Below are positions 1-64,000 of a stretch of DNA of 64,000 bases, piece by piece. The position numbers and the translations under genes are program-made. The notes beneath the pieces are model-generated. The model ran no database searches. It was not told where the DNA came from and saw only the letters and a list, made by a program, of their open reading frames with translations. The first letter of the stretch is position 1, and every line of letters begins with the position of its first letter. This DNA comes from a virus. The DNA lies in the IMG/VR virus record IMGVR_UViG_3300037042_003932, positions 79,879 to 143,878 of that record. The stretch is one strand, 5' to 3'.

Positions 1-596
1 TTGAAAATATTCCAAATGAACTCTGACGGGCTCTTAATGACCTCAAGAGGATCTTCAATATTTTCGCTTCCAGTTACGGGAACAGCTGTGGGGACCAAGC
101 CATGACGGAATAACGACAAGGGGTATGACACCATCGGGGTGACTACAGTCTCGCTCGAGGTTCCGACAACGGCGCTGTTCGCGGTAACGATGTCATCAAC
201 CGACGACATATAGTAGAACTTCAGCTGCTCAAAAATCTGTAGAGTAGAACGCAGGCTGAAGTTCACCGCTCGTCCCATGCCTGTGTTCGTGTATCCCCAC
301 TCTATGATCTCGTATTCACCCATCATCCTGAACTGTGGATTGTTGGGCTGGTAGAACTCGTCCAGATAAAATATCTCAACGAGAATTCGGTCCTCAAACC
401 CCAAACGCTGAAGCATGACGTGAGGAGGAACAGTAATCTGAGCAGTCGGAATCTGCCAAACACCAAACTGGACGTTTACAGAGTTTACAGGTATCTCGAT
501 GCCGTCGATGTAAACAAGCCACACAGCGGTATGCGGCCTATTAGTGGAATAATTTTCGGTAGTAGCCGCAAGCGGATTCTGCTTCTTCTTTGGCAT
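1..596 (-). CDS. Baseplate-like virion structural protein (partial, C-terminus off the left edge)
   Basis: An open frame starts at an ATG at 594-596 and runs off the left edge, so about 198 N-terminal residues are visible. The protein opens with a basic MPKKKQ segment. Beta-rich sequence follows, with GVWQIPTAQ, LGFEDRILVEIFYLDEF and EYEIIEWGYTNTGMGRAVNF. From memory, similar wording occurs in uncultured-phage structural proteins thought to be baseplate or tail components. It is the visible end of the leftward virion operon and lies 21 nt after the preceding gene. Its role is inferred from position and resemblance only. Confidence 0.7.
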   Translation of the reverse strand, partial: MPKKKQNPLAATTENYSTNRPHTAVWLVYIDGIEIPVNSVNVQFGVWQIPTAQITVPPHVMLQRLGFEDRILVEIFYLDEFYQPNNPQFRMMGEYEIIEWGYTNTGMGRAVNFSLRSTLQIFEQLKFYYMSSVDDIVTANSAVVGTSSETVVTPMVSYPLSLFRHGLVPTAVPVTGSENIEDPLEVIKSPSEFIWNIF

Positions 597-617
597 CGAG
601 ACCCTCTGGAGACTCAG

Positions 618-1112
618 TTAGCCGCGCATTTCAATAATGGCTGACATGATTACAATGGCACAGCGAGCAGCCACACGCAACACAGCGTTTGTAGACTTCA
701 AAGACGCGATGAGCATGTTCACGTACTCTTCGTTTATCCGGTAGTTTACAAAAGAGGCAGCAACATTCTCGTACAGTAGGTCGTACTGCCGTAACTCAGT
801 ATCTATGGGTATGCTATTACGCTTCTCACAGATAAGGACCTCTAGCGTCTTTTGCTGGTTAACCAAATCGACGAAGATCGCGGATAGATTACTCCGTAAA
901 GTACGAAGGATAACTTCCCGGGTCTGCACCTCTCGGAGCTCAGTATTAGCTATATGGTCCAGCGTTCTGTTTCTCAAGAGTTCCGCATTAGGCACTCTGA
1001 GAAACCTCGCAGCCATCACCTCTTCTAGCGGTATCATCTTCCCTCGGTGACACCTCCGGTACTCGGGTTCAGGGAGACGCCCTGCTGTCTCAAATTCCCA
1101 GACGTATGTCAT
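618..1112 (-). CDS. Hypothetical helical protein in the virion operon
   Basis: A 164-aa mostly helical protein with charged heptad-like stretches (for example LREVQTREVILRTLRSNLSAIF) and an alanine-rich C-terminus. I chose the ATG at 1110-1112 because it forms a 4-nt ATGA overlap with the stop of the preceding gene. A GTG two codons upstream (1118) is an alternative start. I do not recognise a family. Its place between beta-rich tail proteins and the truncated baseplate-like gene suggests a minor structural or assembly protein. The frame contains one copy of the dispersed TTACTCCGTAA dyad at 889-899. Confidence 0.7.
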   Translation of the reverse strand: MTYVWEFETAGRLPEPEYRRCHRGKMIPLEEVMAARFLRVPNAELLRNRTLDHIANTELREVQTREVILRTLRSNLSAIFVDLVNQQKTLEVLICEKRNSIPIDTELRQYDLLYENVAASFVNYRINEEYVNMLIASLKSTNAVLRVAARCAIVIMSAIIEMRG

Positions 1113-1663
1113 CCCCACACCAGCGCATTCGTTTTAGTCGCCTGTTGTCCGAACTCGTCATGACCCGTGTAGCGTATGTACACCTTCTGAGCCGTGGGCC
1201 ATGGAACCGTACTCTGGATATAGAACGTAAGTTCATGCCCTTGGGTTCGTCTAACCTTGCTTAGAGTCCCGTCATACGGAGGATAAAAAGCCTCGGTTTC
1301 AACAAAGCCATTGTACGCAATGTCAAAAGTGAGACCGCCATCCACGCTGATCTCCACGACCGACACTTCTTGACTGATCCAACTCGAGTAGCAGTAGGTT
1401 ATGAACTTGAGCACCTGAGTGAGAGACACATTCCTCTGTCCGTCCAACGGACGAGAGAACAAGAATCGAGGCTCAATATCGCTCTTGGGTGTTCCACACT
1501 CACATTGCCCACACGGGTCAATCCCACAACCCCCGGCCATAACCCCGACTTCCGGAGACGGAGGAGTCCCCAAAGGACCTGTCTTCCAGAACTCTTGCGA
1601 ACGGAAACCGTCATCAGAGAAACTTCCGATATTGAGGTTTCGTGGTGCTACTACAAATGGCAT
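1109..1663 (-). CDS. Beta-rich virion protein with a Cys cluster
   Basis: A 184-aa protein. Residues about 46-57 hold a tight cysteine cluster (CGIDPCGQCECG) that could bind a metal or form disulfides. The rest reads as an Ig-like beta-sandwich, with VVEISVDGGLTFD and QKVYIRYTGHDEFG. The start is the ATG at 1661-1663, just after the stop of the upstream gene. It belongs to the tail/baseplate operon; an accessory structural or adhesin role is inferred. No specific family is recognised. Confidence 0.75.
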   Translation of the reverse strand: MPFVVAPRNLNIGSFSDDGFRSQEFWKTGPLGTPPSPEVGVMAGGCGIDPCGQCECGTPKSDIEPRFLFSRPLDGQRNVSLTQVLKFITYCYSSWISQEVSVVEISVDGGLTFDIAYNGFVETEAFYPPYDGTLSKVRRTQGHELTFYIQSTVPWPTAQKVYIRYTGHDEFGQQATKTNALVWG

Positions 1664-1666
1664 CTA

Positions 1667-2251
1667 TCACACCTTTGTAAACCCGAGGTTGCTACTCCAA
1701 GAACCAAAAGGAGTGGTACGCTCAGCTAGGATCGACAAGTAGTACTCGACATCCGGCGAAAAGAGACTCGCGGAGCAAGTGAACTTGAAAACACCTTGAG
1801 AAGTATCCGTAGTTTCAGGACCAAATGGGTATACCAGTGCTCCCGCAGTACTGTACGCAGCCAGAGTCATACTCGTGAGGTCCGTAACGCGTACACCGTC
1901 TTTCGTCATCCAGACCCCAAAGGTTGCAGTCACGCCGTTGTCCGATGCCGTCATCTCAAACTTGACGTTGCTCACAGCTACAAGTTGAGACCCACCGTAC
2001 ACGTCGTCGTTGTATGTGTTCGTGATTTCCCAAGTCCAGTAGCCCGCGTCTAACGCGGTAAATGAAAACTTGTACTCACCTGATGTTCCGATTTCCACGA
2101 CAGCTTGGTCCAACAGAGGAGACGCAACGACTCCGTTAAACCAAATAGTGATTGTAAAACCAGTCACACCTGTATGCTTGGTGACACCATCCGGCTCATA
2201 AAGAGGAAAGGTGTCTACAACGCTGAAGTTCAAAGTGGTAGGAGGAGCCAT
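1667..2251 (-). CDS. Virion protein with two Ig-like beta-sandwich repeats
   Basis: A 194-aa all-beta protein that appears to contain two similar domains, roughly residues 5-95 and 96-190. Each alternates short strands with Gly/Asn turns and carries Trp in similar places (AGYWTWEITNTYNDD, GVWMTKDGVRVTD). The architecture fits a small decoration or adhesion protein in the fibre operon. The spacing to the large M14-kelch gene upstream is 10 nt. The function is inferred from fold impression and context. Confidence 0.72.
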   Translation of the reverse strand: MAPPTTLNFSVVDTFPLYEPDGVTKHTGVTGFTITIWFNGVVASPLLDQAVVEIGTSGEYKFSFTALDAGYWTWEITNTYNDDVYGGSQLVAVSNVKFEMTASDNGVTATFGVWMTKDGVRVTDLTSMTLAAYSTAGALVYPFGPETTDTSQGVFKFTCSASLFSPDVEYYLSILAERTTPFGSWSSNLGFTKV

Positions 2252-2261
2252 GGTTTACCTC

Positions 2262-5200
2262 TCAGTCCGTGATTCTAATTTTGTTAGTGCCGCGAACTTC
2301 TGCTCGCACGCTGTCCAGGTATACGTACCGAGAGCTGCTTGTGGTCTCTCCACAGATACCAAACGCACCCGGCATGATATGATTTGTGTCCACGGTGGTG
2401 CATGTAGCGAGCACTGTTTCTCCTGAACGAGCAATGAGAGTCAGGGTGCTACCCACAGCCTCAAACTCAAGCTCAACAGTATCTCCTACAGTATAGGGGC
2501 ACGCAATAGTAGCCAGGGAAGTTCTACCTTGCGTTCCTGCGCTGTCAAAGACACGCTCTATCTGCAACAAGGTATTCCCCGTTGAGATGTGATACAGCGT
2601 CCCCAAGTACCCATGCGCAATTCCAGTTCCAGCTGTGGCCCAGTGAATTCGTGTGAAGAATCCAATGCGGCCACCTGCGTACCCAACACGCGCATCACCT
2701 AAGATAGAGACATCCCTCAAATAGGGATAAGCGTCCCAGCGCTCCCAACCAACTTCAGAACAACGCGCCGCATTGGAATAGATATCCCATCCGTCACCTG
2801 TCTGAGTGATGACGTCCCAGAAGTCACCAAGGTTCGTAGCGTCTGCCCGCGTGAATCTCTCGATGTACTTAAACGTGGAACGTTGACTCACTTGTCCCCA
2901 AGTAGCGTCACGATCTCCGAGTAGCAGAGCGCCGTTGGGTTCCTGTTTCGCTGCGTACTCAACAACCCACGCGTCAGTTATCTCGTGCACGATGGGTTCC
3001 GCCCACCATCCACCACCCTTTATGCGCAAGTCTGCGGGAGCTGCCCACAAAGATTGATTGATAGGTCCCGGAATCCACGCTTTACCGATAGCGCCAGCGT
3101 TGTTCACGATTATCCCGCAGCCATAACTGACATGCTGCCAAAAATCGATTATAATCGGAGTATCGAATCGTGCTCGTGCTGTGTCCTTGTGATAACCACC
3201 CCAGAATAACGGCACTTCACACGTCTGCGTTCCACGTTCAGAGTCGTAGATTGCTAACCTTATTGTGGGGTCCGCTATTCCGTGAACCTGGTCTCTTACA
3301 TAAGTTCTAGCGACGTCGTCACCGCTATTATAGAAAGAGAGCGTAAACCGATTTGTGATAACTAACCCTGCACATTGCACGTCAACTAAAAGTAACTCGT
3401 CGGTCTTACATAGAAAACTTGCTTGGGGCATCATGGTCATCGATACGTGCATCCACCTAGGATCAAGACAATCATCCCATTGGATCTCTTCCGAACCCAT
3501 AGTTGTTCCTTCCGGAACCCAGCTATGAGGCCACAATGTTCCAATGTTCAGCATGGGTGCGTCCCACCCTACAGCCTGAGAGTCCTGGTAAACACGAACA
3601 TACGCTCGCCACTCGTCCTCAAGGTCTAATGGGTTTCCTCCGGCGAGATCCAAAGCGGCGTGCTCACGCCACCACCATCTTGGTGGATGCATATAGTACG
3701 TACGATTACGTCGTGTAGTCAGCGTACCTGTTGCCGTTGAACCAGGAGCATTGTTGATCCTGATGTAACCTGAAGTAGTCTCTGGACCTGCTTTGGCGCT
3801 CCAGCTCGTACACACCTTCGTATAACCAGCTACAGAGAAACGAACATTCGTCCTCGAGTATGCGTAGTTTTGATTTTCTGGTTTTGTGAGAGTACCATCG
3901 GTGCTGTCGTGTAAAAAACCACCTGTGTACGGGCCAGGTAACGGAAGTCCCGTACTCGCGTCCTCTTCAACACCACCTAACAACAAAGTAAAACTATACC
4001 CTGTGTCTAGGTAATAGGATCTAGCTGCTCGCCAACGCGACCACAAACGATTCCAATACGAAGTCCCACCGTAATCTTCTGGATCTCCAGCGTCACCAGC
4101 ATCAGCCAAAAGCTGTTCGTCGTTAACAGACCAAGCAGACCCTGACCACTGAAGAGTCCATACACCAGGGTGCACAGCGCCTGTAGCCGGGTCTTCACCG
4201 CCGTATACCCAAATGGTGTCTACCCCGTCATAACTCAAGGCACACGACACCAGGTTACGAGGTAAAGTAGATCCCGTAAGCGTTACAAGATACTCAGTCG
4301 CTACGGGGGTTGCTGGGTTAACGATAACCACACGAAGTTTAGACGAGTGTACTTCTTTACCTCCAACGACTACAGCCATTCCGTCGAGGGACCCTCCAGA
4401 ACAAAAGACAGCTTCCCCTCCGGAGTCTGCAGTAGCCAAAAGGTTCGTACCGAGCTCTGTGATAGTCCCCGCGCCGCTTGTGTCTACAACCAAGACAGTT
4501 CGAGAGTACACACCTGTCGTGGCTTCGCCTCCCAAGATGTACAACTTTTTGTTAGCCGGGTCCCACGCGGTAGCTGCGTTCATACGAGCTGACGCGTACG
4601 TTGCGGGGGTAGTTTTAACTCCACCGTTCCAATAGGTTAACAAAATACCTACTAAGTCAGTGCCTAAAAGAACATACCGATAACTGAGAGTATCAGTTAC
4701 GCCCGCAAATCGAAGTTGTTGTGTCGTGTCAGCTACTGAGTCTGCTCCAGTGATAGTTAAGTTTGTAGAACCACTCCAAGTAGAAAAATAGAAATCACCT
4801 GTAGGTGACACAGAAGCAAGAACAAACATATGTGTGACATCGGTAGCCACCTGAACATCATGTACGTCACTAGGCCCGACCGTAGACTCTAGAGGTACTT
4901 CTAGCTTAAGAGTCGGATTGATTACTATGTTTCTACCTTGGTAATCGATATGCCGCTCTTCTCGGCTACTCTCTAACATTTCACTTCTAGCTTTATCCCA
5001 GTAACTTGGACGGTAGGATTCTACTGTACTCGGACCAGCCTTCTCGTTCCATATAGTGAATCCCGCGTTATTAAAATAATTAATCGAAGGTGAGCCGTAC
5101 GTATTTTCAACAAGAACAGCGTCTCGAGGTGTGCAATAATCCCCTTGCATAACTAGAGCGCAACACAAGGCATAATCCAAAGTGTAGTTACATGCGCTCT

Positions 5201-6254
5201 GGTATGTCTCAGGGTCCGTATCAACCGTGACGTACGCCACCTTGTTGTACTCGTTGACCATCGACACAATTGGAATACCGCCGTTCTCTTCACGAGTTCG
5301 CGTAGAGTTCCACGTGTGCCAATGCGGGACATACCTACTTCGGAAGTAGTTGACGAAGAGATCAGGGTCTCCGTCCTCTTGAACTCTTTTTGCCTGTGTC
5401 GCTTTCAGATATCTGTAAATTATGTAGTCGGCCCAGCACGTGAACCAATCGTACTCGTCAATCTCTCGGAAGGTCCTGTCCCTACTCTGGTACCGCGCCC
5501 CATCACCCGCTGTGGAGTGCTGGTCCATGAGAAACGCTACCGGAGTGGGTTGTCCTCCGTTACCTGTGGTACGCCAGGTGTACATCGCCTGAGCCTCAGG
5601 GCAGTCAAGAGGAACTGCACCTTTGGACTCATTCGCAGTAGGTGTGAACTCATCCCAGTACCAAGGCCACACACGGTTCAGGTTGATGTACTTGTCCACA
5701 CCGCTAGGGTGTGGTCCCAACTTCCGGATATCACGAGTACCAAAATAGAAACCATCCGGATTACAGCATGGCATGAAGAAGAGAGTGAAATCGTTACGAA
5801 GCTTCTCGAAGTCAGGATGCGTAAGGAGGATCTCCATCGCCTTGAGCGATCCTGGAAGACCATCAGATTCATTACCGTGGATCATACAATCAATAACAAA
5901 ATGTTTACGATCTGCTGGACCCAACCTTAAAGCTTCTAACGGTCTGCCTTCGTAACTCGAACCTAGAAGAATACGTTCGACGCTGGGGTTACACGCCTCT
6001 AACACGTCCATCCAATCAACAAGGTAATCTGTAGTGTTCCCTGGGATGTTAAAACACGCAGGGTCGTCGTTATACGCGGTAAAACCTTGTGTCGCTTCAA
6101 AGCGATGATATATGCGTACAGGTAACTGAGGTTCAAGAATAAAATTAGAAACTATGCGAGGTTCGTGGGCCTTTACCGCTTTCCCTGTAACCGGACACCA
6201 CGCAACGGATGAGCGATAGAACTCGGAGTCAGCAAACTTTAGGTACCGCGTCAT
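2262..6254 (-). CDS. Tail-associated M14 zinc carboxypeptidase fused to a kelch propeller
   Basis: A 1330-aa multidomain protein. Residues about 65-400 carry the M14 (carboxypeptidase A) hallmarks. These are zinc ligands H126 and E129 in IHGNESDG, NPDG at 165-168, an NRVW segment at 193-196, the third ligand H246 in FLMDQHSTAG and a plausible catalytic Glu335 in SMVNEYN. Residues about 470-760 contain kelch-like blades (KLYILGGE, MAVVVGGKE, TIWVYGGED). The C-terminal 550 residues are beta-rich and aromatic. M14 enzymes remove C-terminal residues or cleave peptidoglycan peptides. In a tail fibre operon this suggests processing of host surface protein or peptide during adsorption; the substrate is unknown. 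The start overlaps the upstream stop as ATGA. Confidence 0.85.
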   Translation of the reverse strand: MTRYLKFADSEFYRSSVAWCPVTGKAVKAHEPRIVSNFILEPQLPVRIYHRFEATQGFTAYNDDPACFNIPGNTTDYLVDWMDVLEACNPSVERILLGSSYEGRPLEALRLGPADRKHFVIDCMIHGNESDGLPGSLKAMEILLTHPDFEKLRNDFTLFFMPCCNPDGFYFGTRDIRKLGPHPSGVDKYINLNRVWPWYWDEFTPTANESKGAVPLDCPEAQAMYTWRTTGNGGQPTPVAFLMDQHSTAGDGARYQSRDRTFREIDEYDWFTCWADYIIYRYLKATQAKRVQEDGDPDLFVNYFRSRYVPHWHTWNSTRTREENGGIPIVSMVNEYNKVAYVTVDTDPETYQSACNYTLDYALCCALVMQGDYCTPRDAVLVENTYGSPSINYFNNAGFTIWNEKAGPSTVESYRPSYWDKARSEMLESSREERHIDYQGRNIVINPTLKLEVPLESTVGPSDVHDVQVATDVTHMFVLASVSPTGDFYFSTWSGSTNLTITGADSVADTTQQLRFAGVTDTLSYRYVLLGTDLVGILLTYWNGGVKTTPATYASARMNAATAWDPANKKLYILGGEATTGVYSRTVLVVDTSGAGTITELGTNLLATADSGGEAVFCSGGSLDGMAVVVGGKEVHSSKLRVVIVNPATPVATEYLVTLTGSTLPRNLVSCALSYDGVDTIWVYGGEDPATGAVHPGVWTLQWSGSAWSVNDEQLLADAGDAGDPEDYGGTSYWNRLWSRWRAARSYYLDTGYSFTLLLGGVEEDASTGLPLPGPYTGGFLHDSTDGTLTKPENQNYAYSRTNVRFSVAGYTKVCTSWSAKAGPETTSGYIRINNAPGSTATGTLTTRRNRTYYMHPPRWWWREHAALDLAGGNPLDLEDEWRAYVRVYQDSQAVGWDAPMLNIGTLWPHSWVPEGTTMGSEEIQWDDCLDPRWMHVSMTMMPQASFLCKTDELLLVDVQCAGLVITNRFTLSFYNSGDDVARTYVRDQVHGIADPTIRLAIYDSERGTQTCEVPLFWGGYHKDTARARFDTPIIIDFWQHVSYGCGIIVNNAGAIGKAWIPGPINQSLWAAPADLRIKGGGWWAEPIVHEITDAWVVEYAAKQEPNGALLLGDRDATWGQVSQRSTFKYIERFTRADATNLGDFWDVITQTGDGWDIYSNAARCSEVGWERWDAYPYLRDVSILGDARVGYAGGRIGFFTRIHWATAGTGIAHGYLGTLYHISTGNTLLQIERVFDSAGTQGRTSLATIACPYTVGDTVELEFEAVGSTLTLIARSGETVLATCTTVDTNHIMPGAFGICGETTSSSRYVYLDSVRAEVRGTNKIRITD

Positions 6255-7612
6255 ATCTGTCCTCGCGCAATGGTCTTCATATAGGCTGAAAGAACCCGAG
6301 CATCTTTACGTTGTAAAATGTTATTTCCCATCGCTACTTTCGACATGTAACAGTCTGCCGCAGTTGAACCTTCTCCGGTTGTAGAATCTGTTCCTATACG
6401 CAACTGTGCAGGAGTCACACCTCTAGGAAACCATCCAGTAACTGGGTTTGCGACACTGTCTAATTTTCGACCGTTAACATACAAAGATGCGTACTTAGAC
6501 CCATTATTGATCTCCCAACACGCAACGATACCCATCGCCGCAAAACCATCCCAGTCGGAGAGACAATCGAGATACGCGTAGTACACGGGAACAGTGTCTC
6601 CGAGGATAACAATCAATCGATCATTGCTATCGCTCATCGTGACTCTGATTCTTTGAAGGTCGCTATCAAGATTCAGAAGGTACGCTGATTTATAGGAGCC
6701 AACTCCCGCGTAATTCAAATGTCCTCGGGACACAGAGGGGTCAGGTAACACAACGCTCATAGCTAACCAACCAGACTGCTTTATAGCTATCTCGGCGTTA
6801 GTGCTCTTCAGGTACCATAAGCCACGGCTGTACGTCGTAGGACCAAGATCAATGGGGATAGGTGCCCGAGTGATATTCTCAAAAGAAGACCACTGAGAGT
6901 AGCTCATGGGGCAAGCCACGAACCATCGCCCTGTTCCGGCGGTTACGTTAAGAGAAACGTACACCGGAGTGACCAAGGGAGCTGTTAGCATCACTGCCCA
7001 CCAGCCACGAGAACCCGGCAGTTTACGCCACCAGGTACTCGCACTGGACGTACGCGTACCTGCAGTAACATTTATCCCTATGGTTACGACGCCTACCGGC
7101 GATGTTCCGTCTTCACTCTTAATGAGAAACTGGTACACGCGAGTATACGCTGCGCTGTTGGAACACGATTTCTCGATGACAGCATCGTTAGCGTCGACCT
7201 CTGTATCTATTACTGTGACATCCCCCATGGTGGTACCCACCATGATGTCTGCTACGACACCTGTCTCCTGATACAAAGAGCCAACAGGTGTAGGTGCAAC
7301 AACGTCAAAGGCAAGGTTCACAGCATTCCATGTAGCTGTCCAACGCTGTTCAACATACCCATCCGAAAAATATCCAGCCGTTCCAAAAACCTCTTCTGGG
7401 TTTGCTGCAGGCGTGACTACTTTGAAACGTTCATTCCCTGAATCCCATACAGAAAAAGCTTCAGTCGTTACGGTGGCGTCAGCATCAATCGTATCGAACT
7501 TAAGGTTACCATCGCCCTCAATACCCTTACCTACCGCTCTATTTCGAATAGGGTCCCAAACAAAAGTTGGGTTGAGTTGCGTTAAGAGAGCTCGTCCAGT
7601 TCCTGATATCAC
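6251..7612 (-). CDS. Fibre/adhesin protein with C-terminal ConA-like (LamG) domain
   Basis: A 453-aa protein starting with GTG (7610-7612) in a GTGA overlap with the upstream stop. The N-terminal third is mixed and the middle is beta-rich. Residues about 270-440 read as a concanavalin/LamG-like jelly roll, with KYASLYVNGRKLDSV and QLRIGTDSTTG. Such domains bind glycans or proteins. It is one of several LamG-bearing proteins in this operon, so receptor binding is the likely role. No enzyme motif was seen. Confidence 0.78.
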   Translation of the reverse strand: MISGTGRALLTQLNPTFVWDPIRNRAVGKGIEGDGNLKFDTIDADATVTTEAFSVWDSGNERFKVVTPAANPEEVFGTAGYFSDGYVEQRWTATWNAVNLAFDVVAPTPVGSLYQETGVVADIMVGTTMGDVTVIDTEVDANDAVIEKSCSNSAAYTRVYQFLIKSEDGTSPVGVVTIGINVTAGTRTSSASTWWRKLPGSRGWWAVMLTAPLVTPVYVSLNVTAGTGRWFVACPMSYSQWSSFENITRAPIPIDLGPTTYSRGLWYLKSTNAEIAIKQSGWLAMSVVLPDPSVSRGHLNYAGVGSYKSAYLLNLDSDLQRIRVTMSDSNDRLIVILGDTVPVYYAYLDCLSDWDGFAAMGIVACWEINNGSKYASLYVNGRKLDSVANPVTGWFPRGVTPAQLRIGTDSTTGEGSTAADCYMSKVAMGNNILQRKDARVLSAYMKTIARGQI

Positions 7613-9225
7613 GGCGTCACCTGAGGAACAACGCCCATGCTGTACACCATAGCTTGGACATAGAAAGTGAGATCAGGGTCTCCTACAAGACCATCGTGCC
7701 TAACCTCGATAAAGATGGTGTTCTTCTTCGCGGGATTACCGTCCTTATTAATCCACGGAACCATCCACCATGATGTAACCGGGAGTACTCGAGTACCAAT
7801 ATCCCAGCTACCCGCGTCAACTAAGGCTTCTGATATGTTAATATACCCTGTGAGTCTACTACTGCACAGTGCATACTCTTTTCGGGAGTCATCTTCGAAG
7901 ATCATCAAGCCCTCGTCTACTTCGATAAGATCATTCGACGCCACTTCCAAGTACGTCTGTGGAGACGTCATCGCTACGGTCAAAGCAGTCTGCCTAGCTA
8001 TCCCAATTCCCTGCCACACAAGCTCTTTGCCTAGAGCACTACTCGTCTCGTAGACGCGAACACGAAAAGGAATTTCTGTGTCTGTCTTTGCCACAGGAAA
8101 TCCCCAAGCTCGGAGCCAGAGAAGAACTCCTGAATTACCAGTCGCAGGTACCTCAAATAAGTACGTGGCTCCCACAGCCACAGCAGTGCTGTAGGTTGCG
8201 ACAGGTTCATCTAGGACGTTGTCTACTAGTACCCAGGTACCCGGAGTACCTCCAGCGGTACAACGCCACTTGATGCCTGCAGAGTCTAGTATCTCAGCCC
8301 CTGTAGCGTATGTGCCTGTTATTGGGTAACCGGCAGCTATCGTTGGGATGCACCCAACAGAGTCAAAGACTTTATTCGCAGCGATAGACTGTAACGTGGA
8401 GTCGTCAACGGCCCCATGAACAACCGCCCCAAGGGCTGTACCAGCCACGTGTACCGGGGCTGTCTCGTCAGGGGAGATGACAAGTTTCCCCAACGAGAAA
8501 GCCAACCCACTCGTGGAAGACAGAGCTACCCGGGGTTTCCCGGTACCGTCGTCCTCGATACCGTCGCCATACGGAGTCGGGATGATCGTCGGGACTCCTC
8601 GGGGAGATGCTGTTACGGCGGAAAGTAGGAACGTCGCAGTCTGGTCAGCAGGCACACCACTACAGTACAAGGTGCAATAGAGCGACCCGGCTGTCTCAGC
8701 GTTGAAACCAAAAGAGTACGATGACCTCTTCGTGGGAGATGCTAAATCAACGACATGCGTACATACACGAAGAGTCTTCGCTACGTCGTCATAGATCTCA
8801 ACAGTCAGCTGTCCTACAGACGTCGTCGGTGTAACCGTTAAAAGGTATCCAATACCCTCAACGGTATACGCGTCTATCTCGGCCAAGACGAATTCAGTAC
8901 CGTCCAGTAGAGTAACAGCATGAGCAACATAAGAAGTATCGTATGCCCCACTCCATTCACCGCCGAGTTCATCGAGGACCCAATGAGAATTAGTGATACC
9001 ATCGATCAATGTGTAAAAGGCTCTAGTACCGTCTCCTCGGTCAAGAACACGAACAGGCATTCCAATACGCCGTCTATCCGACGTGATAGCATCTCGTTCG
9101 GTTAGAGTAGCTACCGTGCGCCAACCACCTCTGCCGTAAATCTCGTCGTGGACTGCATACGTGTCTTCACTGTCCGATGGGGCGATAAAGCCTGTGAAGC
9201 GAACTGATCCCGGAATAGCCGCCAT
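7609..9225 (-). CDS. Tail fibre protein
   Basis: A 538-aa protein. Residues about 30-90 (GGWRTVATLTERDAI, RRRIGMPVRVLD, FYTLIDG, HWVLDELGG) match the widespread phage tail-fibre module in which an RR-x-GM-V core precedes a short W-x-L segment. The remainder is beta-rich and low in charge, typical of a fibre shaft and tip. A strong AGGAGGAG site precedes the ATG at 9223-9225. Host recognition is inferred from this module and its place among other fibre genes. Confidence 0.8.
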   Translation of the reverse strand: MAAIPGSVRFTGFIAPSDSEDTYAVHDEIYGRGGWRTVATLTERDAITSDRRRIGMPVRVLDRGDGTRAFYTLIDGITNSHWVLDELGGEWSGAYDTSYVAHAVTLLDGTEFVLAEIDAYTVEGIGYLLTVTPTTSVGQLTVEIYDDVAKTLRVCTHVVDLASPTKRSSYSFGFNAETAGSLYCTLYCSGVPADQTATFLLSAVTASPRGVPTIIPTPYGDGIEDDGTGKPRVALSSTSGLAFSLGKLVISPDETAPVHVAGTALGAVVHGAVDDSTLQSIAANKVFDSVGCIPTIAAGYPITGTYATGAEILDSAGIKWRCTAGGTPGTWVLVDNVLDEPVATYSTAVAVGATYLFEVPATGNSGVLLWLRAWGFPVAKTDTEIPFRVRVYETSSALGKELVWQGIGIARQTALTVAMTSPQTYLEVASNDLIEVDEGLMIFEDDSRKEYALCSSRLTGYINISEALVDAGSWDIGTRVLPVTSWWMVPWINKDGNPAKKNTIFIEVRHDGLVGDPDLTFYVQAMVYSMGVVPQVTP

Positions 9226-9234
9226 GGACTCCTC

Positions 9235-10191
9235 CTAAGAAACGACGATGTTGATGGCTGAGCCAATAATGTTGGTGGAACGATGAACTCGGTAGCTAGT
9301 CGTCTGTGAGAAACCATTGGTCACGTTTACGGTGTAACTTGTCTCAAATGGGACATCAAGATTCGTGCTCGCATCTTTGAAAGTTGAAGCCGTTCCAAAA
9401 GATGCCGGGTAGCCTAGGTACTTATGGCCACCAGCGCTGAAAGCGTACGTGCCAGCAAAAGCATTAGACAAACCACCCACACGAAGAGTCTCAATATCCC
9501 CTTCAATGAGAGGGCCTGCATTTACCGATTCTCCATAGAACTTTTTCCACTGCCAAGTTACCGTGAATGTATTCGTGAAGGTACCTGAGTTAGTGTTAAC
9601 ACCGTTTATCCGAAACACATGGGTTGTAGCGCTTGTTTTGGTGATTAGGGAAGCGGGGTAACTGGTAACCTGTACCCCATCATTAGCCGTCCCACTTAGA
9701 ATCGTGACATCACCACTAGTGACGTCTACCAGGTCAATCGAATTGGTAGCGACGTTAGCGCTGTTCGAGGTGGTCCATACGAAAGTTCTATTCGTGGAGA
9801 TTGAATCTCCGACCTCCAACAATATAGATTGTCCCGAAATCGAAAACGCAGTGAACGCCGGGTACTGATACGGGTAGAGTAAGCCATCGAACATGGCCGA
9901 CATTGTCGCAGCATCAAATGTGGACCCAGCAGGCCACCCACCTACCGCTGTGGGCATAGGCGTTGTGTTCGTGTAAGTGTCACCGCCGCCACCCCCACCG
10001 CCCATGGCCTGGACTATCGCGTTTATCAGGCTGACCGTTCCGAAGGAATCCACATAGTCTTCCCACTCGGTATCGGCAGAGCTCAATGGGATAGCAGCAA
10101 AATTGGAGGGGACGAGAGCCCCGTCAACCGCTTCCAACAAGTTACCATCTCGGAAAGTCTGGTTGCCTAGGGTTCTCGTCTCTCGAGACAT
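9235..10191 (-). CDS. Fibre/adhesin protein with N-terminal anchor-like module and poly-Gly linker
   Basis: A 318-aa protein. The first about 60 residues end in a W-x2-Y-x4-GTxSL-type segment, followed by a seven-glycine linker near residues 64-70. The rest is a beta-rich, Thr/Ser/Asn-rich body. The N-terminal layout resembles that of the protein at 23584-24483, suggesting a shared attachment module with exchangeable C-terminal domains. The AGGAG site and ATG at 10189-10191 are clear. Receptor-binding function is inferred. Confidence 0.75.
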   Translation of the reverse strand: MSRETRTLGNQTFRDGNLLEAVDGALVPSNFAAIPLSSADTEWEDYVDSFGTVSLINAIVQAMGGGGGGGDTYTNTTPMPTAVGGWPAGSTFDAATMSAMFDGLLYPYQYPAFTAFSISGQSILLEVGDSISTNRTFVWTTSNSANVATNSIDLVDVTSGDVTILSGTANDGVQVTSYPASLITKTSATTHVFRINGVNTNSGTFTNTFTVTWQWKKFYGESVNAGPLIEGDIETLRVGGLSNAFAGTYAFSAGGHKYLGYPASFGTASTFKDASTNLDVPFETSYTVNVTNGFSQTTSYRVHRSTNIIGSAINIVVS

Positions 10192-10193
10192 AT

Positions 10194-10709
10194 TTACTCC
10201 TTCAGGATGCCACAGCGTAACAGCATAAGCATAGTCCTGCCGTCAAATACGCTTTCGTCAGAATCGCTCCTAATTTTAGTATTTTCTACGCTGATGGTGT
10301 ACGGCTCAAAATCGTGGTCTTCCTGTAGGAGTTCCTGCTCCTTTTTGGCCAACGCCTTCCTGTCTTCTTGCGCCTGGGGATGTTCTTCAACGAGAATTTT
10401 CATATCAGCGCGAAAAGCATCCATATCTGCAATCGTGTACGCTCGTCCTCCTGGTTGTTGAGGGTCCGCGTGCGTCATAGGGTTACCATTCTCATCCTGT
10501 TGCGCGTGTCTCTCTGCTACACTTTTTCTCGCGACCTCATAAATCGCCATAGCAGGAGACTCATGCAGCAGACTCTGCATGAGCTTAGCGTGTTCCAAAA
10601 TTCCATGGAGGTTTTTCGCCGCCATCCACGCTACTTTTAAATTGTTGCTGTTCAGCGAAGGAGTCAATACGGTACGGAGTTCCAGCAGTTCATGGTTTTT
10701 CAACTTCAT
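10194..10709 (-). CDS. Hypothetical helical protein (DUF1617-like N-terminus?)
   Basis: A 171-aa, highly charged helical protein, out of character with its beta-rich neighbours. The N-terminus (KLKNHELLELRTVL) loosely recalls the phage DUF1617 family; this is a weak impression. The C-terminal half is acidic and Gln/Glu-rich (LAKKEQELLQEDHDFEPY). It heads a run of fibre genes and has an AGGA site before the ATG. A fibre-assembly chaperone role is possible but unproven. Confidence 0.7.
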   Translation of the reverse strand: MKLKNHELLELRTVLTPSLNSNNLKVAWMAAKNLHGILEHAKLMQSLLHESPAMAIYEVARKSVAERHAQQDENGNPMTHADPQQPGGRAYTIADMDAFRADMKILVEEHPQAQEDRKALAKKEQELLQEDHDFEPYTISVENTKIRSDSDESVFDGRTMLMLLRCGILKE

Positions 10710-10743
10710 TTTTGGTCCTCTATGCGTGTGTGATTTCTAAAGT

Positions 10744-10772
10744 ACCTTATGACTTTTTGGGGGATTACGCAA
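10744..10772 (-). promoter_or_regulatory. Candidate promoter before the 10194-10709 gene
   Basis: In the 94-nt gap upstream of 10709 the minus strand reads TTGCGT (10767-10772), a 17-nt spacer, then TAAGGT (10744-10749). The match to sigma-70-type boxes is moderate. The gap is one of few long ones within the virion operon, which supports an internal promoter. Confidence 0.3.
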
Positions 10773-10803
10773 TGGTCGTTAGCTATAACAGGGGAAGCGT
10801 TCG

Positions 10804-11823
10804 TTAACCGACGATTATCGGTGAGGGCTTGTACACAGAAGTAGCTGCGGGAGTATACGTAATGACTAACTTCGGGTCAGAAGCTGTACCTGTGTAATCC
10901 ACCCATCGGACTCCTACAGCCAAATCAGCGTCCGCTTTCCATGTGATACCCGTCCCCGAGATATCAGACCCGATACGAACACCTAAAACGCTTATTCCCG
11001 TTTTGCTTAGAGCCGCTATGCCCGTAGCATCAAGGGTAAAAGTCTTATAGCCATTTGAAACTACGTAGTCAGCATACGACTTCGTTACGAAAACCGTAGT
11101 CCCAAACGAATTGAAATCAGTCGTCGCAATATTACCAGGGTCTGCAGGCGTAAAAGCAACTACGTTCAGGCTACCATCCACGGTGTCGTACGTGTTTACG
11201 TGATACGTATCGGTCGAGTACAGATGCAGGATAGCCTCTGTTATCGTAGCACCAGCTCCTAGGGCAGCAGTATCAAAAGAAAAACCAGCACGTCTCACTG
11301 CGTAATACTCATCCGTATCAGCGTGGCATGTGATACGCGACAGAACACCCGCTGTGGTCGTATTGGACTTAGACGTTCCGCTACCTGTGCGTATGCTGGA
11401 CAACGTAGTCCCTACAGTAACCACCCGAGCAGCATAACCGTCACAAGTAGTTCCACCTTCACCGTCAGCAGGAGCGACCGTGAGTTCAGCCAATCCAAAA
11501 GAATGCTGTGGCAGCAAGCGATCTACTACGAGCCAGTCTAAGAAATGCAAAAACCACCAATAAAAGAACAACGAATAGTAGATACGTTTTGCGTACTTCG
11601 AGTGACTTCTAAAATCAGCCCGGTACACGTTGTCGCCCAGGGTTACTACGTAATGTTTGGGAGTTATCTCAACGAGGTGCTCAGGAGCGTCAATCCTGAG
11701 AGCGTGCCTGGAAATCTTTCGTTTAAGCCACGAGCCATTCAACCAGGATAACAAAGTGCCCTGGTGTTTTTGAAACCAATCGTCGTTAAATACCTTCCAA
11801 GGGCCACTATGCAATTGTGCCAT
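10804..11823 (-). CDS. Fibre/adhesin protein with DNRLRE-like jelly-roll domain
   Basis: A 339-aa protein. I chose the ATG at 11821-11823 because a GAGGA site lies 8 nt upstream; ATG codons at 11832 and 11841 would lengthen it. The first about 100 residues are helical and aromatic, with a hydrophobic run (YYSLFFYWWFLHFLDWLVV). Residues about 150-330 match the pattern of DNRLRE/CBM-type domains (RAGFSFDTAALGAGATITEA and the C-terminal DPKLVITYTP). Such domains occur in surface adhesins. It overlaps the preceding small gene by 17 nt. Surface or receptor binding is inferred. Confidence 0.72.
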   Translation of the reverse strand: MAQLHSGPWKVFNDDWFQKHQGTLLSWLNGSWLKRKISRHALRIDAPEHLVEITPKHYVVTLGDNVYRADFRSHSKYAKRIYYSLFFYWWFLHFLDWLVVDRLLPQHSFGLAELTVAPADGEGGTTCDGYAARVVTVGTTLSSIRTGSGTSKSNTTTAGVLSRITCHADTDEYYAVRRAGFSFDTAALGAGATITEAILHLYSTDTYHVNTYDTVDGSLNVVAFTPADPGNIATTDFNSFGTTVFVTKSYADYVVSNGYKTFTLDATGIAALSKTGISVLGVRIGSDISGTGITWKADADLAVGVRWVDYTGTASDPKLVITYTPAATSVYKPSPIIVG

Positions 11824-12022
11824 TACGGACATCCTCAACAATCTGGTCTACTTTTTCTTTTGAATCTATCCCTGTGAAAGCATACTGAATACTACCGTGT
11901 GGTACCAGTCCCTTGGTATCAGACTGTTTGATGACGCCTCGGGTAAAAACCTGAATGAAAAGCATGTCATCGTGCCAATGGTACCAACGTATTTTACGTA
12001 CTATAGCTATCTCAGGTTTCAT
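11807..12022 (-). CDS. Small hypothetical protein between fibre genes
   Basis: A 71-aa protein with a TGATG overlap to the big fibre gene upstream. The N-terminus is basic and aromatic (IRWYHWHDDMLFIQVF) and the C-terminus helical (SKEKVDQIVEDVRNG). No family is recognised. Its translational coupling between two fibre genes suggests a fibre-assembly or accessory part. Confidence 0.6.
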   Translation of the reverse strand: MKPEIAIVRKIRWYHWHDDMLFIQVFTRGVIKQSDTKGLVPHGSIQYAFTGIDSKEKVDQIVEDVRNGTIA

Positions 12023-15000
12023 CAGTCAGTCCAACTATTTACGGTGTATTCCAAACGTAGACCCAGAACGTACGCGTCTAACGATGTGGTGTCATGCGCA
12101 GTGTCTGTGGGGTCTCTCTGCAACTTAAGAACCAGCAGCTTTCCACCAGCAGGAGTCCCACTCGGAGTAACACCTGTACTCCACGTGCCTATCTTAAGAT
12201 CTTCAGCGGTGTCACCAACAACAGTCTCCAACTCTTGAACTGTTCCCATGGTGAGATCAAGAGGGTTTCCGTCCGTTGCACAACCAGCAGATAACGAGAA
12301 CAAGAAGTTATTAGTGCTGTCTGTGGCCACATTCATATACGTGATCTTGGCGTTAATAACGCCACCATCGTATGAGTCAGGGAGCAAGAACGACCACCAG
12401 GCTATACAAACACCTGCGTGAGCAAATTTAAGAACGTCAAGAACCTGTTTATTAGTGGTCAGCTCTCGCGTCTCTCGCGTCGCGGGGGTTGTGGTACCAA
12501 GAGCTGCTGACGCCGCAGGGAGAATTATCGACTTCGCTGGGTAAGCAGTTAAACCGGTTCCACCTACAGACACACCCAAAGAAGACCAACTCGTCACACC
12601 CGCGTCAGTAGACGTGAATACCTGCCCACTAACTGTAGGCATCGCTGTCGGCAGGGTGTACGTTGCATTCGCTGTCTGAGTTCCTGCTGTGAACGTTGTG
12701 TAATATGCATTGTCCCCAGCAGAGAACATCTTCAAATAACCAGCAGTGTTGCCAGTTGGAGTAGTTGCATCAAAACCTAAAACAACACCAGCAGGAATAC
12801 TAACTAAGCCAACGTTAGAAATAGTTAAGGCCGTGTTACTGATGCCCGTGTACGTATTCGACGTACCAAACATCATCTCTGTACCGACAGCCGTCCACTT
12901 AACGCCGATGCCTGCATTACCACCAGCACCCCCATAAGAAGGAGTGCTGAACGTAATCTTCGTAACCGTATCCGCCGATGCGCTCGGACTAGAAATCGTT
13001 ACCTGACCATTATTGCCGTCCTGGAAAACAGTTCTTGCTGCTGTGTCTCCACTTACACTCAGAAGGCTCAACGGATTCGTGGTGCCAATACCAAAGTTAC
13101 CTGCGTGGTACGCTTTTGATGTACCAGTAGAATAGATGGTCCAATGATTTGTGGGCTTCGTAAGCGTTGGGATGTACAGCGCATAAAAGTTGGTAACAAC
13201 ACCAACACCCGCGTAGTCATAAACTCTGAACGCCGTAGAGGCTGTTACTGCTCCGCTTGTGGTAAGTACATACGTGAAACCAACGCTATCTGTGAGCGTC
13301 CCACCACCTGCGTACCGATGCCGAGACTGGAACGACACAATGTGGTTGTAAGTGATGTCCCCGTTAAGAACTGGAATAGAGTCAAACGACGCATACGCAC
13401 CCGTATTCAGACTGGTAAACGTACTCTCATCCCGGAATGCGTGTGAGAACAAATCTGTTCCGGCTACTGCGCGACAAATAAGCAAAGCCGAGTCATCACC
13501 GCTTGGGGCATTCGTTCCAAGGAACATACGTGGTAAACCAGAAGTAGCCGTCCCTGTTCCCGTATAAGCGTGAGCTGTGCTCAGACCCCAACCTGAACTC
13601 GTCTTAGGGCCTAAATCTCCCGTGCTGGCTGTTACGAGAAGAGGGAAGCTGCTTATGTCTGTAGCTTCAGCAGCCACGGTAATCGTGGTGGGCACCGCAT
13701 GGGTGTGGAGGGTTGTTGCCCCGCCACCAGTCAACGCAGTGTGGTTAGCATCCGTAAGATGCTGATAGTTACCCCCTACCGCGTTGAGCCCCGACATGTT
13801 GTTGTGCAACGTAATGAGTGGCGTTCGGAAGTTACTCGCGTTCACCTCACCGTTGTGTACATAATAGATAATACGACTCGTGCTCGTTGAACGACCAAAA
13901 ACAATCTCACCCAATCGGTCACTACCATCAGCGGTTAAGGCGTGTACGCCCTGCACAGACTGCTTAGGTATCAACCCGTAATTCGTACTTAAATACGCAA
14001 TGTTCCCGGTGTTGACTCCGAATAGTCTCTTCCAAACCTTCCAATCGCCTGCCGGGATCGGCGTCGAGCTTCCCTCGTTGGTATACCCCACTAACGTTGT
14101 GACAGCGGCCACCTTAGCATCGCCACCTACAGCCCCCGTCGTTATAGGAAAGATGCCATCGGGCGTTTGGAGATAGCCACAAGTGCTAACGTCTGCTGTA
14201 CCATCTCCTGCAGCAAAAGGAGTCCCTGTGCTAGCAGTTGCTGTACGCGTTGTGCCTGTACTGGACATTACCAGCGTACCGACACCTTGAATCACACGAT
14301 ACACGTTTCTATCTATCTGGGGAGTGCCACTCGCGCCATTTACTGAGCAATAAGTATTTACCGTCCACGTCCCAGCATCAAGCTGGGTGCGACCAAGCGC
14401 TGAGTTGTAAAGGTAACACTCAATTATTTTTGGGGAAGTCGTTGTTGTCGTAGCTTCAACTACTTGAGGCTGCTCAGCAATAGTACGCGGAATCTTCAAC
14501 AATGCCTCAACGGCATAAGCGCTCTGCCCCGGTCCCGTGCTAATAATCGAGGCATCGTCCGCAAAAAAATCAATACCAGCAGACCCAGATACTGTGACGC
14601 CAGTCCGCGATATCCAGTTCATACCATTCCAGACCAACTGGTCATCTATAGCTGGAGAAGGGGCACTCACGTCAGACAGATCGTTTATGCGGTACCCCTG
14701 GTAAATACGGATGTTCACCCTCCCCACAGTAGCCGACTTCGTAATGAGTCGTCCGACGCGGATCTCCAGGTTTGGTGAATCAGGAACCCCAACCCTCAAC
14801 TTACCCGGCACTGCCGCCGATAGGTAGAGAACATCTCCCGCAGTCGTAGCTACGCCACCTCCAAAGGGAAGCACACTAGCAACGATCACATTGCCCGCTG
14901 TCTCCACGTGGACCTGAATATACGCCGAGGGCGTGGTAGTGTTGATGAGGGTCGCAACCTGCGCCCGCGTCGGCGTCGTGCCGCCGAGGTCCACAATGAT

Positions 15001-15648
15001 GGCCCCGCCAACCTCGGTATAGGTGAGTCCCCCCGAGGTCGTATCAACCACCGTGAAGGTGTACGCATTTCCAGCCGTCCCGCCAACAAGACCGTCCATC
15101 ACCATTCCCTGCGTGGACAGATAGGCGCTACCGATGTGATTCGTGTCTAGACCATTGATGTGCCCACGGACCGTCACGAACCCGTAATCGTTGTTGGAGA
15201 TGTCCTGCGTAGAGCAGCCCACTACGAAAGCCGTAGTAGCTGAATCCGCCTTGGCCAAAGCCACCGTGATGACGTTATTCGTCCCGCCACTATATACACC
15301 TGTAGCGTAGACAGCTTGGCCGTTGTAAATAGTAACGCCCGTGTTGTTGTACACCCGGCGCAGGTCCTCTTGCCCAATCTGGAGCGTGACGTCGCGGCCA
15401 ATCTCAGCAGAAAGCGTCTTCCACGTAGCATCGTAGAAGAGATGACCCTCCGCGTAATCCCCAACAGTTGGAGCTAGAGCAAGCTGAATACTATCGACCG
15501 TGGCCTTAAACGCCGTCAGGTCCGCATAAGCGTTGTTAGCGTTATTTTTTACTTCAACAACACCCGCTGCGTTGTTTATTTTGGGGCCACCCTTGCCAAG
15601 TTCAACGAGGGTACCAACGCCATCTATGCCATAGTGCTTACTTGACAC
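12022..15648 (-). CDS. Large tail fibre protein
   Basis: A 1208-aa beta-rich, Thr/Gly/Ala-rich protein. Residues about 3-22 (SKHYGIDGVGTLVELGKGGP) are shared in form with the N-terminus of the 15697-16512 protein, marking a common virion-anchor module. The middle holds many short fibre repeats. The C-terminal part has the collagen-free trimeric-fibre feel of GNAGIGVKWTAVGTE and TANATYTLPTAMPTVSGQVF, the latter resembling a motif common in phage fibre shafts. The last about 150 residues form a beta tip. Host receptor recognition is the likely role. Confidence 0.82.
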   Translation of the reverse strand: MSSKHYGIDGVGTLVELGKGGPKINNAAGVVEVKNNANNAYADLTAFKATVDSIQLALAPTVGDYAEGHLFYDATWKTLSAEIGRDVTLQIGQEDLRRVYNNTGVTIYNGQAVYATGVYSGGTNNVITVALAKADSATTAFVVGCSTQDISNNDYGFVTVRGHINGLDTNHIGSAYLSTQGMVMDGLVGGTAGNAYTFTVVDTTSGGLTYTEVGGAIIVDLGGTTPTRAQVATLINTTTPSAYIQVHVETAGNVIVASVLPFGGGVATTAGDVLYLSAAVPGKLRVGVPDSPNLEIRVGRLITKSATVGRVNIRIYQGYRINDLSDVSAPSPAIDDQLVWNGMNWISRTGVTVSGSAGIDFFADDASIISTGPGQSAYAVEALLKIPRTIAEQPQVVEATTTTTSPKIIECYLYNSALGRTQLDAGTWTVNTYCSVNGASGTPQIDRNVYRVIQGVGTLVMSSTGTTRTATASTGTPFAAGDGTADVSTCGYLQTPDGIFPITTGAVGGDAKVAAVTTLVGYTNEGSSTPIPAGDWKVWKRLFGVNTGNIAYLSTNYGLIPKQSVQGVHALTADGSDRLGEIVFGRSTSTSRIIYYVHNGEVNASNFRTPLITLHNNMSGLNAVGGNYQHLTDANHTALTGGGATTLHTHAVPTTITVAAEATDISSFPLLVTASTGDLGPKTSSGWGLSTAHAYTGTGTATSGLPRMFLGTNAPSGDDSALLICRAVAGTDLFSHAFRDESTFTSLNTGAYASFDSIPVLNGDITYNHIVSFQSRHRYAGGGTLTDSVGFTYVLTTSGAVTASTAFRVYDYAGVGVVTNFYALYIPTLTKPTNHWTIYSTGTSKAYHAGNFGIGTTNPLSLLSVSGDTAARTVFQDGNNGQVTISSPSASADTVTKITFSTPSYGGAGGNAGIGVKWTAVGTEMMFGTSNTYTGISNTALTISNVGLVSIPAGVVLGFDATTPTGNTAGYLKMFSAGDNAYYTTFTAGTQTANATYTLPTAMPTVSGQVFTSTDAGVTSWSSLGVSVGGTGLTAYPAKSIILPAASAALGTTTPATRETRELTTNKQVLDVLKFAHAGVCIAWWSFLLPDSYDGGVINAKITYMNVATDSTNNFLFSLSAGCATDGNPLDLTMGTVQELETVVGDTAEDLKIGTWSTGVTPSGTPAGGKLLVLKLQRDPTDTAHDTTSLDAYVLGLRLEYTVNSWTD

Positions 15649-15696
15649 GTTCTACCTCCGAAATACGTTTCGTAGTAAACCAAAGAAAGGATAGGC

Positions 15697-16512
15697 TTAC
15701 GCCTCAGACCACTCAACGAAGATCGTAGCGGCACCCTGGCTAGAGCTATCCGCCGTATATGTTGCTGTAATCTGAGTCTCAGCAGGCAACATGTAAAAAG
15801 TGTCAATACAACACGGACCAAGCGCTTTCAGGTTGTTCTCTGCAATCGTCATGAACCGATCAGCGTCTCCAGAGTCTCCAACAGTCACAGTAGGAGCTGT
15901 TCCGTTAAACGTTTGTGTTACGTTTACACACACACGGAGAATACGTCCGTAAATTGGGATAACGGCTCCAACGTTCAAAGTTCCAGCTGAACCAAATACC
16001 AATGATACTTCTCGAGTCTTCGTGATCTTGGCAAGAGACGTAGATGTCGATGGACCTAGGTCTACCCACGTAGAGCCATCAGCATCCCACAAGTACGAAT
16101 GGTCTGCGTCAAACGTGAGTGTTCCACCCGTAAGTGCGTCTGTTACCGCAATCGAAAGACCTTCAGACGGGATAATCTCTTCCCAAGTAGCCCCATTGTC
16201 ATAGTAGAGATACTTTACAGTGTAACCACCACCTGTCGTAGTACACACATACATGCGTCCTGCTACACCTGCGGCAGGAGGAGAACCTCCATTAATCTGT
16301 CCGATGATGACCACAGCACCCTTGGTCTGTAAATACTTAAGGGTCACAACATCATTGGCGTCTACAGGATGACCAGCCCGAAGCTTAGCAAAAGCCGTTC
16401 CTGCCTGATCACGCGCTTCGATAGTTCCAGAAGCGTCAACGATCTTCGGCCCACCCTTACCGAGCTCTACAGTCCCGTTAAGGCCGTTTACGTCGTAATG
16501 TTTTGAAGTCAT
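15697..16512 (-). CDS. Tail fibre paralogue sharing the anchor module
   Basis: A 271-aa protein. Its N-terminus (SKHYDVNGLNGTVELGKGGP) aligns with that of the 1208-aa fibre next to it, so the two probably attach to the same virion site. Residues about 60-120 hold a phage-fibre segment (ADGSTWVDLGPS-like). The C-terminal 130 residues form a separate beta domain. An AGGAGG-type site precedes the ATG at 16510-16512. Confidence 0.78.
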   Translation of the reverse strand: MTSKHYDVNGLNGTVELGKGGPKIVDASGTIEARDQAGTAFAKLRAGHPVDANDVVTLKYLQTKGAVVIIGQINGGSPPAAGVAGRMYVCTTTGGGYTVKYLYYDNGATWEEIIPSEGLSIAVTDALTGGTLTFDADHSYLWDADGSTWVDLGPSTSTSLAKITKTREVSLVFGSAGTLNVGAVIPIYGRILRVCVNVTQTFNGTAPTVTVGDSGDADRFMTIAENNLKALGPCCIDTFYMLPAETQITATYTADSSSQGAATIFVEWSEA

Positions 16513-16535
16513 CTCAAAATCCTCCTACCTGTGTC

Positions 16536-16931
16536 TCACACAGAGGCTGGTACGCGAGTAATACGATACCTAAAAGACAAATTTTCATCTACGCCACTGG
16601 TCACGATGGTCCAATTAACGTTTCCACCTGTGAGAGTAGTACCAAAAACAATCCCCGTGAAGGGAGAAGCTTCAAAGTAGTTGAACTCATGCGACGTCAG
16701 GTACGACGCTATCCCATCATGCGAAATTGTGATTGTACCGTCTTCTTTGTGGTGACTTGTCACCTTATCAACCATGTACTCAATCTTGAAAGAACTGTAC
16801 GAAGCAGCAGCTCCCAAAACGATGGACACAGAATCACTAGAGCCTGTTACGTCCTCTTGTGCATACGCTGATGCAGCCTCATACAGCTGGTCTGCACGTG
16901 ATTTAGTGAGAGCATTTTTGAGTTGAGACAA
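16536..16931 (-). CDS. Small beta-rich virion protein
   Basis: A 131-aa protein starting at a TTG (16929-16931) with an AAGGAG site 7 nt upstream. The N-terminal helix is followed by beta-rich sequence ending in ENLSFRYRITRVPASV. No family is recognised. The position before two fibre genes suggests a connector or decoration role. Confidence 0.68.
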   Translation of the reverse strand: MSQLKNALTKSRADQLYEAASAYAQEDVTGSSDSVSIVLGAAASYSSFKIEYMVDKVTSHHKEDGTITISHDGIASYLTSHEFNYFEASPFTGIVFGTTLTGGNVNWTIVTSGVDENLSFRYRITRVPASV

Positions 16932-16956
16932 CGACGTTCTCCTTTGGATTGCGATA

Positions 16957-17006
16957 CCCCAAAAGTATAGACCTTGGGGGATATCCTATAGCAATTTACT
17001 CCGTAA
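16957..17006 (-). promoter_or_regulatory. Candidate promoter with dyad around the -10 and an upstream TTACGGAGTAA site
   Basis: In the 122-nt gap 16932-17053 the minus strand reads TTGCTA (16989-16994), a long 19-nt spacer and TATACT (16964-16969). A 6-bp inverted repeat, CCCCAA at 16957-16962 and TTGGGG at 16974-16979, flanks the -10. The dyad TTACTCCGTAA (16996-17006) lies directly upstream of the -35. The combination looks like a regulated internal promoter. Confidence 0.4.
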
Positions 17007-17053
17007 CGCTAAGATCACACCACAAAATAGAAGTAGACAGAAGTACCGAGACT

Positions 17054-17425
17054 CTAAGGAAGAACATCAACCGGTGGTAGTGGTTCAGGTTCAGGAATGG
17101 CTAGACCTACCTGGACCGAATCATCAGGAATGATCACAGGACTCCCTGGAGAATACAATGTCCCACCAAACACGATGGTCGGGATGTCTTTGTCTTTGCC
17201 TTCTTTGTCCTTGATCTTTTTCTTCGCCTTGGTCTTTGTAGCCCACGTCTCGAGAATGCCCTCGGCGCTCCAGTGGCGATACTGATCCTCGGTCACGCGA
17301 CAGAGATATGTGACGAACTTATCCTTGTCGTCGTACACCGGCACTCGGGCGTAGATTTGATCAGGGGCGTGGCCCTCAGAAATGGCAGAAGGGTCATCGA
17401 TGTAGCAATCCAAAAAAGTCGTCAC
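17054..17425 (-). CDS. Small protein with Lys-rich middle and Pro-rich tail, fibre operon
   Basis: A 123-aa protein starting with GTG in a GTGA overlap with the preceding fibre gene. An AGGTG site lies upstream. A Lys-rich charged segment (TKAKKKIKDKEGKDKD) sits in the middle, and the C-terminus is acidic and proline-rich (PEPEPLPPVDVLP). No family is recognised. Coupling to the 1024-aa fibre suggests an accessory or chaperone role. Confidence 0.65.
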   Translation of the reverse strand: MTTFLDCYIDDPSAISEGHAPDQIYARVPVYDDKDKFVTYLCRVTEDQYRHWSAEGILETWATKTKAKKKIKDKEGKDKDIPTIVFGGTLYSPGSPVIIPDDSVQVGLAIPEPEPLPPVDVLP

Positions 17426-20400
17426 TTATCACCTCGAAACAACTTCACGCCTCCAACCAGGCAGGTCGGCTGATAGGTGCCATCGTGAAACTGGCCCACG
17501 AACACCTTTGATTGTCCTGCGGGAAGTTCACACGAGGCGTCTGTCACTTCCGTGGCGTTATCCACCTTGAGAGAAACCTGATTCGATCTCTCCTGAGTCA
17601 CCAGCCGATGGTCGACCCCGTTACAGACATCCGTTGACGCTGCGCCCGACCACTGCGCCGCTCCGTTGGCTCTGCCTTCGGAATACGCTACGTCATTCGG
17701 GGAAATCGCGGTGTAGTTATAGTCCGACGCATTCCCGCACGATAGGACGATTGAGAAGCCCTGCCGGTTCACGTTCGGGTGCAGGATCTCGCAGCCCAAC
17801 CGGCACGACTGATACCGGAAGGGCTGGTTGAACCGCGCCCGCGCTATCGCGCCCATCACGGCCTGGTTGGTGGCGGCTCCGGGCCACACGGCCCCGCCGA
17901 GATCCCAAACAGCAGCCATAGATACTATAGAAGTAGAAGCACTACTACCAACAGGAGAAGCTGCAACTGTTAACTTTGATTCTGTTATATCTCCGGTAAT
18001 TCCTGATATATCAGATGAGGCATAATAAACTCCATTGACAAACAAATACATCTTTTCAGATCTGTCAAAACAGATCATAAAGTGAGTAGTTACACCTGAA
18101 GATGCAGGACCGACCACACTTACGGCTGTTCCTGCACCATTGTCTAAATAGCATCTAAACGTTCCACCATTACAATAACAAGTATATCCCTTCTCTGTTC
18201 CTGAGGATGCAGCATTTGTTGTTAATACATATCCTAAAGATGTATCATGATTAAGTATGATTTCAATTGCTCCATCATTTGCTGCAAATGTCCCCCAAGA
18301 AGTATCGGCTGCTTGATGATAATTACTTGCCCAATATTTTATTGATCTATTTGCTCGACTAACAGCATCCCAATTTGGTGTAGGGTTTGTTCCTGCGCCA
18401 ACAAAAGCCAATTTTGCTTCGCTCTCTAGCGTTATATCGTCCCACTCGCAATAAGTGGTGCCAGAACTAGTATTAACCCAAAAATATGGCGCAAGTCCCA
18501 CCGCAACGTAGGTTGCATCAAAAGCTTGCCATGATGTTGACGTTGTGCCTGTAAATAACAATACTGCGCCAGAATCATAAACTAGAGGAATTGCCGTTCC
18601 ATCGCTTCTGACATATCCGCGAATTCTATAGGTCTTGCCAATAATTGTTGTTCCTGTTTTTACGAAATACGGATTATTTGTTCCGTTTCTTGCGCAACGC
18701 AAACACAAAGAACCGCCGTGAGGGGTTCCCGCTTCTTTACTTAGGGTCGAACTATTCCCTGAAGCCCAATATGAAGTGTCAGCGGCTTCCATGTTTCCAT
18801 CGATTAGGATGTTCGCATGGTAGGTTGACCTGCTTAACCATGTACCGTCTGCCTGACAATCATCGGCTACCAAATAAGCGCATGGGTCGTAATCCGTCCC
18901 GCCGATGGTGAGCGCCTGCGGGAGGTCGTTGAGGTTCCCGACGATGGGCAACCTGACATTGTAGCTCAGCTCATCCTTGTTCCGCGCCACAGCTGCGGCA
19001 GCGGTAGGTATGTAGCTAGAGGGGAACAGCTCAGCAGTGGCCTCGATTTGGATGCCCCACACCCAAGTATTCGCAGTGGTCGTATCCCCCGAAAAAGTGT
19101 TATCACCATCTGCTTGTGCAGTACGCACCCCATAATTTTTAGCATCCGCTGACCCCGTGAAGCAAATCCACACGCGGTATATACCACTCACTCCCTTGTA
19201 GGACTGCGCGTCTACCCCTGCTGCTGTTACTGCTGCTCCCGCCGTGCCCACCACACCGTTGGAGATGTCAAAGTAGCAACTCACGTTGGTGATGCTAGAG
19301 TAGAGCTCCACCCATCCCTTGTTACCGTACTCGACAAACGCTGATAAACAGTGGTTTGTCGCGGGCAGCGTGTACGCCCCATAAATCCCGTGAGTGGTAT
19401 CCGTAGCATTGGCCACAATGCCATCGGCAGTCGTCGTGCCGTTCGCTGCGACCTGCCCGTTAGCCGTAATCGTAGTCAGGTTCTCCGCTGTCCACGTCGT
19501 TGCTAGGTCCTCCGAGTTAGTCGCCAAGTTAGTAACCTGTGGCTCACAAAGCGCCCGCGTAACTACCTTGCCATTGGCGTCCTTACGCTGGCAAACGCGA
19601 GGCCACCCAGAAGAAACTCGGTGAAGCCACCGAGCAGTGCTAGTCGGAGTCTCATACTTATCCAAGTACGCAGGCGTGGCCCGCGTGAACGTGTGCGCCC
19701 CCTGGCGGCGGTCCTGGATACCCGCGACAAGGGCGAAGCGCTCGCGGGCGATCTTATCGAAGTAGGTGCGGTTCTTTAATGCGCCGGGAAATGGGTTGGT
19801 GGTGAGGTCCCACACGCCAAAGGAGATAATCTGCGACGAACCGTTACCTATCAGCAAAACTCCGCTGCCGGTGGACAAATTACCGGATACACCAGTCAGC
19901 GCTCGCGTGTCAGAAAAGACACCATTGAGATAACCATATAAGTTCTCGCTGCGGTCACCGAGGATTAGGAGGTGATAGATCGCTCCTGTCACGGGCACTA
20001 AGTTCACCAGGCTCTGAACAGAAGACGACCCATCATTAAAGTAGAACGTCGTCTGATTAGCGCCGTTATTATAAAGTGCGTACCCCTTCGTCCCATTCCA
20101 CGTTTTAAACGGTAGGTTTTCAAGATATGGATCGTGAACGTAGACTATCTCAATTGCAAAGTCTTTGTCCGATAGCTGCGCCCAAGTAGTGTTCGCTGCG
20201 GTGTGATACTTATTCGATACAGTATAAATAGCCGACAAGTTCTCAATCGCCGTGACATTCCCATAAGTCGGAGCAGCACCAGACCCTGCTACACTCAACG
20301 TCTTAGTGACGTCATGCCGCGAGGCCCACGCCCCTGTCGCCGGGTTAATGTCGCCTGCCACCAAAAACGCGCACGGCGCAAACCGCACATCGTCGATAGT

Positions 20401-20496
20401 GAGGTGCGTGTCCAGGCGGTCGATGTTGCCCAAGCACCCTGGCACGTCCAGGTCAAGATTACTCGTGCGCGATTGAACAATACGACGAGAGAGCAT
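17422..20496 (-). CDS. Large fibre/adhesin with duplicated LamG-like domains and CBM-like domains
   Basis: A 1024-aa mosaic protein. Residues about 60-260 form a first LamG-like domain (DRSENLYGYLNGVFS, IARERF). Residues about 290-530 match the phage jelly-roll module ending in a GxQxE ... SSYIPT signature (WGIQIEATAELFPSSYIPTA). Residues about 570-710 resemble a CBM4/9-type domain. Residues about 720-900 repeat the LamG-like domain (DRSEKMYLFVNGVYY, IARARF). A final beta domain closes it. Residues about 535-858 are encoded by visibly AT-richer DNA than either flank, a sign of module replacement. Glycan or surface binding is inferred. Confidence 0.8.
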   Translation of the reverse strand: MLSRRIVQSRTSNLDLDVPGCLGNIDRLDTHLTIDDVRFAPCAFLVAGDINPATGAWASRHDVTKTLSVAGSGAAPTYGNVTAIENLSAIYTVSNKYHTAANTTWAQLSDKDFAIEIVYVHDPYLENLPFKTWNGTKGYALYNNGANQTTFYFNDGSSSVQSLVNLVPVTGAIYHLLILGDRSENLYGYLNGVFSDTRALTGVSGNLSTGSGVLLIGNGSSQIISFGVWDLTTNPFPGALKNRTYFDKIARERFALVAGIQDRRQGAHTFTRATPAYLDKYETPTSTARWLHRVSSGWPRVCQRKDANGKVVTRALCEPQVTNLATNSEDLATTWTAENLTTITANGQVAANGTTTADGIVANATDTTHGIYGAYTLPATNHCLSAFVEYGNKGWVELYSSITNVSCYFDISNGVVGTAGAAVTAAGVDAQSYKGVSGIYRVWICFTGSADAKNYGVRTAQADGDNTFSGDTTTANTWVWGIQIEATAELFPSSYIPTAAAAVARNKDELSYNVRLPIVGNLNDLPQALTIGGTDYDPCAYLVADDCQADGTWLSRSTYHANILIDGNMEAADTSYWASGNSSTLSKEAGTPHGGSLCLRCARNGTNNPYFVKTGTTIIGKTYRIRGYVRSDGTAIPLVYDSGAVLLFTGTTSTSWQAFDATYVAVGLAPYFWVNTSSGTTYCEWDDITLESEAKLAFVGAGTNPTPNWDAVSRANRSIKYWASNYHQAADTSWGTFAANDGAIEIILNHDTSLGYVLTTNAASSGTEKGYTCYCNGGTFRCYLDNGAGTAVSVVGPASSGVTTHFMICFDRSEKMYLFVNGVYYASSDISGITGDITESKLTVAASPVGSSASTSIVSMAAVWDLGGAVWPGAATNQAVMGAIARARFNQPFRYQSCRLGCEILHPNVNRQGFSIVLSCGNASDYNYTAISPNDVAYSEGRANGAAQWSGAASTDVCNGVDHRLVTQERSNQVSLKVDNATEVTDASCELPAGQSKVFVGQFHDGTYQPTCLVGGVKLFRGDK

Positions 20497-20808
20497 CTAC
20501 GCCCCTCCACCCATAGTCAGGCGCGTAATCGTCAACGTGCCCGTGTTGATCATGCCCTTCGCACCGATGAACGTTGGCCCATGAATGGTGTAAGGCATGA
20601 GCACATCCTTAGGAAGCTTGTGCGTGGTTGCCGCCGCTGCGGGAGCAATCGCCCCGAAAGCGATATAGCAATCCTCCGTTGCAAACAACTGCACCTGCGT
20701 ACCGTGAGGAATAGCCGCTGCAGTAACCGCCGTGGCCCCCGTAGTGAAAGTGAGGATCTCGGGGTCTGCGTAGGTCGGCATGCCGTAGTCAATGCTGGTG
20801 ATAATCAC
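20497..20808 (-). CDS. Small beta-rich virion decoration-like protein
   Basis: A 103-aa protein starting with GTG (20806-20808) and preceded by a near-consensus AGGAGGT site. The sequence is Ala/Thr-rich with short strands and a glycine-rich end (LTITRLTMGGGA). The form fits small cement, decoration or fibre-tip proteins, but no family is named. The next fibre gene starts immediately after its stop. Confidence 0.68.
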   Translation of the reverse strand: MIITSIDYGMPTYADPEILTFTTGATAVTAAAIPHGTQVQLFATEDCYIAFGAIAPAAAATTHKLPKDVLMPYTIHGPTFIGAKGMINTGTLTITRLTMGGGA

Positions 20809-20817
20809 GATGACCTC

Positions 20818-21582
20818 CTATGATGGCGACGTTAGAGTCAAGCCGTTAGCGACCACCAATGGGAAGCTCGCGGTCGGAAGCACCTTTCGGGCCTCTCGGT
20901 ACAAATCGGCATATACCTGTTCGTCGGCAAGATAGCTGTTCCACATTCTCAAGCCATAAACTGGCGCGACTAACGTATGGTTGAACAGCGTGGTCGTCGG
21001 CGCTTCAATCATACTGTGGTCAACAACAGAGGTGCTAGCAGTGTCATAAACACCATTGACCATCGTCACCACCTCAAGTAGTGGCCCTCCAACTGTGTAT
21101 TTAGCACTCATGATGATGTGCAGAGGAGAACCCTTATGTAATGAAGTAGCCACCGCCGCGCTAGTCAGCTTCTGGTCGATATAGTAGCCTCCACCCCCGA
21201 TGTCACCACCGTTAAAGCTGGCCCATATCGCAACGTTAGAAGTCTCCCCTGCGGCAGGACTCTGGTACAGCCCAAGATTCCAATCCCCATCGAGAACACG
21301 TGCACTTTTCGCCTCAGTACCAGATTCTCCCAGGTGAAACATGTCCAACGATAGGAGAGCCTCAATCGTGACCGCTGTTTGCGACGTCGTCATCCACGAT
21401 TGATCCGCAGGTGCGCCACAGTACGTCAACGCTGGAACGCCATGGGTCGGCTGAATCGTTGGAGCAAACCCAGAACCAGCAAGAGTCCAGGCGGTATTGG
21501 CATAGTTACGAACGTCACCTCCGTGAAAGCGGAAGTCCACTACTGCGCTCTTGATAAAGTCTCGAGCTGGTGTTTGCGCCAT
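20818..21582 (-). CDS. ConA-like (LamG) adhesin/fibre protein
   Basis: A 254-aa protein that reads as a single ConA/LamG-like jelly roll. A lead strand (AVVDFRFHGGDV) is followed by MTTSQTAVTIEALLSLD and a late VVTMVNGVYDT strand pair. The AGGAGG site and ATG at 21580-21582 are clear. It is the fourth LamG-like domain in the operon. Ligand binding on the host surface is the likely role. Confidence 0.73.
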   Translation of the reverse strand: MAQTPARDFIKSAVVDFRFHGGDVRNYANTAWTLAGSGFAPTIQPTHGVPALTYCGAPADQSWMTTSQTAVTIEALLSLDMFHLGESGTEAKSARVLDGDWNLGLYQSPAAGETSNVAIWASFNGGDIGGGGYYIDQKLTSAAVATSLHKGSPLHIIMSAKYTVGGPLLEVVTMVNGVYDTASTSVVDHSMIEAPTTTLFNHTLVAPVYGLRMWNSYLADEQVYADLYREARKVLPTASFPLVVANGLTLTSPS

Positions 21583-21591
21583 AGAATCCTC

Positions 21592-23547
21592 CTACTTTCG
21601 GAAGCGTGTCATATAGACCGCAATGCTGTCCGTGTGACCATCAATAACCAACTTTACCCACTGGAACATCAACGGCTCAGCGGTCTGGTAGGCCCCGTCA
21701 ACCGTAATTGCTTGCACACCTAAGGCGAGCGCCGTGACATCATAGTATCCAGTGGTACCTGCAGGATCATTAGTGGCGAGCACTGTTAACTTATCTCCAG
21801 CCGCGCCAATGTTCACACTGAGAGAAAAGGCGTTGTATCCATCCAATAAAAGAGGCTTAACGATCTCCACAGAGTCGCTAGTAAGATCAGCAATCAACCC
21901 ATCATTACAGTAATGCAGCGCATTAGTAACCATCGTCTTTGACGAGTCTGTCGCGGCATGATAGCCCTTAGGTGGTCCGTCGATCTCAATGATATACTCG
22001 TCCGTAGTCACCAACGTACCAAACGAGGTCGTCGTGATAACTCCTGCCAGCGGAATCGACCCATCAGGCGTCCAGGTACACACCAAATCCGTACCCCGAG
22101 TCTTGATAACACTCGCAGCTGCACCCGTAGGTTTACGCGTAATGCGTTTGATTTGAACAGCGTTGATATTCTCAGGAAGCCCAAAGATGTTGATCTCGTC
22201 AGCATCCTTCCAAGTAACCTGGAAATCCCCGGCGATGTTGCTGTAAACCGTCATATCGCTGCCTCCACCGTCCCCGCCAGCGGGGAGTAGGTGCCAGCCC
22301 TTGGTGCCGCTGGCGTTAGTACCATAATAGTACAAGTTACCCGGACTCGCGCTATCGTTAGCTAACGTAACCGTGTCCATTGCACGACTAATAGAATCGC
22401 TAAAGGTGAGAGGCACCTCAAATGAGTCTGAGCTAATCCCACCATCTTGGATGTTTCCATACTCATCAATTGTGACGATATTATCCTGGACACCATCTTT
22501 GATATTGCCGTCGCAGCAGTAAGTCGTGTTTCCAGTCCAAGTACCCGATAAGTCCGTAGCCACCCAATCCATACCATTACTTACGAGGCGTACAGATGCA
22601 AAGTATTGCATCGTAGCAATACTTTCAACGCCCACAGAGCTCCCGTGCCAGATTATCTTAGGTGATGCTCCTTCATTTGACATACCCACGAATAGATACG
22701 CAGGTCCAACGTACGTGCTTAGGCTAAGAATCCTAAGCCAATAACCGGAACCAAAAGCCGAAGCTTCAGGCAGTGTGATCGTAGTACTGAGCTCTCCACC
22801 TTCGCCGTCTGTATGAAAAACTGCGAGATCTCTATTTCGGTCAATCTCAGTTACGATGTACGAGTACCCTTCAACATACTTGTAGTAGTCAGGGATATCA
22901 CGAATGTTTGGGACAGGAGGAACGTTAAAATCAAATGCTAAAGGTTGGCTGAAGCTGTACGTACAAATCGGACCATCGCCAACCTCAATTACGCCTGTGG
23001 TTATCCGACCAATACAGACCAAGTTTCCTACGAGGTTGTACGTAGCAACCGTACCTCCAACTGGCGTAGCTTCAGTCAGAGGCAAATACTCGGATTGGGC
23101 TTCACGTTCTGTTAAGTAGAGCGTGTTGCCAAGAACACACAGGAGCGAAGCAACGTCTTCAGTCCCTGTGTCTCCTCCCAATACGGCGTAAAGCCACAAA
23201 TTGGCGTAATAGCCCTCGGGTATACTTTCAGGTTCTACTTGTGCCGGGAATAACCGATTAGGGTTATCCCACACGACAGGAACGTAATCAAAAGTTGAGT
23301 AAATAACATTCCCCAAAGTGTCGCCGTAGCAATACGGAATAGACGAGGAGTACGAAGGGATCGAATACCTCTTAGTTCCGTATTGGAGTTCTCCTTGGTC
23401 AATAGTGAGAAGTCCGTCTGTTATCACAATCTTACACGAATGCACACCCAGACGAGCACCATCAGTGTACTTAATAGCCCCGTCAACTTTGTTCGGAATA
23501 TCCTTATGGTTATCCCGCATATCAGAGATCTTCAAAAGTTCAGTCAT
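21592..23547 (-). CDS. Tail fibre protein
   Basis: A 651-aa beta-rich protein. The N-terminus (MTELLKISDMRDNHKDIPNKVDGAI) may be an attachment helix. The centre has fibre-like segments (LRILSLSTYVGPAYLFVG, VRLVSNGMDWVATD) of the type seen in phage baseplate-upper and fibre proteins. A Gly/Asp linker (GGDGGGSDM) separates a C-terminal beta region. An AGGAG site lies before the ATG at 23545-23547. Host-contact function is inferred. Confidence 0.75.
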   Translation of the reverse strand: MTELLKISDMRDNHKDIPNKVDGAIKYTDGARLGVHSCKIVITDGLLTIDQGELQYGTKRYSIPSYSSSIPYCYGDTLGNVIYSTFDYVPVVWDNPNRLFPAQVEPESIPEGYYANLWLYAVLGGDTGTEDVASLLCVLGNTLYLTEREAQSEYLPLTEATPVGGTVATYNLVGNLVCIGRITTGVIEVGDGPICTYSFSQPLAFDFNVPPVPNIRDIPDYYKYVEGYSYIVTEIDRNRDLAVFHTDGEGGELSTTITLPEASAFGSGYWLRILSLSTYVGPAYLFVGMSNEGASPKIIWHGSSVGVESIATMQYFASVRLVSNGMDWVATDLSGTWTGNTTYCCDGNIKDGVQDNIVTIDEYGNIQDGGISSDSFEVPLTFSDSISRAMDTVTLANDSASPGNLYYYGTNASGTKGWHLLPAGGDGGGSDMTVYSNIAGDFQVTWKDADEINIFGLPENINAVQIKRITRKPTGAAASVIKTRGTDLVCTWTPDGSIPLAGVITTTSFGTLVTTDEYIIEIDGPPKGYHAATDSSKTMVTNALHYCNDGLIADLTSDSVEIVKPLLLDGYNAFSLSVNIGAAGDKLTVLATNDPAGTTGYYDVTALALGVQAITVDGAYQTAEPLMFQWVKLVIDGHTDSIAVYMTRFRK

Positions 23548-23583
23548 GGTTTGCTCCTGGGTAATTCATCGAACGAATCATAC

Positions 23584-24483
23584 TCATGGCACGGCAATGC
23601 ACTCGATTAACAGAGTACCTTCTATGGCGTCTATCGTAGCCGTGATCGTAGAACTACCCCCTATAGATTCACCCCAAGCTTCTCCCGTAGGATTAACACT
23701 TACGTGATTTGTCACGTTATAGTCAGAGGTCCATGTAACTTGGTTAGTTATGTCTACAGGGTCAACCAAGTTTGTATACGTACCCCACGCGGTACATTGA
23801 GTTCCAGACCCAACAGTCACCGGGTTAGCTACAGTCTCAACCACAATGCTCTCAAGGGTATACACAACTGGTCCAGCATCGTCGTAGATAGACAGCATGT
23901 ACAGGAGAGCACACGTCATGTCGTCAGTAGCATTCCATGTGTTCGTCGTATTTATGATTGGGCCAACTTCACCCGTAGGATCAATAAACACGTAGCAAAT
24001 CGGACCAGTCGCATAAACAGTGTCACCCGCTACGTGCATTGTGAGTATTGGGGCATTGGGATCGGCAAAAATACGTAAACAACAGTCACCTTCAGCGAGA
24101 GTTATTTTGTACGTGAGAGGCATTGGATCTTCACGGTCATCAGGAATAGCCTCAGTAATGTCAAAACCACTGAGCACTGAAGAAGAGTACGAGAGGTTAA
24201 ACCACTCGTCTCCTCTATCCATTGTTGTCTGACCCTCGCCGAAGACAGGCATGACAACGTCAGACAATAGCGTTGAGCTAGACCCACCGTTCTCCCACGC
24301 ATCATTAAGCGCCTTGAGCAAACTCCCAGTAGTCCCGTAATTTGTCTCAAAGAGTACCCACTCATCAGCTGATTCACTGATCGTAAGAGCCGGAATAGTT
24401 ACGGGAGATCCTCCACCTTGAGCAGCACTGAGGTAACCATCGATCCAACCGAATGCTTCTTTGGTTCTTACTATCTTACTCAT
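23584..24483 (-). CDS. Adhesin-like protein with C-terminal BIG2 Ig-like domain
   Basis: A 299-aa protein. The N-terminal about 70 residues resemble the module at the start of the 9235-10191 protein (DEW ... GTTGSLLKALN). The C-terminal about 85 residues match bacterial Ig-like group 2 domains (VDITNQVTWTSDYN, VSVNPTGEAWG, STITATIDAIEGT). BIG2 domains are common in phage fibres and bacterial adhesins, where they extend or bind. The start ATG (24481-24483) follows a TGAGGT site. Confidence 0.78.
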   Translation of the reverse strand: MSKIVRTKEAFGWIDGYLSAAQGGGSPVTIPALTISESADEWVLFETNYGTTGSLLKALNDAWENGGSSSTLLSDVVMPVFGEGQTTMDRGDEWFNLSYSSSVLSGFDITEAIPDDREDPMPLTYKITLAEGDCCLRIFADPNAPILTMHVAGDTVYATGPICYVFIDPTGEVGPIINTTNTWNATDDMTCALLYMLSIYDDAGPVVYTLESIVVETVANPVTVGSGTQCTAWGTYTNLVDPVDITNQVTWTSDYNVTNHVSVNPTGEAWGESIGGSSTITATIDAIEGTLLIECIAVP

Positions 24484-24491
24484 TTGTTACC

Positions 24492-25709
24492 TCAGGATAA
24501 CATGCCAGGAATGGTGGATACGATTGCAATATCCAAATAACCTGACCATATAACGTCCGGTGTGTGATTAGTTGCATCCTGCACAATGAGTATATCCAAG
24601 CTATTGAGGTCTGGGCTCGTAGCAGGTAAGTAAATATCCCATAAGTCTTCTTCATACACTGTCGTACTCGAGATATTCTTAGTAATCGTCCAATCCTGGT
24701 ACGTGATTTCAGTAGCATTCGCGACTGCTTGGATCTCTCCGTCAAACGTTACCAACGCAGGCAAACTACCGTCAATGGCATCGCATTTTGCGACAACATG
24801 AAGCTGAATATTCAGGAACGAATACTCTGGGACTGGACCAAGGCTAAAGAAACCAGCAGGGTCAATTGTGAGCTGTGACACAGCGCCGCTAGACGAGGTA
24901 ACTCCGCTGACAGGTATTCGTACCGTTTGAGGGTTGGATACCGAGTCACTCGAGGAATTATCATACCCTATGGCCAATGACCGATGGAATACGTTTTGGT
25001 ACCCTTCACCAAAACAAGTAGACCCTGCTAGAGAGGTCACATTAGACCCAAAGACAAAAGAATTGTCACCCGCCGCAGCGCTATACTCACCGAAAGCAAT
25101 GGCTGAGACGCCCGTTGCTACTGAGTCTTTACCGAGTGCCCAGGCATAATCACCTACCGTCGTGGAGTTCAGACCCAAAGACCAGGAGTAGTCACCCTGG
25201 GCAGTTCCAAAATCTTTACGCTGTAACGACTCCGTGCCTGACCCGGATTCGAAGAAGGTGTCTCCTCCACCGCCTGTCCCAGCAAGGGATGCTAACTCAC
25301 GCAAGAACGCATACAGCTTTTCCCACCACCCCCACTCTGGATGACCAATGCTGTTATCCTGAATGGTTTCATTTAGGGCAGGCAGGCAGAAAAGCGTTCC
25401 ATTGATGTCAGTGCCGATGCCAAAGTACAGAGAGTCAACATCCTCGTCAGCCGACCCCGGATTAACAGTCAGCTTCGCAATGTAACCACCGTCGATCTCC
25501 GCAGAGAACGTAGCAGTCTGCGAGGTTGTTCCTCCGATGATTACATTCGACCCTGGGGGTTGAATCACTTCCCACAGGTACACGAGGCCAGCGTTCTCGG
25601 CTTCGAACTGTACATCTACGGACCCAGAAGTAGGAAGGATGTCCCGACGAGCATAACCAAAGGTGCCCGTGGTCGATTGATTGATTCTGAAGCGAGCAAG
25701 ATTTGCCAT
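24492..25709 (-). CDS. Fibre protein with PKD-like domain and YadA-head-like repeats
   Basis: A 405-aa protein. Residues about 28-95 look like a PKD/Ig-type domain (VYLWEVIQPPGSNV, TATFSAEIDGGYIAKLTV). Residues about 172-252 hold degenerate YadA/Hia head repeats with a period near 14 (YAWALGKDSVATG, SAIAFGEYSAAAG, NSFVFGSNV, SLAIGYDNS), which form trimeric left-handed beta-rolls in bacterial adhesins. A beta-rich C-terminal domain follows. The Shine-Dalgarno is weak (GGAG 11 nt from the ATG). Probably a trimeric host-binding fibre. Confidence 0.8.
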   Translation of the reverse strand: MANLARFRINQSTTGTFGYARRDILPTSGSVDVQFEAENAGLVYLWEVIQPPGSNVIIGGTTSQTATFSAEIDGGYIAKLTVNPGSADEDVDSLYFGIGTDINGTLFCLPALNETIQDNSIGHPEWGWWEKLYAFLRELASLAGTGGGGDTFFESGSGTESLQRKDFGTAQGDYSWSLGLNSTTVGDYAWALGKDSVATGVSAIAFGEYSAAAGDNSFVFGSNVTSLAGSTCFGEGYQNVFHRSLAIGYDNSSSDSVSNPQTVRIPVSGVTSSSGAVSQLTIDPAGFFSLGPVPEYSFLNIQLHVVAKCDAIDGSLPALVTFDGEIQAVANATEITYQDWTITKNISSTTVYEEDLWDIYLPATSPDLNSLDILIVQDATNHTPDVIWSGYLDIAIVSTIPGMLS

Positions 25710-25732
25710 CGATACTTATTCTCCGCTATTGG

Positions 25733-26917
25733 CTATGGAGCCATCGGTGAATTAGGAGAAACAGGCTTTCCTCGAAGCATTATAGCGTCTCGAGACGGCG
25801 GTGTCTCTTTGTATGAGTCCAACAAATCCTGGTCGCTGGCCGACAACGTCTGTGGTCCACTCCCACGCGCCTCTTGAGCCGAAACAAATCCTTCATCCAG
25901 TCTACGAGCGTTCGCGTCAGAAACTATCGATACCGTCTGCTGATTCGGGGTCATCTTGGACAAATCATCGAAGCTAGTAGCCTCAGGCATCTGCGCTTCT
26001 TGTTCGTTGATCTCAGCATCTTTGGACGCTTGTGTAATCGTAGCCATATACGACGCGTCTTCACGATTAAACTGCGTATTATAGAAATTGTCATAGTAAT
26101 CTGGCAGCTTAGTAGGCACGTTCTTCGACCCGCGAAGAATTGTGCGCGACCTTACCAAGAAGTTAAACGAGAAAGCTGTGAACAATTCGTTCGAGGATGC
26201 CAGATCCCAGCGGAAGTTGAGCATACACCCACCGACGATCAGTGAGTCATATCGAAGATGAAGCAACAGCCCACGTTTAGCTAGCTGTGAACCTCTCCCG
26301 AGCTCTGAGTACAGCCGAAGCATGTTCATGGTCCAGTCATCCTGGTATGTGTTCATCAGGATGCCACTGTAAGACCACGTAGGAGCTCGCTGACCAAAAA
26401 AGAATACCGCGTAATTATCCTCCAGGACCTCAGACACCTGGTACTTCTCGTCCAAAGACTGAGACACACCCTGAAGAACAAAATCGATGTAGCCTTTTCC
26501 GGTGTTCTCGCTTCCGGATGACTCTCCCAAGAGACGTCTAGCAACTTCAACCAGCTGCGGGTCTTTTCTTCGTTTCAGCCCTTCAATTATTCGGTCTACG
26601 GCTTGAGGGCTACCCACGGGGATGTACATCCTCGCGAGATTATGTAACCGACCTGCTGTTGTGTGTGAAGGATGACGCGCATACTTGGGCGTCATCATGG
26701 GGAAAGCAGAGTAAACTCCAGTCGCTAACTCAGGGTAACCACCAGCAGCATTCGCTCCTACGCCACGGTTGAGTGGGTCATAAGCGTTGTATCGCTCAGT
26801 CAACGAACCGCTGGTGACACTCTTGCCAGTGTTTACGTACTCGTAACGCCCAACGATGCCCGTGTTCTCAAACTGAGAAGTACTGGAGGAGCCTGACTGA
26901 TTGGAGTTGTCTGCCAC
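25733..26917 (-). CDS. Baseplate/tail structural protein
   Basis: A 394-aa protein starting with GTG (26915-26917). Ser/Gly-rich disordered ends frame a folded centre. Residues about 165-265 (NYAVFFFGQRAPTWSYSG, MLRLYSELGRGSQLA, LRYDSLIVGGCMLNF) match, from memory, a myovirus baseplate-type pattern of FFG ... SG-x-L ... W ... Y-x3-LRG ... YD-x3-V-x-G. It lies between the tape-measure candidate and the fibre array, where baseplate genes are expected. The assignment rests on these two arguments. Confidence 0.65.
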   Translation of the reverse strand: MADNSNQSGSSSTSQFENTGIVGRYEYVNTGKSVTSGSLTERYNAYDPLNRGVGANAAGGYPELATGVYSAFPMMTPKYARHPSHTTAGRLHNLARMYIPVGSPQAVDRIIEGLKRRKDPQLVEVARRLLGESSGSENTGKGYIDFVLQGVSQSLDEKYQVSEVLEDNYAVFFFGQRAPTWSYSGILMNTYQDDWTMNMLRLYSELGRGSQLAKRGLLLHLRYDSLIVGGCMLNFRWDLASSNELFTAFSFNFLVRSRTILRGSKNVPTKLPDYYDNFYNTQFNREDASYMATITQASKDAEINEQEAQMPEATSFDDLSKMTPNQQTVSIVSDANARRLDEGFVSAQEARGSGPQTLSASDQDLLDSYKETPPSRDAIMLRGKPVSPNSPMAP

Positions 26918-26920
26918 TAT

Positions 26921-27181
26921 TTATTGCCTCGTCTGAAATTGTACGTCTGAAGAGTAGTCGGCTACGTCCATCAGCGAAGTCTCGTTAACAATGGTAAACG
27001 CTGTAGAAACAATAGGCGGTCTCATAGAGGGCACGTCATACGCGAAGGTTTTTCGTAGACTCGCCAGCATTGTATCGTTGACATGACGCAGCAAGAACTC
27101 CGCACGCGGCGGGATTTTCTTTGTTCTGGGGGTTGCAGGCTGTGTAACCTGCGACTGGATAAGCTGGATGTCGGTAATCAT
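26921..27181 (-). CDS. Small hypothetical tail protein
   Basis: An 86-aa protein with its start just after the tape-measure stop and a weak GGTGA site. The N-terminus is basic and proline-containing (TPRTKKIPPRAEFLLRHV). No family is recognised. Its location suggests a small baseplate or tail component. Confidence 0.6.
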   Translation of the reverse strand: MITDIQLIQSQVTQPATPRTKKIPPRAEFLLRHVNDTMLASLRKTFAYDVPSMRPPIVSTAFTIVNETSLMDVADYSSDVQFQTRQ

Positions 27182-27187
27182 CTAGTA

Positions 27188-30100
27188 TCACCCGTCCGTT
27201 GTGTTACCTTGGGTTTGCGGATTAACTTGTGCGTTCTTCTCAGCTTGTTGACGCGCAAACGCTGCGAGGGCTTTTGCACCAGTAGCGAAGTCTTTGGTCG
27301 CAGGAGCAAAATTCTCAAACGCTCTTTCCATAGAAGCAGCTACCGAGTCAATAGCAGCCATGGACCCAGCTAACTGGTCCGCTTCAGATCCCGTAGCCTC
27401 GAGCATGCTGATATCTTTACCAGCAGCACCCGTGGCACCCGCGACTCCCTCTTTTTCGAAAGAAGCTTTAGCCTTCTCCATCTCGCCCGAGGAATCCATC
27501 TTCTTAGCCGCTAAATACCTCCTAGCGGCTGCTGCTTGTCGCGGGTTAACACGCTCTATGGCCTTTATATCCACCTCGGTAATGTTAGCCAGTTTATCTC
27601 GACCAAAAGATGTACCCGTGAAATCTGAAGTTAGCGCATCACCCATAGTTTCAATCGCGGCGTCAGTTCTTTCAGATACCTTTATAAGCTGTCTCCCAAG
27701 AGTCTCAGAAGTACCACCTATAGATCTGTTATATTCTCCGGCTCTACGGAGTTGTGCTTTAGCTTCCGCCGAAATAATCGTCTTACCGTTAGAGTCAGTA
27801 CCTAACGCAACTTCCTCTAGCGTCTTGTCAGCCATAGCCTGTAACTGTTTAGCTGTAGCCTTAGGATTCTCCCGTTGCAGAGTGCTTATAAGTAAAGCTC
27901 TGTCTTTTTCGGTAGGTGTGCCCGCGCTACCACCATAAACTATACCCATAGCTACTTGCTGAGCTGCTGATGTCCCCAACAAAGAATCCTGGAGTGCTTG
28001 GGAATCTGTCCCGAATAAACCTCCACCCTGTATAGCAGAAAGAGAGAAGTTAATCGACTCTTTGGTATCTCGTATCTTTTGTTGAACATCTTCAAGATTA
28101 CCCATTCCAGAACCCGTATTAAATTCAGCTTCGCTAGTGGCTAAAATATTGGCCCCCTTCTCATTAGCCGCTACATCCTTGGCAAAGCGCACACCTCCAC
28201 CTGTAATGGCAGATTTATCCTCAGTCGATAACGTATCATAAAACTTCTGAGCTGCGTTCCACGCCCCCGTTGGATTCGTTTTGACCATAGCCGCAAACTC
28301 AGGTTTAGCGTTCATCAATTTCTTTATCGCGAGGTTTCGTACATCCTTAGACGTCACCTGACCATTGAACCCTACTCGCGTATACTTACTCTCAGCGTAG
28401 CGACCAACATCATGTCCTAAACCCATAATGAAATTCGTGCTGTTAATGCCTAATCTCTGCGATAGCGCCTCTTTAGCGTCCATTGATTTTTCATCTGACG
28501 CTAAGGTGTTAGCTTTATTGGCGTCTACGTATACCGCCCCCGCTTCTTTCCTGGCAGCTGCTGCTACTTTCTGTTGGTTGCGAATCTCATCAGGCGACAA
28601 CCTCTGCTTCATAAGCCAACCCATGCCTTTTTCCGCTGTGCCGTAGTCAATGTCAGCCCCAGCCACAGCCAAAGCTACACTCGCACCGCCAGAAGCAAAA
28701 GCTATAGGGATATTCGCCAATGGAGAAACCACACGTAACGCTTTCTCACGCCACCCCATTTCTCCCTGGTTATCACCTCTAGCTAAGAAAGCAGCGTCAC
28801 GCCAGACATCAGCACCACTACGCCCCGAAGGGTCAGACGAGGTAATAGACATACCCTTGGTCCCACGAACACGTTTTCTGCTAGCCCACGCGTCTACTTG
28901 GGAAGTAGAAAGACCTCCGTAGGGAGACTCACTCACATAATAGTCCCCACGCTCCCGAGCTTCTTCTTTTCGCTTAGTGTCAGCCCAACTCTCAGTAAGA
29001 GCACCAATACTCCGTCCGATCCCAAGTCCACCACCAGTGCCAGAACCAACCATGTTTCCAACAGTTCGTCGGACGTCATCCCACATGCCCGGCGTTCTAT
29101 CTTTGATATCTTTGTACTGCTGACGCGCCAACTCATCACGTTGCCGGTGATTACCTTCGCGTAACGACTTCCAGAACTCAGGACTAGATGCCATCTTCAG
29201 CATATCCGACGCCACTTCACTTCCGTACATCTTCGTAGCGCCAACAGCAAAAGCTCCAGCTCCCTTCAAGCCGAATTGCTGCCCTAGGCTCAAAGCACTT
29301 TGATACCGCATGGCCATCTGTTGTTCTGGGGACATCGACCTGGAAATCTCGTCGTTCATATCCCGAGACTGCAAGCCATAGAGAGCCAAAGCACCAACAC
29401 CACCACTCTGAGCAGCACGAGCGAGATTGTTCGCCGCGCCCATCACAAAGCCTGTAGCTCCACCACGACCACTCATCTGACCTGCCATCTGGCCGTAGTT
29501 CACACCCCAAGAGCCATTCTGGAAGGACGACATCGAAGCCCCAACGATGGGCATCGACATCATCGCCGCTTGGGCTTGCATGTTTCGCTGAGCCACACCA
29601 GAAACACCACCACGAAGAGCCAGTTCTGCGGGACTAAACACACCAGCAGAGACAGCCTGCTTCGCAGCCATAGCCGAAAACATCCCAAAGTTCATACCCG
29701 AAGCTCCGGATAAGCCCATCCCCTGATACAGCATGGAGCCCGCGCCACCGGCCTCCATAATTCCTTCGATAGTTGTACCTGCAGAACGCGAGTACCTGCG
29801 CATATTTCCGGCAGCAGCCGTCATGTCGTTCATAGAGAAACCCATGTTCTGCATGGACGCCATTCTACGAATAAGGCTATTCATATCAGGATCGTTAGTC
29901 AGCTCCATGAACTTCTTAACGCTGATCGCAGCTTTTCGGAGTTGCTCCTTAATCTGGTCAGTGTTCTGCGCGAAGTCCATAAGCCCAGCCTGTCCACCTG
30001 TGGATAACATCTGCATCATGTCGCCACGGGAGAACATGCCTCCGGTCTGTTGCTGGAACGACCGGCTATCAACCATATCCATGATTCCCGTAGCTAATTG

Positions 30101-30904
30101 ACGTGATGCTCCACGAGTAAGACCCATCCCCGACTGATGCAGCTGGGAACCACCAACCACAAAGTTCTGGGACATGTGCTGGATACCAGCTCCCATCTGT
30201 CGAGCTTCCAACTGTGGACGGAAGGGCATCATGGCAAGGTCGCCCATACCCCCTGAGAGACCCGACACTCCTGCCCCTATCATACCGATAGCCGCGCCCA
30301 AGAGTGGCGAACCCATACGCCCACCCATGGCCGCTCCCGCAAACGCACCTATCCCATACCCAGCCATGTTACCGCCTGCTCGAGGCGCTTGCATCGCGTA
30401 GCTGTAAATAGCATCTGCTCTGTAATCCCTCTGGCGCATCTCCTGGTCCCAGGCTGTCTGGAACATCGGCCTGGGAATTTGCGGCGTAAAGGGAGTCTGG
30501 ATGAGCGGCATCGAGTACATCGGGGGAATAGGAGCATAATTCGCACTCTGCATAGGTGGACGGAAGACGCCCATGCTCGCAGGAGTCATCATGATGGGTG
30601 AGGGTAAGTTCATCTGAGGACTACCCATAGCCCCACCCATCATGTTGGCCATGTACGGGTTAAACGACTGCATCGACTGTGCAGCAGAGAACTGGTGCTG
30701 GAACTGCTGACCAAAAGCCATGAGCTGTGGCATGTTACGCGCCACTTGGGGGCCAATAGTCGAGGCGTACTGTAGATTCGCGGTCGCTTGTGCCGACAAC
30801 TCAGCTGCTATCTGTGCCGGTGACTTTATCGGACCGGCCATCGTCGGCTGACCAACGCCAGGGAACAAACCCAAGTTCGCCTGCATACTATTGAAGTCAG
30901 ACAT
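27188..30904 (-). CDS. Tape-measure-like protein
   Basis: A 1238-aa protein, one of the longest in the operon. The first about 550 residues are strikingly Met/Gly/Ala/Gln-rich with hydrophobic Gly-rich helices (GAAIGMIGAGVSGLSGGMG). The second half is helical and charged. Length, helical bias, hydrophobic patches and position right after two chaperone-like genes fit a tape-measure protein, which sets tail length and may insert in the host membrane. At about 1.5 A per residue it would span roughly 185 nm. A central-spike or ejected internal protein is the alternative. Confidence 0.72.
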   Translation of the reverse strand: MSDFNSMQANLGLFPGVGQPTMAGPIKSPAQIAAELSAQATANLQYASTIGPQVARNMPQLMAFGQQFQHQFSAAQSMQSFNPYMANMMGGAMGSPQMNLPSPIMMTPASMGVFRPPMQSANYAPIPPMYSMPLIQTPFTPQIPRPMFQTAWDQEMRQRDYRADAIYSYAMQAPRAGGNMAGYGIGAFAGAAMGGRMGSPLLGAAIGMIGAGVSGLSGGMGDLAMMPFRPQLEARQMGAGIQHMSQNFVVGGSQLHQSGMGLTRGASRQLATGIMDMVDSRSFQQQTGGMFSRGDMMQMLSTGGQAGLMDFAQNTDQIKEQLRKAAISVKKFMELTNDPDMNSLIRRMASMQNMGFSMNDMTAAAGNMRRYSRSAGTTIEGIMEAGGAGSMLYQGMGLSGASGMNFGMFSAMAAKQAVSAGVFSPAELALRGGVSGVAQRNMQAQAAMMSMPIVGASMSSFQNGSWGVNYGQMAGQMSGRGGATGFVMGAANNLARAAQSGGVGALALYGLQSRDMNDEISRSMSPEQQMAMRYQSALSLGQQFGLKGAGAFAVGATKMYGSEVASDMLKMASSPEFWKSLREGNHRQRDELARQQYKDIKDRTPGMWDDVRRTVGNMVGSGTGGGLGIGRSIGALTESWADTKRKEEARERGDYYVSESPYGGLSTSQVDAWASRKRVRGTKGMSITSSDPSGRSGADVWRDAAFLARGDNQGEMGWREKALRVVSPLANIPIAFASGGASVALAVAGADIDYGTAEKGMGWLMKQRLSPDEIRNQQKVAAAARKEAGAVYVDANKANTLASDEKSMDAKEALSQRLGINSTNFIMGLGHDVGRYAESKYTRVGFNGQVTSKDVRNLAIKKLMNAKPEFAAMVKTNPTGAWNAAQKFYDTLSTEDKSAITGGGVRFAKDVAANEKGANILATSEAEFNTGSGMGNLEDVQQKIRDTKESINFSLSAIQGGGLFGTDSQALQDSLLGTSAAQQVAMGIVYGGSAGTPTEKDRALLISTLQRENPKATAKQLQAMADKTLEEVALGTDSNGKTIISAEAKAQLRRAGEYNRSIGGTSETLGRQLIKVSERTDAAIETMGDALTSDFTGTSFGRDKLANITEVDIKAIERVNPRQAAAARRYLAAKKMDSSGEMEKAKASFEKEGVAGATGAAGKDISMLEATGSEADQLAGSMAAIDSVAASMERAFENFAPATKDFATGAKALAAFARQQAEKNAQVNPQTQGNTTDG

Positions 30905-31283
30905 CTTTTCTCTTTTCCAGCATCTCTTTGAACTGCTCGTCTGTAACAGTCATCTGTTCAATTTTCCGCATCATCCGAGCCTGCTCAGCCGCTTTTCGTA
31001 CTTGATCTAGTATCCGTCGTTGTCTACTAGACTTGTACTTAGAATTGTAGCGCAGCTGGTAGAGTTCTTCCTTATACTCTTCAAGGAGCCCATCTACCGC
31101 GTCATCCTTCAGCCCAAAACCAACTGAAATCACGCGCACAAGCAACGAAACTAGCGAGAACTTTTCGTTTTTCTCCCGTAAAATACTTTCAAAGAGCAGA
31201 CGTTCTTGGAACGAACCAGTTGGTGGCAGCGGTGCATTATGCATATACGCATAAGACCTCACATGGCCCGCTGCCGAATTCAA
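30897..31283 (-). CDS. Tail assembly chaperone-like protein, possible frameshift product C-part
   Basis: A 128-residue frame in the -1 phase relative to the gene before it. Read alone it would start at TTG (31281-31283) overlapping the previous TGA (TTGA), with only a poorly placed AGGA. The protein is helical and charged (LLEEYKEELYQLRY, RRILDQVRKAAEQARMM). Tailed phages commonly express two overlapping ORFs before the tape measure as G and a G-T frameshift fusion. The run of five T at the junction (GGATTTTTGA) would allow a slip from TTT to TTT. The gene overlaps the tape-measure start by 8 nt. Confidence 0.72.
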   Translation of the reverse strand: MNSAAGHVRSYAYMHNAPLPPTGSFQERLLFESILREKNEKFSLVSLLVRVISVGFGLKDDAVDGLLEEYKEELYQLRYNSKYKSSRQRRILDQVRKAAEQARMMRKIEQMTVTDEQFKEMLEKRKDV

Positions 31284-31906
31284 AAATCCTGTGGAGCGCC
31301 CTCGCCGAAGATGGCAATCATCTTCTGGTCAAAGTCAAAACAGAACTGTTGTATCTTCAAAGACACATACAGAGGTAAACGCTTGAGTAAACGAAGGCGT
31401 GGTGCAAACGCAGTCTCCATCTCTTCTTCAGTCGCGGTCAACGGGTCGGGATGCTCAAAGTAATGTTCGCCGTATCGGACCAAAGAGGCTGCGGTGTTGT
31501 ACCTGTTCAAGAGCTCCTGAACTGCCGTGGCATACTCAGGTCTCTCGTTATCCAGCATCCGTTGAGCACGAACCATATCATCGTAGACACGAGTTCTCAG
31601 AGTAAGAGTGGCTGGTCCGATCTTGAAGCTCTCTTCGTAATAGCCTTTGGTGACCATCTGCTCCATTACGTGCCGAGATTCTTTGATATCGATCTTCAGG
31701 TCAGCGAGACTTTTGAGATACCGCTCTTCCGGGGATAACACCTTCTCTTCGCCATCTGGGTCTTCTGGGGGTGCAATCTTGGCAATCTCTTCGAGGGACG
31801 CTTCGATTTTTTTACTCTGTAAAGCACTCGTGCGCGGGGCGTTGTCTTTAGGACCCACAAAGTTAGCACCGATAATAGGCATTCCGTCTTTCGTCGCGCC
31901 TGGCAT
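31280..31906 (-). CDS. Tail assembly chaperone-like protein (G-like)
   Basis: A 208-aa protein, first gene of the leftward virion operon. Residues about 60-140 (LKSLADLKIDIKESRHV, YYEESFKIGPATLTLRTRV) fit the general layout of tail-assembly chaperones, where an IG-x3-LTLRTL-like strand precedes a helical tail. It precedes the tape-measure candidate and ends in a T-run at the stop, compatible with -1 frameshifting into the next frame. The start ATG (31904-31906) follows a GAGGTGATGA leader. Confidence 0.7.
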   Translation of the reverse strand: MPGATKDGMPIIGANFVGPKDNAPRTSALQSKKIEASLEEIAKIAPPEDPDGEEKVLSPEERYLKSLADLKIDIKESRHVMEQMVTKGYYEESFKIGPATLTLRTRVYDDMVRAQRMLDNERPEYATAVQELLNRYNTAASLVRYGEHYFEHPDPLTATEEEMETAFAPRLRLLKRLPLYVSLKIQQFCFDFDQKMIAIFGEGAPQDF

Positions 31907-31940
31907 TCATCACCTCTTTGTAGCTGAATGTTAAAACTGG

Positions 31941-31966
31941 TAATACCATATCTTTTTTGGTATAAA
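31941..31966. promoter_or_regulatory. Divergent promoter pair with shared dyad
   Basis: This sits in the 85-nt gap between the leftward virion operon and the rightward DNA-metabolism genes. On the plus strand TTGGTATAAA (31957-31966) is an extended -10. On the minus strand the reverse complement of ATACCA (31943-31948) gives TGGTATTA, also an extended -10, with TTGCTT 16 nt upstream of TATGGT. ATACCA (31943-31948) and TGGTAT (31958-31963) form a perfect inverted repeat, so one regulator could control both directions. Confidence 0.5.
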
Positions 31967-31991
31967 AAGCAAACACTCCGAGGTCGTTGTA

Positions 31992-32573
31992 GTGGAAATA
32001 AGTCAAATCAAAAAGTGCACACTCTGCCCTGAACTCGTGGCTAATCGAAAGAACGTAGTAGGTCTAGAGGGGCAATGCCCAGCTGAAATTCTTTTTCTTA
32101 CGAATGCCCCGCGATCTAGGGAAGACACGCAGAAACGTCCACTCGCTGGGCTGAGTGGAAAGTTCTTTCGAGAGATTGTCGGATTCCTAAAGATAAACGA
32201 GCATTACCGCATAGCCTACATGCCTGTCGTCATGTGCATCCCACCAGAACGATTACCCACAGACCAAGAGATAACCAACTGCAGCACCAACGTCCAATCC
32301 CTCATACGTGCAGTTAAACCAAAGGTTGTGGTTGCTATGGGAATCCATACGCACAGTTTTGTTCTGGGGGTTCCTCTGCATAACATCCGTCCCACCGAGA
32401 ATTGCGGCGAGACCGTCTATTCGAACTTCAACGGAGCCCTACCCCACTCAGTACCTGTTATCCTGACGTTTGACCCCAATGACGTTCTGAGAAATCGTAT
32501 GAAATTCGAGGGGATGTACGTTCGACACTTGAGGGCTGCGGCTCGGCTCGTGTTCGTTCCTCCTCAAAAATAA
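31992..32573 (+). CDS. Family-4-like uracil-DNA glycosylase (divergent)
   Basis: A 193-aa protein from a GTG start with a GAGG site 8 nt upstream. Cysteines C9, C12, C82 and C97 have the C-x2-C-x69-C-x14-C spacing of [4Fe-4S] family 4 UDGs. Residues 37-58 (TNAPRSREDTQKRPLAGLSG) sit where the GEAPG-x2-ED ... PF-x-G-x-AG active-site motif is expected, and VKPKVVVAMG matches the following strand. The usual HPS-type loop near the C-terminus reads TFDPND, so the catalytic His is replaced. It may excise uracil or a related base, or be a non-catalytic binder. Confidence 0.75.
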   Translation: MEISQIKKCTLCPELVANRKNVVGLEGQCPAEILFLTNAPRSREDTQKRPLAGLSGKFFREIVGFLKINEHYRIAYMPVVMCIPPERLPTDQEITNCSTNVQSLIRAVKPKVVVAMGIHTHSFVLGVPLHNIRPTENCGETVYSNFNGALPHSVPVILTFDPNDVLRNRMKFEGMYVRHLRAAARLVFVPPQK

Positions 32574-32596
32574 CCACGGCTAACAAGGAGAATTCA

Positions 32597-34936
32597 ATGA
32601 GATGTCCTAAGTGCGGACTAGAGTTGCCCCATGCTGCTAAGCTCAACACATGCACAATCTGCGGAATACCCCTGGTATATGATGTCCAAGACGTATTCGA
32701 TGACCGCCTCAATGGGATCGTAAGAGAGATTCGCCCAGGCCAGACCCGAATGGCCAAGACCATCGACGCGCATCTGCGAACACCAGAGCAAACGTTCCTA
32801 CTCCTCGAAGGAGGAACAGGTATCGGAAAGAGCTTCGCGTACCTTGTCCCGTCAATCCTTCAACGTAATGAGCAACTACGCGGTACTCTTGCTGCTGACG
32901 TGCTGAAAGACTTTGAAGAAAAGACCATAATCGACGCCAATCTAAAACAGAAGATTGTTATCGCAACGACCAAAAAGGTTCTGCAGAAACAGATATGTTA
33001 CGACGACCTCCGGGATAACCTCATGCCCAAGCTGAACGCGAGCAGCTACGTCTCCGAGGTCATCCTGAAAAGCCAAAGTAACTATGCATGCACCGACCCT
33101 TCAGTGATAAGCACCCTCAAGAATGCTATGGATCGCGAGAACCTCATGGCGTTCATCCGAAGATGCTCAGCCCAAGGACTCTACCCCGAGTCGGATGCTT
33201 GGGACGGCGATAAACCTGTGTGGTGGGATGAGATCAGCGTCGATAACTGCCCCTTTGCTCCTAAGATGGATGCATGCCCTCGGCGTAGTACTTGCTGTCC
33301 TGATATCACCAGGAGCAACTTCCTGGTATCAAACCAAGCTCTGGTATCCACGCTGTTCGCGAACAACCTATTCACATCACGGACCAAATTCGGGGAATGC
33401 AAGATCCTTATCGTAGACGAAGCGCACATGCTCGTGAACAGCTTGTACAACGCGCACACACGGAAGCTCACGTTCAAAGGTCTGAACTCTCTTCTCAAGA
33501 AAGTCCTGTACCATCCGTTCATAGATACAGGTTGGAACCGGGGTATAGTGTCCCCTCACGTGGAAGATGCTGTTACTGGATTCAAGAAACTCCACGACCT
33601 CTGCCACAAGTGGGGTAAGGAGTCCAAGTCTGCCGGTGGCGTCTTGAAGTCAGTAGGATTCCATTGCAGTTTCCTGGAAGCTGACATCCTGGCTGAGCAG
33701 GCACGCATCGTTGAATCTCTGGAAGAGGTGCGTGGTCTCGTCGGTGGGAAAATCGGAACCTCAGGCGACGATGGCGAGTACGATGACCAAGATGAGGTAT
33801 TCAAAGGAGGAGTCCTGGGGTCCAAGGTCAACAAGAACCGAGAACGGAGCGCACATCGCCTAAAGCTCAAGCGCCACTACGACAATATTGGAAACTTTAG
33901 CAATAACCTACAGACAGCGTTCAAGACGTTTGAGACCCGTCTCATTGCTGGGGCTGTACCCGTTGTCACGGAGGACGGTATCGAGATCATCCCAGAGGAC
34001 ATCAGCCAGATTGCCGCCGAGCACTTCAAGGGGGTCAACAAGGTCGTCTTCTTATCTGCTACGATGTGTGTAGGCGGAACCTTCGACTATATACGAAGAC
34101 AGTTCGGTCTGGATCTCGTTCCTGGAGCTAAGATAGTCGAAGAAGTCTTCGAGAGTCCGTTCGACTACAACAAACAAGCAGTCATCTACCTCCCGATCCA
34201 CATGGACACAATCCCTGAGTACGGGTCCAGCCCCGCCTTGAAGAACGTATGGTTCAGACAGATGGCCGAGGAGATCGCTTTCATGGTTGAAGCCTTCCAA
34301 GGTGACGCTCTGATCCTCTTCACCGCTCAGTACGAAATGGACGCCATCTTCGAAATGGTCAAAGAGATAGCTGGTGTATGGAGCAACGTCACGTACATCA
34401 AGATGGAGAAGGGTCGGGGTGAATACTTTCTGGATAAATACATGGCGACAGACAAAGCCGCGTTATTCGGTATGAAGTCATACTGGGAAGGCATCGACAT
34501 CCCTGGAGACAAGCTGCGCCTCGTGGTAATCGCGAAGCTCCCGTTCCCAATGCAAAGCGACCCAACCATCGCCCTCGAGACCCAAAGAGCAAAAGCTGCA
34601 GGCTCAAACGATTTTAATACAGTGCAAATACCCCGGATGCTCTTCGATCTCCGTCAGGGAGCTGGACGTCTTATACGCCGTAAAACAGATGTGGGTATCG
34701 TAGCGGTGCTCGACGCTCGCATGTGGACAGGGGGCGGTAAGGACAGCGTGCAGAAGCTACAAAGGCTTCGAAAGTTAAAAGAAGCAGGCCAACCCATTAG
34801 CCCAATGGGGTATGGTTTAAGGGCTTTTAACGCTATTGGGTTCAAAAACCGCATTGACACTCGAGAGAAATTCCTTAAAGTGTTGGAGAAGATAAACAAT
34901 CGCCCTGGTTTACAGGGTAATGAAAAGGAAGAATAA
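32597..34936 (+). CDS. dinG: DinG/XPD-type superfamily 2 helicase with N-terminal zinc ribbon
   Basis: A 779-aa protein. C3, C6, C19 and C22 form an N-terminal zinc ribbon. Walker A is GGTGIGKS at 72-79. A cysteine set in the 150-240 region (YACTDPS, NCPFAPKMDACP, STCCPD) occupies the Fe-S domain position of XPD/DinG. The DEAH box is at about 274-277 (IVDEAH). VVFLSATM and QGAGRLIRR near residue 690 are the later motifs. Family members unwind forked DNA, R-loops and D-loops 5' to 3' using ATP. AAGGAG lies before the ATG. It sits 23 nt after the UDG gene, suggesting joint repair or replication work. Confidence 0.9.
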   Translation: MRCPKCGLELPHAAKLNTCTICGIPLVYDVQDVFDDRLNGIVREIRPGQTRMAKTIDAHLRTPEQTFLLLEGGTGIGKSFAYLVPSILQRNEQLRGTLAADVLKDFEEKTIIDANLKQKIVIATTKKVLQKQICYDDLRDNLMPKLNASSYVSEVILKSQSNYACTDPSVISTLKNAMDRENLMAFIRRCSAQGLYPESDAWDGDKPVWWDEISVDNCPFAPKMDACPRRSTCCPDITRSNFLVSNQALVSTLFANNLFTSRTKFGECKILIVDEAHMLVNSLYNAHTRKLTFKGLNSLLKKVLYHPFIDTGWNRGIVSPHVEDAVTGFKKLHDLCHKWGKESKSAGGVLKSVGFHCSFLEADILAEQARIVESLEEVRGLVGGKIGTSGDDGEYDDQDEVFKGGVLGSKVNKNRERSAHRLKLKRHYDNIGNFSNNLQTAFKTFETRLIAGAVPVVTEDGIEIIPEDISQIAAEHFKGVNKVVFLSATMCVGGTFDYIRRQFGLDLVPGAKIVEEVFESPFDYNKQAVIYLPIHMDTIPEYGSSPALKNVWFRQMAEEIAFMVEAFQGDALILFTAQYEMDAIFEMVKEIAGVWSNVTYIKMEKGRGEYFLDKYMATDKAALFGMKSYWEGIDIPGDKLRLVVIAKLPFPMQSDPTIALETQRAKAAGSNDFNTVQIPRMLFDLRQGAGRLIRRKTDVGIVAVLDARMWTGGGKDSVQKLQRLRKLKEAGQPISPMGYGLRAFNAIGFKNRIDTREKFLKVLEKINNRPGLQGNEKEE

Positions 34937-34937
34937 G

Positions 34938-35225
34938 ATGGCAAGAGCAGCGGGGAGCAAAATCGTGACGTGTCCCAACGTCAAGTGTGGGTCGAGAATC
35001 TGCGGTATTCCCGGGGAGTCGATCCTCTGCAAGAAGTGCGGTACGAAGGTGCGCCTGACCAAGGCCGTCCTCGCTGCGGAGTCCGAGAAGAAGGGTGGCG
35101 CAACCGTAGCCCCCAAAGCAGTGAAGAAGATCGAAAAGAAGATCGAAAAGAAGGTCGAGAAGAAGAGCAAGAAGATGCCTGTGGCCGAGCCCGTTAAGCG
35201 CGGTCGCAGGGCGAAGGCAGCATAG
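34938..35225 (+). CDS. Small zinc-ribbon protein with Lys-rich tail
   Basis: A 95-aa protein. I chose the ATG at 34938 with AGGA 8 nt upstream, one nt after the helicase stop; an in-frame ATG at 34920 would overlap the helicase. Cysteines in CPNVKCGSRIC and CKKCG suggest a zinc ribbon in the first 40 residues. The C-terminal half is repetitive and very basic (KKIEKKIEKKVEKK). This combination suggests a nucleic-acid-binding partner of the helicase. It is the last gene before a strong terminator. Confidence 0.72.
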   Translation: MARAAGSKIVTCPNVKCGSRICGIPGESILCKKCGTKVRLTKAVLAAESEKKGGATVAPKAVKKIEKKIEKKVEKKSKKMPVAEPVKRGRRAKAA

Positions 35226-35247
35226 TTAACAACAAGTCGTCTCTCGG

Positions 35248-35283
35248 AAAAACGCCGTAGCTAATCCCTACGGCGTTTTTTTT
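35248..35283 (+). terminator. Rho-independent terminator
   Basis: CGCCGTAG (35253-35260) and CTACGGCG (35268-35275) form a perfect 8-bp GC-rich stem with a 7-nt loop, extended by A:T pairs. Eight T residues follow (35276-35283). It ends the UDG-helicase-zinc ribbon transcript. Confidence 0.9.
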
Positions 35284-35288
35284 GGTTC

Positions 35289-35317
35289 TTGACAACAAGC
35301 TGTTAATTACACATAAG
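35289..35317 (+). promoter_or_regulatory. Sigma-70-like promoter just after the terminator
   Basis: TTGACA (35289-35294) is a perfect -35 box. A 17-nt spacer leads to CATAAG (35312-35317), a 4/6 match to TATAAT. Transcription would start about 35324, next to the ATG at 35325, so the first gene could be read from a leaderless mRNA; no Shine-Dalgarno is visible there. Confidence 0.6.
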
Positions 35318-35324
35318 CTGTTAT

Positions 35325-35789
35325 ATGCGATTCACTATTGGAATTTCTACAAAACAAAAGTTGGACGGGTCCTTCATTATCTGCGCGGCTACGTGGTTTG
35401 CTCAAAAGCCATCGTTTAAACTGGCCGATGCTGATATCGAAAAAATGAAGAAGTCTCTGCTGTCCCTGGTGTTCACTGAAAGTAGAAAAGAATCCGTAGC
35501 CATAAACGCAGCAATAACCCGAAGTGTCGAACAGCTGTTCCTACAGGAGTTAATCGCAAACCCTGAGAATGGATATCCCCCCATAATCATCCATGCCCCT
35601 GCTCAATCCCGAGTAGTATCCACGAAGTACAAGTTCACACCCGCAAGGGGGTGTTGGCTTATGAATTGTGCCAAAAACGCCATAGAGGAGTACTATGTCA
35701 CTCAACTTTCCAAAGCCGGAGGATATGCATCCACACGTAACGTCAAGGCAGTGCGGACGCTGTCGAAAACCTTTGCAGCCAGGGGATAG
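35325..35789 (+). CDS. Hypothetical protein, possibly leaderless
   Basis: A 154-aa protein that I do not recognise. It begins with a beta strand (MRFTIGISTKQKLDGSFIICAATWF) and continues helical, with VAINAAITRSVEQLFLQEL. A terminal Arg/Lys-rich segment is encoded in the 95 nt shared with the next gene. No ribosome binding site precedes the ATG, and the upstream promoter places the mRNA start at or next to it. A nucleotide-binding or nuclease-like fold is conceivable, but no catalytic motif is evident. Confidence 0.65.
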   Translation: MRFTIGISTKQKLDGSFIICAATWFAQKPSFKLADADIEKMKKSLLSLVFTESRKESVAINAAITRSVEQLFLQELIANPENGYPPIIIHAPAQSRVVSTKYKFTPARGCWLMNCAKNAIEEYYVTQLSKAGGYASTRNVKAVRTLSKTFAARG

Positions 35790-35934
35790 AGTAACGATGG
35801 CATTCATCTTTACAAACATCGCCCTAGACCCGGTTCATCAAATTGTCCCCGGAGCTGAATTGAGTGAAGAATTCGAGCTAGTGCATATCCACTGTGGTGA
35901 CACACGACTGAACATCGTAGGGACAAGCTCATGA
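35695..35934 (+). CDS. Small zinc-knuckle-like protein in long overlap
   Basis: A 79-aa protein in another frame from the end of the preceding gene (95-nt overlap). The start ATG at 35695 has GAGGAG 5 nt upstream, which makes the overlap credible. CGRCRKPLQPGDRV at residues 20-33 and HIHCGD near 65-70 suggest a zinc-binding CxxC ... HxxC site. It is followed by an ATGA overlap into the next gene. Confidence 0.65.
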   Translation: MSLNFPKPEDMHPHVTSRQCGRCRKPLQPGDRVTMAFIFTNIALDPVHQIVPGAELSEEFELVHIHCGDTRLNIVGTSS

Positions 35935-36377
35935 AAATAGGAATACACAACCCCTTCGCTAAGCGTGTAGTGAAAGAGGAGAAGATATCCAAATACGCGA
36001 TTGGTGAAGTCGATACGGATGCTCCTACCCGTGTCGGCCCTAAGATACATCTCGACGGAGGACGGTACGTCATCATCATCAAGGATACTGACTCCGCACA
36101 AATTGCAGTCGAGAGACTCCTCTCGCTCATGTACACCGTCGCAAAGACTCACGAGCGCTCTCTGAACATGAACGGCGTCTACGTTGGGCCTAGGCTCGTG
36201 AACACCGACGAGAGGGCTCTAACAAACAAAGGTCGTCAACTGACTGTGTACGCCCCCGAAGACGCCATCAGCGAAGAAGCGATATACCGAAGGATTGCTT
36301 ACACACTCCTAGGTCTACCTCTGAGGACCACCTACGCCAAGATGGGCGTAGAAATCTACGAAAGGAATATCGGATGA
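35931..36377 (+). CDS. Hypothetical protein
   Basis: A 148-aa protein linked by ATGA overlaps on both sides. It is mixed alpha/beta with a clear strand-helix segment (GGRYVIIIKDTDSAQIAVERLL) and a basic middle. No family is recognised. It belongs to a tight operon of zinc-binding small proteins. Confidence 0.68.
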   Translation: MKIGIHNPFAKRVVKEEKISKYAIGEVDTDAPTRVGPKIHLDGGRYVIIIKDTDSAQIAVERLLSLMYTVAKTHERSLNMNGVYVGPRLVNTDERALTNKGRQLTVYAPEDAISEEAIYRRIAYTLLGLPLRTTYAKMGVEIYERNIG

Positions 36378-36625
36378 ACACCCAACCTTGTGGACAGTGC
36401 AACGGTTACCACCCCATCGAGAAGGGTAGCAAAGGCGGGGAACGCCGACCTCTCGCGTACGGGTATTGTTTGAAGAAGAGCATCTTCGCGTCAAACAAAC
36501 CAGGGAATCCTGTCTACCCGCCGAAAGCAACTGTCGCTGAGCTCCCAAACGCTGTCCATGATTTGAAGGTCGTTAAGGTCAACCAAGTGGAAAAGCACTG
36601 CAGCGACTATCTCGCAAGGAGCTAA
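36374..36625 (+). CDS. Small Cys-containing (zinc-binding-like) protein
   Basis: An 83-aa protein. Cysteines at 6 and 9 (CGQC), a GYCLKKS segment near residue 31 and a late HCSDY Cys give four candidate ligands in a layout seen in phage-encoded short zinc proteins. ATGA overlap with the preceding gene. The function is unknown; nucleic-acid or protein binding is plausible. Confidence 0.65.
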   Translation: MNTQPCGQCNGYHPIEKGSKGGERRPLAYGYCLKKSIFASNKPGNPVYPPKATVAELPNAVHDLKVVKVNQVEKHCSDYLARS

Positions 36626-36628
36626 CCA

Positions 36629-36967
36629 ATGCCAGACGTCAAAGTGCCCGATGGAAAAGGTGGATGGGTCAAAGTGGAACCCGGCACCAAAGCAAACCTC
36701 GTCCCCGAGAAGACCAACACCGCGATTGAGAAAGCCGCGAGAGAAGACTTCCTTAAGCGCATAGGGGCCTGCGCTGAAGCTCTTAACCAGTATCTAAAAG
36801 TTTATGCCGCAGATTATGGGCTTAAGCCCATCGAGGTCGCAGCGGCTGTTTATCTCGAAAACTGTAATAACCGTCATTTCTTTCCAAAAGATGCCGGTGG
36901 CTCCGACGCATTCGATGTTATGACTGGCGAAATATGGGATTGGTTCATCAAACAAGCCAAGTCATAA
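36629..36967 (+). CDS. Hypothetical helical protein
   Basis: A 112-aa protein with AAGGAG upstream. The N-terminal 35 residues are charged and probably flexible (PDGKGGWVKVEPGTKANLV). The rest is helical (EALNQYLKVYAADYGLKPIEVAAAVYLEN). No family is recognised. It is the last gene before a promoter-bearing gap. Confidence 0.62.
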   Translation: MPDVKVPDGKGGWVKVEPGTKANLVPEKTNTAIEKAAREDFLKRIGACAEALNQYLKVYAADYGLKPIEVAAAVYLENCNNRHFFPKDAGGSDAFDVMTGEIWDWFIKQAKS

Positions 36968-36994
36968 AGTAGCTTCCAAAAATCTCCGTTATGT

Positions 36995-37003
36995 TGGTAT
37001 AAT
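36995..37003 (+). promoter_or_regulatory. Extended -10 promoter before the lytic transglycosylase
   Basis: TGGTATAAT at 36995-37003 is a perfect extended -10 (TGN plus TATAAT). The -35 region (around 36974-36980) is weak, as is usual for extended -10 promoters. A leader of about 85 nt follows, containing the small hairpin CTTTCC/GGAAAG at about 37042-37060, then the strong AGGAGG site of the next gene. The gap 36968-37096 holds no other feature. Confidence 0.65.
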
Positions 37004-37096
37004 AAGTTACACAACGTCCTTACGGCCCTCTGTGTATCCGCTTTCCGGGTACTGGAAAGTCGTGAGGAAAAGTCTCTAACCCCAAAGGAGGAAGAG

Positions 37097-37693
37097 ATGA
37101 GACTAACGCTATGCTCGTTCTTGTTCACACTATCGGTAATGGTATCGCTAGATGTGAACGCAGTTGAAAGGCCCACTTCGGACGAAGCCAAGGGTGCCTG
37201 GATGACTGCGACACCAGAGGAGATCGACACTGCCATCCAACATATTTTGGAAAAAGAGCCGGGTCATCACATGCGCCGTGATGTACCTGCTCGCCAAGAA
37301 TTGGCAGCAAAGATCGTAGAAGTTGGAGAGGAACTAGGAATACCTCCAATGCTGGTTCTGACAATTGTTTTCCGTGAGTCTGACTTCGATGAGAAGGCTG
37401 TAGGGAAGTTAGGGGAGCTGGGGTTGATGCAAGTCGCAAAAATGCACGTTAGGAACCGTGAATGCGACATGACCAACGCAATCGGGCAGATGACCTGTGG
37501 CTCAGGGCTGTTAAAGGAAGCGTTCGACCTGTGCCACACGTGGAAGGGAGCGCTCACGCGCTACGCTACAAAAGCAGGACAATGCACGAGTAAGGACCCC
37601 TGGGTCCAGAGCAAGATAAAGCTCAGGCTCAAAGATTGGCAAAAGCTCTCGATGTTCGTACAATCAGTCTACGAACATGGAGACGAAGAGTAA
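37097..37693 (+). CDS. Secreted lytic transglycosylase (endolysin-like)
   Basis: A 198-aa protein with an N-terminal signal peptide (residues 1-22, LCSFLFTLSVMVSLDVNA). The SLT catalytic signature is present: catalytic Glu94-Ser95 in FRESDFDEKA, followed by GLMQV at 109-113. Two Cys pairs could form disulfides in the periplasm. The enzyme would cleave the MurNAc-GlcNAc bond with 1,6-anhydro formation. It has its own extended -10 promoter and an AGGAGG site. A signal-exported muralytic enzyme points to a host with a periplasm. It could act in lysis or be a late accessory enzyme; no holin is visible next to it. Confidence 0.85.
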   Translation: MRLTLCSFLFTLSVMVSLDVNAVERPTSDEAKGAWMTATPEEIDTAIQHILEKEPGHHMRRDVPARQELAAKIVEVGEELGIPPMLVLTIVFRESDFDEKAVGKLGELGLMQVAKMHVRNRECDMTNAIGQMTCGSGLLKEAFDLCHTWKGALTRYATKAGQCTSKDPWVQSKIKLRLKDWQKLSMFVQSVYEHGDEE

Positions 37694-37700
37694 CCTAAAT

Positions 37701-37827
37701 CGCCATGGCAAGGATCAGATGATTGCTAGGTATACGAACGAAGTTACTTCGTTCATTTTTACGAGTGGGGTGCCCACTCTGGAGCTCGAGACGATCACGT
37801 GCCCCTCAGTGATACTTGACCATGGCG
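37701..37827 (+). ncRNA. Structured RNA-like element 1 of 3
   Basis: A 127-nt segment closed by CGCCATGG (37701-37708) plus CAAG (37709-37712) pairing with CTTG (37815-37818) and CCATGGCG (37820-37827), one bulged A between. The stem may extend by ATCA/TGAT after a mismatch. Inside are a 9-bp hairpin with a one-nt loop (GAACGAAGT-T-ACTTCGTTC, 37736-37754) and a hairpin GAGTGGG/CCCACTC (37763-37779). A short CCCCTC motif precedes the closing arm. No coding frame here has a start site or a homologue-like sequence. The strand is inferred from the flanking genes and the T-rich sequence after the element. Confidence 0.55.
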
Positions 37828-37836
37828 TACCTTTTG

Positions 37837-37973
37837 GAACAGAGCTGCTACTTGTTTTGGGACGATCTCAATCTTGGCTGAGTAACTCAGCTCTTTATTC
37901 GCTGCGCGTGGGTCCCGGGATGCTCTGTTCTGGAGACAGAGCCCTCAAAAGCAAAACAGTAGCAGCTCTGTTC
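37837..37973 (+). ncRNA. Structured RNA-like element 2 of 3
   Basis: A 137-nt segment closed by a 22-bp stem with a single bulged T. The arms are 37837-37859 and 37952-37973 and begin GAACAGAGCTGC. Inside lie GCTGAGT-A-ACTCAGC (37877-37891) and GCTCTGT/ACAGAGC (37922-37928 with 37936-37942). The 3' part reads CCCTCAAAAGCAAAACA, nearly the same as in element 3. Its stem sequences differ from those of elements 1 and 3 while the layout is kept, as expected for a conserved RNA structure. Confidence 0.62.
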
Positions 37974-37985
37974 TGATTCTTTCCT

Positions 37986-38110
37986 AGCCTGTGTGTTTTG
38001 GGAACGTTCCTTGGAGACGCAGTAACTGCGTTCTTCTCTAGTTCCTATAAGGAAAAAGAGATTTTCTCCGGCGAGCTCCACATTTCCCTCCAAAGCAAAA
38101 CACACAGGCT
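37986..38110 (+). ncRNA. Structured RNA-like element 3 of 3
   Basis: A 125-nt segment closed by a perfect 15-bp stem: AGCCTGTGTGTTTTG (37986-38000) with CAAAACACACAGGCT (38096-38110). Inside are the self-complementary GGAACGTTCC (38001-38010), ACGCAGT-A-ACTGCGT (38017-38031), TTCCT/AGGAA (38042-38054) and GAGA/TCTC (38058-38068). The CCCTCCAAAGCAAAACA end mirrors element 2. A T-rich tract follows on the plus strand. Confidence 0.62.
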
Positions 38111-38159
38111 CCTTTTCTTTTGCCTTTGCCTTTACGACGTAATCATATAAACTCCTCAC

Positions 38160-38441
38160 ATGTTTACAGACAATGAGAAAGTGATCGGGGTAATCGACGT
38201 CAACTCTGGTGGTATCATGATCACTGACGTCGTCTGGAAGAGCGCACTTCCGTTAACCTCCGATCAGAGTGTTGCGCTAGACCTCGACCTGCCACAAGGG
38301 AAGATCCCAGTTATCGCTGTGATGCGCGGAGGTAAACGCCTGCTGATTCTAGACCTCGATGGAATGTGGAAAAACACGGCCCTCGAAGAGAACGTCATTG
38401 TCGAAAACCCAGTAACGCAAGAAGAGGAGATGCCTGGATGA
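38160..38441 (+). CDS. Small hypothetical protein
   Basis: A 93-aa beta-rich acidic protein (VIGVIDVNSGGIMITDVVW, GKRLLILDLDGMW). No Shine-Dalgarno precedes the ATG. TATAAA at 38146-38151 would place a transcription start near 38158, so a leaderless message is possible. An ATGA overlap couples it to the dNMP kinase. No family is recognised. Confidence 0.6.
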   Translation: MFTDNEKVIGVIDVNSGGIMITDVVWKSALPLTSDQSVALDLDLPQGKIPVIAVMRGGKRLLILDLDGMWKNTALEENVIVENPVTQEEEMPG

Positions 38442-38986
38442 TTAAGGTCATTGGGATCTATGGGAAGGCTCGGTCAGGGAAAACAACGGCACGCAAGTAC
38501 CTGGAGAATAAGTACCACGTCACGCCTATGTCTTTCGCTACAGATCTCAAAGAGGCTGTGCACAACCTATTCGGTGTCCCCATACAGGAGCTCTACTCCG
38601 ATAGTAAGAGTGACCGCACTCGCTGGATTCTTCAGTTCTTTGGTACCGAATGCTGTAGGACGATTGACCCCGATATCTGGGTCAATAAGCTGAACGAACA
38701 GATCCTAATGCTGAATAACGATGTCGATAACATAATTGTGATCGATGACGTCCGCTTCATAAACGAAGCAGGCATTCTCAAAAATAAATGGGACGCAACT
38801 CTTGTGAAGCTAGTGGGACCCGAAGACCTCGTCACCAACGACGAGCACAAAAGCCACATCAGTGAGACGCAGATGGACAGCGTTATGGATAGTGAGTACG
38901 ACGCGGTGTACCTCAACACAGGTACTCTCGAGGATCTTTACGCGTTCATGGACGGCGTTTACACCATGGCTAAGAACACACCATGA
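38438..38986 (+). CDS. Deoxynucleoside monophosphate kinase
   Basis: A 182-aa P-loop kinase. Walker A is GKARSGKTT at about residues 9-17. The segment TPMSFATDLKEAV with a downstream RWILQFFGTE resembles the phage T4 gp1-type and AAA_33/dNMP kinase layout. IIVIDDVRFINEA is the Walker B-like strand. Such enzymes phosphorylate dNMPs, supplying dNTP precursors, and would act together with ThyX at 41.3-41.9 kb. The start at 38438 overlaps the previous stop as ATGA. Confidence 0.8.
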   Translation: MIKVIGIYGKARSGKTTARKYLENKYHVTPMSFATDLKEAVHNLFGVPIQELYSDSKSDRTRWILQFFGTECCRTIDPDIWVNKLNEQILMLNNDVDNIIVIDDVRFINEAGILKNKWDATLVKLVGPEDLVTNDEHKSHISETQMDSVMDSEYDAVYLNTGTLEDLYAFMDGVYTMAKNTP

Positions 38987-39417
38987 TCACACACGAATGC
39001 CTACCGCTCAATCCGCAGCACAAAGACAGCTTCGAGATCCCTGGGGATGTCCAAGTACATGCTGGCGCTTTCGTGAGCCTGTACATTGACTCAGAACCAA
39101 TCGGGGAAGCTTCCGCGTTTAACAAAGTTCCTGTGATGTCAAATCTGTGGACACTACATAGGGTCATCACACCCAGTAGTGTGACCCTCACGATTGATAC
39201 AGAAATCAACGTGCACACCGCAATCAGGAATGCCCGGTGGGTAACGTTTGAAGATGGGTTTGGTTGGTATGTGTCCGCGTATGACCCAAATCCAATAGCG
39301 GAAACAGTGTATATAGGAAAAGTAGCTTCGGTAACAGGACCCGTATTCGCTGCTGGAAAATACAGCGTGTATGAGTTATTAGGTTTTAGAGTTACCACAA
39401 AAGGAGAACCAAAATGA
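38983..39417 (+). CDS. Hypothetical protein
   Basis: A 144-aa beta-rich protein in ATGA overlap with the kinase. Segments include FEIPGDVQVHAGAFVSLYID and TPSSVTLTIDTEINVHT. No motif is recognised. It is probably part of the same transcript as the kinase. Confidence 0.65.
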   Translation: MITHECLPLNPQHKDSFEIPGDVQVHAGAFVSLYIDSEPIGEASAFNKVPVMSNLWTLHRVITPSSVTLTIDTEINVHTAIRNARWVTFEDGFGWYVSAYDPNPIAETVYIGKVASVTGPVFAAGKYSVYELLGFRVTTKGEPK

Positions 39418-40046
39418 TGCCACGTATGCCCCAGCAAAATCAACCCCGAGTAGAAATGACACCTGAGCAGCGCGAGATGATGAAAGCACAGCGGCTTCAG
39501 TCGCTCAACCCTCTTCCGTCCGATAAGACGCTCATCGGTACTCTGCGAGAAATCCATCAGTGCCCCGTGGCCATGGAACAGAAGCAGATGACCATGTTCA
39601 TCGGCAAGCTCGTAGAGTTCGGCGACGAGACCACGGTTCCTCTCATCGCAGAGGGCGTCACCGCAGGATTGAATGCAGAGTTCGTCTGCCGTAAATCCCT
39701 CGAGGAGCGCACGGTCGTACGGATGGAAGAAGACCCCAACCTCCAAGAGAAGCTCAAACTCCTCAAGGAAACCGAGGAGACCGTTCTCAGACTTCAAGCT
39801 GAGCTCGACGTAGCCGCCAAGAACATGGAAGAGCTGTCCAAAGGAATGTGGGCAGACATCGTAAAGAACTACGGGCTGTCTGTGACCCAACGCTGCTACA
39901 CCGTGGACGAAGAAAGCGGAGTAGTGAAGCAAGTGTCCCTGGACTGCGACAAGTGCTCGGCGAAGACCGCCATGCAAGAAACCAGGAAGAAGATGACTGA
40001 AGCCATCTTCAAAGCACAAAAAGGTGTGAAGGGTGCCAATGACTGA
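39414..40046 (+). CDS. Helical hypothetical protein, coiled coil with a C-terminal CxxC
   Basis: A 210-aa protein with a Met/Gln/Pro-rich N-terminus and a coiled-coil centre (LKLLKETEETVLRLQAELDVAAKNM). A DCDKC pair lies near residue 180. It starts in an ATGA overlap. No family is recognised; a scaffold or regulatory role is possible. Confidence 0.65.
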   Translation: MMPRMPQQNQPRVEMTPEQREMMKAQRLQSLNPLPSDKTLIGTLREIHQCPVAMEQKQMTMFIGKLVEFGDETTVPLIAEGVTAGLNAEFVCRKSLEERTVVRMEEDPNLQEKLKLLKETEETVLRLQAELDVAAKNMEELSKGMWADIVKNYGLSVTQRCYTVDEESGVVKQVSLDCDKCSAKTAMQETRKKMTEAIFKAQKGVKGAND

Positions 40047-40296
40047 CCAAACACCCCGGGTCATGAAGTGCGCCATCGAATACGACATCGTCGAGGGTGT
40101 CGGCATCGACCCTAGCTCGTTTATTATGACCGTAGATGGAAGGGTCATAGGAAAAGTGGATAACTTCGAGTTGAGCGTGTCTTCTGACCAAAACAAATGC
40201 ATGATGTTCATTCGTGGCCCTGAAGAACCCGCAGAGATTCTGTTTAATCATGAGCGGGTAAAACAGCTCACAAGAAAAACAGGAGAACTCAATTGA
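40039..40296 (+). CDS. Small hypothetical beta-rich protein
   Basis: An 85-aa protein. I chose the ATG at 40039 with AAGG 8 nt upstream; it overlaps the preceding stop by 8 nt. The sequence (SSFIMTVDGRVIGKVDNFELSV) reads as a small beta-sheet domain. Function unknown. Confidence 0.62.
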   Translation: MTDQTPRVMKCAIEYDIVEGVGIDPSSFIMTVDGRVIGKVDNFELSVSSDQNKCMMFIRGPEEPAEILFNHERVKQLTRKTGELN

Positions 40297-40673
40297 CCGA
40301 CAACGAAGTACGCCTCGAGCATATCCGGCTAAACCACAGTCTCTATCGCGAGATGCAGCACTCGGCGTTCAAGAGCAAGAAGTTCTTGGCGTTCTTCATC
40401 TACGAAATTCTGTCAGCGGGTATGGCCATCTTCACAGCGTGGAAGCAGCCCGACCTGAACTGGCCCTTGGCTGGATACATGACAGGTATCGCTTTCTCCA
40501 TGGGCGCTGCGGCCATGTGGTATCTCGGCAAACAAGCAGCGACGGATATGTACATCCGAGGGTTCGCTATGGTTGCTGGGAAGCCTGGGGTGACACGTGA
40601 AGAAGTAGAAGAGCAGATCAAGAGCTCTATCCCGCCACCTTTTGTTACGACGTATACCTCACCGAAGCTCTGA
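40293..40673 (+). CDS. Small membrane protein with two transmembrane helices
   Basis: A 126-aa protein from a TTG start (40293-40295) in a TTGA overlap, with AGGAG upstream. Two hydrophobic helices lie at about residues 30-48 (FLAFFIYEILSAGMAIFTAW) and 57-76 (LAGYMTGIAFSMGAAAMWYL). A short cytoplasmic-type tail follows. It could be a holin-like or envelope protein, but the placement far from the transglycosylase and the tail length leave this open. It ends at a bidirectional terminator. Confidence 0.65.
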   Translation: MTDNEVRLEHIRLNHSLYREMQHSAFKSKKFLAFFIYEILSAGMAIFTAWKQPDLNWPLAGYMTGIAFSMGAAAMWYLGKQAATDMYIRGFAMVAGKPGVTREEVEEQIKSSIPPPFVTTYTSPKL

Positions 40674-40681
40674 GACCAAAA

Positions 40682-40709
40682 AGAAAGGGAGCTGTTGGGC
40701 TCCCTTTCT
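40682..40709. terminator. Bidirectional terminator between convergent operons
   Basis: AGAAAGGGAGC (40682-40692) and GCTCCCTTTCT (40699-40709) form a perfect 11-bp stem with a TGTTGG loop. On the minus strand the stem is followed by TTTTGG. It lies between the rightward operon ending at 40673 and the leftward operon ending at 40730. Confidence 0.85.
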
Positions 40710-40729
40710 CGCTTACATCTCACACTGTA

Positions 40730-40903
40730 TTAGTACTTGAACTCAAACCAATTCTGACTCATGTCTGTTGACCCACAGTTATCGTCGGGGGTGACTGGGT
40801 CACCACATACGATACACATAAGATTAACGGCGTCGAAGTTGCTACACTCGCTACACGTCTGTTTTCCCCACTTGTCTAACATCTCTTGTTTCTCTGAGCC
40901 CAT
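40730..40903 (-). CDS. Small zinc-ribbon-like protein
   Basis: A 57-aa protein. The ATG at 40901-40903 with GAGGT upstream was chosen over a longer in-frame start that would overlap the membrane protein gene. TCSECSNFDAVNLMCIVCGD gives two CxxC pairs. It is the last gene of the leftward operon. Function unknown. Confidence 0.6.
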   Translation of the reverse strand: MGSEKQEMLDKWGKQTCSECSNFDAVNLMCIVCGDPVTPDDNCGSTDMSQNWFEFKY

Positions 40904-40910
40904 CGCAACC

Positions 40911-41321
40911 TCACTTGTGGTTGTACGCAGACAGGAACTGCTGACCATCAGTGCCAGGGCGTTGCATAACAAACCCCCAACTCCAGACCAGAGCATCGAC
41001 TATAGCTACCACAGCCCATGGAAGGAACCAGCTATGACGCGCTGTGGCCTGGGCCAATATCAAACACATAGCCATCTCAAAACAAGCCATAAGCAGGGGT
41101 GCAGCGTGTCGCCACGCTGGCGACCCCAGCAACTTAGTAGCAGGACCACACTCGTAACGAGAGAAGTAAAACTTCCCTCCAAACTTGTGGGGCCAGGGTA
41201 TCATCTTTGTAGGTTTTCGGCCTTCGACGACCCAACCCAGCATCAAGTGCGACACCTCATGCAGTACGTTCTGCATGAACCACGCAACAATGAATAGTCC
41301 TGCTAGTAAGTACCAGTTCAT
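40911..41321 (-). CDS. Membrane HExxH protein (putative zincin)
   Basis: A 136-aa integral membrane protein. The first helix holds HEVSH at residues 21-25 (QNVLHEVSHLMLGW), the zinc-binding motif of zincins and M50-like proteases. WVVEGRKPTKMIPWPH follows as a short cytosolic-type loop. Two more hydrophobic segments lie at about 74-92 and 97-118. No clear third ligand is identified. Proteolysis at the membrane or an enzyme-derived scaffold are both possible. ATGA overlap with thyX. Confidence 0.65.
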   Translation of the reverse strand: MNWYLLAGLFIVAWFMQNVLHEVSHLMLGWVVEGRKPTKMIPWPHKFGGKFYFSRYECGPATKLLGSPAWRHAAPLLMACFEMAMCLILAQATARHSWFLPWAVVAIVDALVWSWGFVMQRPGTDGQQFLSAYNHK

Positions 41322-41944
41322 TCGGGCCTCTCGGGTTTATCTTTGATGATATCCTCAAAGAATACGTGATGTGATGCTGGAATAGCCTTGTACATATCCC
41401 AAGCAAGTTTACGATATTCAAGAAGCACATCCTTGTTTAGGCGGGTATTGAACAGGTTACGCAGGCTGCGAGCGTTGATTGTGAAGATGAGCTGGGTAAG
41501 CATGGCTTCGGGGATTGCGTACTTTGCAAGGTCATTGGGGATTCCCAGCTGTACTAGAGATTTCAAATGCATCATCTGTACGTGTGAAGCGGTGTCCACA
41601 TCCGAATTTCCCGTGTGATAGTACAGCTCGTCGATGTCCTGTTCTTTACGGAGTAACTTCCCCAAAGTGAACCTAGAGCTCTGAACACTCTCCACAGCGA
41701 TACGCGTCCGCGAGAACTCCTGCAAACACGCACGAGAAAGCTTAACCTCGAAAGTGAACACACAGTGCTCGAGGACGCTGGTGTGCCCGCTGTTGATGCA
41801 GCGAGTGACTAAGTCGTGATCTTTGGGACCAAGATACAAACTGAGGTCTTCCGTATCCGACTTATCTTGAGAGGCTTTGCACATACGTATCGCTTCGACA
41901 ACTGCGATGACGGGTGTACAGCGGAGTAATTTGGCGACTGTCAT
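41318..41944 (-). CDS. thyX: Flavin-dependent thymidylate synthase (ThyX)
   Basis: A 208-aa protein, typical length for ThyX. GHTSVLEH at about 53-60 and the signature region 79-91 (RTRIAVESVQSSR) align with the family RHR-x7-S motif, but the His is Thr. Other conserved parts are IPEAMLTQLIFTINARSL and FNTRLNKDVLLEYRKLA. ThyX makes dTMP from dUMP using FAD, NADPH and methylene-THF. Together with the dNMP kinase it supports phage nucleotide supply. The His-to-Thr change at the flavin/dUMP motif is unusual. A copy of the TTACTCCGTAA dyad (inverted) lies in the gene at 41646-41656. Confidence 0.82.
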   Translation of the reverse strand: MTVAKLLRCTPVIAVVEAIRMCKASQDKSDTEDLSLYLGPKDHDLVTRCINSGHTSVLEHCVFTFEVKLSRACLQEFSRTRIAVESVQSSRFTLGKLLRKEQDIDELYYHTGNSDVDTASHVQMMHLKSLVQLGIPNDLAKYAIPEAMLTQLIFTINARSLRNLFNTRLNKDVLLEYRKLAWDMYKAIPASHHVFFEDIIKDKPERPE

Positions 41945-42168
41945 CGGCGCTCCTCTAACTGTTTTAGTAGGTCATCACGCTCATCAATAGCGTCACGAGC
42001 AAGAAGTAGGGCACCGATAAGCTCTTCATACGTGAACCCAGGTGTAATCTGGTCATCTACGCTAAGCTTATCTGACTCATAAAGGTTGCTTAGGCAGTAC
42101 TCAACGCACTCCCGATCTGTAGAATCGGGACGAGCGGCTTCAAGCTGTTCCTTGGAATACGTTTTCAT
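41941..42168 (-). CDS. Small acidic helical protein
   Basis: A 75-aa protein with an AGGTG site upstream and an ATGA overlap into thyX. It is acidic and helical (ELIGALLLARDAIDERDDLLKQL). No family is recognised. Confidence 0.6.
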   Translation of the reverse strand: MKTYSKEQLEAARPDSTDRECVEYCLSNLYESDKLSVDDQITPGFTYEELIGALLLARDAIDERDDLLKQLEERR

Positions 42169-42206
42169 CTGTCACCTTCTTTCGTGCTTAGCGGGGTCAT
42201 CTTCTA

Positions 42207-43217
42207 TTAAAGCCGACACAGCAGCTTCTCCATCAAGAACTCCCAACTCGTCTGGAACCCTGCAGCTCCCTTGTGCCCACCACCCCCAGGGAAAGGCCCA
42301 GCCTCACCGCAGCGCTTTGCAATATCGCCGCAGTCGATGTCTGGGTCGATAGAGTAAAGACTAACCGTGACTTTACCGGTGTTCTCGTACGCGAAGCCAA
42401 GCATGATCTCGTGCTTCTCATGGTCATAGACACTTGCGAAGCGGTCGCTGCCACGTGCTCCAAAGTTTGCAGCGATGACCGAGTACACATGGCGTCCATG
42501 GATAGAAGCAGGGTACGGAACGGTGAGCTCAGCATCGAACGCCCGGCTCTTCATGAGGGCTGCGCTCTCAGAGACCTCGAACATCTTAATGCTGGTGCCT
42601 ACACGGACAGCTTCGTCTACTTTTGCCATCGTCGTGTAGCCGGAATCGGAACGTAAGATATCGAGAGTGTAGCAGTAGAACCACTCAATGATACCCTCGG
42701 GGACCATGGTATCAAAGTACATCTTAAAGAACGGGGCCTTGCTGTCGACTATGTTCTTATGACGCCAGGTGTCCCAATCTCCAACAAGCCTTATAGCATC
42801 TGGAGCACCATTCGCACACAGCTCCGCAACTTGCATAAGGCTTTTACCTGGCAGGTTAAACCACGCCCACGTCAGCTCTGCTCCACAAACACCATCGAGT
42901 CTCACACCATCATAACCCCAACCAATCCCCTTCTCTTTCTGAAGGAGTTCATACGCGCTAATGCTGCTTGCGTGGTGATCAATCCAGATGAACTTAGCTA
43001 CCCGGTTTGCAAGGGCTTCCATACCCTCGTCAAAAGGCTGCAGCGAAAAGTCCAGCATGTAAACGGTATCCTCAGGACCAAATACGTCTGGCAGAGTCAT
43101 ACCGTAATTCATCTCGATTAGCTTGGGGTAGATACCCTGCTTATCAAGGAACGCTCGGGCTACACCAGCGCTGGCATATCCGTCTAAGTCGTTGTGATGA
43201 ATGATGTAGGTTGTCAT
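42207..43217 (-). CDS. DHH-family phosphoesterase
   Basis: A 336-aa protein with the DHH motifs: HNDLDG at residues 8-13 (metal ligands D10, D12), D56 in MLDFSL, DHH at 80-82 and GDWDTW near 146-151. The C-terminal DHHA1-type motif GGGGHKGAAGF is near residues 313-323. Related enzymes degrade nanoRNAs, cyclic dinucleotides or pAp. In a phage, candidates are RNA salvage or removal of cyclic nucleotide signals used in host defence; the latter is a guess. ATGA overlap with the upstream gene. Confidence 0.85.
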   Translation of the reverse strand: MTTYIIHHNDLDGYASAGVARAFLDKQGIYPKLIEMNYGMTLPDVFGPEDTVYMLDFSLQPFDEGMEALANRVAKFIWIDHHASSISAYELLQKEKGIGWGYDGVRLDGVCGAELTWAWFNLPGKSLMQVAELCANGAPDAIRLVGDWDTWRHKNIVDSKAPFFKMYFDTMVPEGIIEWFYCYTLDILRSDSGYTTMAKVDEAVRVGTSIKMFEVSESAALMKSRAFDAELTVPYPASIHGRHVYSVIAANFGARGSDRFASVYDHEKHEIMLGFAYENTGKVTVSLYSIDPDIDCGDIAKRCGEAGPFPGGGGHKGAAGFQTSWEFLMEKLLCRL

Positions 43218-43402
43218 ACCTCGTCAGCTGCTCCTTTCTTTTTCTCTATTTCTTTTGCTAAGGCTTGCTTAAGCGCCTCGATCTCTTCGCGCTGAAGAGC
43301 CACTGTGTTGATTAGACCTTGGACGTAGTCCTGGTCTGGGTACGTAGACGCTAGAGTGGTGATGTTGATGTCAGGTCTTTTGGGGGAGCGAGAAGAAGTC
43401 AT
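43214..43402 (-). CDS. Small coiled-coil protein
   Basis: A 62-aa protein with ATGA overlaps on both sides. The C-terminal half is a charged heptad-like helix (LQREEIEALKQALAKEIEKK). No family is recognised. Confidence 0.6.
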   Translation of the reverse strand: MTSSRSPKRPDINITTLASTYPDQDYVQGLINTVALQREEIEALKQALAKEIEKKKGAADEV

Positions 43403-43833
43403 TCGACGACTTCGAGGGTCATCTTACACAAGACCCAACCTGCGTCGGGATCTCCAGCTTCGACCAATCCTTTACGAGCCGCGTCTGGAGTCTTGAACAA
43501 CAGGTCAAATGGGAACTCGTACTGCCTCGGGTTAGCCCACGGAGTCAACAAGCGCACTTCACCTGTCTCGTCTATGACCGATCTCTGCTTCCAGGTGTAC
43601 CACGTTTCGCTGTGAGTGGGCTTGGAGGTTTCCGGCGTGGTTGGCATCGCCGCAATGAGCTCGTCACGCAGGCGTAGCTTGTCTTGCACCTTATCCAAAA
43701 GAGAATCTAGCATCTCAATAGGAGGTGTAATCGCCAAGATAGTCTTTGCGATCTCCTCTAGAACTCGGGCGTCTTCTTGCGAGCACATCTCGGCATGGAC
43801 AATATCGCTCGCTCTACTTTGGATTGTCGTCAT
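43399..43833 (-). CDS. Hypothetical protein
   Basis: A 144-aa protein. The N-terminal half is helical (EEIAKTILAITPPIEMLDSLLDKVQ). The C-terminal half is aromatic and mixed (TWYTWKQRSVIDE, GWVLCKMTLEVVE). It overlaps the acidic gene upstream by 20 nt, with GGAAG before the ATG. Function unknown. Confidence 0.65.
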   Translation of the reverse strand: MTTIQSRASDIVHAEMCSQEDARVLEEIAKTILAITPPIEMLDSLLDKVQDKLRLRDELIAAMPTTPETSKPTHSETWYTWKQRSVIDETGEVRLLTPWANPRQYEFPFDLLFKTPDAARKGLVEAGDPDAGWVLCKMTLEVVE

Positions 43834-44107
43834 CTACTTCCTCTTCGTCATCATCCTCGTCCTCGTCATCCTCGTCCTCGTCGTCATCATCATCATCATC
43901 ATCATCATCGTCGCAATCGTCGTCGTCCTCGAAGAAGCTCGTGTCGTCCCAGTCGTCATCCGACTCTGGGTCTTCGATGAGGTTGCAGTCACGGCTGCTG
44001 CAATGCGAGTCACCGATCTCTACGTCCTTGCCAATCCGAGCAAGGTTGAGATCACTCGTGTCGTCCTCGGACCAAACTACGATCACCGTTTTGTAAAGCT
44101 TCGTCAT
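43814..44107 (-). CDS. Acidic phage protein with poly-Asp/Glu tail
   Basis: A 97-aa protein. The folded part (residues 1-60: TVIVVWSEDDTSDLNLARIG, DPESDDDW, SFFED) follows a small-protein pattern I recall from many phages (VWS ... G-D ... DP ... DWD ... FF). The last about 35 residues are almost only Asp and Glu. The DNA of this tail is a GAT/GAC/GAG triplet repeat. It could be a DNA mimic or a metal-binding tail. The GAGGA site is clear. Confidence 0.65.
   Translation of the reverse strand: MTKLYKTVIVVWSEDDTSDLNLARIGKDVEIGDSHCSSRDCNLIEDPESDDDWDDTSFFEDDDDCDDDDDDDDDDDEDEDDEDEDDDEEEVDDDNPK
43855..43930. repeat. Triplet microsatellite encoding an acidic tail
   Basis: On the plus strand this is a run of CTC, ATC and GTC triplets (TCATCATCATCATCATC and relatives). 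On the minus strand it encodes the Asp/Glu tract. Slippage would vary the tract length. Confidence 0.8.
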
Positions 44108-44463
44108 TCGTCGTCCTCCTCATCTGTTTCGTCAGTGTCGTCCACATCGTCTTCAACGTCCGCGCCGTCTTCTCGCACGAGTTTACTCGCAGCTCGAGCC
44201 TTGGCTAGACGTTCTGCACACGCTTGTCGCTGCTCGTCTGTCATGTTCCTAGTCGCATTTGACTTCAAAACCAACCCTGCCTTCTTCGGTGAGTACAGCT
44301 CCCACTCCCGGTCCTCTGGGAGGGTGGAATAAGGCATCCAGAAGTATAGCGAACACTTGGGATTCCGGCAGTCCCTATTTCCGCTGTCGTCATAGTGCCC
44401 CATGCAGTCATGGCACTTAGCAAGTATCGCAGCCTTCATGCTCGGCTTCTTGATTGCCACCAT
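44104..44463 (-). CDS. Small zinc-binding phage protein with acidic tail
   Basis: A 119-aa protein. I chose the ATG at 44461-44463 with GGAG 7 nt upstream and a TGATG overlap; a GTG at 44466 is the alternative. CHDCMGHYDDSGNRDC followed by NPKCSLYFWMPY gives a C-x2-C ... C-x4-C site typical of a widespread small phage protein. The C-terminal 25 residues are Asp/Glu-rich. Role unknown. Confidence 0.68.
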   Translation of the reverse strand: MVAIKKPSMKAAILAKCHDCMGHYDDSGNRDCRNPKCSLYFWMPYSTLPEDREWELYSPKKAGLVLKSNATRNMTDEQRQACAERLAKARAASKLVREDGADVEDDVDDTDETDEEDDE

Positions 44464-44972
44464 CACTTGACTCCTAGCTTAGCTCTGAACGTAGTGCAAG
44501 CGTCGACATCACTATGACAACGCCGCGTGAACTTCGACTCAATAGCATCAACAGACATACGCTCCCAAATCTCCCGGGAGGTCTCTTCAGCCTCATCCTC
44601 TACCTCTCGCATATACTCTTCAACGAGGTCACGAGCAGCATCAAGGTTATCAGCCTTAACCGAAACCGTAAAGCGAGTGGAAGCCTTTGCTTCTAGGACA
44701 CAGTCAAAATAGTATTTGGGTTCGAGCGTCACCGACAGCGAAAGGGGTAGATCATTATCATTAACAACGAAGTCTAGCGAGACCTTTTCACTTCGAACAA
44801 GGGTCTCAGTGTATGGAAGATTCGCGAATTCTTTCTGCGTCGCTGCAAGTAATACTTTCGTTGTTTCCCCCAGAATCTGATTGTTATCATAGTCATCAGG
44901 GGCTTCAACCCGAATATTAAAACATCTTTGGCGTACCGGTGGCGTGTAGGTCACTTCGAGATACTTCAGCAT
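44463..44972 (-). CDS. Hypothetical protein
   Basis: A 169-aa protein with a beta-rich N-terminal two thirds (MLKYLEVTYTPPVRQRCFNI, STRFTVSVKADNLDAARDLV) and an acidic helical region (EYMREVEDEAEETSREIW). GAGGAG lies upstream. No family is recognised. Confidence 0.65.
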   Translation of the reverse strand: MLKYLEVTYTPPVRQRCFNIRVEAPDDYDNNQILGETTKVLLAATQKEFANLPYTETLVRSEKVSLDFVVNDNDLPLSLSVTLEPKYYFDCVLEAKASTRFTVSVKADNLDAARDLVEEYMREVEDEAEETSREIWERMSVDAIESKFTRRCHSDVDACTTFRAKLGVK

Positions 44973-44985
44973 AACCGATTTCTCC

Positions 44986-45378
44986 TCAGTCTACGTTGAT
45001 AGATCTGCGTATACTAGAGCGCCTCTCACAATCAGGAGATCCCGTCTCTGTGTTGTCGTCTGTATTTTCCCCTATGCACGTGTACTCCCACTCAAGACCC
45101 AGTTCCTCTTCGGCGTATGTCGTGAGTTCTCGTAACACGGTATCAAAACCATAAAGTTTTATGCCGTCATCTTCAAAGAATAAGAAGTCTTCATACGGGA
45201 CCGATTTATCAACGACAACATTCGTAATCAAGTACGAGTACCAACCGGAATAGTAAGTAGAGACCTTGTCCTTGGTTTCCTCCTCCGCTTTGGTGTTCAA
45301 CCATACCCAAAGCTTTGCTAGAGCGTCTGAATCCTCTTTCCCGTGTATGATAAGCACATAGCTACTCCGGTATCCCAT
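44986..45378 (-). CDS. Hypothetical protein
   Basis: A 130-aa protein (MGYRSSYVLIIHGKEDSD; aromatic YYSGWYSYLITNVVVDK) with a Ser/Arg-rich end. The ATG at 45376-45378 overlaps the upstream gene by 17 nt. Alpha/beta character; no family assigned with confidence. Confidence 0.65.
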   Translation of the reverse strand: MGYRSSYVLIIHGKEDSDALAKLWVWLNTKAEEETKDKVSTYYSGWYSYLITNVVVDKSVPYEDFLFFEDDGIKLYGFDTVLRELTTYAEEELGLEWEYTCIGENTDDNTETGSPDCERRSSIRRSINVD

Positions 45379-45562
45379 CTGCTATTTTCTCCACAAATTG
45401 TAAAGTAGCGCTTGGTAGATCCCCTTCGTACCGAGGGTCACCATCGTACTCATAGTCTCCGTTCTCTATCTTCTTCTTAACCTCCTCTTCGTCGTCAGTA
45501 GGTGCGTCAACAAGAACATTCACTGCGTATACTTCGAACTTCTTCACGATAAACTTTGGCAT
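45362..45562 (-). CDS. Small acidic protein
   Basis: A 66-aa protein with GGAG upstream of the ATG. The N-terminal strand (KFIVKKFEVYAVNVLVDAP) is followed by a Glu/Asp-rich helix. An extended -10 (TTGGTATACG) lies about 35 nt upstream, so it may head its own transcript. Function unknown. Confidence 0.62.
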   Translation of the reverse strand: MPKFIVKKFEVYAVNVLVDAPTDDEEEVKKKIENGDYEYDGDPRYEGDLPSATLQFVEKIADGIPE

Positions 45563-45595
45563 GGCTTCTCCCTTCAGAAGTCAGTGTGTCCCCTA

Positions 45596-45605
45596 CGTAT
45601 ACCAA
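45596..45605 (-). promoter_or_regulatory. Extended -10 promoter
   Basis: The minus strand reads TTGGTATACG here, the same TTGGTATA core as the extended -10 elements at 31957 and 36994. It is placed to transcribe the genes from 45562 leftwards. Confidence 0.45.
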
Positions 45606-45609
45606 TAAT

Positions 45610-45774
45610 TCAGAAGGGTTTTAGGTCTTTGAGGTCTTCGGGCGCAATCGAGTACCCACAGTCAACACAAGTGATACGTGGTGTATCACGCTTATACCTG
45701 ATGAGCATACCGCAGACACATTTTGCTAAGACGTAAACGTCGTTAGCAACGACCAACACATTCACAAGTTGCAT
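45610..45774 (-). CDS. Short zinc-ribbon protein (54 aa)
   Basis: An ATG at 45772-45774 with TAGGAG 5 nt upstream opens a 54-aa frame ending in TGA at 45610. The protein has one C-x-C pair (AKCVCGML, residues 19 and 21) and one CxxC pair (TCVDCGYS, residues 36 and 39), the layout of a single zinc ribbon. Nucleic-acid or protein binding is probable. Confidence 0.68.
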   Translation of the reverse strand: MQLVNVLVVANDVYVLAKCVCGMLIRYKRDTPRITCVDCGYSIAPEDLKDLKPF

Positions 45775-45801
45775 CGAAGCTCCTAGGAGGAAAAGAGAAG
45801 C

Positions 45802-45830
45802 TAAGCTTTACGCTCGCCTCTCAAAGCTTA
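45802..45830 (-). terminator. Possible terminator or dyad after the 45828-46064 gene
   Basis: TAAGCTTT (45802-45809) and AAAGCTTA (45823-45830) form an 8-bp perfect inverted repeat with a 13-nt loop. On the minus strand a CT/T-rich stretch follows. The stop codon of the gene at 45828 lies within the stem. The U-tract is imperfect, so termination may be partial. Confidence 0.4.
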
Positions 45831-46064
45831 CTCCTGAGTTGTCGCCAATTTACTCCGTAATTCAGAGTCACAAAGCTTTCGAGTTCTGTCAGACAACTCA
45901 GCGGTAGAAATATACAAGGTGATCCCGCACCGCTTGGCGAGTACAGCGTCAATCTCGTTAAAGCCGTGATGAGCCGCGAGCATATTCACATACTTGAGAT
46001 CAGATACAGGCAAGAATCCCTTAACAAGCACACACTCTGAATGAACCATAACTTCGTAACTCAT
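45828..46064 (-). CDS. Small hypothetical protein
   Basis: A 78-aa protein. The ATG at 46062-46064 has GGAGGG 8 nt upstream and an ATGA overlap. The sequence (SYEVMVHSECVLVKGFLPVSDLKYV) suggests a small alpha/beta fold. One TTACTCCGTAA dyad lies at 45850-45860 within the coding sequence (encoding LRSK). Confidence 0.62.
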   Translation of the reverse strand: MSYEVMVHSECVLVKGFLPVSDLKYVNMLAAHHGFNEIDAVLAKRCGITLYISTAELSDRTRKLCDSELRSKLATTQE

Positions 46065-46309
46065 TGCTTGGTCCCTCCGGTGTATTCCAACCATTTGTTA
46101 ATAATCTCTGGGATTTTCTCGGGTGGAGCTTCGATATGAACGGCATCTCCGTTCGATAGGTTGAGAGTGATTCTTCGTAACCCCTGGGTCTTACTATACT
46201 CGAATATCGTAGCGACAGCCCCGTACCAAACCCACTTGGTGGTCTCTTTACGCCGGACACACAGATGCGAAGCAGAGACTAACTCGAAATCATTGTAGGT
46301 CTCGTACAT
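46061..46309 (-). CDS. Small hypothetical protein
   Basis: An 82-aa protein with GGAGG 5 nt before the ATG. Beta-rich (ITLNLSNGDAVHIEAP) with a terminal helix (PEIINKWLEYTGG). This resembles PH-like small modules but no family can be named. Confidence 0.62.
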   Translation of the reverse strand: MYETYNDFELVSASHLCVRRKETTKWVWYGAVATIFEYSKTQGLRRITLNLSNGDAVHIEAPPEKIPEIINKWLEYTGGTKQ

Positions 46310-46324
46310 TCGCGCCTCCGGTGC

Positions 46325-46552
46325 TTACGCCTTCACAGAGCAAGCTACGATGTCTGTCGCGATGGATACAGCTACCCCAGCCATACAATAACTTTTATTG
46401 CCCGTGTGAATAGTCAAGGAGCAATCTTCACCATCGAACACTATGGCCGTTATCGATTCCATCTTTATGTAAAGCGTCTTATTCTTAGAGATCTCCGCTT
46501 TGATATGCGTAGGCGAGTGCTTCAAATAACGTATGACTGCCACGAGAGACAT
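46325..46552 (-). CDS. Small hypothetical protein
   Basis: A 75-aa protein. The second of two adjacent ATG codons (46552) fits the AAGGAAG site best. It carries a strand-turn pattern (SITAIVFDGEDCSLTIHTGNKSY) similar in style to the 46061-46309 protein; the two may be distant paralogues. Confidence 0.58.
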   Translation of the reverse strand: MSLVAVIRYLKHSPTHIKAEISKNKTLYIKMESITAIVFDGEDCSLTIHTGNKSYCMAGVAVSIATDIVACSVKA

Positions 46553-46613
46553 CATCTTCCTTGTCTGAGAGACATGTTCTCACCAACAAAACGTCTCCCG
46601 ACTAATTGTACGC

Positions 46614-46976
46614 CTAACCCCCAGATGTCTCTGTCTTTTCCGGTTCGAGGCGTTTCTTCTCAAGGGCATGCTGGCGCTCTAGAGCGCACAAAAGGACACT
46701 CGCGTCGTTATGAAGCTTGCGAAGTTGTAACATCACGGTCTCTGTAGTTACCTTCTGCAAGTGTCCTGCGTCTAGGACTAAAGTCTCGTCCCTATAATAG
46801 CTAGTGAAACCACTCAGCGTAGCGACGCGCTTCAACGTAATTAGGTCTGTCTCCCACACACGCGGGCGTATCTCCACGACCTCATAGATAGCAAAGGGAA
46901 CAATGGACCAGCAGGTCACTGCATCTCCAGGCAGAAATCCACTGGACATATCCGGTATCTTTCTCTTTTTTGGCAT
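46614..46976 (-). CDS. Hypothetical protein
   Basis: A 120-aa protein. The ATG at 46974-46976 with GAGGT upstream was preferred to a longer overlapping start. The N-terminus is basic (MPKKRKIPD), then beta-rich (PFAIYEVVEIRPRVWETD) with a helical, charged C-terminus. No family is recognised. Confidence 0.62.
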   Translation of the reverse strand: MPKKRKIPDMSSGFLPGDAVTCWSIVPFAIYEVVEIRPRVWETDLITLKRVATLSGFTSYYRDETLVLDAGHLQKVTTETVMLQLRKLHNDASVLLCALERQHALEKKRLEPEKTETSGG

Positions 46977-46978
46977 CT

Positions 46979-47593
46979 CTACCTCATCAAAAACGTCAGT
47001 AAATCCTGTGACCAATCCTCGAGTCTTACGAAGATCAACGGGCTGTTTAGGTCTCCTAACCTAGACCAACCAACTGCTTCGAACTTAGGGGATGCAGAGG
47101 TCACCATGTCACCAGGAGCTGAGAACGAATACACGATACCAAAGTGCGTATCAGCTGGTTTCCGTATAAATCCTCGGAGAGTAAAGTCCAGTATGTCTGG
47201 AGCAGAACGCGAAGGGTCTGTGTTCTTTCGCGTAGCTCCTGAAAACCGAATGCTCTCGTTCATCCGGTTCAACGCGGATATCTTGAAGAGCTGCTCCCCT
47301 TGGTTGTCTTCGGGTTTGACACTCCCACCTACGCCTATGGACAATTTACGCAGTAACGACGCATCAGTTCGCCGGTACACGAGAATCTCAGGCTTCCAGC
47401 CGTACACGTACGAGTAGGTGACCACTTGGAGAACTGATACGTCGTTATCGGCTTCTTCTTGGGGCACGAACACCGAAGCCGATCTGATGTCACTCAGCAG
47501 GTTCTTGTACGCGGGAGTGTACGCTTGTAAACCCAGAAGCTTATACGGCTGAAGGATCTTTGCCGGGAACACCAAGACCTCGTTGTTCTCCAT
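46979..47593 (-). CDS. Degenerate Nudix-like protein
   Basis: A 204-aa protein from the ATG at 47591-47593 (GGAG 7 nt upstream). KPEILVYRRTDASL, RKLSIGVGGSVKPED and FIRKPADTHFGIVYSFS follow the strand order and wording of phage Nudix-fold proteins. The helix that should carry the Nudix box reads SALNRMNESI, lacking the paired REx2EE glutamates. It is probably a non-catalytic nucleotide-binding relative. The next small Cys-rich gene overlaps its start by 53 nt. Confidence 0.65.
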   Translation of the reverse strand: MENNEVLVFPAKILQPYKLLGLQAYTPAYKNLLSDIRSASVFVPQEEADNDVSVLQVVTYSYVYGWKPEILVYRRTDASLLRKLSIGVGGSVKPEDNQGEQLFKISALNRMNESIRFSGATRKNTDPSRSAPDILDFTLRGFIRKPADTHFGIVYSFSAPGDMVTSASPKFEAVGWSRLGDLNSPLIFVRLEDWSQDLLTFLMR

Positions 47594-47876
47594 TCTCTTT
47601 CTCCTCTTGCTCCACACGAGCGAGAATCCCCTTGAGGATCGTCTGAGTTAAGATGTTAGGATACATTATAGCTTCTGCCTTGTCGCAAAAATGCTCATTA
47701 CACCCTGCAGGTCTTTCCGACCTGGGCAACTCACAGCCATCATCTTTCTGGTGGGGACAAGGACCCCAAAGGTGATCATCTGGATACTTCTTGGCCAATT
47801 CGTCGATATCCCTCCAATAACGTTCACAACACTCACCGCACCTAATAGGACAAACGATTCCGTGTTCTTGGGTCAT
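47541..47876 (-). CDS. Cys-rich YkgJ-like putative metal-binding protein
   Basis: A 111-aa protein. AGGAG precedes the ATG at 47874-47876. The N-terminus CPIRCGECCERYW has the C-x3-C-x2-CC type of cluster seen in the zinc/iron-chelating YkgJ family, and later CPHQKDDGC and GCNEHFC complete the cluster. It could bind Zn or an Fe-S cluster. The role in the phage is unknown. Confidence 0.65.
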   Translation of the reverse strand: MTQEHGIVCPIRCGECCERYWRDIDELAKKYPDDHLWGPCPHQKDDGCELPRSERPAGCNEHFCDKAEAIMYPNILTQTILKGILARVEQEEKENGEQRGLGVPGKDPSAV

Positions 47877-48092
47877 AGGGCTCCTTACATCAGATTGGAG
47901 TATAGGTAGCACAATTCGTTTAGAACAGACCTGAAAGAAAGCCAGCGCAAAAGAGGGATAGACTTGGAGCGTAGAAGCACACAAGTGTTGTTGTTGTTAC
48001 ATAGAGAGTTCGCGCATAACCTGTCAAAAGTTATGTTACGATCTGTTACTGACGCTGCTAGGGGTACTATCAGGCGCAAAGACGTTCTCGTG
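47877..48092 (-). other. Intergenic region with possible promoter
   Basis: A 216-nt gap with no frame carrying a good start site. On the minus strand TTGACA (48022-48027) and TATGTA (47998-48003), 18 nt apart, form a weak promoter for the genes to the left. Confidence 0.35.
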
Positions 48093-48314
48093 TCACCATT
48101 CACGAATGCCATGCCGTACCTCTTCGTTGTTCCATACCGTGATAAAACAATAGAAACAACACTCCGAAGCCTTCCTCCGTTCTTTCCAAGGGACTGTTGC
48201 CAAGAGACAGGACAATCCGTTTTTCGCTGTTTGACGAAAAGCAGCATCAAAGGTTTCTCGGTACCACTTAACGCCGGTTCGAGCTGACAGTCCGTCGTAC
48301 ACGTGTCGTCGCAT
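48093..48314 (-). CDS. Small protein, leftmost member of the small-ORF block
   Basis: A 73-aa protein rich in Arg, Cys and aromatic residues (SECCFYCFITVWNNEEV). GGAGG lies 7 nt before the ATG at 48312-48314, a strong start signal. It overlaps the next gene by 47 nt. It shares size and composition with the tandem small genes to the right but no clear alignment. Confidence 0.55.
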   Translation of the reverse strand: MRRHVYDGLSARTGVKWYRETFDAAFRQTAKNGLSCLLATVPWKERRKASECCFYCFITVWNNEEVRHGIREW

Positions 48315-48540
48315 AACAAAACCTCCATAGGGAATTTTCGAATTCTACTTGTATGTCATCTGCCCTCCGACGAAAGATTTCATCTCGGGTATTTACAGCT
48401 GTTTCGAGACTAAGCCTCTGTGGCTTACTTAACTTTGCTCCGTTACACCAACACGAGTAATACGCGATGGTGTACATCCAGCTGTAAAGATTTATGTTTG
48501 GGTCTGAGCTGAATCCGGAGTTCACGCCTATGATATCCAT
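48268..48540 (-). CDS. Small-ORF block protein
   Basis: A 90-aa protein with a weak AAGAA site. Aromatic and Cys-rich N-terminal half (LYSWMYTIAYYSCWCNGAK), basic C-terminus (TTRVRRTVSSNRR). No family; the style fits the block. Confidence 0.5.
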   Translation of the reverse strand: MDIIGVNSGFSSDPNINLYSWMYTIAYYSCWCNGAKLSKPQRLSLETAVNTRDEIFRRRADDIQVEFENSLWRFCYATTRVRRTVSSNRR

Positions 48541-48827
48541 TGTTTGTTCTTGGGATTTTGGATCATTCGGTTAGTGTTGGCCTTGTAGATTCGTTCGAGG
48601 CATACGACGGACATCTCGAAGCGCATGAGTGTTGAATCTCTGAAATTACGCGCCTGGGCTATGCAATACGCCCCGTCAAAGTAAAACCAGAATGGCCGCG
48701 TACGCCGCAGATAATGACTATTATCCACGAAGTAGTGATGAAAGTTAGCAACCTTGAGTCTAAATGACTCTTGGGCTTTTTGTGAGTTCTTTCCGGTGTA
48801 CAAGCCTGCGTATGTGCTTGAGTTCAC
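48528..48827 (-). CDS. Small-ORF block protein
   Basis: A 99-aa protein. I chose the GTG at 48825-48827 because it gives a GTGA overlap and AAGG 8 nt upstream; an in-frame GTG at 48836 would add three residues. Aromatic centre (PFWFYFDGAYCIAQ) and an RFEMSVVCLERIYKAN helix that resembles the C-terminal helices of other block members. Confidence 0.55.
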   Translation of the reverse strand: MNSSTYAGLYTGKNSQKAQESFRLKVANFHHYFVDNSHYLRRTRPFWFYFDGAYCIAQARNFRDSTLMRFEMSVVCLERIYKANTNRMIQNPKNKQWIS

Positions 48828-49090
48828 GTCCTCCACCTTTTGTCGTTAGGATCAAAGCTGAGCCTGTTCAAGTTCGTACCGAAGTTCTGGGTCTGATAGC
48901 GTATGGTGCTACGAAAGTGGGTGTCGCGTACCCTAGTGTAGGAGCTCATACTTTGAATCGCCCACGCGTGGTACGAATCAGAGATGCCTGTTTTTAACAG
49001 AGATCCCTGGAGTTCTTTTGAGAAATACTTCTTGTTAAAAGTGTGACACTTAACCTCTTCAAACTCAGGTCTTTCAAAGCGTTTCACCAT
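48824..49090 (-). CDS. Small-ORF block protein, paralogue of the next gene
   Basis: An 88-aa protein that aligns with the 49084-49368 protein. EEVKCHTFNKKYFSKELQGSL corresponds to DKVKLHAHNQNYYAHELLWHL, and both have an AW followed by a VRD/GSR region and an R-Y segment. The start may be ATG at 49090 or GTG at 49087 (GTGA overlap). Function unknown. Confidence 0.58.
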   Translation of the reverse strand: MVKRFERPEFEEVKCHTFNKKYFSKELQGSLLKTGISDSYHAWAIQSMSSYTRVRDTHFRSTIRYQTQNFGTNLNRLSFDPNDKRWRT

Positions 49091-49368
49091 GCAGGCCCCA
49101 AACCGTTAAAGCGGGCTTCAAAGCCCGGCCTATTCACATAGGACACATAATTCAGACGCAAGTAATGAACGACCCTATTGAACTGAATAGAGCGCGATCC
49201 TACGTAAGAGAGTACGCTGTGGACTACCCACGCGGGAGTACCAATACCAAAAGTGAGTGGATCATTAATCCTAGGCAAATGCCAGAGAAGCTCGTGTGCG
49301 TAATAGTTTTGGTTATGCGCGTGCAATTTTACTTTATCAAGCTCAGTTCGACCTTTGTGATGTGTCAT
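49084..49368 (-). CDS. Small-ORF block protein, paralogue
   Basis: A 94-aa protein with GGAGGG 5 nt before the ATG and a TAATG overlap. Residues around PAWVVHSVLSYVGSRSIQFN align with the proteins at 48824 and 49368 (AW-x8-S). Arg, aromatic and His-rich. Confidence 0.6.
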   Translation of the reverse strand: MTHHKGRTELDKVKLHAHNQNYYAHELLWHLPRINDPLTFGIGTPAWVVHSVLSYVGSRSIQFNRVVHYLRLNYVSYVNRPGFEARFNGLGPAW

Positions 49369-49640
49369 TAAGACCCTCCATTAGCTAGCATGTCCGTGTA
49401 GCTCTGATTTTGATAATATGTAACGTCACGAAAGTAGCGAATACGGGACTCAACGTGTGACTTTATCCTCGTTAAGGACCATGCTCGAGACTCTGGTACA
49501 TTGGGCGTTGCGTATAAACACCAGAAAATCTCTACCATAGAAAAACGCTTACTACTCGTATACGATCTGACATGGCCAATCTCTTGGCTGAGTGTGTAAG
49601 CACTGAGGTTATTACGCGCTTGGATGTGTGAGTACGTCAT
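49368..49640 (-). CDS. Small-ORF block protein, paralogue
   Basis: A 90-aa protein that aligns through RAWSLTRIKSHVESRIRYFR with its two neighbours to the left. It forms a three-member paralogue set at 48824-49640. Function unknown. Confidence 0.58.
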   Translation of the reverse strand: MTYSHIQARNNLSAYTLSQEIGHVRSYTSSKRFSMVEIFWCLYATPNVPESRAWSLTRIKSHVESRIRYFRDVTYYQNQSYTDMLANGGS

Positions 49641-49894
49641 GGGAGCTCTTTTAATAAAGGAACAAACGCAGATGCCGTTCTGTTATGACTCATAAGCATG
49701 TAAATGAATTTGAGATTCGTTACGAGACTACTAAAATCGTACGCTGTCTTCTGCTGAGCCCATACCATTCGTTCTATATTTCTTCTGTACAGCTGAGCAG
49801 AATACCATCGCTGTTGCTCGAATAACTCACCTGACGTACGAATGACAAGCCTGGTGAGCTCGTGATACCTGGTGTACTTATCCATGGTGATCAT
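49637..49894 (-). CDS. Small-ORF block protein
   Basis: An 85-aa protein from the ATG at 49892-49894 with AGGAGG 4 nt upstream. It ends with the helix FSSLVTNLKFIYMLMSHNR, close in form to the C-terminal helix of the 53715-54192 proteins (VVSNLKAAY-x-HMETLSRRR). A longer reading of this frame upstream was rejected because it lies opposite the plus-strand gene. Confidence 0.58.
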   Translation of the reverse strand: MITMDKYTRYHELTRLVIRTSGELFEQQRWYSAQLYRRNIERMVWAQQKTAYDFSSLVTNLKFIYMLMSHNRTASAFVPLLKELP

Positions 49895-49970
49895 GCTTCC
49901 TCCTGTTGCACGATATGTGAATGCCATTACGCTCTTATACCCAGCCCTACTATTATTTCGGAGGTCACGG

Positions 49971-50606
49971 ATGAACAAAGAAGAACGAAGAGTAGCTATA
50001 AAACTAGAACTCTTAGAGGCTCGAGCCAAACAGCAATATAATCTTCGCATACGCCATAAGGAGGATGTGTTCGGGTGGCAACTACTGAAATGGATTGTGC
50101 TATTCCTAACGTTCTTCCAGATCGATCTGGTCGAGAGAGCCTGGGTAACGATTGGGCGAACAGTGTACGTGCCCAGGCGATATGACCCCAAACAAAGGAA
50201 GGTCTACCGTTATGGAGACATTCCTTTTGAAGACTACTGCACCCTCTCGCATGAGATCGAACATGTCAAACAATACGAGAGGTTTGGAGTCATCCTCTTC
50301 CTCCTAATCTATATCTTCCCGTTCTTTCCAATAGGGCTCGCATATGGCCGATACTATCTGGAAAGGCAAGCATACCTGGCGGGAGTCATCGCGGCGAAGA
50401 GTATCGATTATACTAGGTGGGCTCGGCAGCGCTATCTGAAGACACCGGTTCCTCCACTGGAGAAGGCGATTCAGGCGTGCTCGACGTCTCCGTGGTATCT
50501 GTGGCCATGGCCGTTTCCGAAGTCGGTACGTCTGTGGTTTGGCAGGGCTCTTCTTCGCGAGGAAGAACGATACCGCAATGTTCTTCAATCCTCTCGAGAC
50601 GCGTGA
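49971..50606 (+). CDS. Putative membrane-associated zinc metalloprotease (HExxH)
   Basis: A 211-aa protein, the only plus-strand gene in this block. GGAGG lies 6 nt before the ATG at 49971. TLSHEIEHVKQYERFG (residues 91-106) is a classic HExxH zinc motif, and Glu131 in YYLERQAYLAG is a likely third ligand. Hydrophobic helices lie before (41-52) and after (107-124), so the active site is probably at the membrane. The C-terminus is aromatic and Arg-rich. Its last 194 nt overlap an opposing small gene on the other strand. A role in processing host or phage membrane proteins is inferred. Confidence 0.7.
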   Translation: MNKEERRVAIKLELLEARAKQQYNLRIRHKEDVFGWQLLKWIVLFLTFFQIDLVERAWVTIGRTVYVPRRYDPKQRKVYRYGDIPFEDYCTLSHEIEHVKQYERFGVILFLLIYIFPFFPIGLAYGRYYLERQAYLAGVIAAKSIDYTRWARQRYLKTPVPPLEKAIQACSTSPWYLWPWPFPKSVRLWFGRALLREEERYRNVLQSSRDA

Positions 50607-50766
50607 AGATATTGTCCAAGCACCGCCCGATCTCCTCGACTAGCTTATTCGTGTTTTCCTTGAGCTTCGCGTTGATAACGATGAGCTCTTTGTTCATGTC
50701 CATCAGGTCTTTTTTCATCTCTGGTGCAATTTTAGAGGGAGCACGTACGATTCTTCTTCTAGACAT
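50413..50766 (-). CDS. Hypothetical coiled-coil protein with Thr/Ser/Pro tail, antisense overlap
   Basis: A 117-aa protein with AGGAG before the ATG at 50764-50766. The N-terminal half is helical (IAPEMKKDLMDMNKELIVIN), followed by CLDNIFTRLERIEEHCGIVLP. The last about 45 residues are low-complexity Thr/Ser/Glu/Pro. Those last codons lie opposite the 3' end of the HExxH gene (194-nt convergent overlap). Confidence 0.6.
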   Translation of the reverse strand: MSRRRIVRAPSKIAPEMKKDLMDMNKELIVINAKLKENTNKLVEEIGRCLDNIFTRLERIEEHCGIVLPREEEPCQTTDVPTSETAMATDTTETSSTPESPSPVEEPVSSDSAAEPT

Positions 50767-50779
50767 TTTTTTCTCCTTG

Positions 50780-51007
50780 TCACATTACGCTGTAAATGGT
50801 GCGTAGGTACTTTGCCACGACTCGGAAATCTACTCTACTTATTTCGCTCCTTCCGTGAACCTTATTCAGGTCTTTAGGTTGTAACAGCAGATAGAAGGTC
50901 GCAGTTCGAAGACCTACTCCTTTTGTTAGGTGCTGCATAAGTACTGAGATCACGTACTTATCTCCATACTCATGTGTTCCTGTAATATATATGCTCGGTT
51001 TCAGCAA
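50780..51007 (-). CDS. Small-ORF block protein
   Basis: A 75-aa frame from a TTG at 51005-51007. A GTG at 50953 with GGAG 8 nt upstream is an equally good start (57 aa). The longer form aligns with the next protein from the first strand on (SIYITGTHE against DFYLVTSGN), which favours TTG. It ends with AKYLRTIYSVM. Confidence 0.5.
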   Translation of the reverse strand: MLKPSIYITGTHEYGDKYVISVLMQHLTKGVGLRTATFYLLLQPKDLNKVHGRSEISRVDFRVVAKYLRTIYSVM

Positions 51008-51233
51008 CGATATAGCCCATCCTTAACATCTGGCATAGTAAGCCCAGATAGTCAAATACGTCCTTATGGGTCGTGTGGTATGTTGGGATGTACGTGTAGC
51101 ATCTATAAGAAATGAACTTCAGATAATGCGAGAATCTTTTTGCGTTCATCGTCGTGGCTAATACGACAGCTTGGTTGAGGTTTCCTGAGGTTACTAAGTA
51201 AAAATCTTTGTCTTCGAAGATGCTAGTGTCCAT
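50970..51233 (-). CDS. Small-ORF block protein
   Basis: An 87-aa protein with a TAATG overlap and GGAGG 8 nt before the ATG at 51231-51233. Aromatic and Thr/Tyr-rich (YRCYTYIPTYHTTHKDVFDY). Weakly alignable to the preceding gene. Confidence 0.57.
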   Translation of the reverse strand: MDTSIFEDKDFYLVTSGNLNQAVVLATTMNAKRFSHYLKFISYRCYTYIPTYHTTHKDVFDYLGLLCQMLRMGYIVAETEHIYYRNT

Positions 51234-51418
51234 TAATCCAACCTCCACCAACCAAAGGGTATCTCTGTGATTCCCTTGAGTGCCCTTACTTCTTCATCGC
51301 GCAGCACACATATGCGATGATCTATAGGATATATACCCCATCGATTAAGCCACAACGTGTGGCCCCACCTCTGTCTTCTGCATTTCGTGAGTGACTTGTA
51401 TCTTTCAGCTGCTGGCAT
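51233..51418 (-). CDS. Small protein, WWRLD paralogue 1
   Basis: A 61-aa protein with AAGGA before the ATG at 51416-51418. It aligns along its length with the next gene: M-x-AA ... LT-x-CRR-x-RW at the start and W-W-R-L-D at the end. A clear tandem duplicate. Function unknown. Confidence 0.62.
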   Translation of the reverse strand: MPAAERYKSLTKCRRQRWGHTLWLNRWGIYPIDHRICVLRDEEVRALKGITEIPFGWWRLD

Positions 51419-51427
51419 GACATCCTT

Positions 51428-51616
51428 TCAATCCAACCTCCACCAGTGTAAAGGTCTCTCGAGTAATGCTTGGGTTGCTTGGGTTTCTTCGATCATCCAA
51501 AGTTTAATAGAGGTGTTTTTATTGACTACGACACGCGACCGTACAACCTTCAACATAAAGTCCCATCTATTTCGGCGACACCAGGTCAACGTCCTATACA
51601 GATCTGCTGCGGTCAT
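51428..51616 (-). CDS. Small protein, WWRLD paralogue 2
   Basis: A 62-aa protein from the ATG at 51614-51616 with the same AAGGAcacc-type site as its paralogue. It shares TAADLYRTLTWCRRNRW and the PLHWWRLD end. The middle has diverged freely. Confidence 0.62.
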   Translation of the reverse strand: MTAADLYRTLTWCRRNRWDFMLKVVRSRVVVNKNTSIKLWMIEETQATQALLERPLHWWRLD

Positions 51617-51842
51617 GGTGTCCTTTCTCCATACGGTGAATCCCAAAGGCTGTGAGGGCTTTGGCTGTCTCTATGAACCTTTGGTCTTGGCGTTCCGACC
51701 GAAGAGTATCTGTGAGCCTGTTACGGATTAAATCAGCATAGATGTGATAAAAGGTCAGAGCAGCGCAAATCCAACAGTTGGATGCATACGTCATCATGTT
51801 GATGGGGTGTGCGTAAAAGGTAACGTCAAATGGGGTACGCAT
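51594..51842 (-). CDS. Small-ORF block protein
   Basis: An 82-aa protein with GGAG 7 nt before the ATG at 51840-51842. Hydrophobic, Cys-containing centre (NMMTYASNCWICAALTFYHIY). It overlaps its downstream neighbour by 23 nt. Function unknown. Confidence 0.55.
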   Translation of the reverse strand: MRTPFDVTFYAHPINMMTYASNCWICAALTFYHIYADLIRNRLTDTLRSERQDQRFIETAKALTAFGIHRMEKGHHDRSRSV

Positions 51843-52026
51843 TACGAAACTCCATAGCGACTGAGACAAAGTAATAATGGAACATAGTGTGGTTGCGCAC
51901 TTTTCGATGCTCCTCTCCCGCTGCTTCTTCGCGATACATCAGCTTGAACACACCATTTCCCAACCCGACAGACGCTGCAATAAGGCTAGTTAAGCGCATA
52001 CGCTTAATCTCTTCATGGTCATACAC
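51826..52026 (-). CDS. Small-ORF block protein
   Basis: A 66-aa protein from a GTG at 52024-52026, GGAG 10 nt upstream, 8-nt overlap with its upstream neighbour. Helical and basic; ends with YYFVSVAMEFRNAYPI, again an amphipathic helix with late aromatics. Confidence 0.52.
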   Translation of the reverse strand: MYDHEEIKRMRLTSLIAASVGLGNGVFKLMYREEAAGEEHRKVRNHTMFHYYFVSVAMEFRNAYPI

Positions 52027-52270
52027 GCCTAAAACTCTCCATAGCGCTGTAGTGACTGCGTAGTTGATTCATCAAGAACTTCGCATGGTTCAGGATGCTG
52101 GTATGATAGAAGTGACTAGGATACATATTCTGATGGTTCCGTGACAGGAGAGAGACATACTTCTCAAAGAAATCCCGTACAAAGCGTACATTCATGTCGT
52201 GTGCGCTTTTACAGTAACGATCACTGCTTATGATTGTTTTGTGGTTGATCACGTACGTCGTGGACAGCAT
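52019..52270 (-). CDS. Small-ORF block protein
   Basis: An 83-aa protein with AGGAGG before the ATG at 52268-52270. The C-terminal LMNQLRSHYSAMESFRR matches the block's recurring motif (hydrophobic-x3-L-x2-xY-x-x-ME-x-x-RR). N-terminal half basic and polar. Confidence 0.58.
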   Translation of the reverse strand: MLSTTYVINHKTIISSDRYCKSAHDMNVRFVRDFFEKYVSLLSRNHQNMYPSHFYHTSILNHAKFLMNQLRSHYSAMESFRRV

Positions 52271-52493
52271 TCAATACCTCCTCGTATGTGTGAAACAAGA
52301 ACCGAATAGCCGAAGTCAAGTTGTACCCCACTAACCTGTCGTAGAATGCGATGGGTTGGTGAATCTCATAGCCCTTCTCGAAATAGTTATAAAGATTACT
52401 CTGACTTATGGCGTACTTTGTGTACCAGTACGTGTACGCCCCCTTTACGCAATCCAGTATATGCTCTGTGTGAGCTATCGTTTCTCCCGTCAT
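52221..52493 (-). CDS. Small-ORF block protein
   Basis: A 90-aa protein starting in an ATGA overlap. Tyr-rich (YTYWYTKYAISQSNLYNYF), with a helix TSAIRFLFHTYEEVLNAV. It overlaps its downstream neighbour by 50 nt. Confidence 0.52.
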   Translation of the reverse strand: MTGETIAHTEHILDCVKGAYTYWYTKYAISQSNLYNYFEKGYEIHQPIAFYDRLVGYNLTSAIRFLFHTYEEVLNAVHDVRDQPQNNHKQ

Positions 52494-52774
52494 GGCAAGA
52501 GTCCAAAGGTCAGTGTGTTCCTATAGAACGAGCGCAAGAGCCAACACGTTCGGTCAAAAGCTTCGTTGCGTTTCTTGTAAATGAACCTGTGGTTGAGCCG
52601 GGGCATCACACTCCACACATCAAGAAGACCCACACCCAATCGGATTCGACACCTCAGTTCGTGGTCCTCGTCATAGAGTTCGTTCATACGAGATACTGCG
52701 TTGGTGCTATTAACATTATTCAAGGGAACCATCCGACTTATGCGGTGTTCATCTACCGTAGGATGTATTTGCAA
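52490..52774 (-). CDS. Small-ORF block protein
   Basis: A 94-aa protein from a TTG at 52772-52774 with AAGGG 7 nt upstream; the ATG at 52732 is an alternative with a weaker site. Arg-rich with DRTCWLLRSFYRNTL near the end. Confidence 0.48.
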   Translation of the reverse strand: MQIHPTVDEHRISRMVPLNNVNSTNAVSRMNELYDEDHELRCRIRLGVGLLDVWSVMPRLNHRFIYKKRNEAFDRTCWLLRSFYRNTLTFGLLP

Positions 52775-53030
52775 AGAAGTTACCCTTCCCTTCTAGGTAC
52801 GTGTAATAACGCCAATGTACCATTACGATGTGTTTGAACCTCTCTCGAGTCAGCTCGTTTGTACCAGTTGCGTAGTTCCAAAAACGAAAACCTCCGCTCA
52901 CAGCTACGCGAAGATAACTGTCGTATTCCATGCGGACAGCTCCATGCAACTGTGAGGTTTTATTCGAGGTTTTCGCCATGAAAGTGACAGCTGCTGTTTC
53001 GTTATAGGGTCGAGGGACAAGCGTGTGCAT
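52749..53030 (-). CDS. Small-ORF block protein
   Basis: A 93-aa protein from the ATG at 53028-53030 with AAGGA 6 nt upstream. Contains a W/Y-rich helix near the C-terminus (FKHIVMVHWRYYTYLEGKG). Function unknown. Confidence 0.55.
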   Translation of the reverse strand: MHTLVPRPYNETAAVTFMAKTSNKTSQLHGAVRMEYDSYLRVAVSGGFRFWNYATGTNELTRERFKHIVMVHWRYYTYLEGKGNFFANTSYGR

Positions 53031-53044
53031 ACTCGGTCCTTTCT

Positions 53045-53302
53045 TTACGAGGTAAAGATTGCTAGCTCCCCGGCGTTTATGCGTCGCACGAATTGGGCAT
53101 AACGTATGTCGAAATGCGTATCCCAATAGAAGCGCCGCATATGAATGTTGATAACTCTTGACCAACCTCTCCAAACATTAGAAGGCATAAGATCGTCGGT
53201 GTTGTAAGGATCAGCGGCATAACTAATGAAATAGTTAAATAGGACCTCGCGCTGTTCACGCAATATACGGCTGTCCCGGCACAATTCCGTCAATAAGTTC
53301 AT
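53045..53302 (-). CDS. Small-ORF block protein, RR-tail family
   Basis: An 85-aa protein in a TGATG overlap. It aligns with the four genes to its right: M-N-x-L start, then EDS/RDS-x5-R, LFNYFISYA, and a C-terminal R-rich helix. Clear tandem paralogue. Confidence 0.6.
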   Translation of the reverse strand: MNLLTELCRDSRILREQREVLFNYFISYAADPYNTDDLMPSNVWRGWSRVINIHMRRFYWDTHFDIRYAQFVRRINAGELAIFTS

Positions 53303-53517
53303 CACTCCTCTCTCCTCCTCTTATATGCCTCAACCTCATAAGCATCATGCATATGCTCGGTAACATGCCGCAACTTATTTAAAAGGGTTAAGTAGCGGGG
53401 CGGCATACCCACTGGCCTCAAGGGGTAACGAAGGAGATAGACAAGATGTTGAAATAATACATACCTTAGATCTTGTACTCGTTTACTATCGTCGCATGCG
53501 AGCTTCAAAAAGTTCAT
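53302..53517 (-). CDS. Small-ORF block protein, RR-tail family
   Basis: A 71-aa protein with GAGGAGG before the ATG at 53515-53517. MNFLKLACDDSKRVQDLR at the start and YEVEAYKRRREE at the end are the family features. It overlaps its upstream neighbour by 32 nt. Confidence 0.6.
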   Translation of the reverse strand: MNFLKLACDDSKRVQDLRYVLFQHLVYLLRYPLRPVGMPPRYLTLLNKLRHVTEHMHDAYEVEAYKRRREE

Positions 53518-53740
53518 TACGCCTCCTCACGTTATCTCGCCGCATCAGCGTTTCTATTTCTCTGTAATGTGCCTGCATGCCACACGTGATTTGAAGGAAT
53601 CTTCCTTCGATATACTTATGCGACATGATGGCTGCGCATCGATGGTCGTACTTTGCGTGGTAAAGTAAATTCTCAAACAGCTGCTGTTTCTTGTCTCTCA
53701 GGGTGCAGCTATCCTCATAGATGTATGTTAAAGTGTTCAT
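53486..53740 (-). CDS. Small-ORF block protein, RR-tail family
   Basis: An 84-aa protein (MNTLTYIYEDSCTLRDKKQQ; MQAHYREIETLMRRDNVRRR) that matches the family both at the N-terminal strand and at the RR helix. Nucleotides 53740-53814 just upstream of its start belong to a near-identical repeat shared with 53978-54052. Confidence 0.62.
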   Translation of the reverse strand: MNTLTYIYEDSCTLRDKKQQLFENLLYHAKYDHRCAAIMSHKYIEGRFLQITCGMQAHYREIETLMRRDNVRRRNELFEARMRR

Positions 53741-53954
53741 AGCTTCTACGCCTACTCAGAGTTTCCATGTGCTCATACGCCGCCTTCAGGTTAGAAACTA
53801 CCATCGCAAATTGATCATCGACGTTGTCCTCGGATAAGAAATATGTGTGAACCGGTGATCCTTCTGAAGAACGAATGAAGTTCTCAAATCTCGTGGCGTT
53901 CTGGGTGTACAACAAGACACAGGCGTTGTGGGCGTATACCAAGAAAATGCTCAT
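53715..53954 (-). CDS. Small-ORF block protein, RR-tail family
   Basis: A 79-aa protein. MSIFLVYAHNACV opens and LKAAYEHMETLSRRRSYE closes the protein. It is the close paralogue of the next gene: the C-terminal 25 residues are almost identical while the middle has diverged. Confidence 0.65.
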   Translation of the reverse strand: MSIFLVYAHNACVLLYTQNATRFENFIRSSEGSPVHTYFLSEDNVDDQFAMVVSNLKAAYEHMETLSRRRSYEHFNIHL

Positions 53955-54052
53955 ACAATCTCGCTCCTTAATGTTTATAGTTTCTACGCCTACTCAGAGT
54001 TTCCATGTGCACATACGCCGCCTTCAGGTTAGAAACTACCAGTGCAAATCGG
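53740..54052. repeat. Direct repeat pair in the small-ORF block
   Basis: Copy 1 at 53740-53814 and copy 2 at 53978-54052, a 238-nt period, are near identical (a few substitutions in about 75 nt). They encode the C-terminal halves of two adjacent paralogues and the following gene boundary. Confidence 0.8.
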
Positions 54053-54192
54053 TCTTCACATGCTTCATACGATAAGAAGTACACGTGAACAGACGAGCCT
54101 TTTGCACAAAGGATAAAGTTTCTAAAGCGCGTAGCGTTGTGCCCCGTGTACGAGACACAAGAGTTATGAGCGTATATCATGAAAATGCTCAT
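53968..54192 (-). CDS. Small-ORF block protein, RR-tail family
   Basis: A 74-aa protein, the most similar neighbour of 53715-53954 (MSIFMIYAHNSCV; LKAAYVHMETLSRRRNYK). AGGAGC-type site upstream. The shared 3' segment suggests recent duplication or gene conversion. Confidence 0.65.
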   Translation of the reverse strand: MSIFMIYAHNSCVSYTGHNATRFRNFILCAKGSSVHVYFLSYEACEDRFALVVSNLKAAYVHMETLSRRRNYKH

Positions 54193-54455
54193 GCAGACTC
54201 GCTCCTTTCTGTGCTCATATATGTGTAGGCATCTTCAAGATCTTGAAACACACACTGGTAATATTCCAATTGGAAAGAACTAGACGCAAGAGATACGCGG
54301 GTAGATTGGGGTCTACGGGAATACGAACAGATGACAGCGAACTTCAACTTCATTTGTGCCCGAATGCGTCGGCTATCGTATACCGCAGCTCCCAAAGATT
54401 GTTCAAGCTCTTGAAAATCTCTTAACTTCTCTCGTGTATGCGACGAAATAGTCAT
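54189..54455 (-). CDS. Small-ORF block protein
   Basis: An 88-aa protein from the ATG at 54453-54455 with AGGAG 7 nt upstream. Helical start (TREKLRDFQELEQSLG) and the terminal helix FQDLEDAYTYMSTERSES, another variant of the block motif. Confidence 0.6.
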   Translation of the reverse strand: MTISSHTREKLRDFQELEQSLGAAVYDSRRIRAQMKLKFAVICSYSRRPQSTRVSLASSSFQLEYYQCVFQDLEDAYTYMSTERSESA

Positions 54456-54663
54456 ATGCACTCTCCTGATCTGCCACAGCGCAGCTAAACCAATAGGCAA
54501 GATGGTTGGTGACTATCTGAATCTCATACGCCTTGGGGGCGTTGGGAATCCTCATAACATACCGAATGCCTTCAAATGACTGAGCCACTGACGTCGTGGC
54601 TTGTCGCACAGACAATACGCCACGTAACGCGGTCGTGTCGTCCCTGGGTATGAAATAACCCAT
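54403..54663 (-). CDS. Small-ORF block protein
   Basis: An 86-aa protein with AGGAGG before the ATG at 54661-54663. It contains SAYDYFVAYTREVKRF at the end. It overlaps its downstream neighbour by 53 nt and is the first gene of the block in transcription order. Confidence 0.6.
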   Translation of the reverse strand: MGYFIPRDDTTALRGVLSVRQATTSVAQSFEGIRYVMRIPNAPKAYEIQIVTNHLAYWFSCAVADQESAYDYFVAYTREVKRFSRA

Positions 54664-54687
54664 GACGTCCTCCTCTCTGTTGGGGAT

Positions 54688-55050
54688 TTACGGTATGAGG
54701 CCGTTATCGCGAAGGAACTGCTCAGCCTTCTCCCCTGCAATCATGGGGGTCTCTGCGTCCTTCTCAATCTTTTGCCTCTTGGCTTTTTGCCACTCACCCT
54801 GCGCAATGACAAAGAAGGAACCGTAGTTCCTGTGAGCGAACCCTAGGTTTGCGATGGCCTTGTCGAACTCGCCGCTGGACATGTACTTGTCTACCAGTGC
54901 GACCTCGAGCTCGATCTTGTTCTTGAAGCCCGACAGCAACTGGAATAGCTCCGTGTTGTCCTCAATGATAGGGACGATCTCGTCCCAACGCTTCTGGATC
55001 AGTCCCTTGAGCTCTTGCGCGTTCTCTTTGATATCGTTGTGTAGTCCCAT
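54688..55050 (-). CDS. Helical hypothetical protein
   Basis: A 120-aa charged helical protein (LHNDIKENAQELKGLIQKRWDEI; EKDAETPMIAGEKAEQFLRDNG). It starts in a TGATG overlap. GC content and style differ from the small-ORF block. No family is recognised. Confidence 0.68.
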   Translation of the reverse strand: MGLHNDIKENAQELKGLIQKRWDEIVPIIEDNTELFQLLSGFKNKIELEVALVDKYMSSGEFDKAIANLGFAHRNYGSFFVIAQGEWQKAKRQKIEKDAETPMIAGEKAEQFLRDNGLIP

Positions 55051-55262
55051 CAGTCCCTCCTAATTGTTCTTTGGTCTTCCAACCGTTCCACCTTCTCTGA
55101 TAACACACCCCACGTTACGATGGCCACAAGGGAAGCCAGCGAGAACGTAGTGACCCAGGGAAGCACGATGAGCGATAATACCACCGTCGCTAGGGTCAGA
55201 CACGTACAGAACATCTTTCTAGTTTTCCGAGCCTTATAGAGTTCTAACTCGATGTGCGTCAC
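55050..55262 (-). CDS. Small membrane protein
   Basis: A 70-aa protein. I chose the GTG at 55260-55262, which has AGGAGG 4 nt upstream; an in-frame ATG at 55322 has no good site. Two hydrophobic helices (MFCTCLTLATVVLSLIVLPW and SLASLVAIVTWGVL) sit between basic ends. Could be a small holin-like or superinfection-related protein; not provable. Confidence 0.62.
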   Translation of the reverse strand: MTHIELELYKARKTRKMFCTCLTLATVVLSLIVLPWVTTFSLASLVAIVTWGVLSEKVERLEDQRTIRRD

Positions 55263-55326
55263 GGTCCCTCCTTTGATAGATTGTCTTCTTTGAACTCTTC
55301 TACCAAAAAAAGGAAGTTTCATCTGT

Positions 55327-55740
55327 TCAGGGTTTGGGGAATAGTGGGCTCTCCACGTAGTCCTTAGTGTCCGAGATGTCTGGGTAGAGCGGGACCATCT
55401 TGAGGGGGATGGAAGCCTTGAAGTCCTTGGAGTCCTCGACGAAACTCTCCAAGCACTCTTCGAATTTTGCGTTCACAAACTCACGCTTGGAGTTAATGAT
55501 CTTGGTCGTGACATTCCCATCGTCATCAACAGACACGAAGTGAATGGCACCGTTACCGACATGGATCTCTGGTTGTTCAACGTAAGTGAAAACCACAGAC
55601 GTCATGGCTGTCGTATCCGCCGTGAGCATCCTGTCGGTGTTGTAGCTGAAACGGGCGATGCGTCCAGATTGGACCTTACTCTTCAGAGAATCCAATTCCG
55701 CACAGATCATTTCCTTCGCCTTCTCGGTCATCTCCATCAT
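55327..55740 (-). CDS. Hypothetical protein
   Basis: A 137-aa protein. Three ATG codons lie near the AGGAG site; the one at 55740 was chosen, those at 55737 and 55731 are possible. Helical start and beta-rich middle (SVVFTYVEQPEIHVGNGAIHF, DDDGNVTTKII). No family is recognised. Confidence 0.62.
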   Translation of the reverse strand: MMEMTEKAKEMICAELDSLKSKVQSGRIARFSYNTDRMLTADTTAMTSVVFTYVEQPEIHVGNGAIHFVSVDDDGNVTTKIINSKREFVNAKFEECLESFVEDSKDFKASIPLKMVPLYPDISDTKDYVESPLFPKP

Positions 55741-55951
55741 CCTGCTCCTTCTCCAACGTAGAGTTGATAGCGTCAAACACAGCGTTTACGTAACTGTTAT
55801 TAGCGTATCTTATGGGTTGGAAAAGTAAAGGAGCAGGCAACATACAATCCCCCTGCCATAACATCTGGTTGTTAAAGCAAATCATAGGGATTACGTAAAC
55901 TCGCTCGACGGCGGAATGACCAAGCCCTGAGCCAAAGGATGACCTTCGCAT
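55676..55951 (-). CDS. Small hypothetical protein with acidic tail
   Basis: A 91-aa frame from the ATG at 55949-55951 with an AGG site 7 nt upstream; an in-frame ATG at 55885 is an alternative. The end is Asp/Glu-rich (EKEQDDGDDREGEGND). It overlaps the next gene by 65 nt in another frame. Confidence 0.45.
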   Translation of the reverse strand: MRRSSFGSGLGHSAVERVYVIPMICFNNQMLWQGDCMLPAPLLFQPIRYANNSYVNAVFDAINSTLEKEQDDGDDREGEGNDLCGIGFSEE

Positions 55952-56110
55952 ACCTAAGCCTAGTACCCTTCAAAAATGAAGACAACAGACCACTCCCTGG
56001 CATTAAAACTTTTGGTGGTGCTCTGAGGTTGCCAGGGTTGGCCCGAGGTGTGACTTTTTCAGTATAGGGATTCTTGAGTACGAAGCAACAGTATTTTACA
56101 GCGGAAAATT
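55952..56110 (-). promoter_or_regulatory. Intergenic region with candidate promoter and dyad
   Basis: A 159-nt gap. On the minus strand TTGCTT (56083-56088), a 16-nt spacer and TATACT (56061-56066) form a good promoter for the genes to the left. CCCTGGCA (55995-56002) and TGCCAGGG (56030-56037) form a perfect 8-bp inverted repeat downstream of it, a possible hairpin in the leader. Confidence 0.5.
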
Positions 56111-58225
56111 CTAGTCTACGTGCTGAGCGATATACGTACCGGCAGGGCGACCGAGCAATGAGCCCAGCAAGAAGCCTTTGGGGCCAAGAGCAAAAGAACC
56201 AGCCAATCCACCAACGACATCTCCCGCTATCCCACCAAACAATGCCCGACCGAATTGATCAAAGCGCTCTCCAGGATGCGCAGTCGCTGCAGCAAGGGGC
56301 GCAGACATAAAGGGGTGTAACGCCGAGCTCAAGTAGAGAAGCCCCTGGCGTCCAGAGGTGTAGCGGTCTGCGGGCACTTCGGGACCGTCAGGGCCGTCAG
56401 GGTTGTGGGGGAAGTCATCATAGTAACTGCCCTGCTTGCCGTGCATGGCGTCCACAATCTTGTCCACAGCATACGAAGAGCCCATCGCAGTACCAAGGCT
56501 ACCTGCTATCTCACCCATAGGTGGAACAGCCTTACCGAGGGATTGGAGGGCCGGATACTTCGAGGCTTGCCAGGGTTTTGGGATGCTGTCGCGCAACAAC
56601 AAAGAAGTACCGGCACCAACCAAACCACCAACGCCACCCGCGAACGCACTCTCAGCCAATCCATGACGTTTGATATGAGCGTGTAAACCCTTCATGCCCT
56701 CGGCGTCGTACACGCTCTTCATAGCGCGACGAGAGCCAAGCATCCCCGACACACCACCTGTGGCTGCTCCAAGAAGAGCTGAGATGCCCGTGAGCCCTAA
56801 GCTTGCTTTCGCGAGGTTGCCACCAGAGAGCCCCATCTGCTTAAGCAAAATAGGAGCGGTGATTCCCGAGGACAAAGCACCTGAGATGGTGCTCGTGAGT
56901 ATCCGATGCCTTCGGTCTGCTCCAACAGCCTTGTGATACAACTCTTGCGGGTCTTCCACAGGGGCAGGATTGACGTCCGAAGCGATCTTGGGGATCAAAG
57001 AATCAATCAGACTCGAAACCTTATCGATGTCCCAGCTTCCCAAAGGTTGTGCATCAGGCTTGGGCACTGGGGGACAACGCTTCAGCTTCTCCTCGTGCTG
57101 TGAGGAGGTAGTGATGCCTGACGTTGAGGTTGGCCCAGAGATAGGAGGGAAGTTAGCTCCTGCAGCTACCTTGGGCAGAGACTGGTGCTGCTCTTGGAGC
57201 TTGTACTTCTCCTCGTTCTTCTTGCGAATTCGATAGCGCATGTACTGGTCAGCGCCCTCTTCTACGAGGTCACCACCAAGGCGAAGAGCTCGAGCGACGC
57301 CCTTCAACTCTTCAGCTCTCTTCTCCGACTCGTAGATGCGCTGAGCTACCAAAGCCACAATATCCGACGCCGTCTTCTTCTCGCTAGAAGTGGCAGCGTC
57401 TTCCATCTTCTTGAGCCGCTTGTAGTAGTCTGGGATCTCAGCCAGGTGGTCAAGAGCAACACGCTTGGAGGTAGTCCTGTCAGGCGTATGCTCGGTCTCG
57501 ACTTCAGTACCCTTCGAGAGCTCACCAGAGTCAACGTCAGACTCAGTGACGTTCTCCTCTTTAGCGCGACCACCACCTAAAAAACGAGCATGACCCGTAG
57601 CCAACTCATAAGCTTCAGCCTCGAGTTTATGCTTGTTGAGTCCTTTAGACTCTGCAAAGGCATGGAATGACTCGTCGTCGGGGTTGTGGTTCTTGTTGAA
57701 GAACTTGACCAAGGTCGAACGAGAGGAGTCTTCGTTGTCTGCAGCAGTCTTCTTGTTGGTCACAGTGCCCTCTTCATTCTCGGTATCCCCATCCTGCTTG
57801 CCCTCTTCAAGACGCACAGCTTCTTCGACGTGATTGGCGATGGGGTGAGCTTGGTCGTAGGTCAAACCTTGGCGCTTCATCATGTCGCGCTCGGTAACCT
57901 CGTGCCCAATGAGCGCTGAGAGGTCTTTGCCTTCGTTTCCACTCTCAATCCAGATCTCATTCTCTGGGATGAAAGGGTAAACGTAATGATGACCACCTAC
58001 CGAGAAGCTCTGGTCTTGCTGACGTGCCTGGCCACCGTCAACAGCACAGATGTCGATGCGGTCTATGACCTCTTTGGCGATGTCAGCGGCGGTCTTCTTG
58101 CGCTCGGGTAACTTCTTGATATTCTTAGTTTCATGAGCCCACTCAAGCGCTTTACCCTTAGGCAATTCACCACGAGCCTCGGCGGCAAACATGAAGCGCT
58201 GTTGCGCCTTAGATTTGAACGGCAT
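56111..58225 (-). CDS. Probable internal or ejected virion protein with HE motif and hydrophobic C-terminus
   Basis: A 704-aa protein from the ATG at 58223-58225. It starts with MPFKSKAQQRFMF, a motif I recall from many phage virion-associated proteins. Residues about 75-140 hold GHEVTE (107-112) and YDQAH (123-127), a possible zinc-type site. A long polar, charged, disordered middle follows, with two KKTAxDI segments. The last about 250 residues are Gly/Ala-rich hydrophobic helices. This layout fits a protein packaged in the capsid and ejected into or across the host membrane. It overlaps its upstream neighbour by 17 nt. Confidence 0.65.
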   Translation of the reverse strand: MPFKSKAQQRFMFAAEARGELPKGKALEWAHETKNIKKLPERKKTAADIAKEVIDRIDICAVDGGQARQQDQSFSVGGHHYVYPFIPENEIWIESGNEGKDLSALIGHEVTERDMMKRQGLTYDQAHPIANHVEEAVRLEEGKQDGDTENEEGTVTNKKTAADNEDSSRSTLVKFFNKNHNPDDESFHAFAESKGLNKHKLEAEAYELATGHARFLGGGRAKEENVTESDVDSGELSKGTEVETEHTPDRTTSKRVALDHLAEIPDYYKRLKKMEDAATSSEKKTASDIVALVAQRIYESEKRAEELKGVARALRLGGDLVEEGADQYMRYRIRKKNEEKYKLQEQHQSLPKVAAGANFPPISGPTSTSGITTSSQHEEKLKRCPPVPKPDAQPLGSWDIDKVSSLIDSLIPKIASDVNPAPVEDPQELYHKAVGADRRHRILTSTISGALSSGITAPILLKQMGLSGGNLAKASLGLTGISALLGAATGGVSGMLGSRRAMKSVYDAEGMKGLHAHIKRHGLAESAFAGGVGGLVGAGTSLLLRDSIPKPWQASKYPALQSLGKAVPPMGEIAGSLGTAMGSSYAVDKIVDAMHGKQGSYYDDFPHNPDGPDGPEVPADRYTSGRQGLLYLSSALHPFMSAPLAAATAHPGERFDQFGRALFGGIAGDVVGGLAGSFALGPKGFLLGSLLGRPAGTYIAQHVD

Positions 58226-58757
58226 TCTGGGCCTCTGGGGGTTTTCTGTTCGCCAAAGCAAGACCACCACCAATGGCACCAGCAGCCAAGAGCCCTCCAC
58301 CAATAGACTTCACTGGGTTTCGAGCGATGGCTCCCCACATACGACTTCCCAAAGAAGGAGTGTTCAACTTGTTGACCAACTTCGTCTGGGAAGCGAGGGC
58401 ATCAGTGATGTTAGATTTATGGATGTTAGGAGAACCCGAGCCACGCTGGGCGTTCATCCAGTTAAGCGCTTCATTCTGCATATTACCTATGCCCTTGCGA
58501 CTCTGCTGAAGCTTTGCGCCCTGCCGCACCGTTTCAGCGTGCTGTGGGTGCAGCTTATCCATAGTCAAAGCTGGGTCCTTCACCATGCGGTTTCCGGTGT
58601 TTACTGCCGCACGAGAAGCCCGCATCTTCTGGGCAAGCTCAGGGTTAGAAGCATCCATCTCACGCATCATGCGGTTAGCTGCTTCTTTTTCAATATCGGC
58701 GTACGCCAGCTTGACGCCATATTCGTAGGCTTCGGTAATATCTTGGGGTGTGAGCAT
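58209..58757 (-). CDS. Probable internal virion protein, AYEYGVKLAY family
   Basis: A 182-aa protein. Residues 10-19 read AYEYGVKLAY, identical in position and sequence to the next protein. A helical, polar middle is followed by a Gly/Ala-rich hydrophobic C-terminal helix (GGGLLAAGAIGGGLALA). The shared N-terminal tag may be a capsid targeting or packaging sequence, by analogy with T4 internal proteins. Membrane insertion on ejection is plausible. Confidence 0.66.
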   Translation of the reverse strand: MLTPQDITEAYEYGVKLAYADIEKEAANRMMREMDASNPELAQKMRASRAAVNTGNRMVKDPALTMDKLHPQHAETVRQGAKLQQSRKGIGNMQNEALNWMNAQRGSGSPNIHKSNITDALASQTKLVNKLNTPSLGSRMWGAIARNPVKSIGGGLLAAGAIGGGLALANRKPPEAQNAVQI

Positions 58758-58792
58758 GTGTCTTATGTCTCCTGCACGGATTGTACAAGAGA

Positions 58793-58798
58793 AGTATA
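58793..58798 (-). promoter_or_regulatory. Candidate -10 (TATACT) before the 58209 gene
   Basis: TATACT on the minus strand in the 54-nt gap 58758-58811. No good -35 is seen. Placement fits a local promoter. Confidence 0.25.
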
Positions 58799-58811
58799 AG
58801 ACGCGGAAGGA

Positions 58812-59312
58812 CTAGTCGCGGGAGTTGTGCACGGCGTTGCCGATGCCGAGGCCCAAGCCGGTGAGACCAGCAGCGCCAATGCCCGCAGCGCCGAGACCGT
58901 ACGCAGCCGGGTGACGGCCCATGTGAGACAGGAAGCGGTCAGCGACGTTGTTGACAGCGCCGTAACTACGCGAAGCGATCTCACCCATCTGTGGGGCGTT
59001 GGGGATACCGATGGTCGAGCGAAGACCCTTCAGCTCGTCCATGATACCACCACCACGGCTCTTGAGAGCCTGCATGATTTCTTCAGCAGACATCTGGCTG
59101 ATGCCCTTTTCGGGAGCAGCCGCCATCACTTGGGGATTCGGGAAGGCATCGGGCGGCAGACGCGTCGACTGCGGGGCTCCACCACTGACGCCACCTTCCC
59201 ACGACTCGAGTGGTCGGCCCATCGCGTCAGCATTCGCGCTCTTCTGCAGATGCTCATACGCGAGCTTTACGCCGTATTCATAGGCGGCTTGCATATCTCG
59301 TTGCGTGATCAT
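58812..59312 (-). CDS. Probable internal virion protein, AYEYGVKLAY family
   Basis: A 166-aa protein with the same residues 10-19 tag (AYEYGVKLAY) as the previous gene. The middle is polar, with a segment KSANADAMGRPLESWEGG. The C-terminal helix is Gly/Ala-rich and hydrophobic (GLGAAGIGAAGLTGLGLGIG). A paralogue with the same tag-linker-membrane-helix plan. Confidence 0.66.
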   Translation of the reverse strand: MITQRDMQAAYEYGVKLAYEHLQKSANADAMGRPLESWEGGVSGGAPQSTRLPPDAFPNPQVMAAAPEKGISQMSAEEIMQALKSRGGGIMDELKGLRSTIGIPNAPQMGEIASRSYGAVNNVADRFLSHMGRHPAAYGLGAAGIGAAGLTGLGLGIGNAVHNSRD

Positions 59313-59366
59313 GATCAGTTCCTTTCGTATAGGATGTCAGAGCAAAAAAAGGCACGTGCAAACTAA

Positions 59367-59372
59367 AGTATA
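59367..59372 (-). promoter_or_regulatory. Candidate -10 (TATACT) before the 58812 gene
   Basis: TATACTTTAG on the minus strand in the 62-nt gap 59313-59374. The same TATACT hexamer lies in the gaps at 16964, 56061 and 58793. No clear -35. Confidence 0.3.
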
Positions 59373-59374
59373 GT

Positions 59375-62350
59375 CTACACGCCCTCTTTCGATAGGAGTT
59401 TTTTTAGCCTGGAGGTTACGTACATGTGGGGGAGTCGAGCGAGGTCTTTAATACCCAGTTCGATTAGATTCTTACAGAGTGTCTTAGCGCGAACACCTAT
59501 GACTTCCCAGCTGTGTCCAGAACACGCATGCAGGATGCTGTCCTTTGTTTCTTGGGTCATCTTTGGTCTGTAATTCCTACAGATAAAGGAATCTTCTGCT
59601 GAAGTGAATCGAAGGCGAGGATCGTTAAGGGATATCCTCTTTCCTTCCTCTCGTTCTTTTACTCTGAGTTCACGCTTCTCCCTATCAACGACAACAAACT
59701 TATCTCTGGGGATTTTGGGGGGCTGGGCTTTTTTGGGTTTATGTGCTCTATCTCGGATATAAAGCTCAGACATGCTGTTAAGGTCCCTTAGGAAAGACTT
59801 GAGTCCTGGGATGTCCAATCGGTATGGGGAAGGGTAAACAATCTTCGACTCTTCGGGAAACAAACTATCCCAAGCAAACAAATAGGGAGTAGAGATATAT
59901 AGTCGAACAGATGATCTTAAAATCTGACGCTCTGCGTTAAGATCTACAGTGTCGTCTGGTTTCAAGTAATCCATGTGGCCCATGATGTCCGAATCAGTTG
60001 AAGTCATAGCATAAAAGAATTGTGCATACTGAGTGCAGTACGCGTTGTTACCTCTCTTTCGTTTGTATACGCACTCAGGGTTAGGCGGTGTGGCTTTGTA
60101 ATCACGATAGAACTCTTTCCACGGCAAACCAAAGAATGTTAGACCTTTGGTGCGTAAAACCTTTATCGTGTAGCTCATTTTTCCAATGTTGAACGGAACA
60201 TCGTAAGGTGTCTTCGCTCCTCGGACACGACCCTTACTCTTCCTACCTCTGTTCTCAGTGCTCAGGGGGTCTTTGGGGTCGTTAGGCCGATGCTTGAATC
60301 TAGTGGCGAGGTCTATTTGCATATCGTCCACTTGCACCCCAAACAGCCACACAGGTAACTCAATTGTGTCTGGGCTTAAGTAATCACTATGTTTCTCGAT
60401 TCTAGCGAATAATGACGACTCACGCATCTCAGGCATCGGCATCTCTCGAATCTCTTTCGATAAGAACTGATCCATTAAAACCATATTCGTTAAGAAATAA
60501 AAACGCTCTCGATAGTTACTATCAGCTCCGGGTAGTAATTTGCAGGCACTCGCTTTTGGTGACGGGTACTCCAGAAGAATATTCTTAATACCCGCAGAGA
60601 TTGCTGGTGGTATTTTGCACATACGAGTGAGGAAAGCTACGTAACGGGGTACAGAGATCTCAAGGACATACTTACCTGCAATGCCGTTAGTGAACACACC
60701 AACATGTTGTAACAGAGGAGCCAGAGAACCAATCTCACGGTTTAAGAAGTCGAATTTAGACTTGTACTTCCGCACAGCGCTATACCAAGCATTCATAGTT
60801 AGAGCCAACGAGAGGGTGTATGCGCTGAAATAGTGTTTGGACTTTTGTGAGTATTGGCTGTTCGTTAACACAGGGCTTACATGCTCAGTACACGGAATAC
60901 CAAAACGATCTGTCCACACCAAAGAGTTCAACACTGCGTAGGTTGGGTCCATAAAGTCCAAGCAGTCTAACGTTCGGGCACGCTGGTCCTCTGGGGAGGC
61001 TGATGCCCCATACCTAGAGAGAAAATGAGACAGTGATACTGTGAACATAATCTTCGTAAGTATCTCCGGTGTCTTTTCTTCTATCGCGGAGCTCAGCAAT
61101 CGTGTTTTTGAAGACTCCGCGACACAAAGAATTTCGGAGTAAACATCTCTATTAGAGGACAAGAAACACCCATCGAATAACTCAATCAGTTTACTCCGTA
61201 AGTTTCTCGAATCAGAACTTTCGTACCCAAAGATCTTTGATAACTGCGCGTAGCTATGATTCAAGAATCTGTGATTTTGCGTTAATGAGATAGCCGAGGC
61301 ATCTGTGATTAACTGGAACAGAGTTAAGTAACGTAGACGTGGGTTTAGGTCACTCTCATTATCGGCTATTCGATCAATGGAGTTGGCCGTCTTAAGAACT
61401 AGACCGGTTTTCCCGTCTTCGTCTTGGAGTTTACAACGTAAAACGTCGACAGATATCCCATGAGAGGAGAGAAAATCAGCCAAAGGAATATATTCATTAG
61501 GAAATGAACGAAGAAAAGGGACAGTCAGAAGTAGCTGGGTTTTGACGGCACACCCAAATGAATCTCGACCGTTAGGTTCATTTAAGAAACCTAAGTCAGG
61601 ATACTTACAGAGAAGTTGTTTGATATCCTTACCTTTAACGTGAGCTACGGCTTCGTGCAACCCAGGCTGTGTAACAAAGAAAGAGGCAAAGTTGGAAGAT
61701 GTGACTTTAGCAAAAGTAGATGACGTGATCACGCTGCTTACACTCTTACAAAGAGTAAAAGCAGCGTCAAAAAGTGGAGAGTTGTTATAGAGCGCAAAGT
61801 ACAGCCGGGATGTCGCGCACTCATACGCACAGGGGTCGTAAATTCGAAGAGTGGGCAGTAACAGAACGGCTAGCCACCCCACGTACTGTCCGTGTAGGAC
61901 ACGACCTATGGACTCAGGGCTAAGAGGCTTCTCAAGCTTCGGAGGAGCAAGAAGCTTGTCCAGGGACAGAAGAACATGGGGCCACGATACTGACCAGCAA
62001 GCACCCAGCTCCGGAAGATCGTAGAGTCCAGCGGTCTCAGCCGAGCTGAGCTTGCTGTACCATATTTCCACACATGGGACAGCTTCGTCAGAACGGCGTA
62101 TTTCTGCTGTGGGTGCTCGCAGCAGAGGGCGGAACACAGAGAACTGCAGGCTGCTGTCGTGTGTCGGCATTCTAGTGAAGGATTCTGCTAACAATCGGAA
62201 CAGAGCGGGTTGGTCTAGGTGCTGGGCCACGTACGCCGTGAGGGCTTCTGGGGAGTCACAGGCTGCAGCCAGAAGCCCATCAGGGTGAAGACCGTCAGGC
62301 AGATACCAGGGGTGATTGTACTGTGGTTGGTTGGTGACTAAATTCGTCAT
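59375..62350 (-). CDS. Large protein of unknown function with Myb-like C-terminus
   Basis: A 991-aa protein with GGAGG upstream and its own promoter region. The N-terminal two thirds are helical and hydrophobic-polar mixed without a motif I recognise. The middle is basic around residues 700-730 (TENRGRKSKGRVRGAK). The C-terminal about 80 residues (LRFTSAEDSFICRNYR, GHSWEVIGVRAKTLCKNLIE) follow the pattern of SANT/Myb-like helix-turn-helix domains. It could be a DNA-binding, replication or virion protein. The gene contains a TTACTCCGTAA dyad at 61191-61201. Confidence 0.65.
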   Translation of the reverse strand: MTNLVTNQPQYNHPWYLPDGLHPDGLLAAACDSPEALTAYVAQHLDQPALFRLLAESFTRMPTHDSSLQFSVFRPLLRAPTAEIRRSDEAVPCVEIWYSKLSSAETAGLYDLPELGACWSVSWPHVLLSLDKLLAPPKLEKPLSPESIGRVLHGQYVGWLAVLLLPTLRIYDPCAYECATSRLYFALYNNSPLFDAAFTLCKSVSSVITSSTFAKVTSSNFASFFVTQPGLHEAVAHVKGKDIKQLLCKYPDLGFLNEPNGRDSFGCAVKTQLLLTVPFLRSFPNEYIPLADFLSSHGISVDVLRCKLQDEDGKTGLVLKTANSIDRIADNESDLNPRLRYLTLFQLITDASAISLTQNHRFLNHSYAQLSKIFGYESSDSRNLRSKLIELFDGCFLSSNRDVYSEILCVAESSKTRLLSSAIEEKTPEILTKIMFTVSLSHFLSRYGASASPEDQRARTLDCLDFMDPTYAVLNSLVWTDRFGIPCTEHVSPVLTNSQYSQKSKHYFSAYTLSLALTMNAWYSAVRKYKSKFDFLNREIGSLAPLLQHVGVFTNGIAGKYVLEISVPRYVAFLTRMCKIPPAISAGIKNILLEYPSPKASACKLLPGADSNYRERFYFLTNMVLMDQFLSKEIREMPMPEMRESSLFARIEKHSDYLSPDTIELPVWLFGVQVDDMQIDLATRFKHRPNDPKDPLSTENRGRKSKGRVRGAKTPYDVPFNIGKMSYTIKVLRTKGLTFFGLPWKEFYRDYKATPPNPECVYKRKRGNNAYCTQYAQFFYAMTSTDSDIMGHMDYLKPDDTVDLNAERQILRSSVRLYISTPYLFAWDSLFPEESKIVYPSPYRLDIPGLKSFLRDLNSMSELYIRDRAHKPKKAQPPKIPRDKFVVVDREKRELRVKEREEGKRISLNDPRLRFTSAEDSFICRNYRPKMTQETKDSILHACSGHSWEVIGVRAKTLCKNLIELGIKDLARLPHMYVTSRLKKLLSKEGV

Positions 62351-62380
62351 TTATTCGTCCTCCAAAGTCGTTCTGAGGTG

Positions 62381-62440
62381 TTTCGAAGGTATTTCGAAAC
62401 ATAAAGTACACGCATAGTGGAAACTTAGTTCGAAGTCAAT
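62381..62440 (-). promoter_or_regulatory. Promoter with operator-like dyad upstream of the 991-aa gene
   Basis: On the minus strand TTGACT (62435-62440), 17 nt, TATGCG (62412-62417). Downstream of the -10 lies a perfect 8-bp inverted repeat: GTTTCGAA (62381-62388) and TTCGAAAC (62394-62401) with a 5-nt spacer, a plausible repressor site. A further TTCGAA occurs at about 62430. Confidence 0.5.
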
Positions 62441-62967
62441 CTTTCACACGTTGTCAGCTGTCAAGCACAGCGTATATCTAATAAGGGAGAAGAGATATCA
62501 CAGTAAAAAATATTAGTACTGATGCTACAAATAACACAGAAAACGACCAAGGCAAAGAACCGAATAACCGATAAGCTGAAAACAGCAAAAACAAGAGGGA
62601 ATGTGCAAGTGTATACTAACGCTTATACCTTGAAATTATTGCTATTTTGGTAATTACGAACAATTTTACTAAGATACCCCGTTATAGGGTAGGTTAGTTT
62701 TGACGGCAATGCGGGGGATAAACACGAGAAGATAAGAGTTACAGTAAGTTAGAAGGAAATGTATAAGTTAAAAAAGATAAAAAAAGAATATGCTTACATA
62801 CCTCGCCCACACCCACCCCCCGTAATAGGTAAAAAACGCACATTGGTGTCGGAGGTGTCTCTGAGAATAAATACGGTATACTGCATAAATATGCAAAAAC
62901 CGAAAAGTCCATGTGGGGGACACATGTGGGCGAGGTATCCCGGTAGAAAAATGGCTATTAGATTTAA

Positions 62968-62998
62968 CCCCCACAACCCCCAAAACCCCCGCAACCCC
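62968..62998 (-). other. G-quadruplex-capable tract
   Basis: On the plus strand four C-runs lie at 62968-62972, 62977-62981, 62986-62990 and 62995-62998 (4-5 nt each) with 4-nt loops. On the minus strand this is four G-runs of 4-5 with 4-nt loops, a textbook intramolecular G-quadruplex pattern. Confidence 0.75.
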
Positions 62999-63820
62999 AG
63001 ACGGCGCTTGTTTCTCCCATTCCCCTTCTCCCCCTGTTTCAGCCCGTTCTCCCCTGTCCCCAGCCCTCCGCTCAACCCCCTGTAGCTCGAAAGCCGCTAT
63101 TAGAACCCCCCGCCGAGGTGGATGTTGGGTGTTTGAGCCTCTTACAGCACCGCAATCTCAGAGGGCGCTTATGTTTGCGTAGTCTCCTTATCTATCCACT
63201 CATATCGATGACTGCGTAATCTCCCTCAGAGTGGTGTTGGGTGTTTGCCTCCTCGTTTTGTGTGTATTTCTTATATTTTAGGGGAGCGTCAGGATTACCT
63301 GCGGTGCTTTGAAGCAACCCCAGCAGCCCTTAGAGGATTTAGAGTATCTGTGTCCTAATTCCCACATCTCTAAACCGACCTACCCTCACCCCAATAATAA
63401 TAATAAAATAACAAAAAAGATTAGTTTAGTTAGTTAGTTAGCTGTGTTTCTGGGTGTGCTTCCCTGGGGTCTCCTCAGGCCATTCTAAACAAACTTTCAT
63501 ATCGTAACCACGATACTTTTTAACGATTCTATAACCCCATACCTCGTGACTTCTAGTTTAAACCGGAATACCTCACGGACATACCACACCTGTAACATCA
63601 TATCGGATTCTGGTCGCTTCCCTACCTTATCGGGTCTACGACACTTCTGCCGGACTTTTGGCATGTGTTGCGTTCCGGCTGACGATAGACCCTGCATTTC
63701 TATGCTTTTTGACTGGAATTTTACAGCGTCATTGCGCTTTTAGCCCCTCGAACAGGCACCCTATCCACCTTGACGCTCCCCTTTTTTGACTGAGAGCACC
63801 TCGGTCGTGGAGGTCCATTC

Positions 63821-63860
63821 TCTACATCTGATTACCTCTGTCTACGTCTGATTACCTCTG
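63821..63860. repeat. 20-nt tandem repeat
   Basis: TCTACATCTGATTACCTCTG (63821-63840) is followed at once by the same sequence with one change (63841-63860). Confidence 0.8.
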
Positions 63861-63886
63861 ACTACATCCCACTTTGTAAGTCCGTT

Positions 63887-64000
63887 CCCTACATCTCCTT
63901 ACGGAGGTGTTTTGTATACTTGTCAGGTGCTGTCCGATACCTCCCTACATCTCCTTACAGAGGTGTTTTGTATACATGTAAGGTGCTGCCCGATACTACC
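63887..64000. repeat. 56-nt tandem repeat at the right edge
   Basis: Unit 1 (63887-63942) and unit 2 (from 63943) share about 56 nt, with CTACATCTCCTTAC, AGGTGTTTTGTATAC and AGGTGCTG conserved. CTCC/GGAG within unit 1 can form a small hairpin. The array may continue beyond the window. Confidence 0.8.

What the first reader, a model, noticed from the sequence alone, without database searches (positions are those of the whole stretch)
48093..54663. Block of about 24 tiny overlapping genes expanded by tandem duplication
About 6.6 kb on the minus strand carries about 24 genes of 56-103 codons, nearly all with their own purine-rich Shine-Dalgarno and most overlapping by 1-53 nt. Several are visibly paralogous (53045-54192, 48824-49640, 51233-51616). 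Many end in a similar amphipathic helix ending in (hydrophobic)-x-x-L-x-x-x-Y-x-x-M/E then Arg/Lys, for example LKAAYEHMETLSRR, LRSHYSAMESFRR, MQAHYREIETLMRR and LVTNLKFIYMLMSHNR. No known phage family is apparent. Fast-diversifying, dispensable small-protein operons in large phages often target host defence or takeover; here that is inference.
Basis: partly seen in the sequence, partly recalled or inferred. Interest (0 to 1): 0.78.

Follow-up and report, generated by a model that had tools for sequence, protein, structure and literature searches.

The report
Tandem array of diversifying phage mini-proteins
A large uncultured phage carries a run of about 25 tiny overlapping genes, partly built by repeated duplication and now very different from one another except for a short shared helix near the end; relatives carry unrelated arrays of the same style elsewhere, which suggests a reservoir of fast-changing mini-proteins aimed at the host, although their function is untested.

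Summary
On the minus strand, 27 ORFs tile 47541-54663: 22 SD-led ORFs of at least 55 aa against 2.6 (max 7) in dinucleotide shuffles; 19 of 26 junctions overlap by 1-53 nt. Tandem duplication is supported for 11 genes: A (g03-g07, distant g16), B (g20-22), C (g14-15); for g03/g04 and g14/g15 the DNA repeat unit is one gene plus ribosome site. Unbiased motif sampling missed it, so common ancestry of all members is unproven. Relatives carry unrelated tiny-protein arrays elsewhere, one with M-x-H-[FVI] starts on 17 proteins. No credible database hit for any member. Most likely: lineage-specific, diversifying small effectors against host functions or defences (about 40%). A T4-type injected internal-protein set is a serious rival.

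The parts
54403..54663 (-). g01, 86 aa
   Evidence: ATG, strong SD -12.0; family not shown
54189..54455 (-). g02, 88 aa, possible distant member of family A; C-terminal L-E-D-A-Y
   Evidence: p=0.0075
53968..54192 (-). g03, 74 aa, family A
   Evidence: phmmer 1e-32 to g04
53715..53954 (-). g04, 79 aa, family A, tandem copy of g03 (period 238)
53486..53740 (-). g05, 84 aa, family A
53302..53517 (-). g06, 71 aa, family A
53045..53302 (-). g07, 85 aa, family A
52749..53030 (-). g08, 93 aa
   Evidence: SD -5.3; no family
52490..52774 (-). g09, 94 aa (TTG start); helix signature
52221..52493 (-). g10, 90 aa
   Evidence: weak SD -3.0
52019..52270 (-). g11, 83 aa, possible distant member of family A
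   Evidence: p=0.02
51826..52026 (-). g12, 66 aa (GTG start)
51594..51842 (-). g13, 82 aa
51428..51616 (-). g14, 62 aa, family C
   Evidence: phmmer 8e-11 to g15
51233..51418 (-). g15, 61 aa, family C, tandem copy of g14 (period 195)
50970..51233 (-). g16, 87 aa, distant family A
   Evidence: phmmer 3e-4 to g04
50780..50953 (-). g17, 57 aa from GTG (75 aa from TTG at 51007); helix signature
50413..50766 (-). g18, 117 aa, acidic, 2% aromatic; not an array member by composition
49971..50606 (+). conserved HEIEH-containing gene that splits the block; overlaps g18 antisense
   Evidence: homologs in G004, G006, G019, G022, G025, G028
49637..49894 (-). g19, 85 aa; helix signature
49368..49640 (-). 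g20, 90 aa, family B
   Evidence: phmmer 3e-6 to g22
49084..49368 (-). g21, 94 aa, family B; helix signature
   Evidence: phmmer 2e-9 to g22
48824..49090 (-). g22, 88 aa, family B
48528..48827 (-). g23, 99 aa (GTG start); helix signature
48268..48540 (-). g24, 90 aa
   Evidence: open frame; weak SD
48093..48314 (-). g25, 73 aa
   Evidence: SD -10.0
47885..48112 (-). g26, 75 aa; helix signature
   Evidence: SD -7.1
47541..47876 (-). g27, 111 aa, cysteine-rich, acidic; end of the run, not an array member by composition

Best explanation
SHOWN: a compact minus-strand run of tiny genes, nearly all with their own ribosome site and mostly overlapping the next. Part of it grew by tandem duplication of a gene-plus-ribosome-site unit (families A, B, C), followed by strong divergence. 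A weak amphipathic C-terminal helix signature (F, V/I/L, L/M, Y, M on one face) recurs in both halves of the run. Relatives lack the array at this locus and carry other, unrelated arrays. INFERRED: the genes are transcribed together with coupled translation; the products are small, mostly basic, probably helical effectors; the shared helix serves dimerisation or docking and the variable remainder gives target specificity; they are made during infection to bind and inhibit host proteins or defence systems that vary between hosts; amplification and divergence are selected as in the amplification of tifA by T4 against ToxIN.
For: Real genes. Tandem paralogy, nearest neighbours most alike; near small-gene pairs z>4 in 12 of 138 against 4 of 195 far pairs. 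Protein-level constraint: g03/g04 dN/dS about 0.38 with third codon positions most changed; codons of the F, L and Y positions vary freely while the residues are kept. Helix signature. Mostly basic, aromatic-rich products. Array absent at the same locus in relatives. Unrelated arrays in relatives. Precedent: tandem amplification of the small antitoxin gene tifA in T4 (PMC9391042); TifA is a small RNA-binding inhibitor of ToxN (PMC10853763).
Against: No member matches a protein of known function. No promoter signal enrichment in the region, and nothing shows that the block is expressed early. AlphaFold models are of low confidence (pLDDT 60 and 55). Inter-family pairs barely exceed reversed controls (p=0.07), profile comparison of A with B is null and unbiased motif samplers fail, so a single superfamily is unproven. 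Amino-acid composition lies closer to translated random DNA than to the other proteins of the phage, which also fits young or weakly constrained genes. Host unknown.
Confidence: 0.4

Rival explanations
1. Injected internal proteins: small basic proteins packaged in the head and injected with the DNA to block host enzymes, like the T-even internal proteins. The shared segment would be a packaging or docking tag and the rest would be the variable inhibitor.
For: [quoted passage not shown] Array members are small and mostly basic with one weakly shared segment; relative G022 has an N-terminal shared segment M-x-H-[FVI].
Against: Here the shared segment is C-terminal, and a strict form of it is absent from 86 larger proteins of the phage, whereas a capsid tag would be expected on other core proteins. 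No homology to internal proteins.
Confidence: 0.2
2. Weakly selected gene birth and duplication: an accessory region where duplication and loss of ORFs is mostly neutral, with a few useful members.
For: Codon and amino-acid composition is atypical and near that of translated random DNA; 12 or so ORFs have no detectable relative; families are specific to this phage.
Against: g03/g04 show dN below dS; strong ribosome sites on nearly every ORF; helix residues kept through codon changes; 7 kb kept open.
Confidence: 0.2
3. Subunits of one hetero-oligomeric assembly or regulatory RNA-binding set, joined through the C-terminal helix, with a role in phage gene expression rather than against the host.
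For: Signature positions -7, -4, 0, +4, +7 fall on one helix face, as in coiled-coil or docking helices (geometry); many members basic.
Against: Relatives that share the core genome lack these proteins at this locus, so no core process seems to need them.
Confidence: 0.12

Closest known systems
[quoted passage not shown]
   Same: About 24-26 mostly small genes clustered in a large phage, most without known homologs (PMC6873191).
   Different: SPO1 genes are mostly spaced by about 100-200 nt, have their own promoters and show little paralogy (4 of 276 pairs z>4). Here genes overlap, promoter-like signals are not enriched and tandem paralogs are present.
T-even internal proteins (IPI and others)
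   Same: Small, basic, very diverse proteins with one short conserved segment; IPI* inhibits GmrS/GmrD (PMC3012670).
   Different: Shared segment here is a C-terminal helix and not an N-terminal targeting peptide; packaging untested; no sequence match.
T4 tifA (dmd-tifA locus) tandem amplification
   Same: A small phage gene amplified in tandem, giving counter-defence (PMC9391042).
   Different: T4 copies are near-identical products of experimental evolution; here copies have diverged to about 22-66% identity. No family match.
Anti-CRISPR (acr-aca) loci
   Same: Clusters of small, unrelated-looking phage genes (general knowledge).
   Different: No helix-turn-helix Aca-like regulator found among the 27 proteins; Acr homology could not be tested.

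Membership tests
SPO1-type host-takeover module | Cluster of about 24-26 mostly small genes | tested here: met
   27 ORFs of 57-117 aa
SPO1-type host-takeover module | Many strong promoters between the genes | tested here: not met
   8 sigma-70-like sites against 13.6 expected, only 1 on the minus strand; overlapping genes leave no room. Other promoter types are not covered by the scan.
SPO1-type host-takeover module | Location in a terminal redundancy, early expression | not testable with these tools
   Record is a 143,878-bp linear record without end repeats; no expression data
T-even internal proteins | Small basic proteins | tested here: met
   Most array members have pI above 8
T-even internal proteins | N-terminal capsid targeting sequence shared with other head-core proteins | tested here: not met
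   Shared segment is C-terminal; strict tag absent from 86 larger proteins
T-even internal proteins | Packaged in the head and injected | not testable with these tools
   Needs virion proteomics
Anti-CRISPR (acr-aca) locus | Aca helix-turn-helix regulator in the operon | tested here: not met
   No HTH family match among the 27 proteins
Anti-CRISPR (acr-aca) locus | Inhibition of a CRISPR-Cas system | not testable with these tools
   Needs an assay
TifA family | Sequence homology to TifA | tested here: inconclusive
   No PHROGs or Pfam match below E 0.003; TifA itself was not compared directly

The most novel reading that the evidence does not exclude
Phages of this clade keep lineage-specific mini-protein arrays built on one plan: a short constant segment (a C-terminal helix here, an N-terminal M-x-H-[FVI] in relative G022) that docks to a common partner, and a body that diversifies by tandem duplication, possible gene conversion and rapid substitution, giving a portable repertoire of host-directed binders.
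Probability: 0.2. Interest if true: 0.8.

Novelty: new variant of a known kind. Interest (0 to 1): 0.55.

Why it matters
Small accessory genes make up much of large phage genomes and are mostly unexplained. Here the process that makes them can be seen at several stages in one operon: a fresh tandem copy (g03/g04), older copies (g05-g07, g20-22, g14-15), and members where perhaps only a short helix is still shared. Gene finders based on codon usage miss about half of these genes, so such arrays are probably undercounted. If the products are counter-defence proteins, the array would be a compact test set of candidates.

Tried and rejected
Unbiased one-motif Gibbs sampling over the array: no better than shuffles, so the helix signature rests on targeted tests with controls at other spacings and a hold-out. 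Family A against B by hhalign: null. Inter-family pairwise scores against reversed controls: p=0.07. Global idea that all 25 are one superfamily: not adopted. IMG/VR scans with the neighbour gene, g04, the 991-aa gene, the plus-strand gene and the family B alignment: no relative; family A alignment too divergent to scan. Bacterial genomes with g03/g04: one 20-residue match in Larkinella, judged chance. A family B match in G028 inside a 501-codon frame, E=0.004, judged chance. PDB sequence search: nothing. Weak library hits at E 0.0006-0.1 over 27 queries: treated as chance. Fold comparison was not run because both models are of low confidence. Cultured phage Arash (27% terminase identity) looked too distant to help. 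Rfam: nothing.
Full report
The window is G000:C1:79879-143878 of an IMG/VR virus record of 143,878 bp, linear and probably incomplete. It is a tailed phage: terminase, DHH phosphoesterase, thymidylate synthase and a helicase are recognised. The terminase finds 37 IMG/VR loci at 42-93% identity and cultured phages only at about 25-28%.

What is there. From 54663 down to 47541 the minus strand carries 27 consecutive ORFs of 57-117 aa, named g01 to g27. Dinucleotide shuffles of the stretch give 2.6 SD-led ORFs of at least 55 aa on average and never more than 7; the real strand has 22. SD strength at the chosen starts is far above that of other start codons in the same stretch. Nineteen of 26 junctions overlap by 1-53 nt. 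A codon-usage gene model trained on the long genes recovers only about half of these ORFs, because the block lacks the usual G preference at the first codon position.

The block is not one uninterrupted array. A plus-strand gene at 49971-50606 with an HEIEH motif lies between g18 and g19 and overlaps g18 antisense. It has homologs in G004, G006, G019, G022, G025 and G028. In G004 and G006 it starts 62-64 bp from the homolog of the gene at 46979-47617, with no tiny genes between; here g19-g27 fill that gap, and g01-g17 lie on the other side. So, relative to these relatives, tiny genes were gained on both sides of the plus-strand gene, or lost in the relatives. g18 and g27 are acidic and poor in aromatic residues, unlike the rest.

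Paralogy. Within-block phmmer gives family A (g03-g07 with g16), B (g20-g22) and C (g14, g15). Leave-one-out profiles with shuffled and reversed controls confirm these and suggest g02 and g11 for A. Adjacent genes are the most alike, as tandem duplication predicts. At the DNA level g03 and g04 are a repeat of period 238, and g14 and g15 of period 195, each about one gene plus its ribosome site. g03 and g04 have dN 0.23 and dS 0.62 with third positions most changed, so the protein is under constraint. Differences between g03 and g04 are concentrated in the first 49 codons: 49 of 147 nt differ there and 6 of 75 in the last 25 codons; silent differences 11 of 27 against 2 of 20, p=0.025. That fits gene conversion of the 3' part or extra constraint there. 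The other 12 or so ORFs have no demonstrable relative.

The C-terminal helix. Around these sites F at -7 is enriched (8 of 15 against 0.94, familywise p=5e-4); M at +7 and V/I/L at -4 pass at 0.03 and 0.04. F-x6-[LM]-x3-Y occurs in the last 45 residues of 9 of the 27 block proteins and in 4 of 280 other small proteins of these phages. Codons at these positions vary freely. On a helix the five positions lie within about 80 degrees of one face. Against this, unbiased motif sampling finds nothing better than in shuffles and families A and B do not match by profile. I take it as a real shared feature of many members, by descent or by common constraint, not as proof of a single family.

Relatives. 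None of 36 related records contains family A or B at a credible score. But G025 has a four-gene array (83959-85081, all starting MTPFE), G006 has small arrays at 20163-20996 and 172074-173141, and G022 has 17 small proteins starting M-x-H-[FVI] between 85.7 and 109.3 kb, against 2 such starts among the 331 small proteins of the other five phages. In G006, G022 and G025 these lie within several kb of the homolog of the 991-aa gene at 59375-62350, as here. These arrays do not match each other or any library.

Function. No member matches Pfam, PHROGs, NCBIfam or PADLOC at a credible level, nor any phage in GenBank by tblastn for g04 and g21. AlphaFold gives low-confidence helical models for A and B. 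The best-supported reading is an operon of diversifying small effectors with host or defence targets, on the evidence of lineage specificity, tandem amplification, constraint and the T4 tifA precedent. T-even internal proteins, which are diverse except for a targeting tag, are the closest functional analogy for a constant segment with a variable body, but the tag here is C-terminal and not seen on larger proteins.

Noticed in passing
G022 record, L055-L056 (85.7-109.3 kb): Seventeen small ORFs start M-x-H-[FVI], often in overlapping runs; the third codon is CAC in all 17 although CAC is 65% of His codons in that phage, so the conserved start may also be an RNA-level signal.
   Followed up: partly
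window 49971-50606 (+): Conserved HEIEH-containing gene, possibly a membrane-associated zinc peptidase, overlapping g18 antisense by about 194 nt; homologs in six relatives but no Pfam match.
   Followed up: partly
L077 (G025 83959-85081): Four tandem small paralogs all starting MTPFE, in a relative of this phage.
   Followed up: partly
L064-L065 and L072 (G006 20163-20996, 172074-173141): Small tandem paralogs sharing a Y-L-x-E-K-x-[VM]-E segment.
   Followed up: no
window 59375-62350 (-): 991-aa protein without any family match whose distant homologs lie near tiny-gene arrays in G006, G022 and G025.
   Followed up: partly
window 2262-6254 (-): 1330-aa protein with a zinc carboxypeptidase (M14) domain and a weak Kelch match, in a region of probable tail genes.
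   Followed up: no
window 58209-58757 and 58812-59312 (-): Two neighbouring proteins share an N-terminal segment (AYEYGVKLAY) and then differ, possibly a tag on virion proteins.
   Followed up: no
window 56111-58303 (-): Protein with DUF5661 and a start PFKSKAQQRFMFA that recurs in relatives G006, G022 and G025.
   Followed up: no
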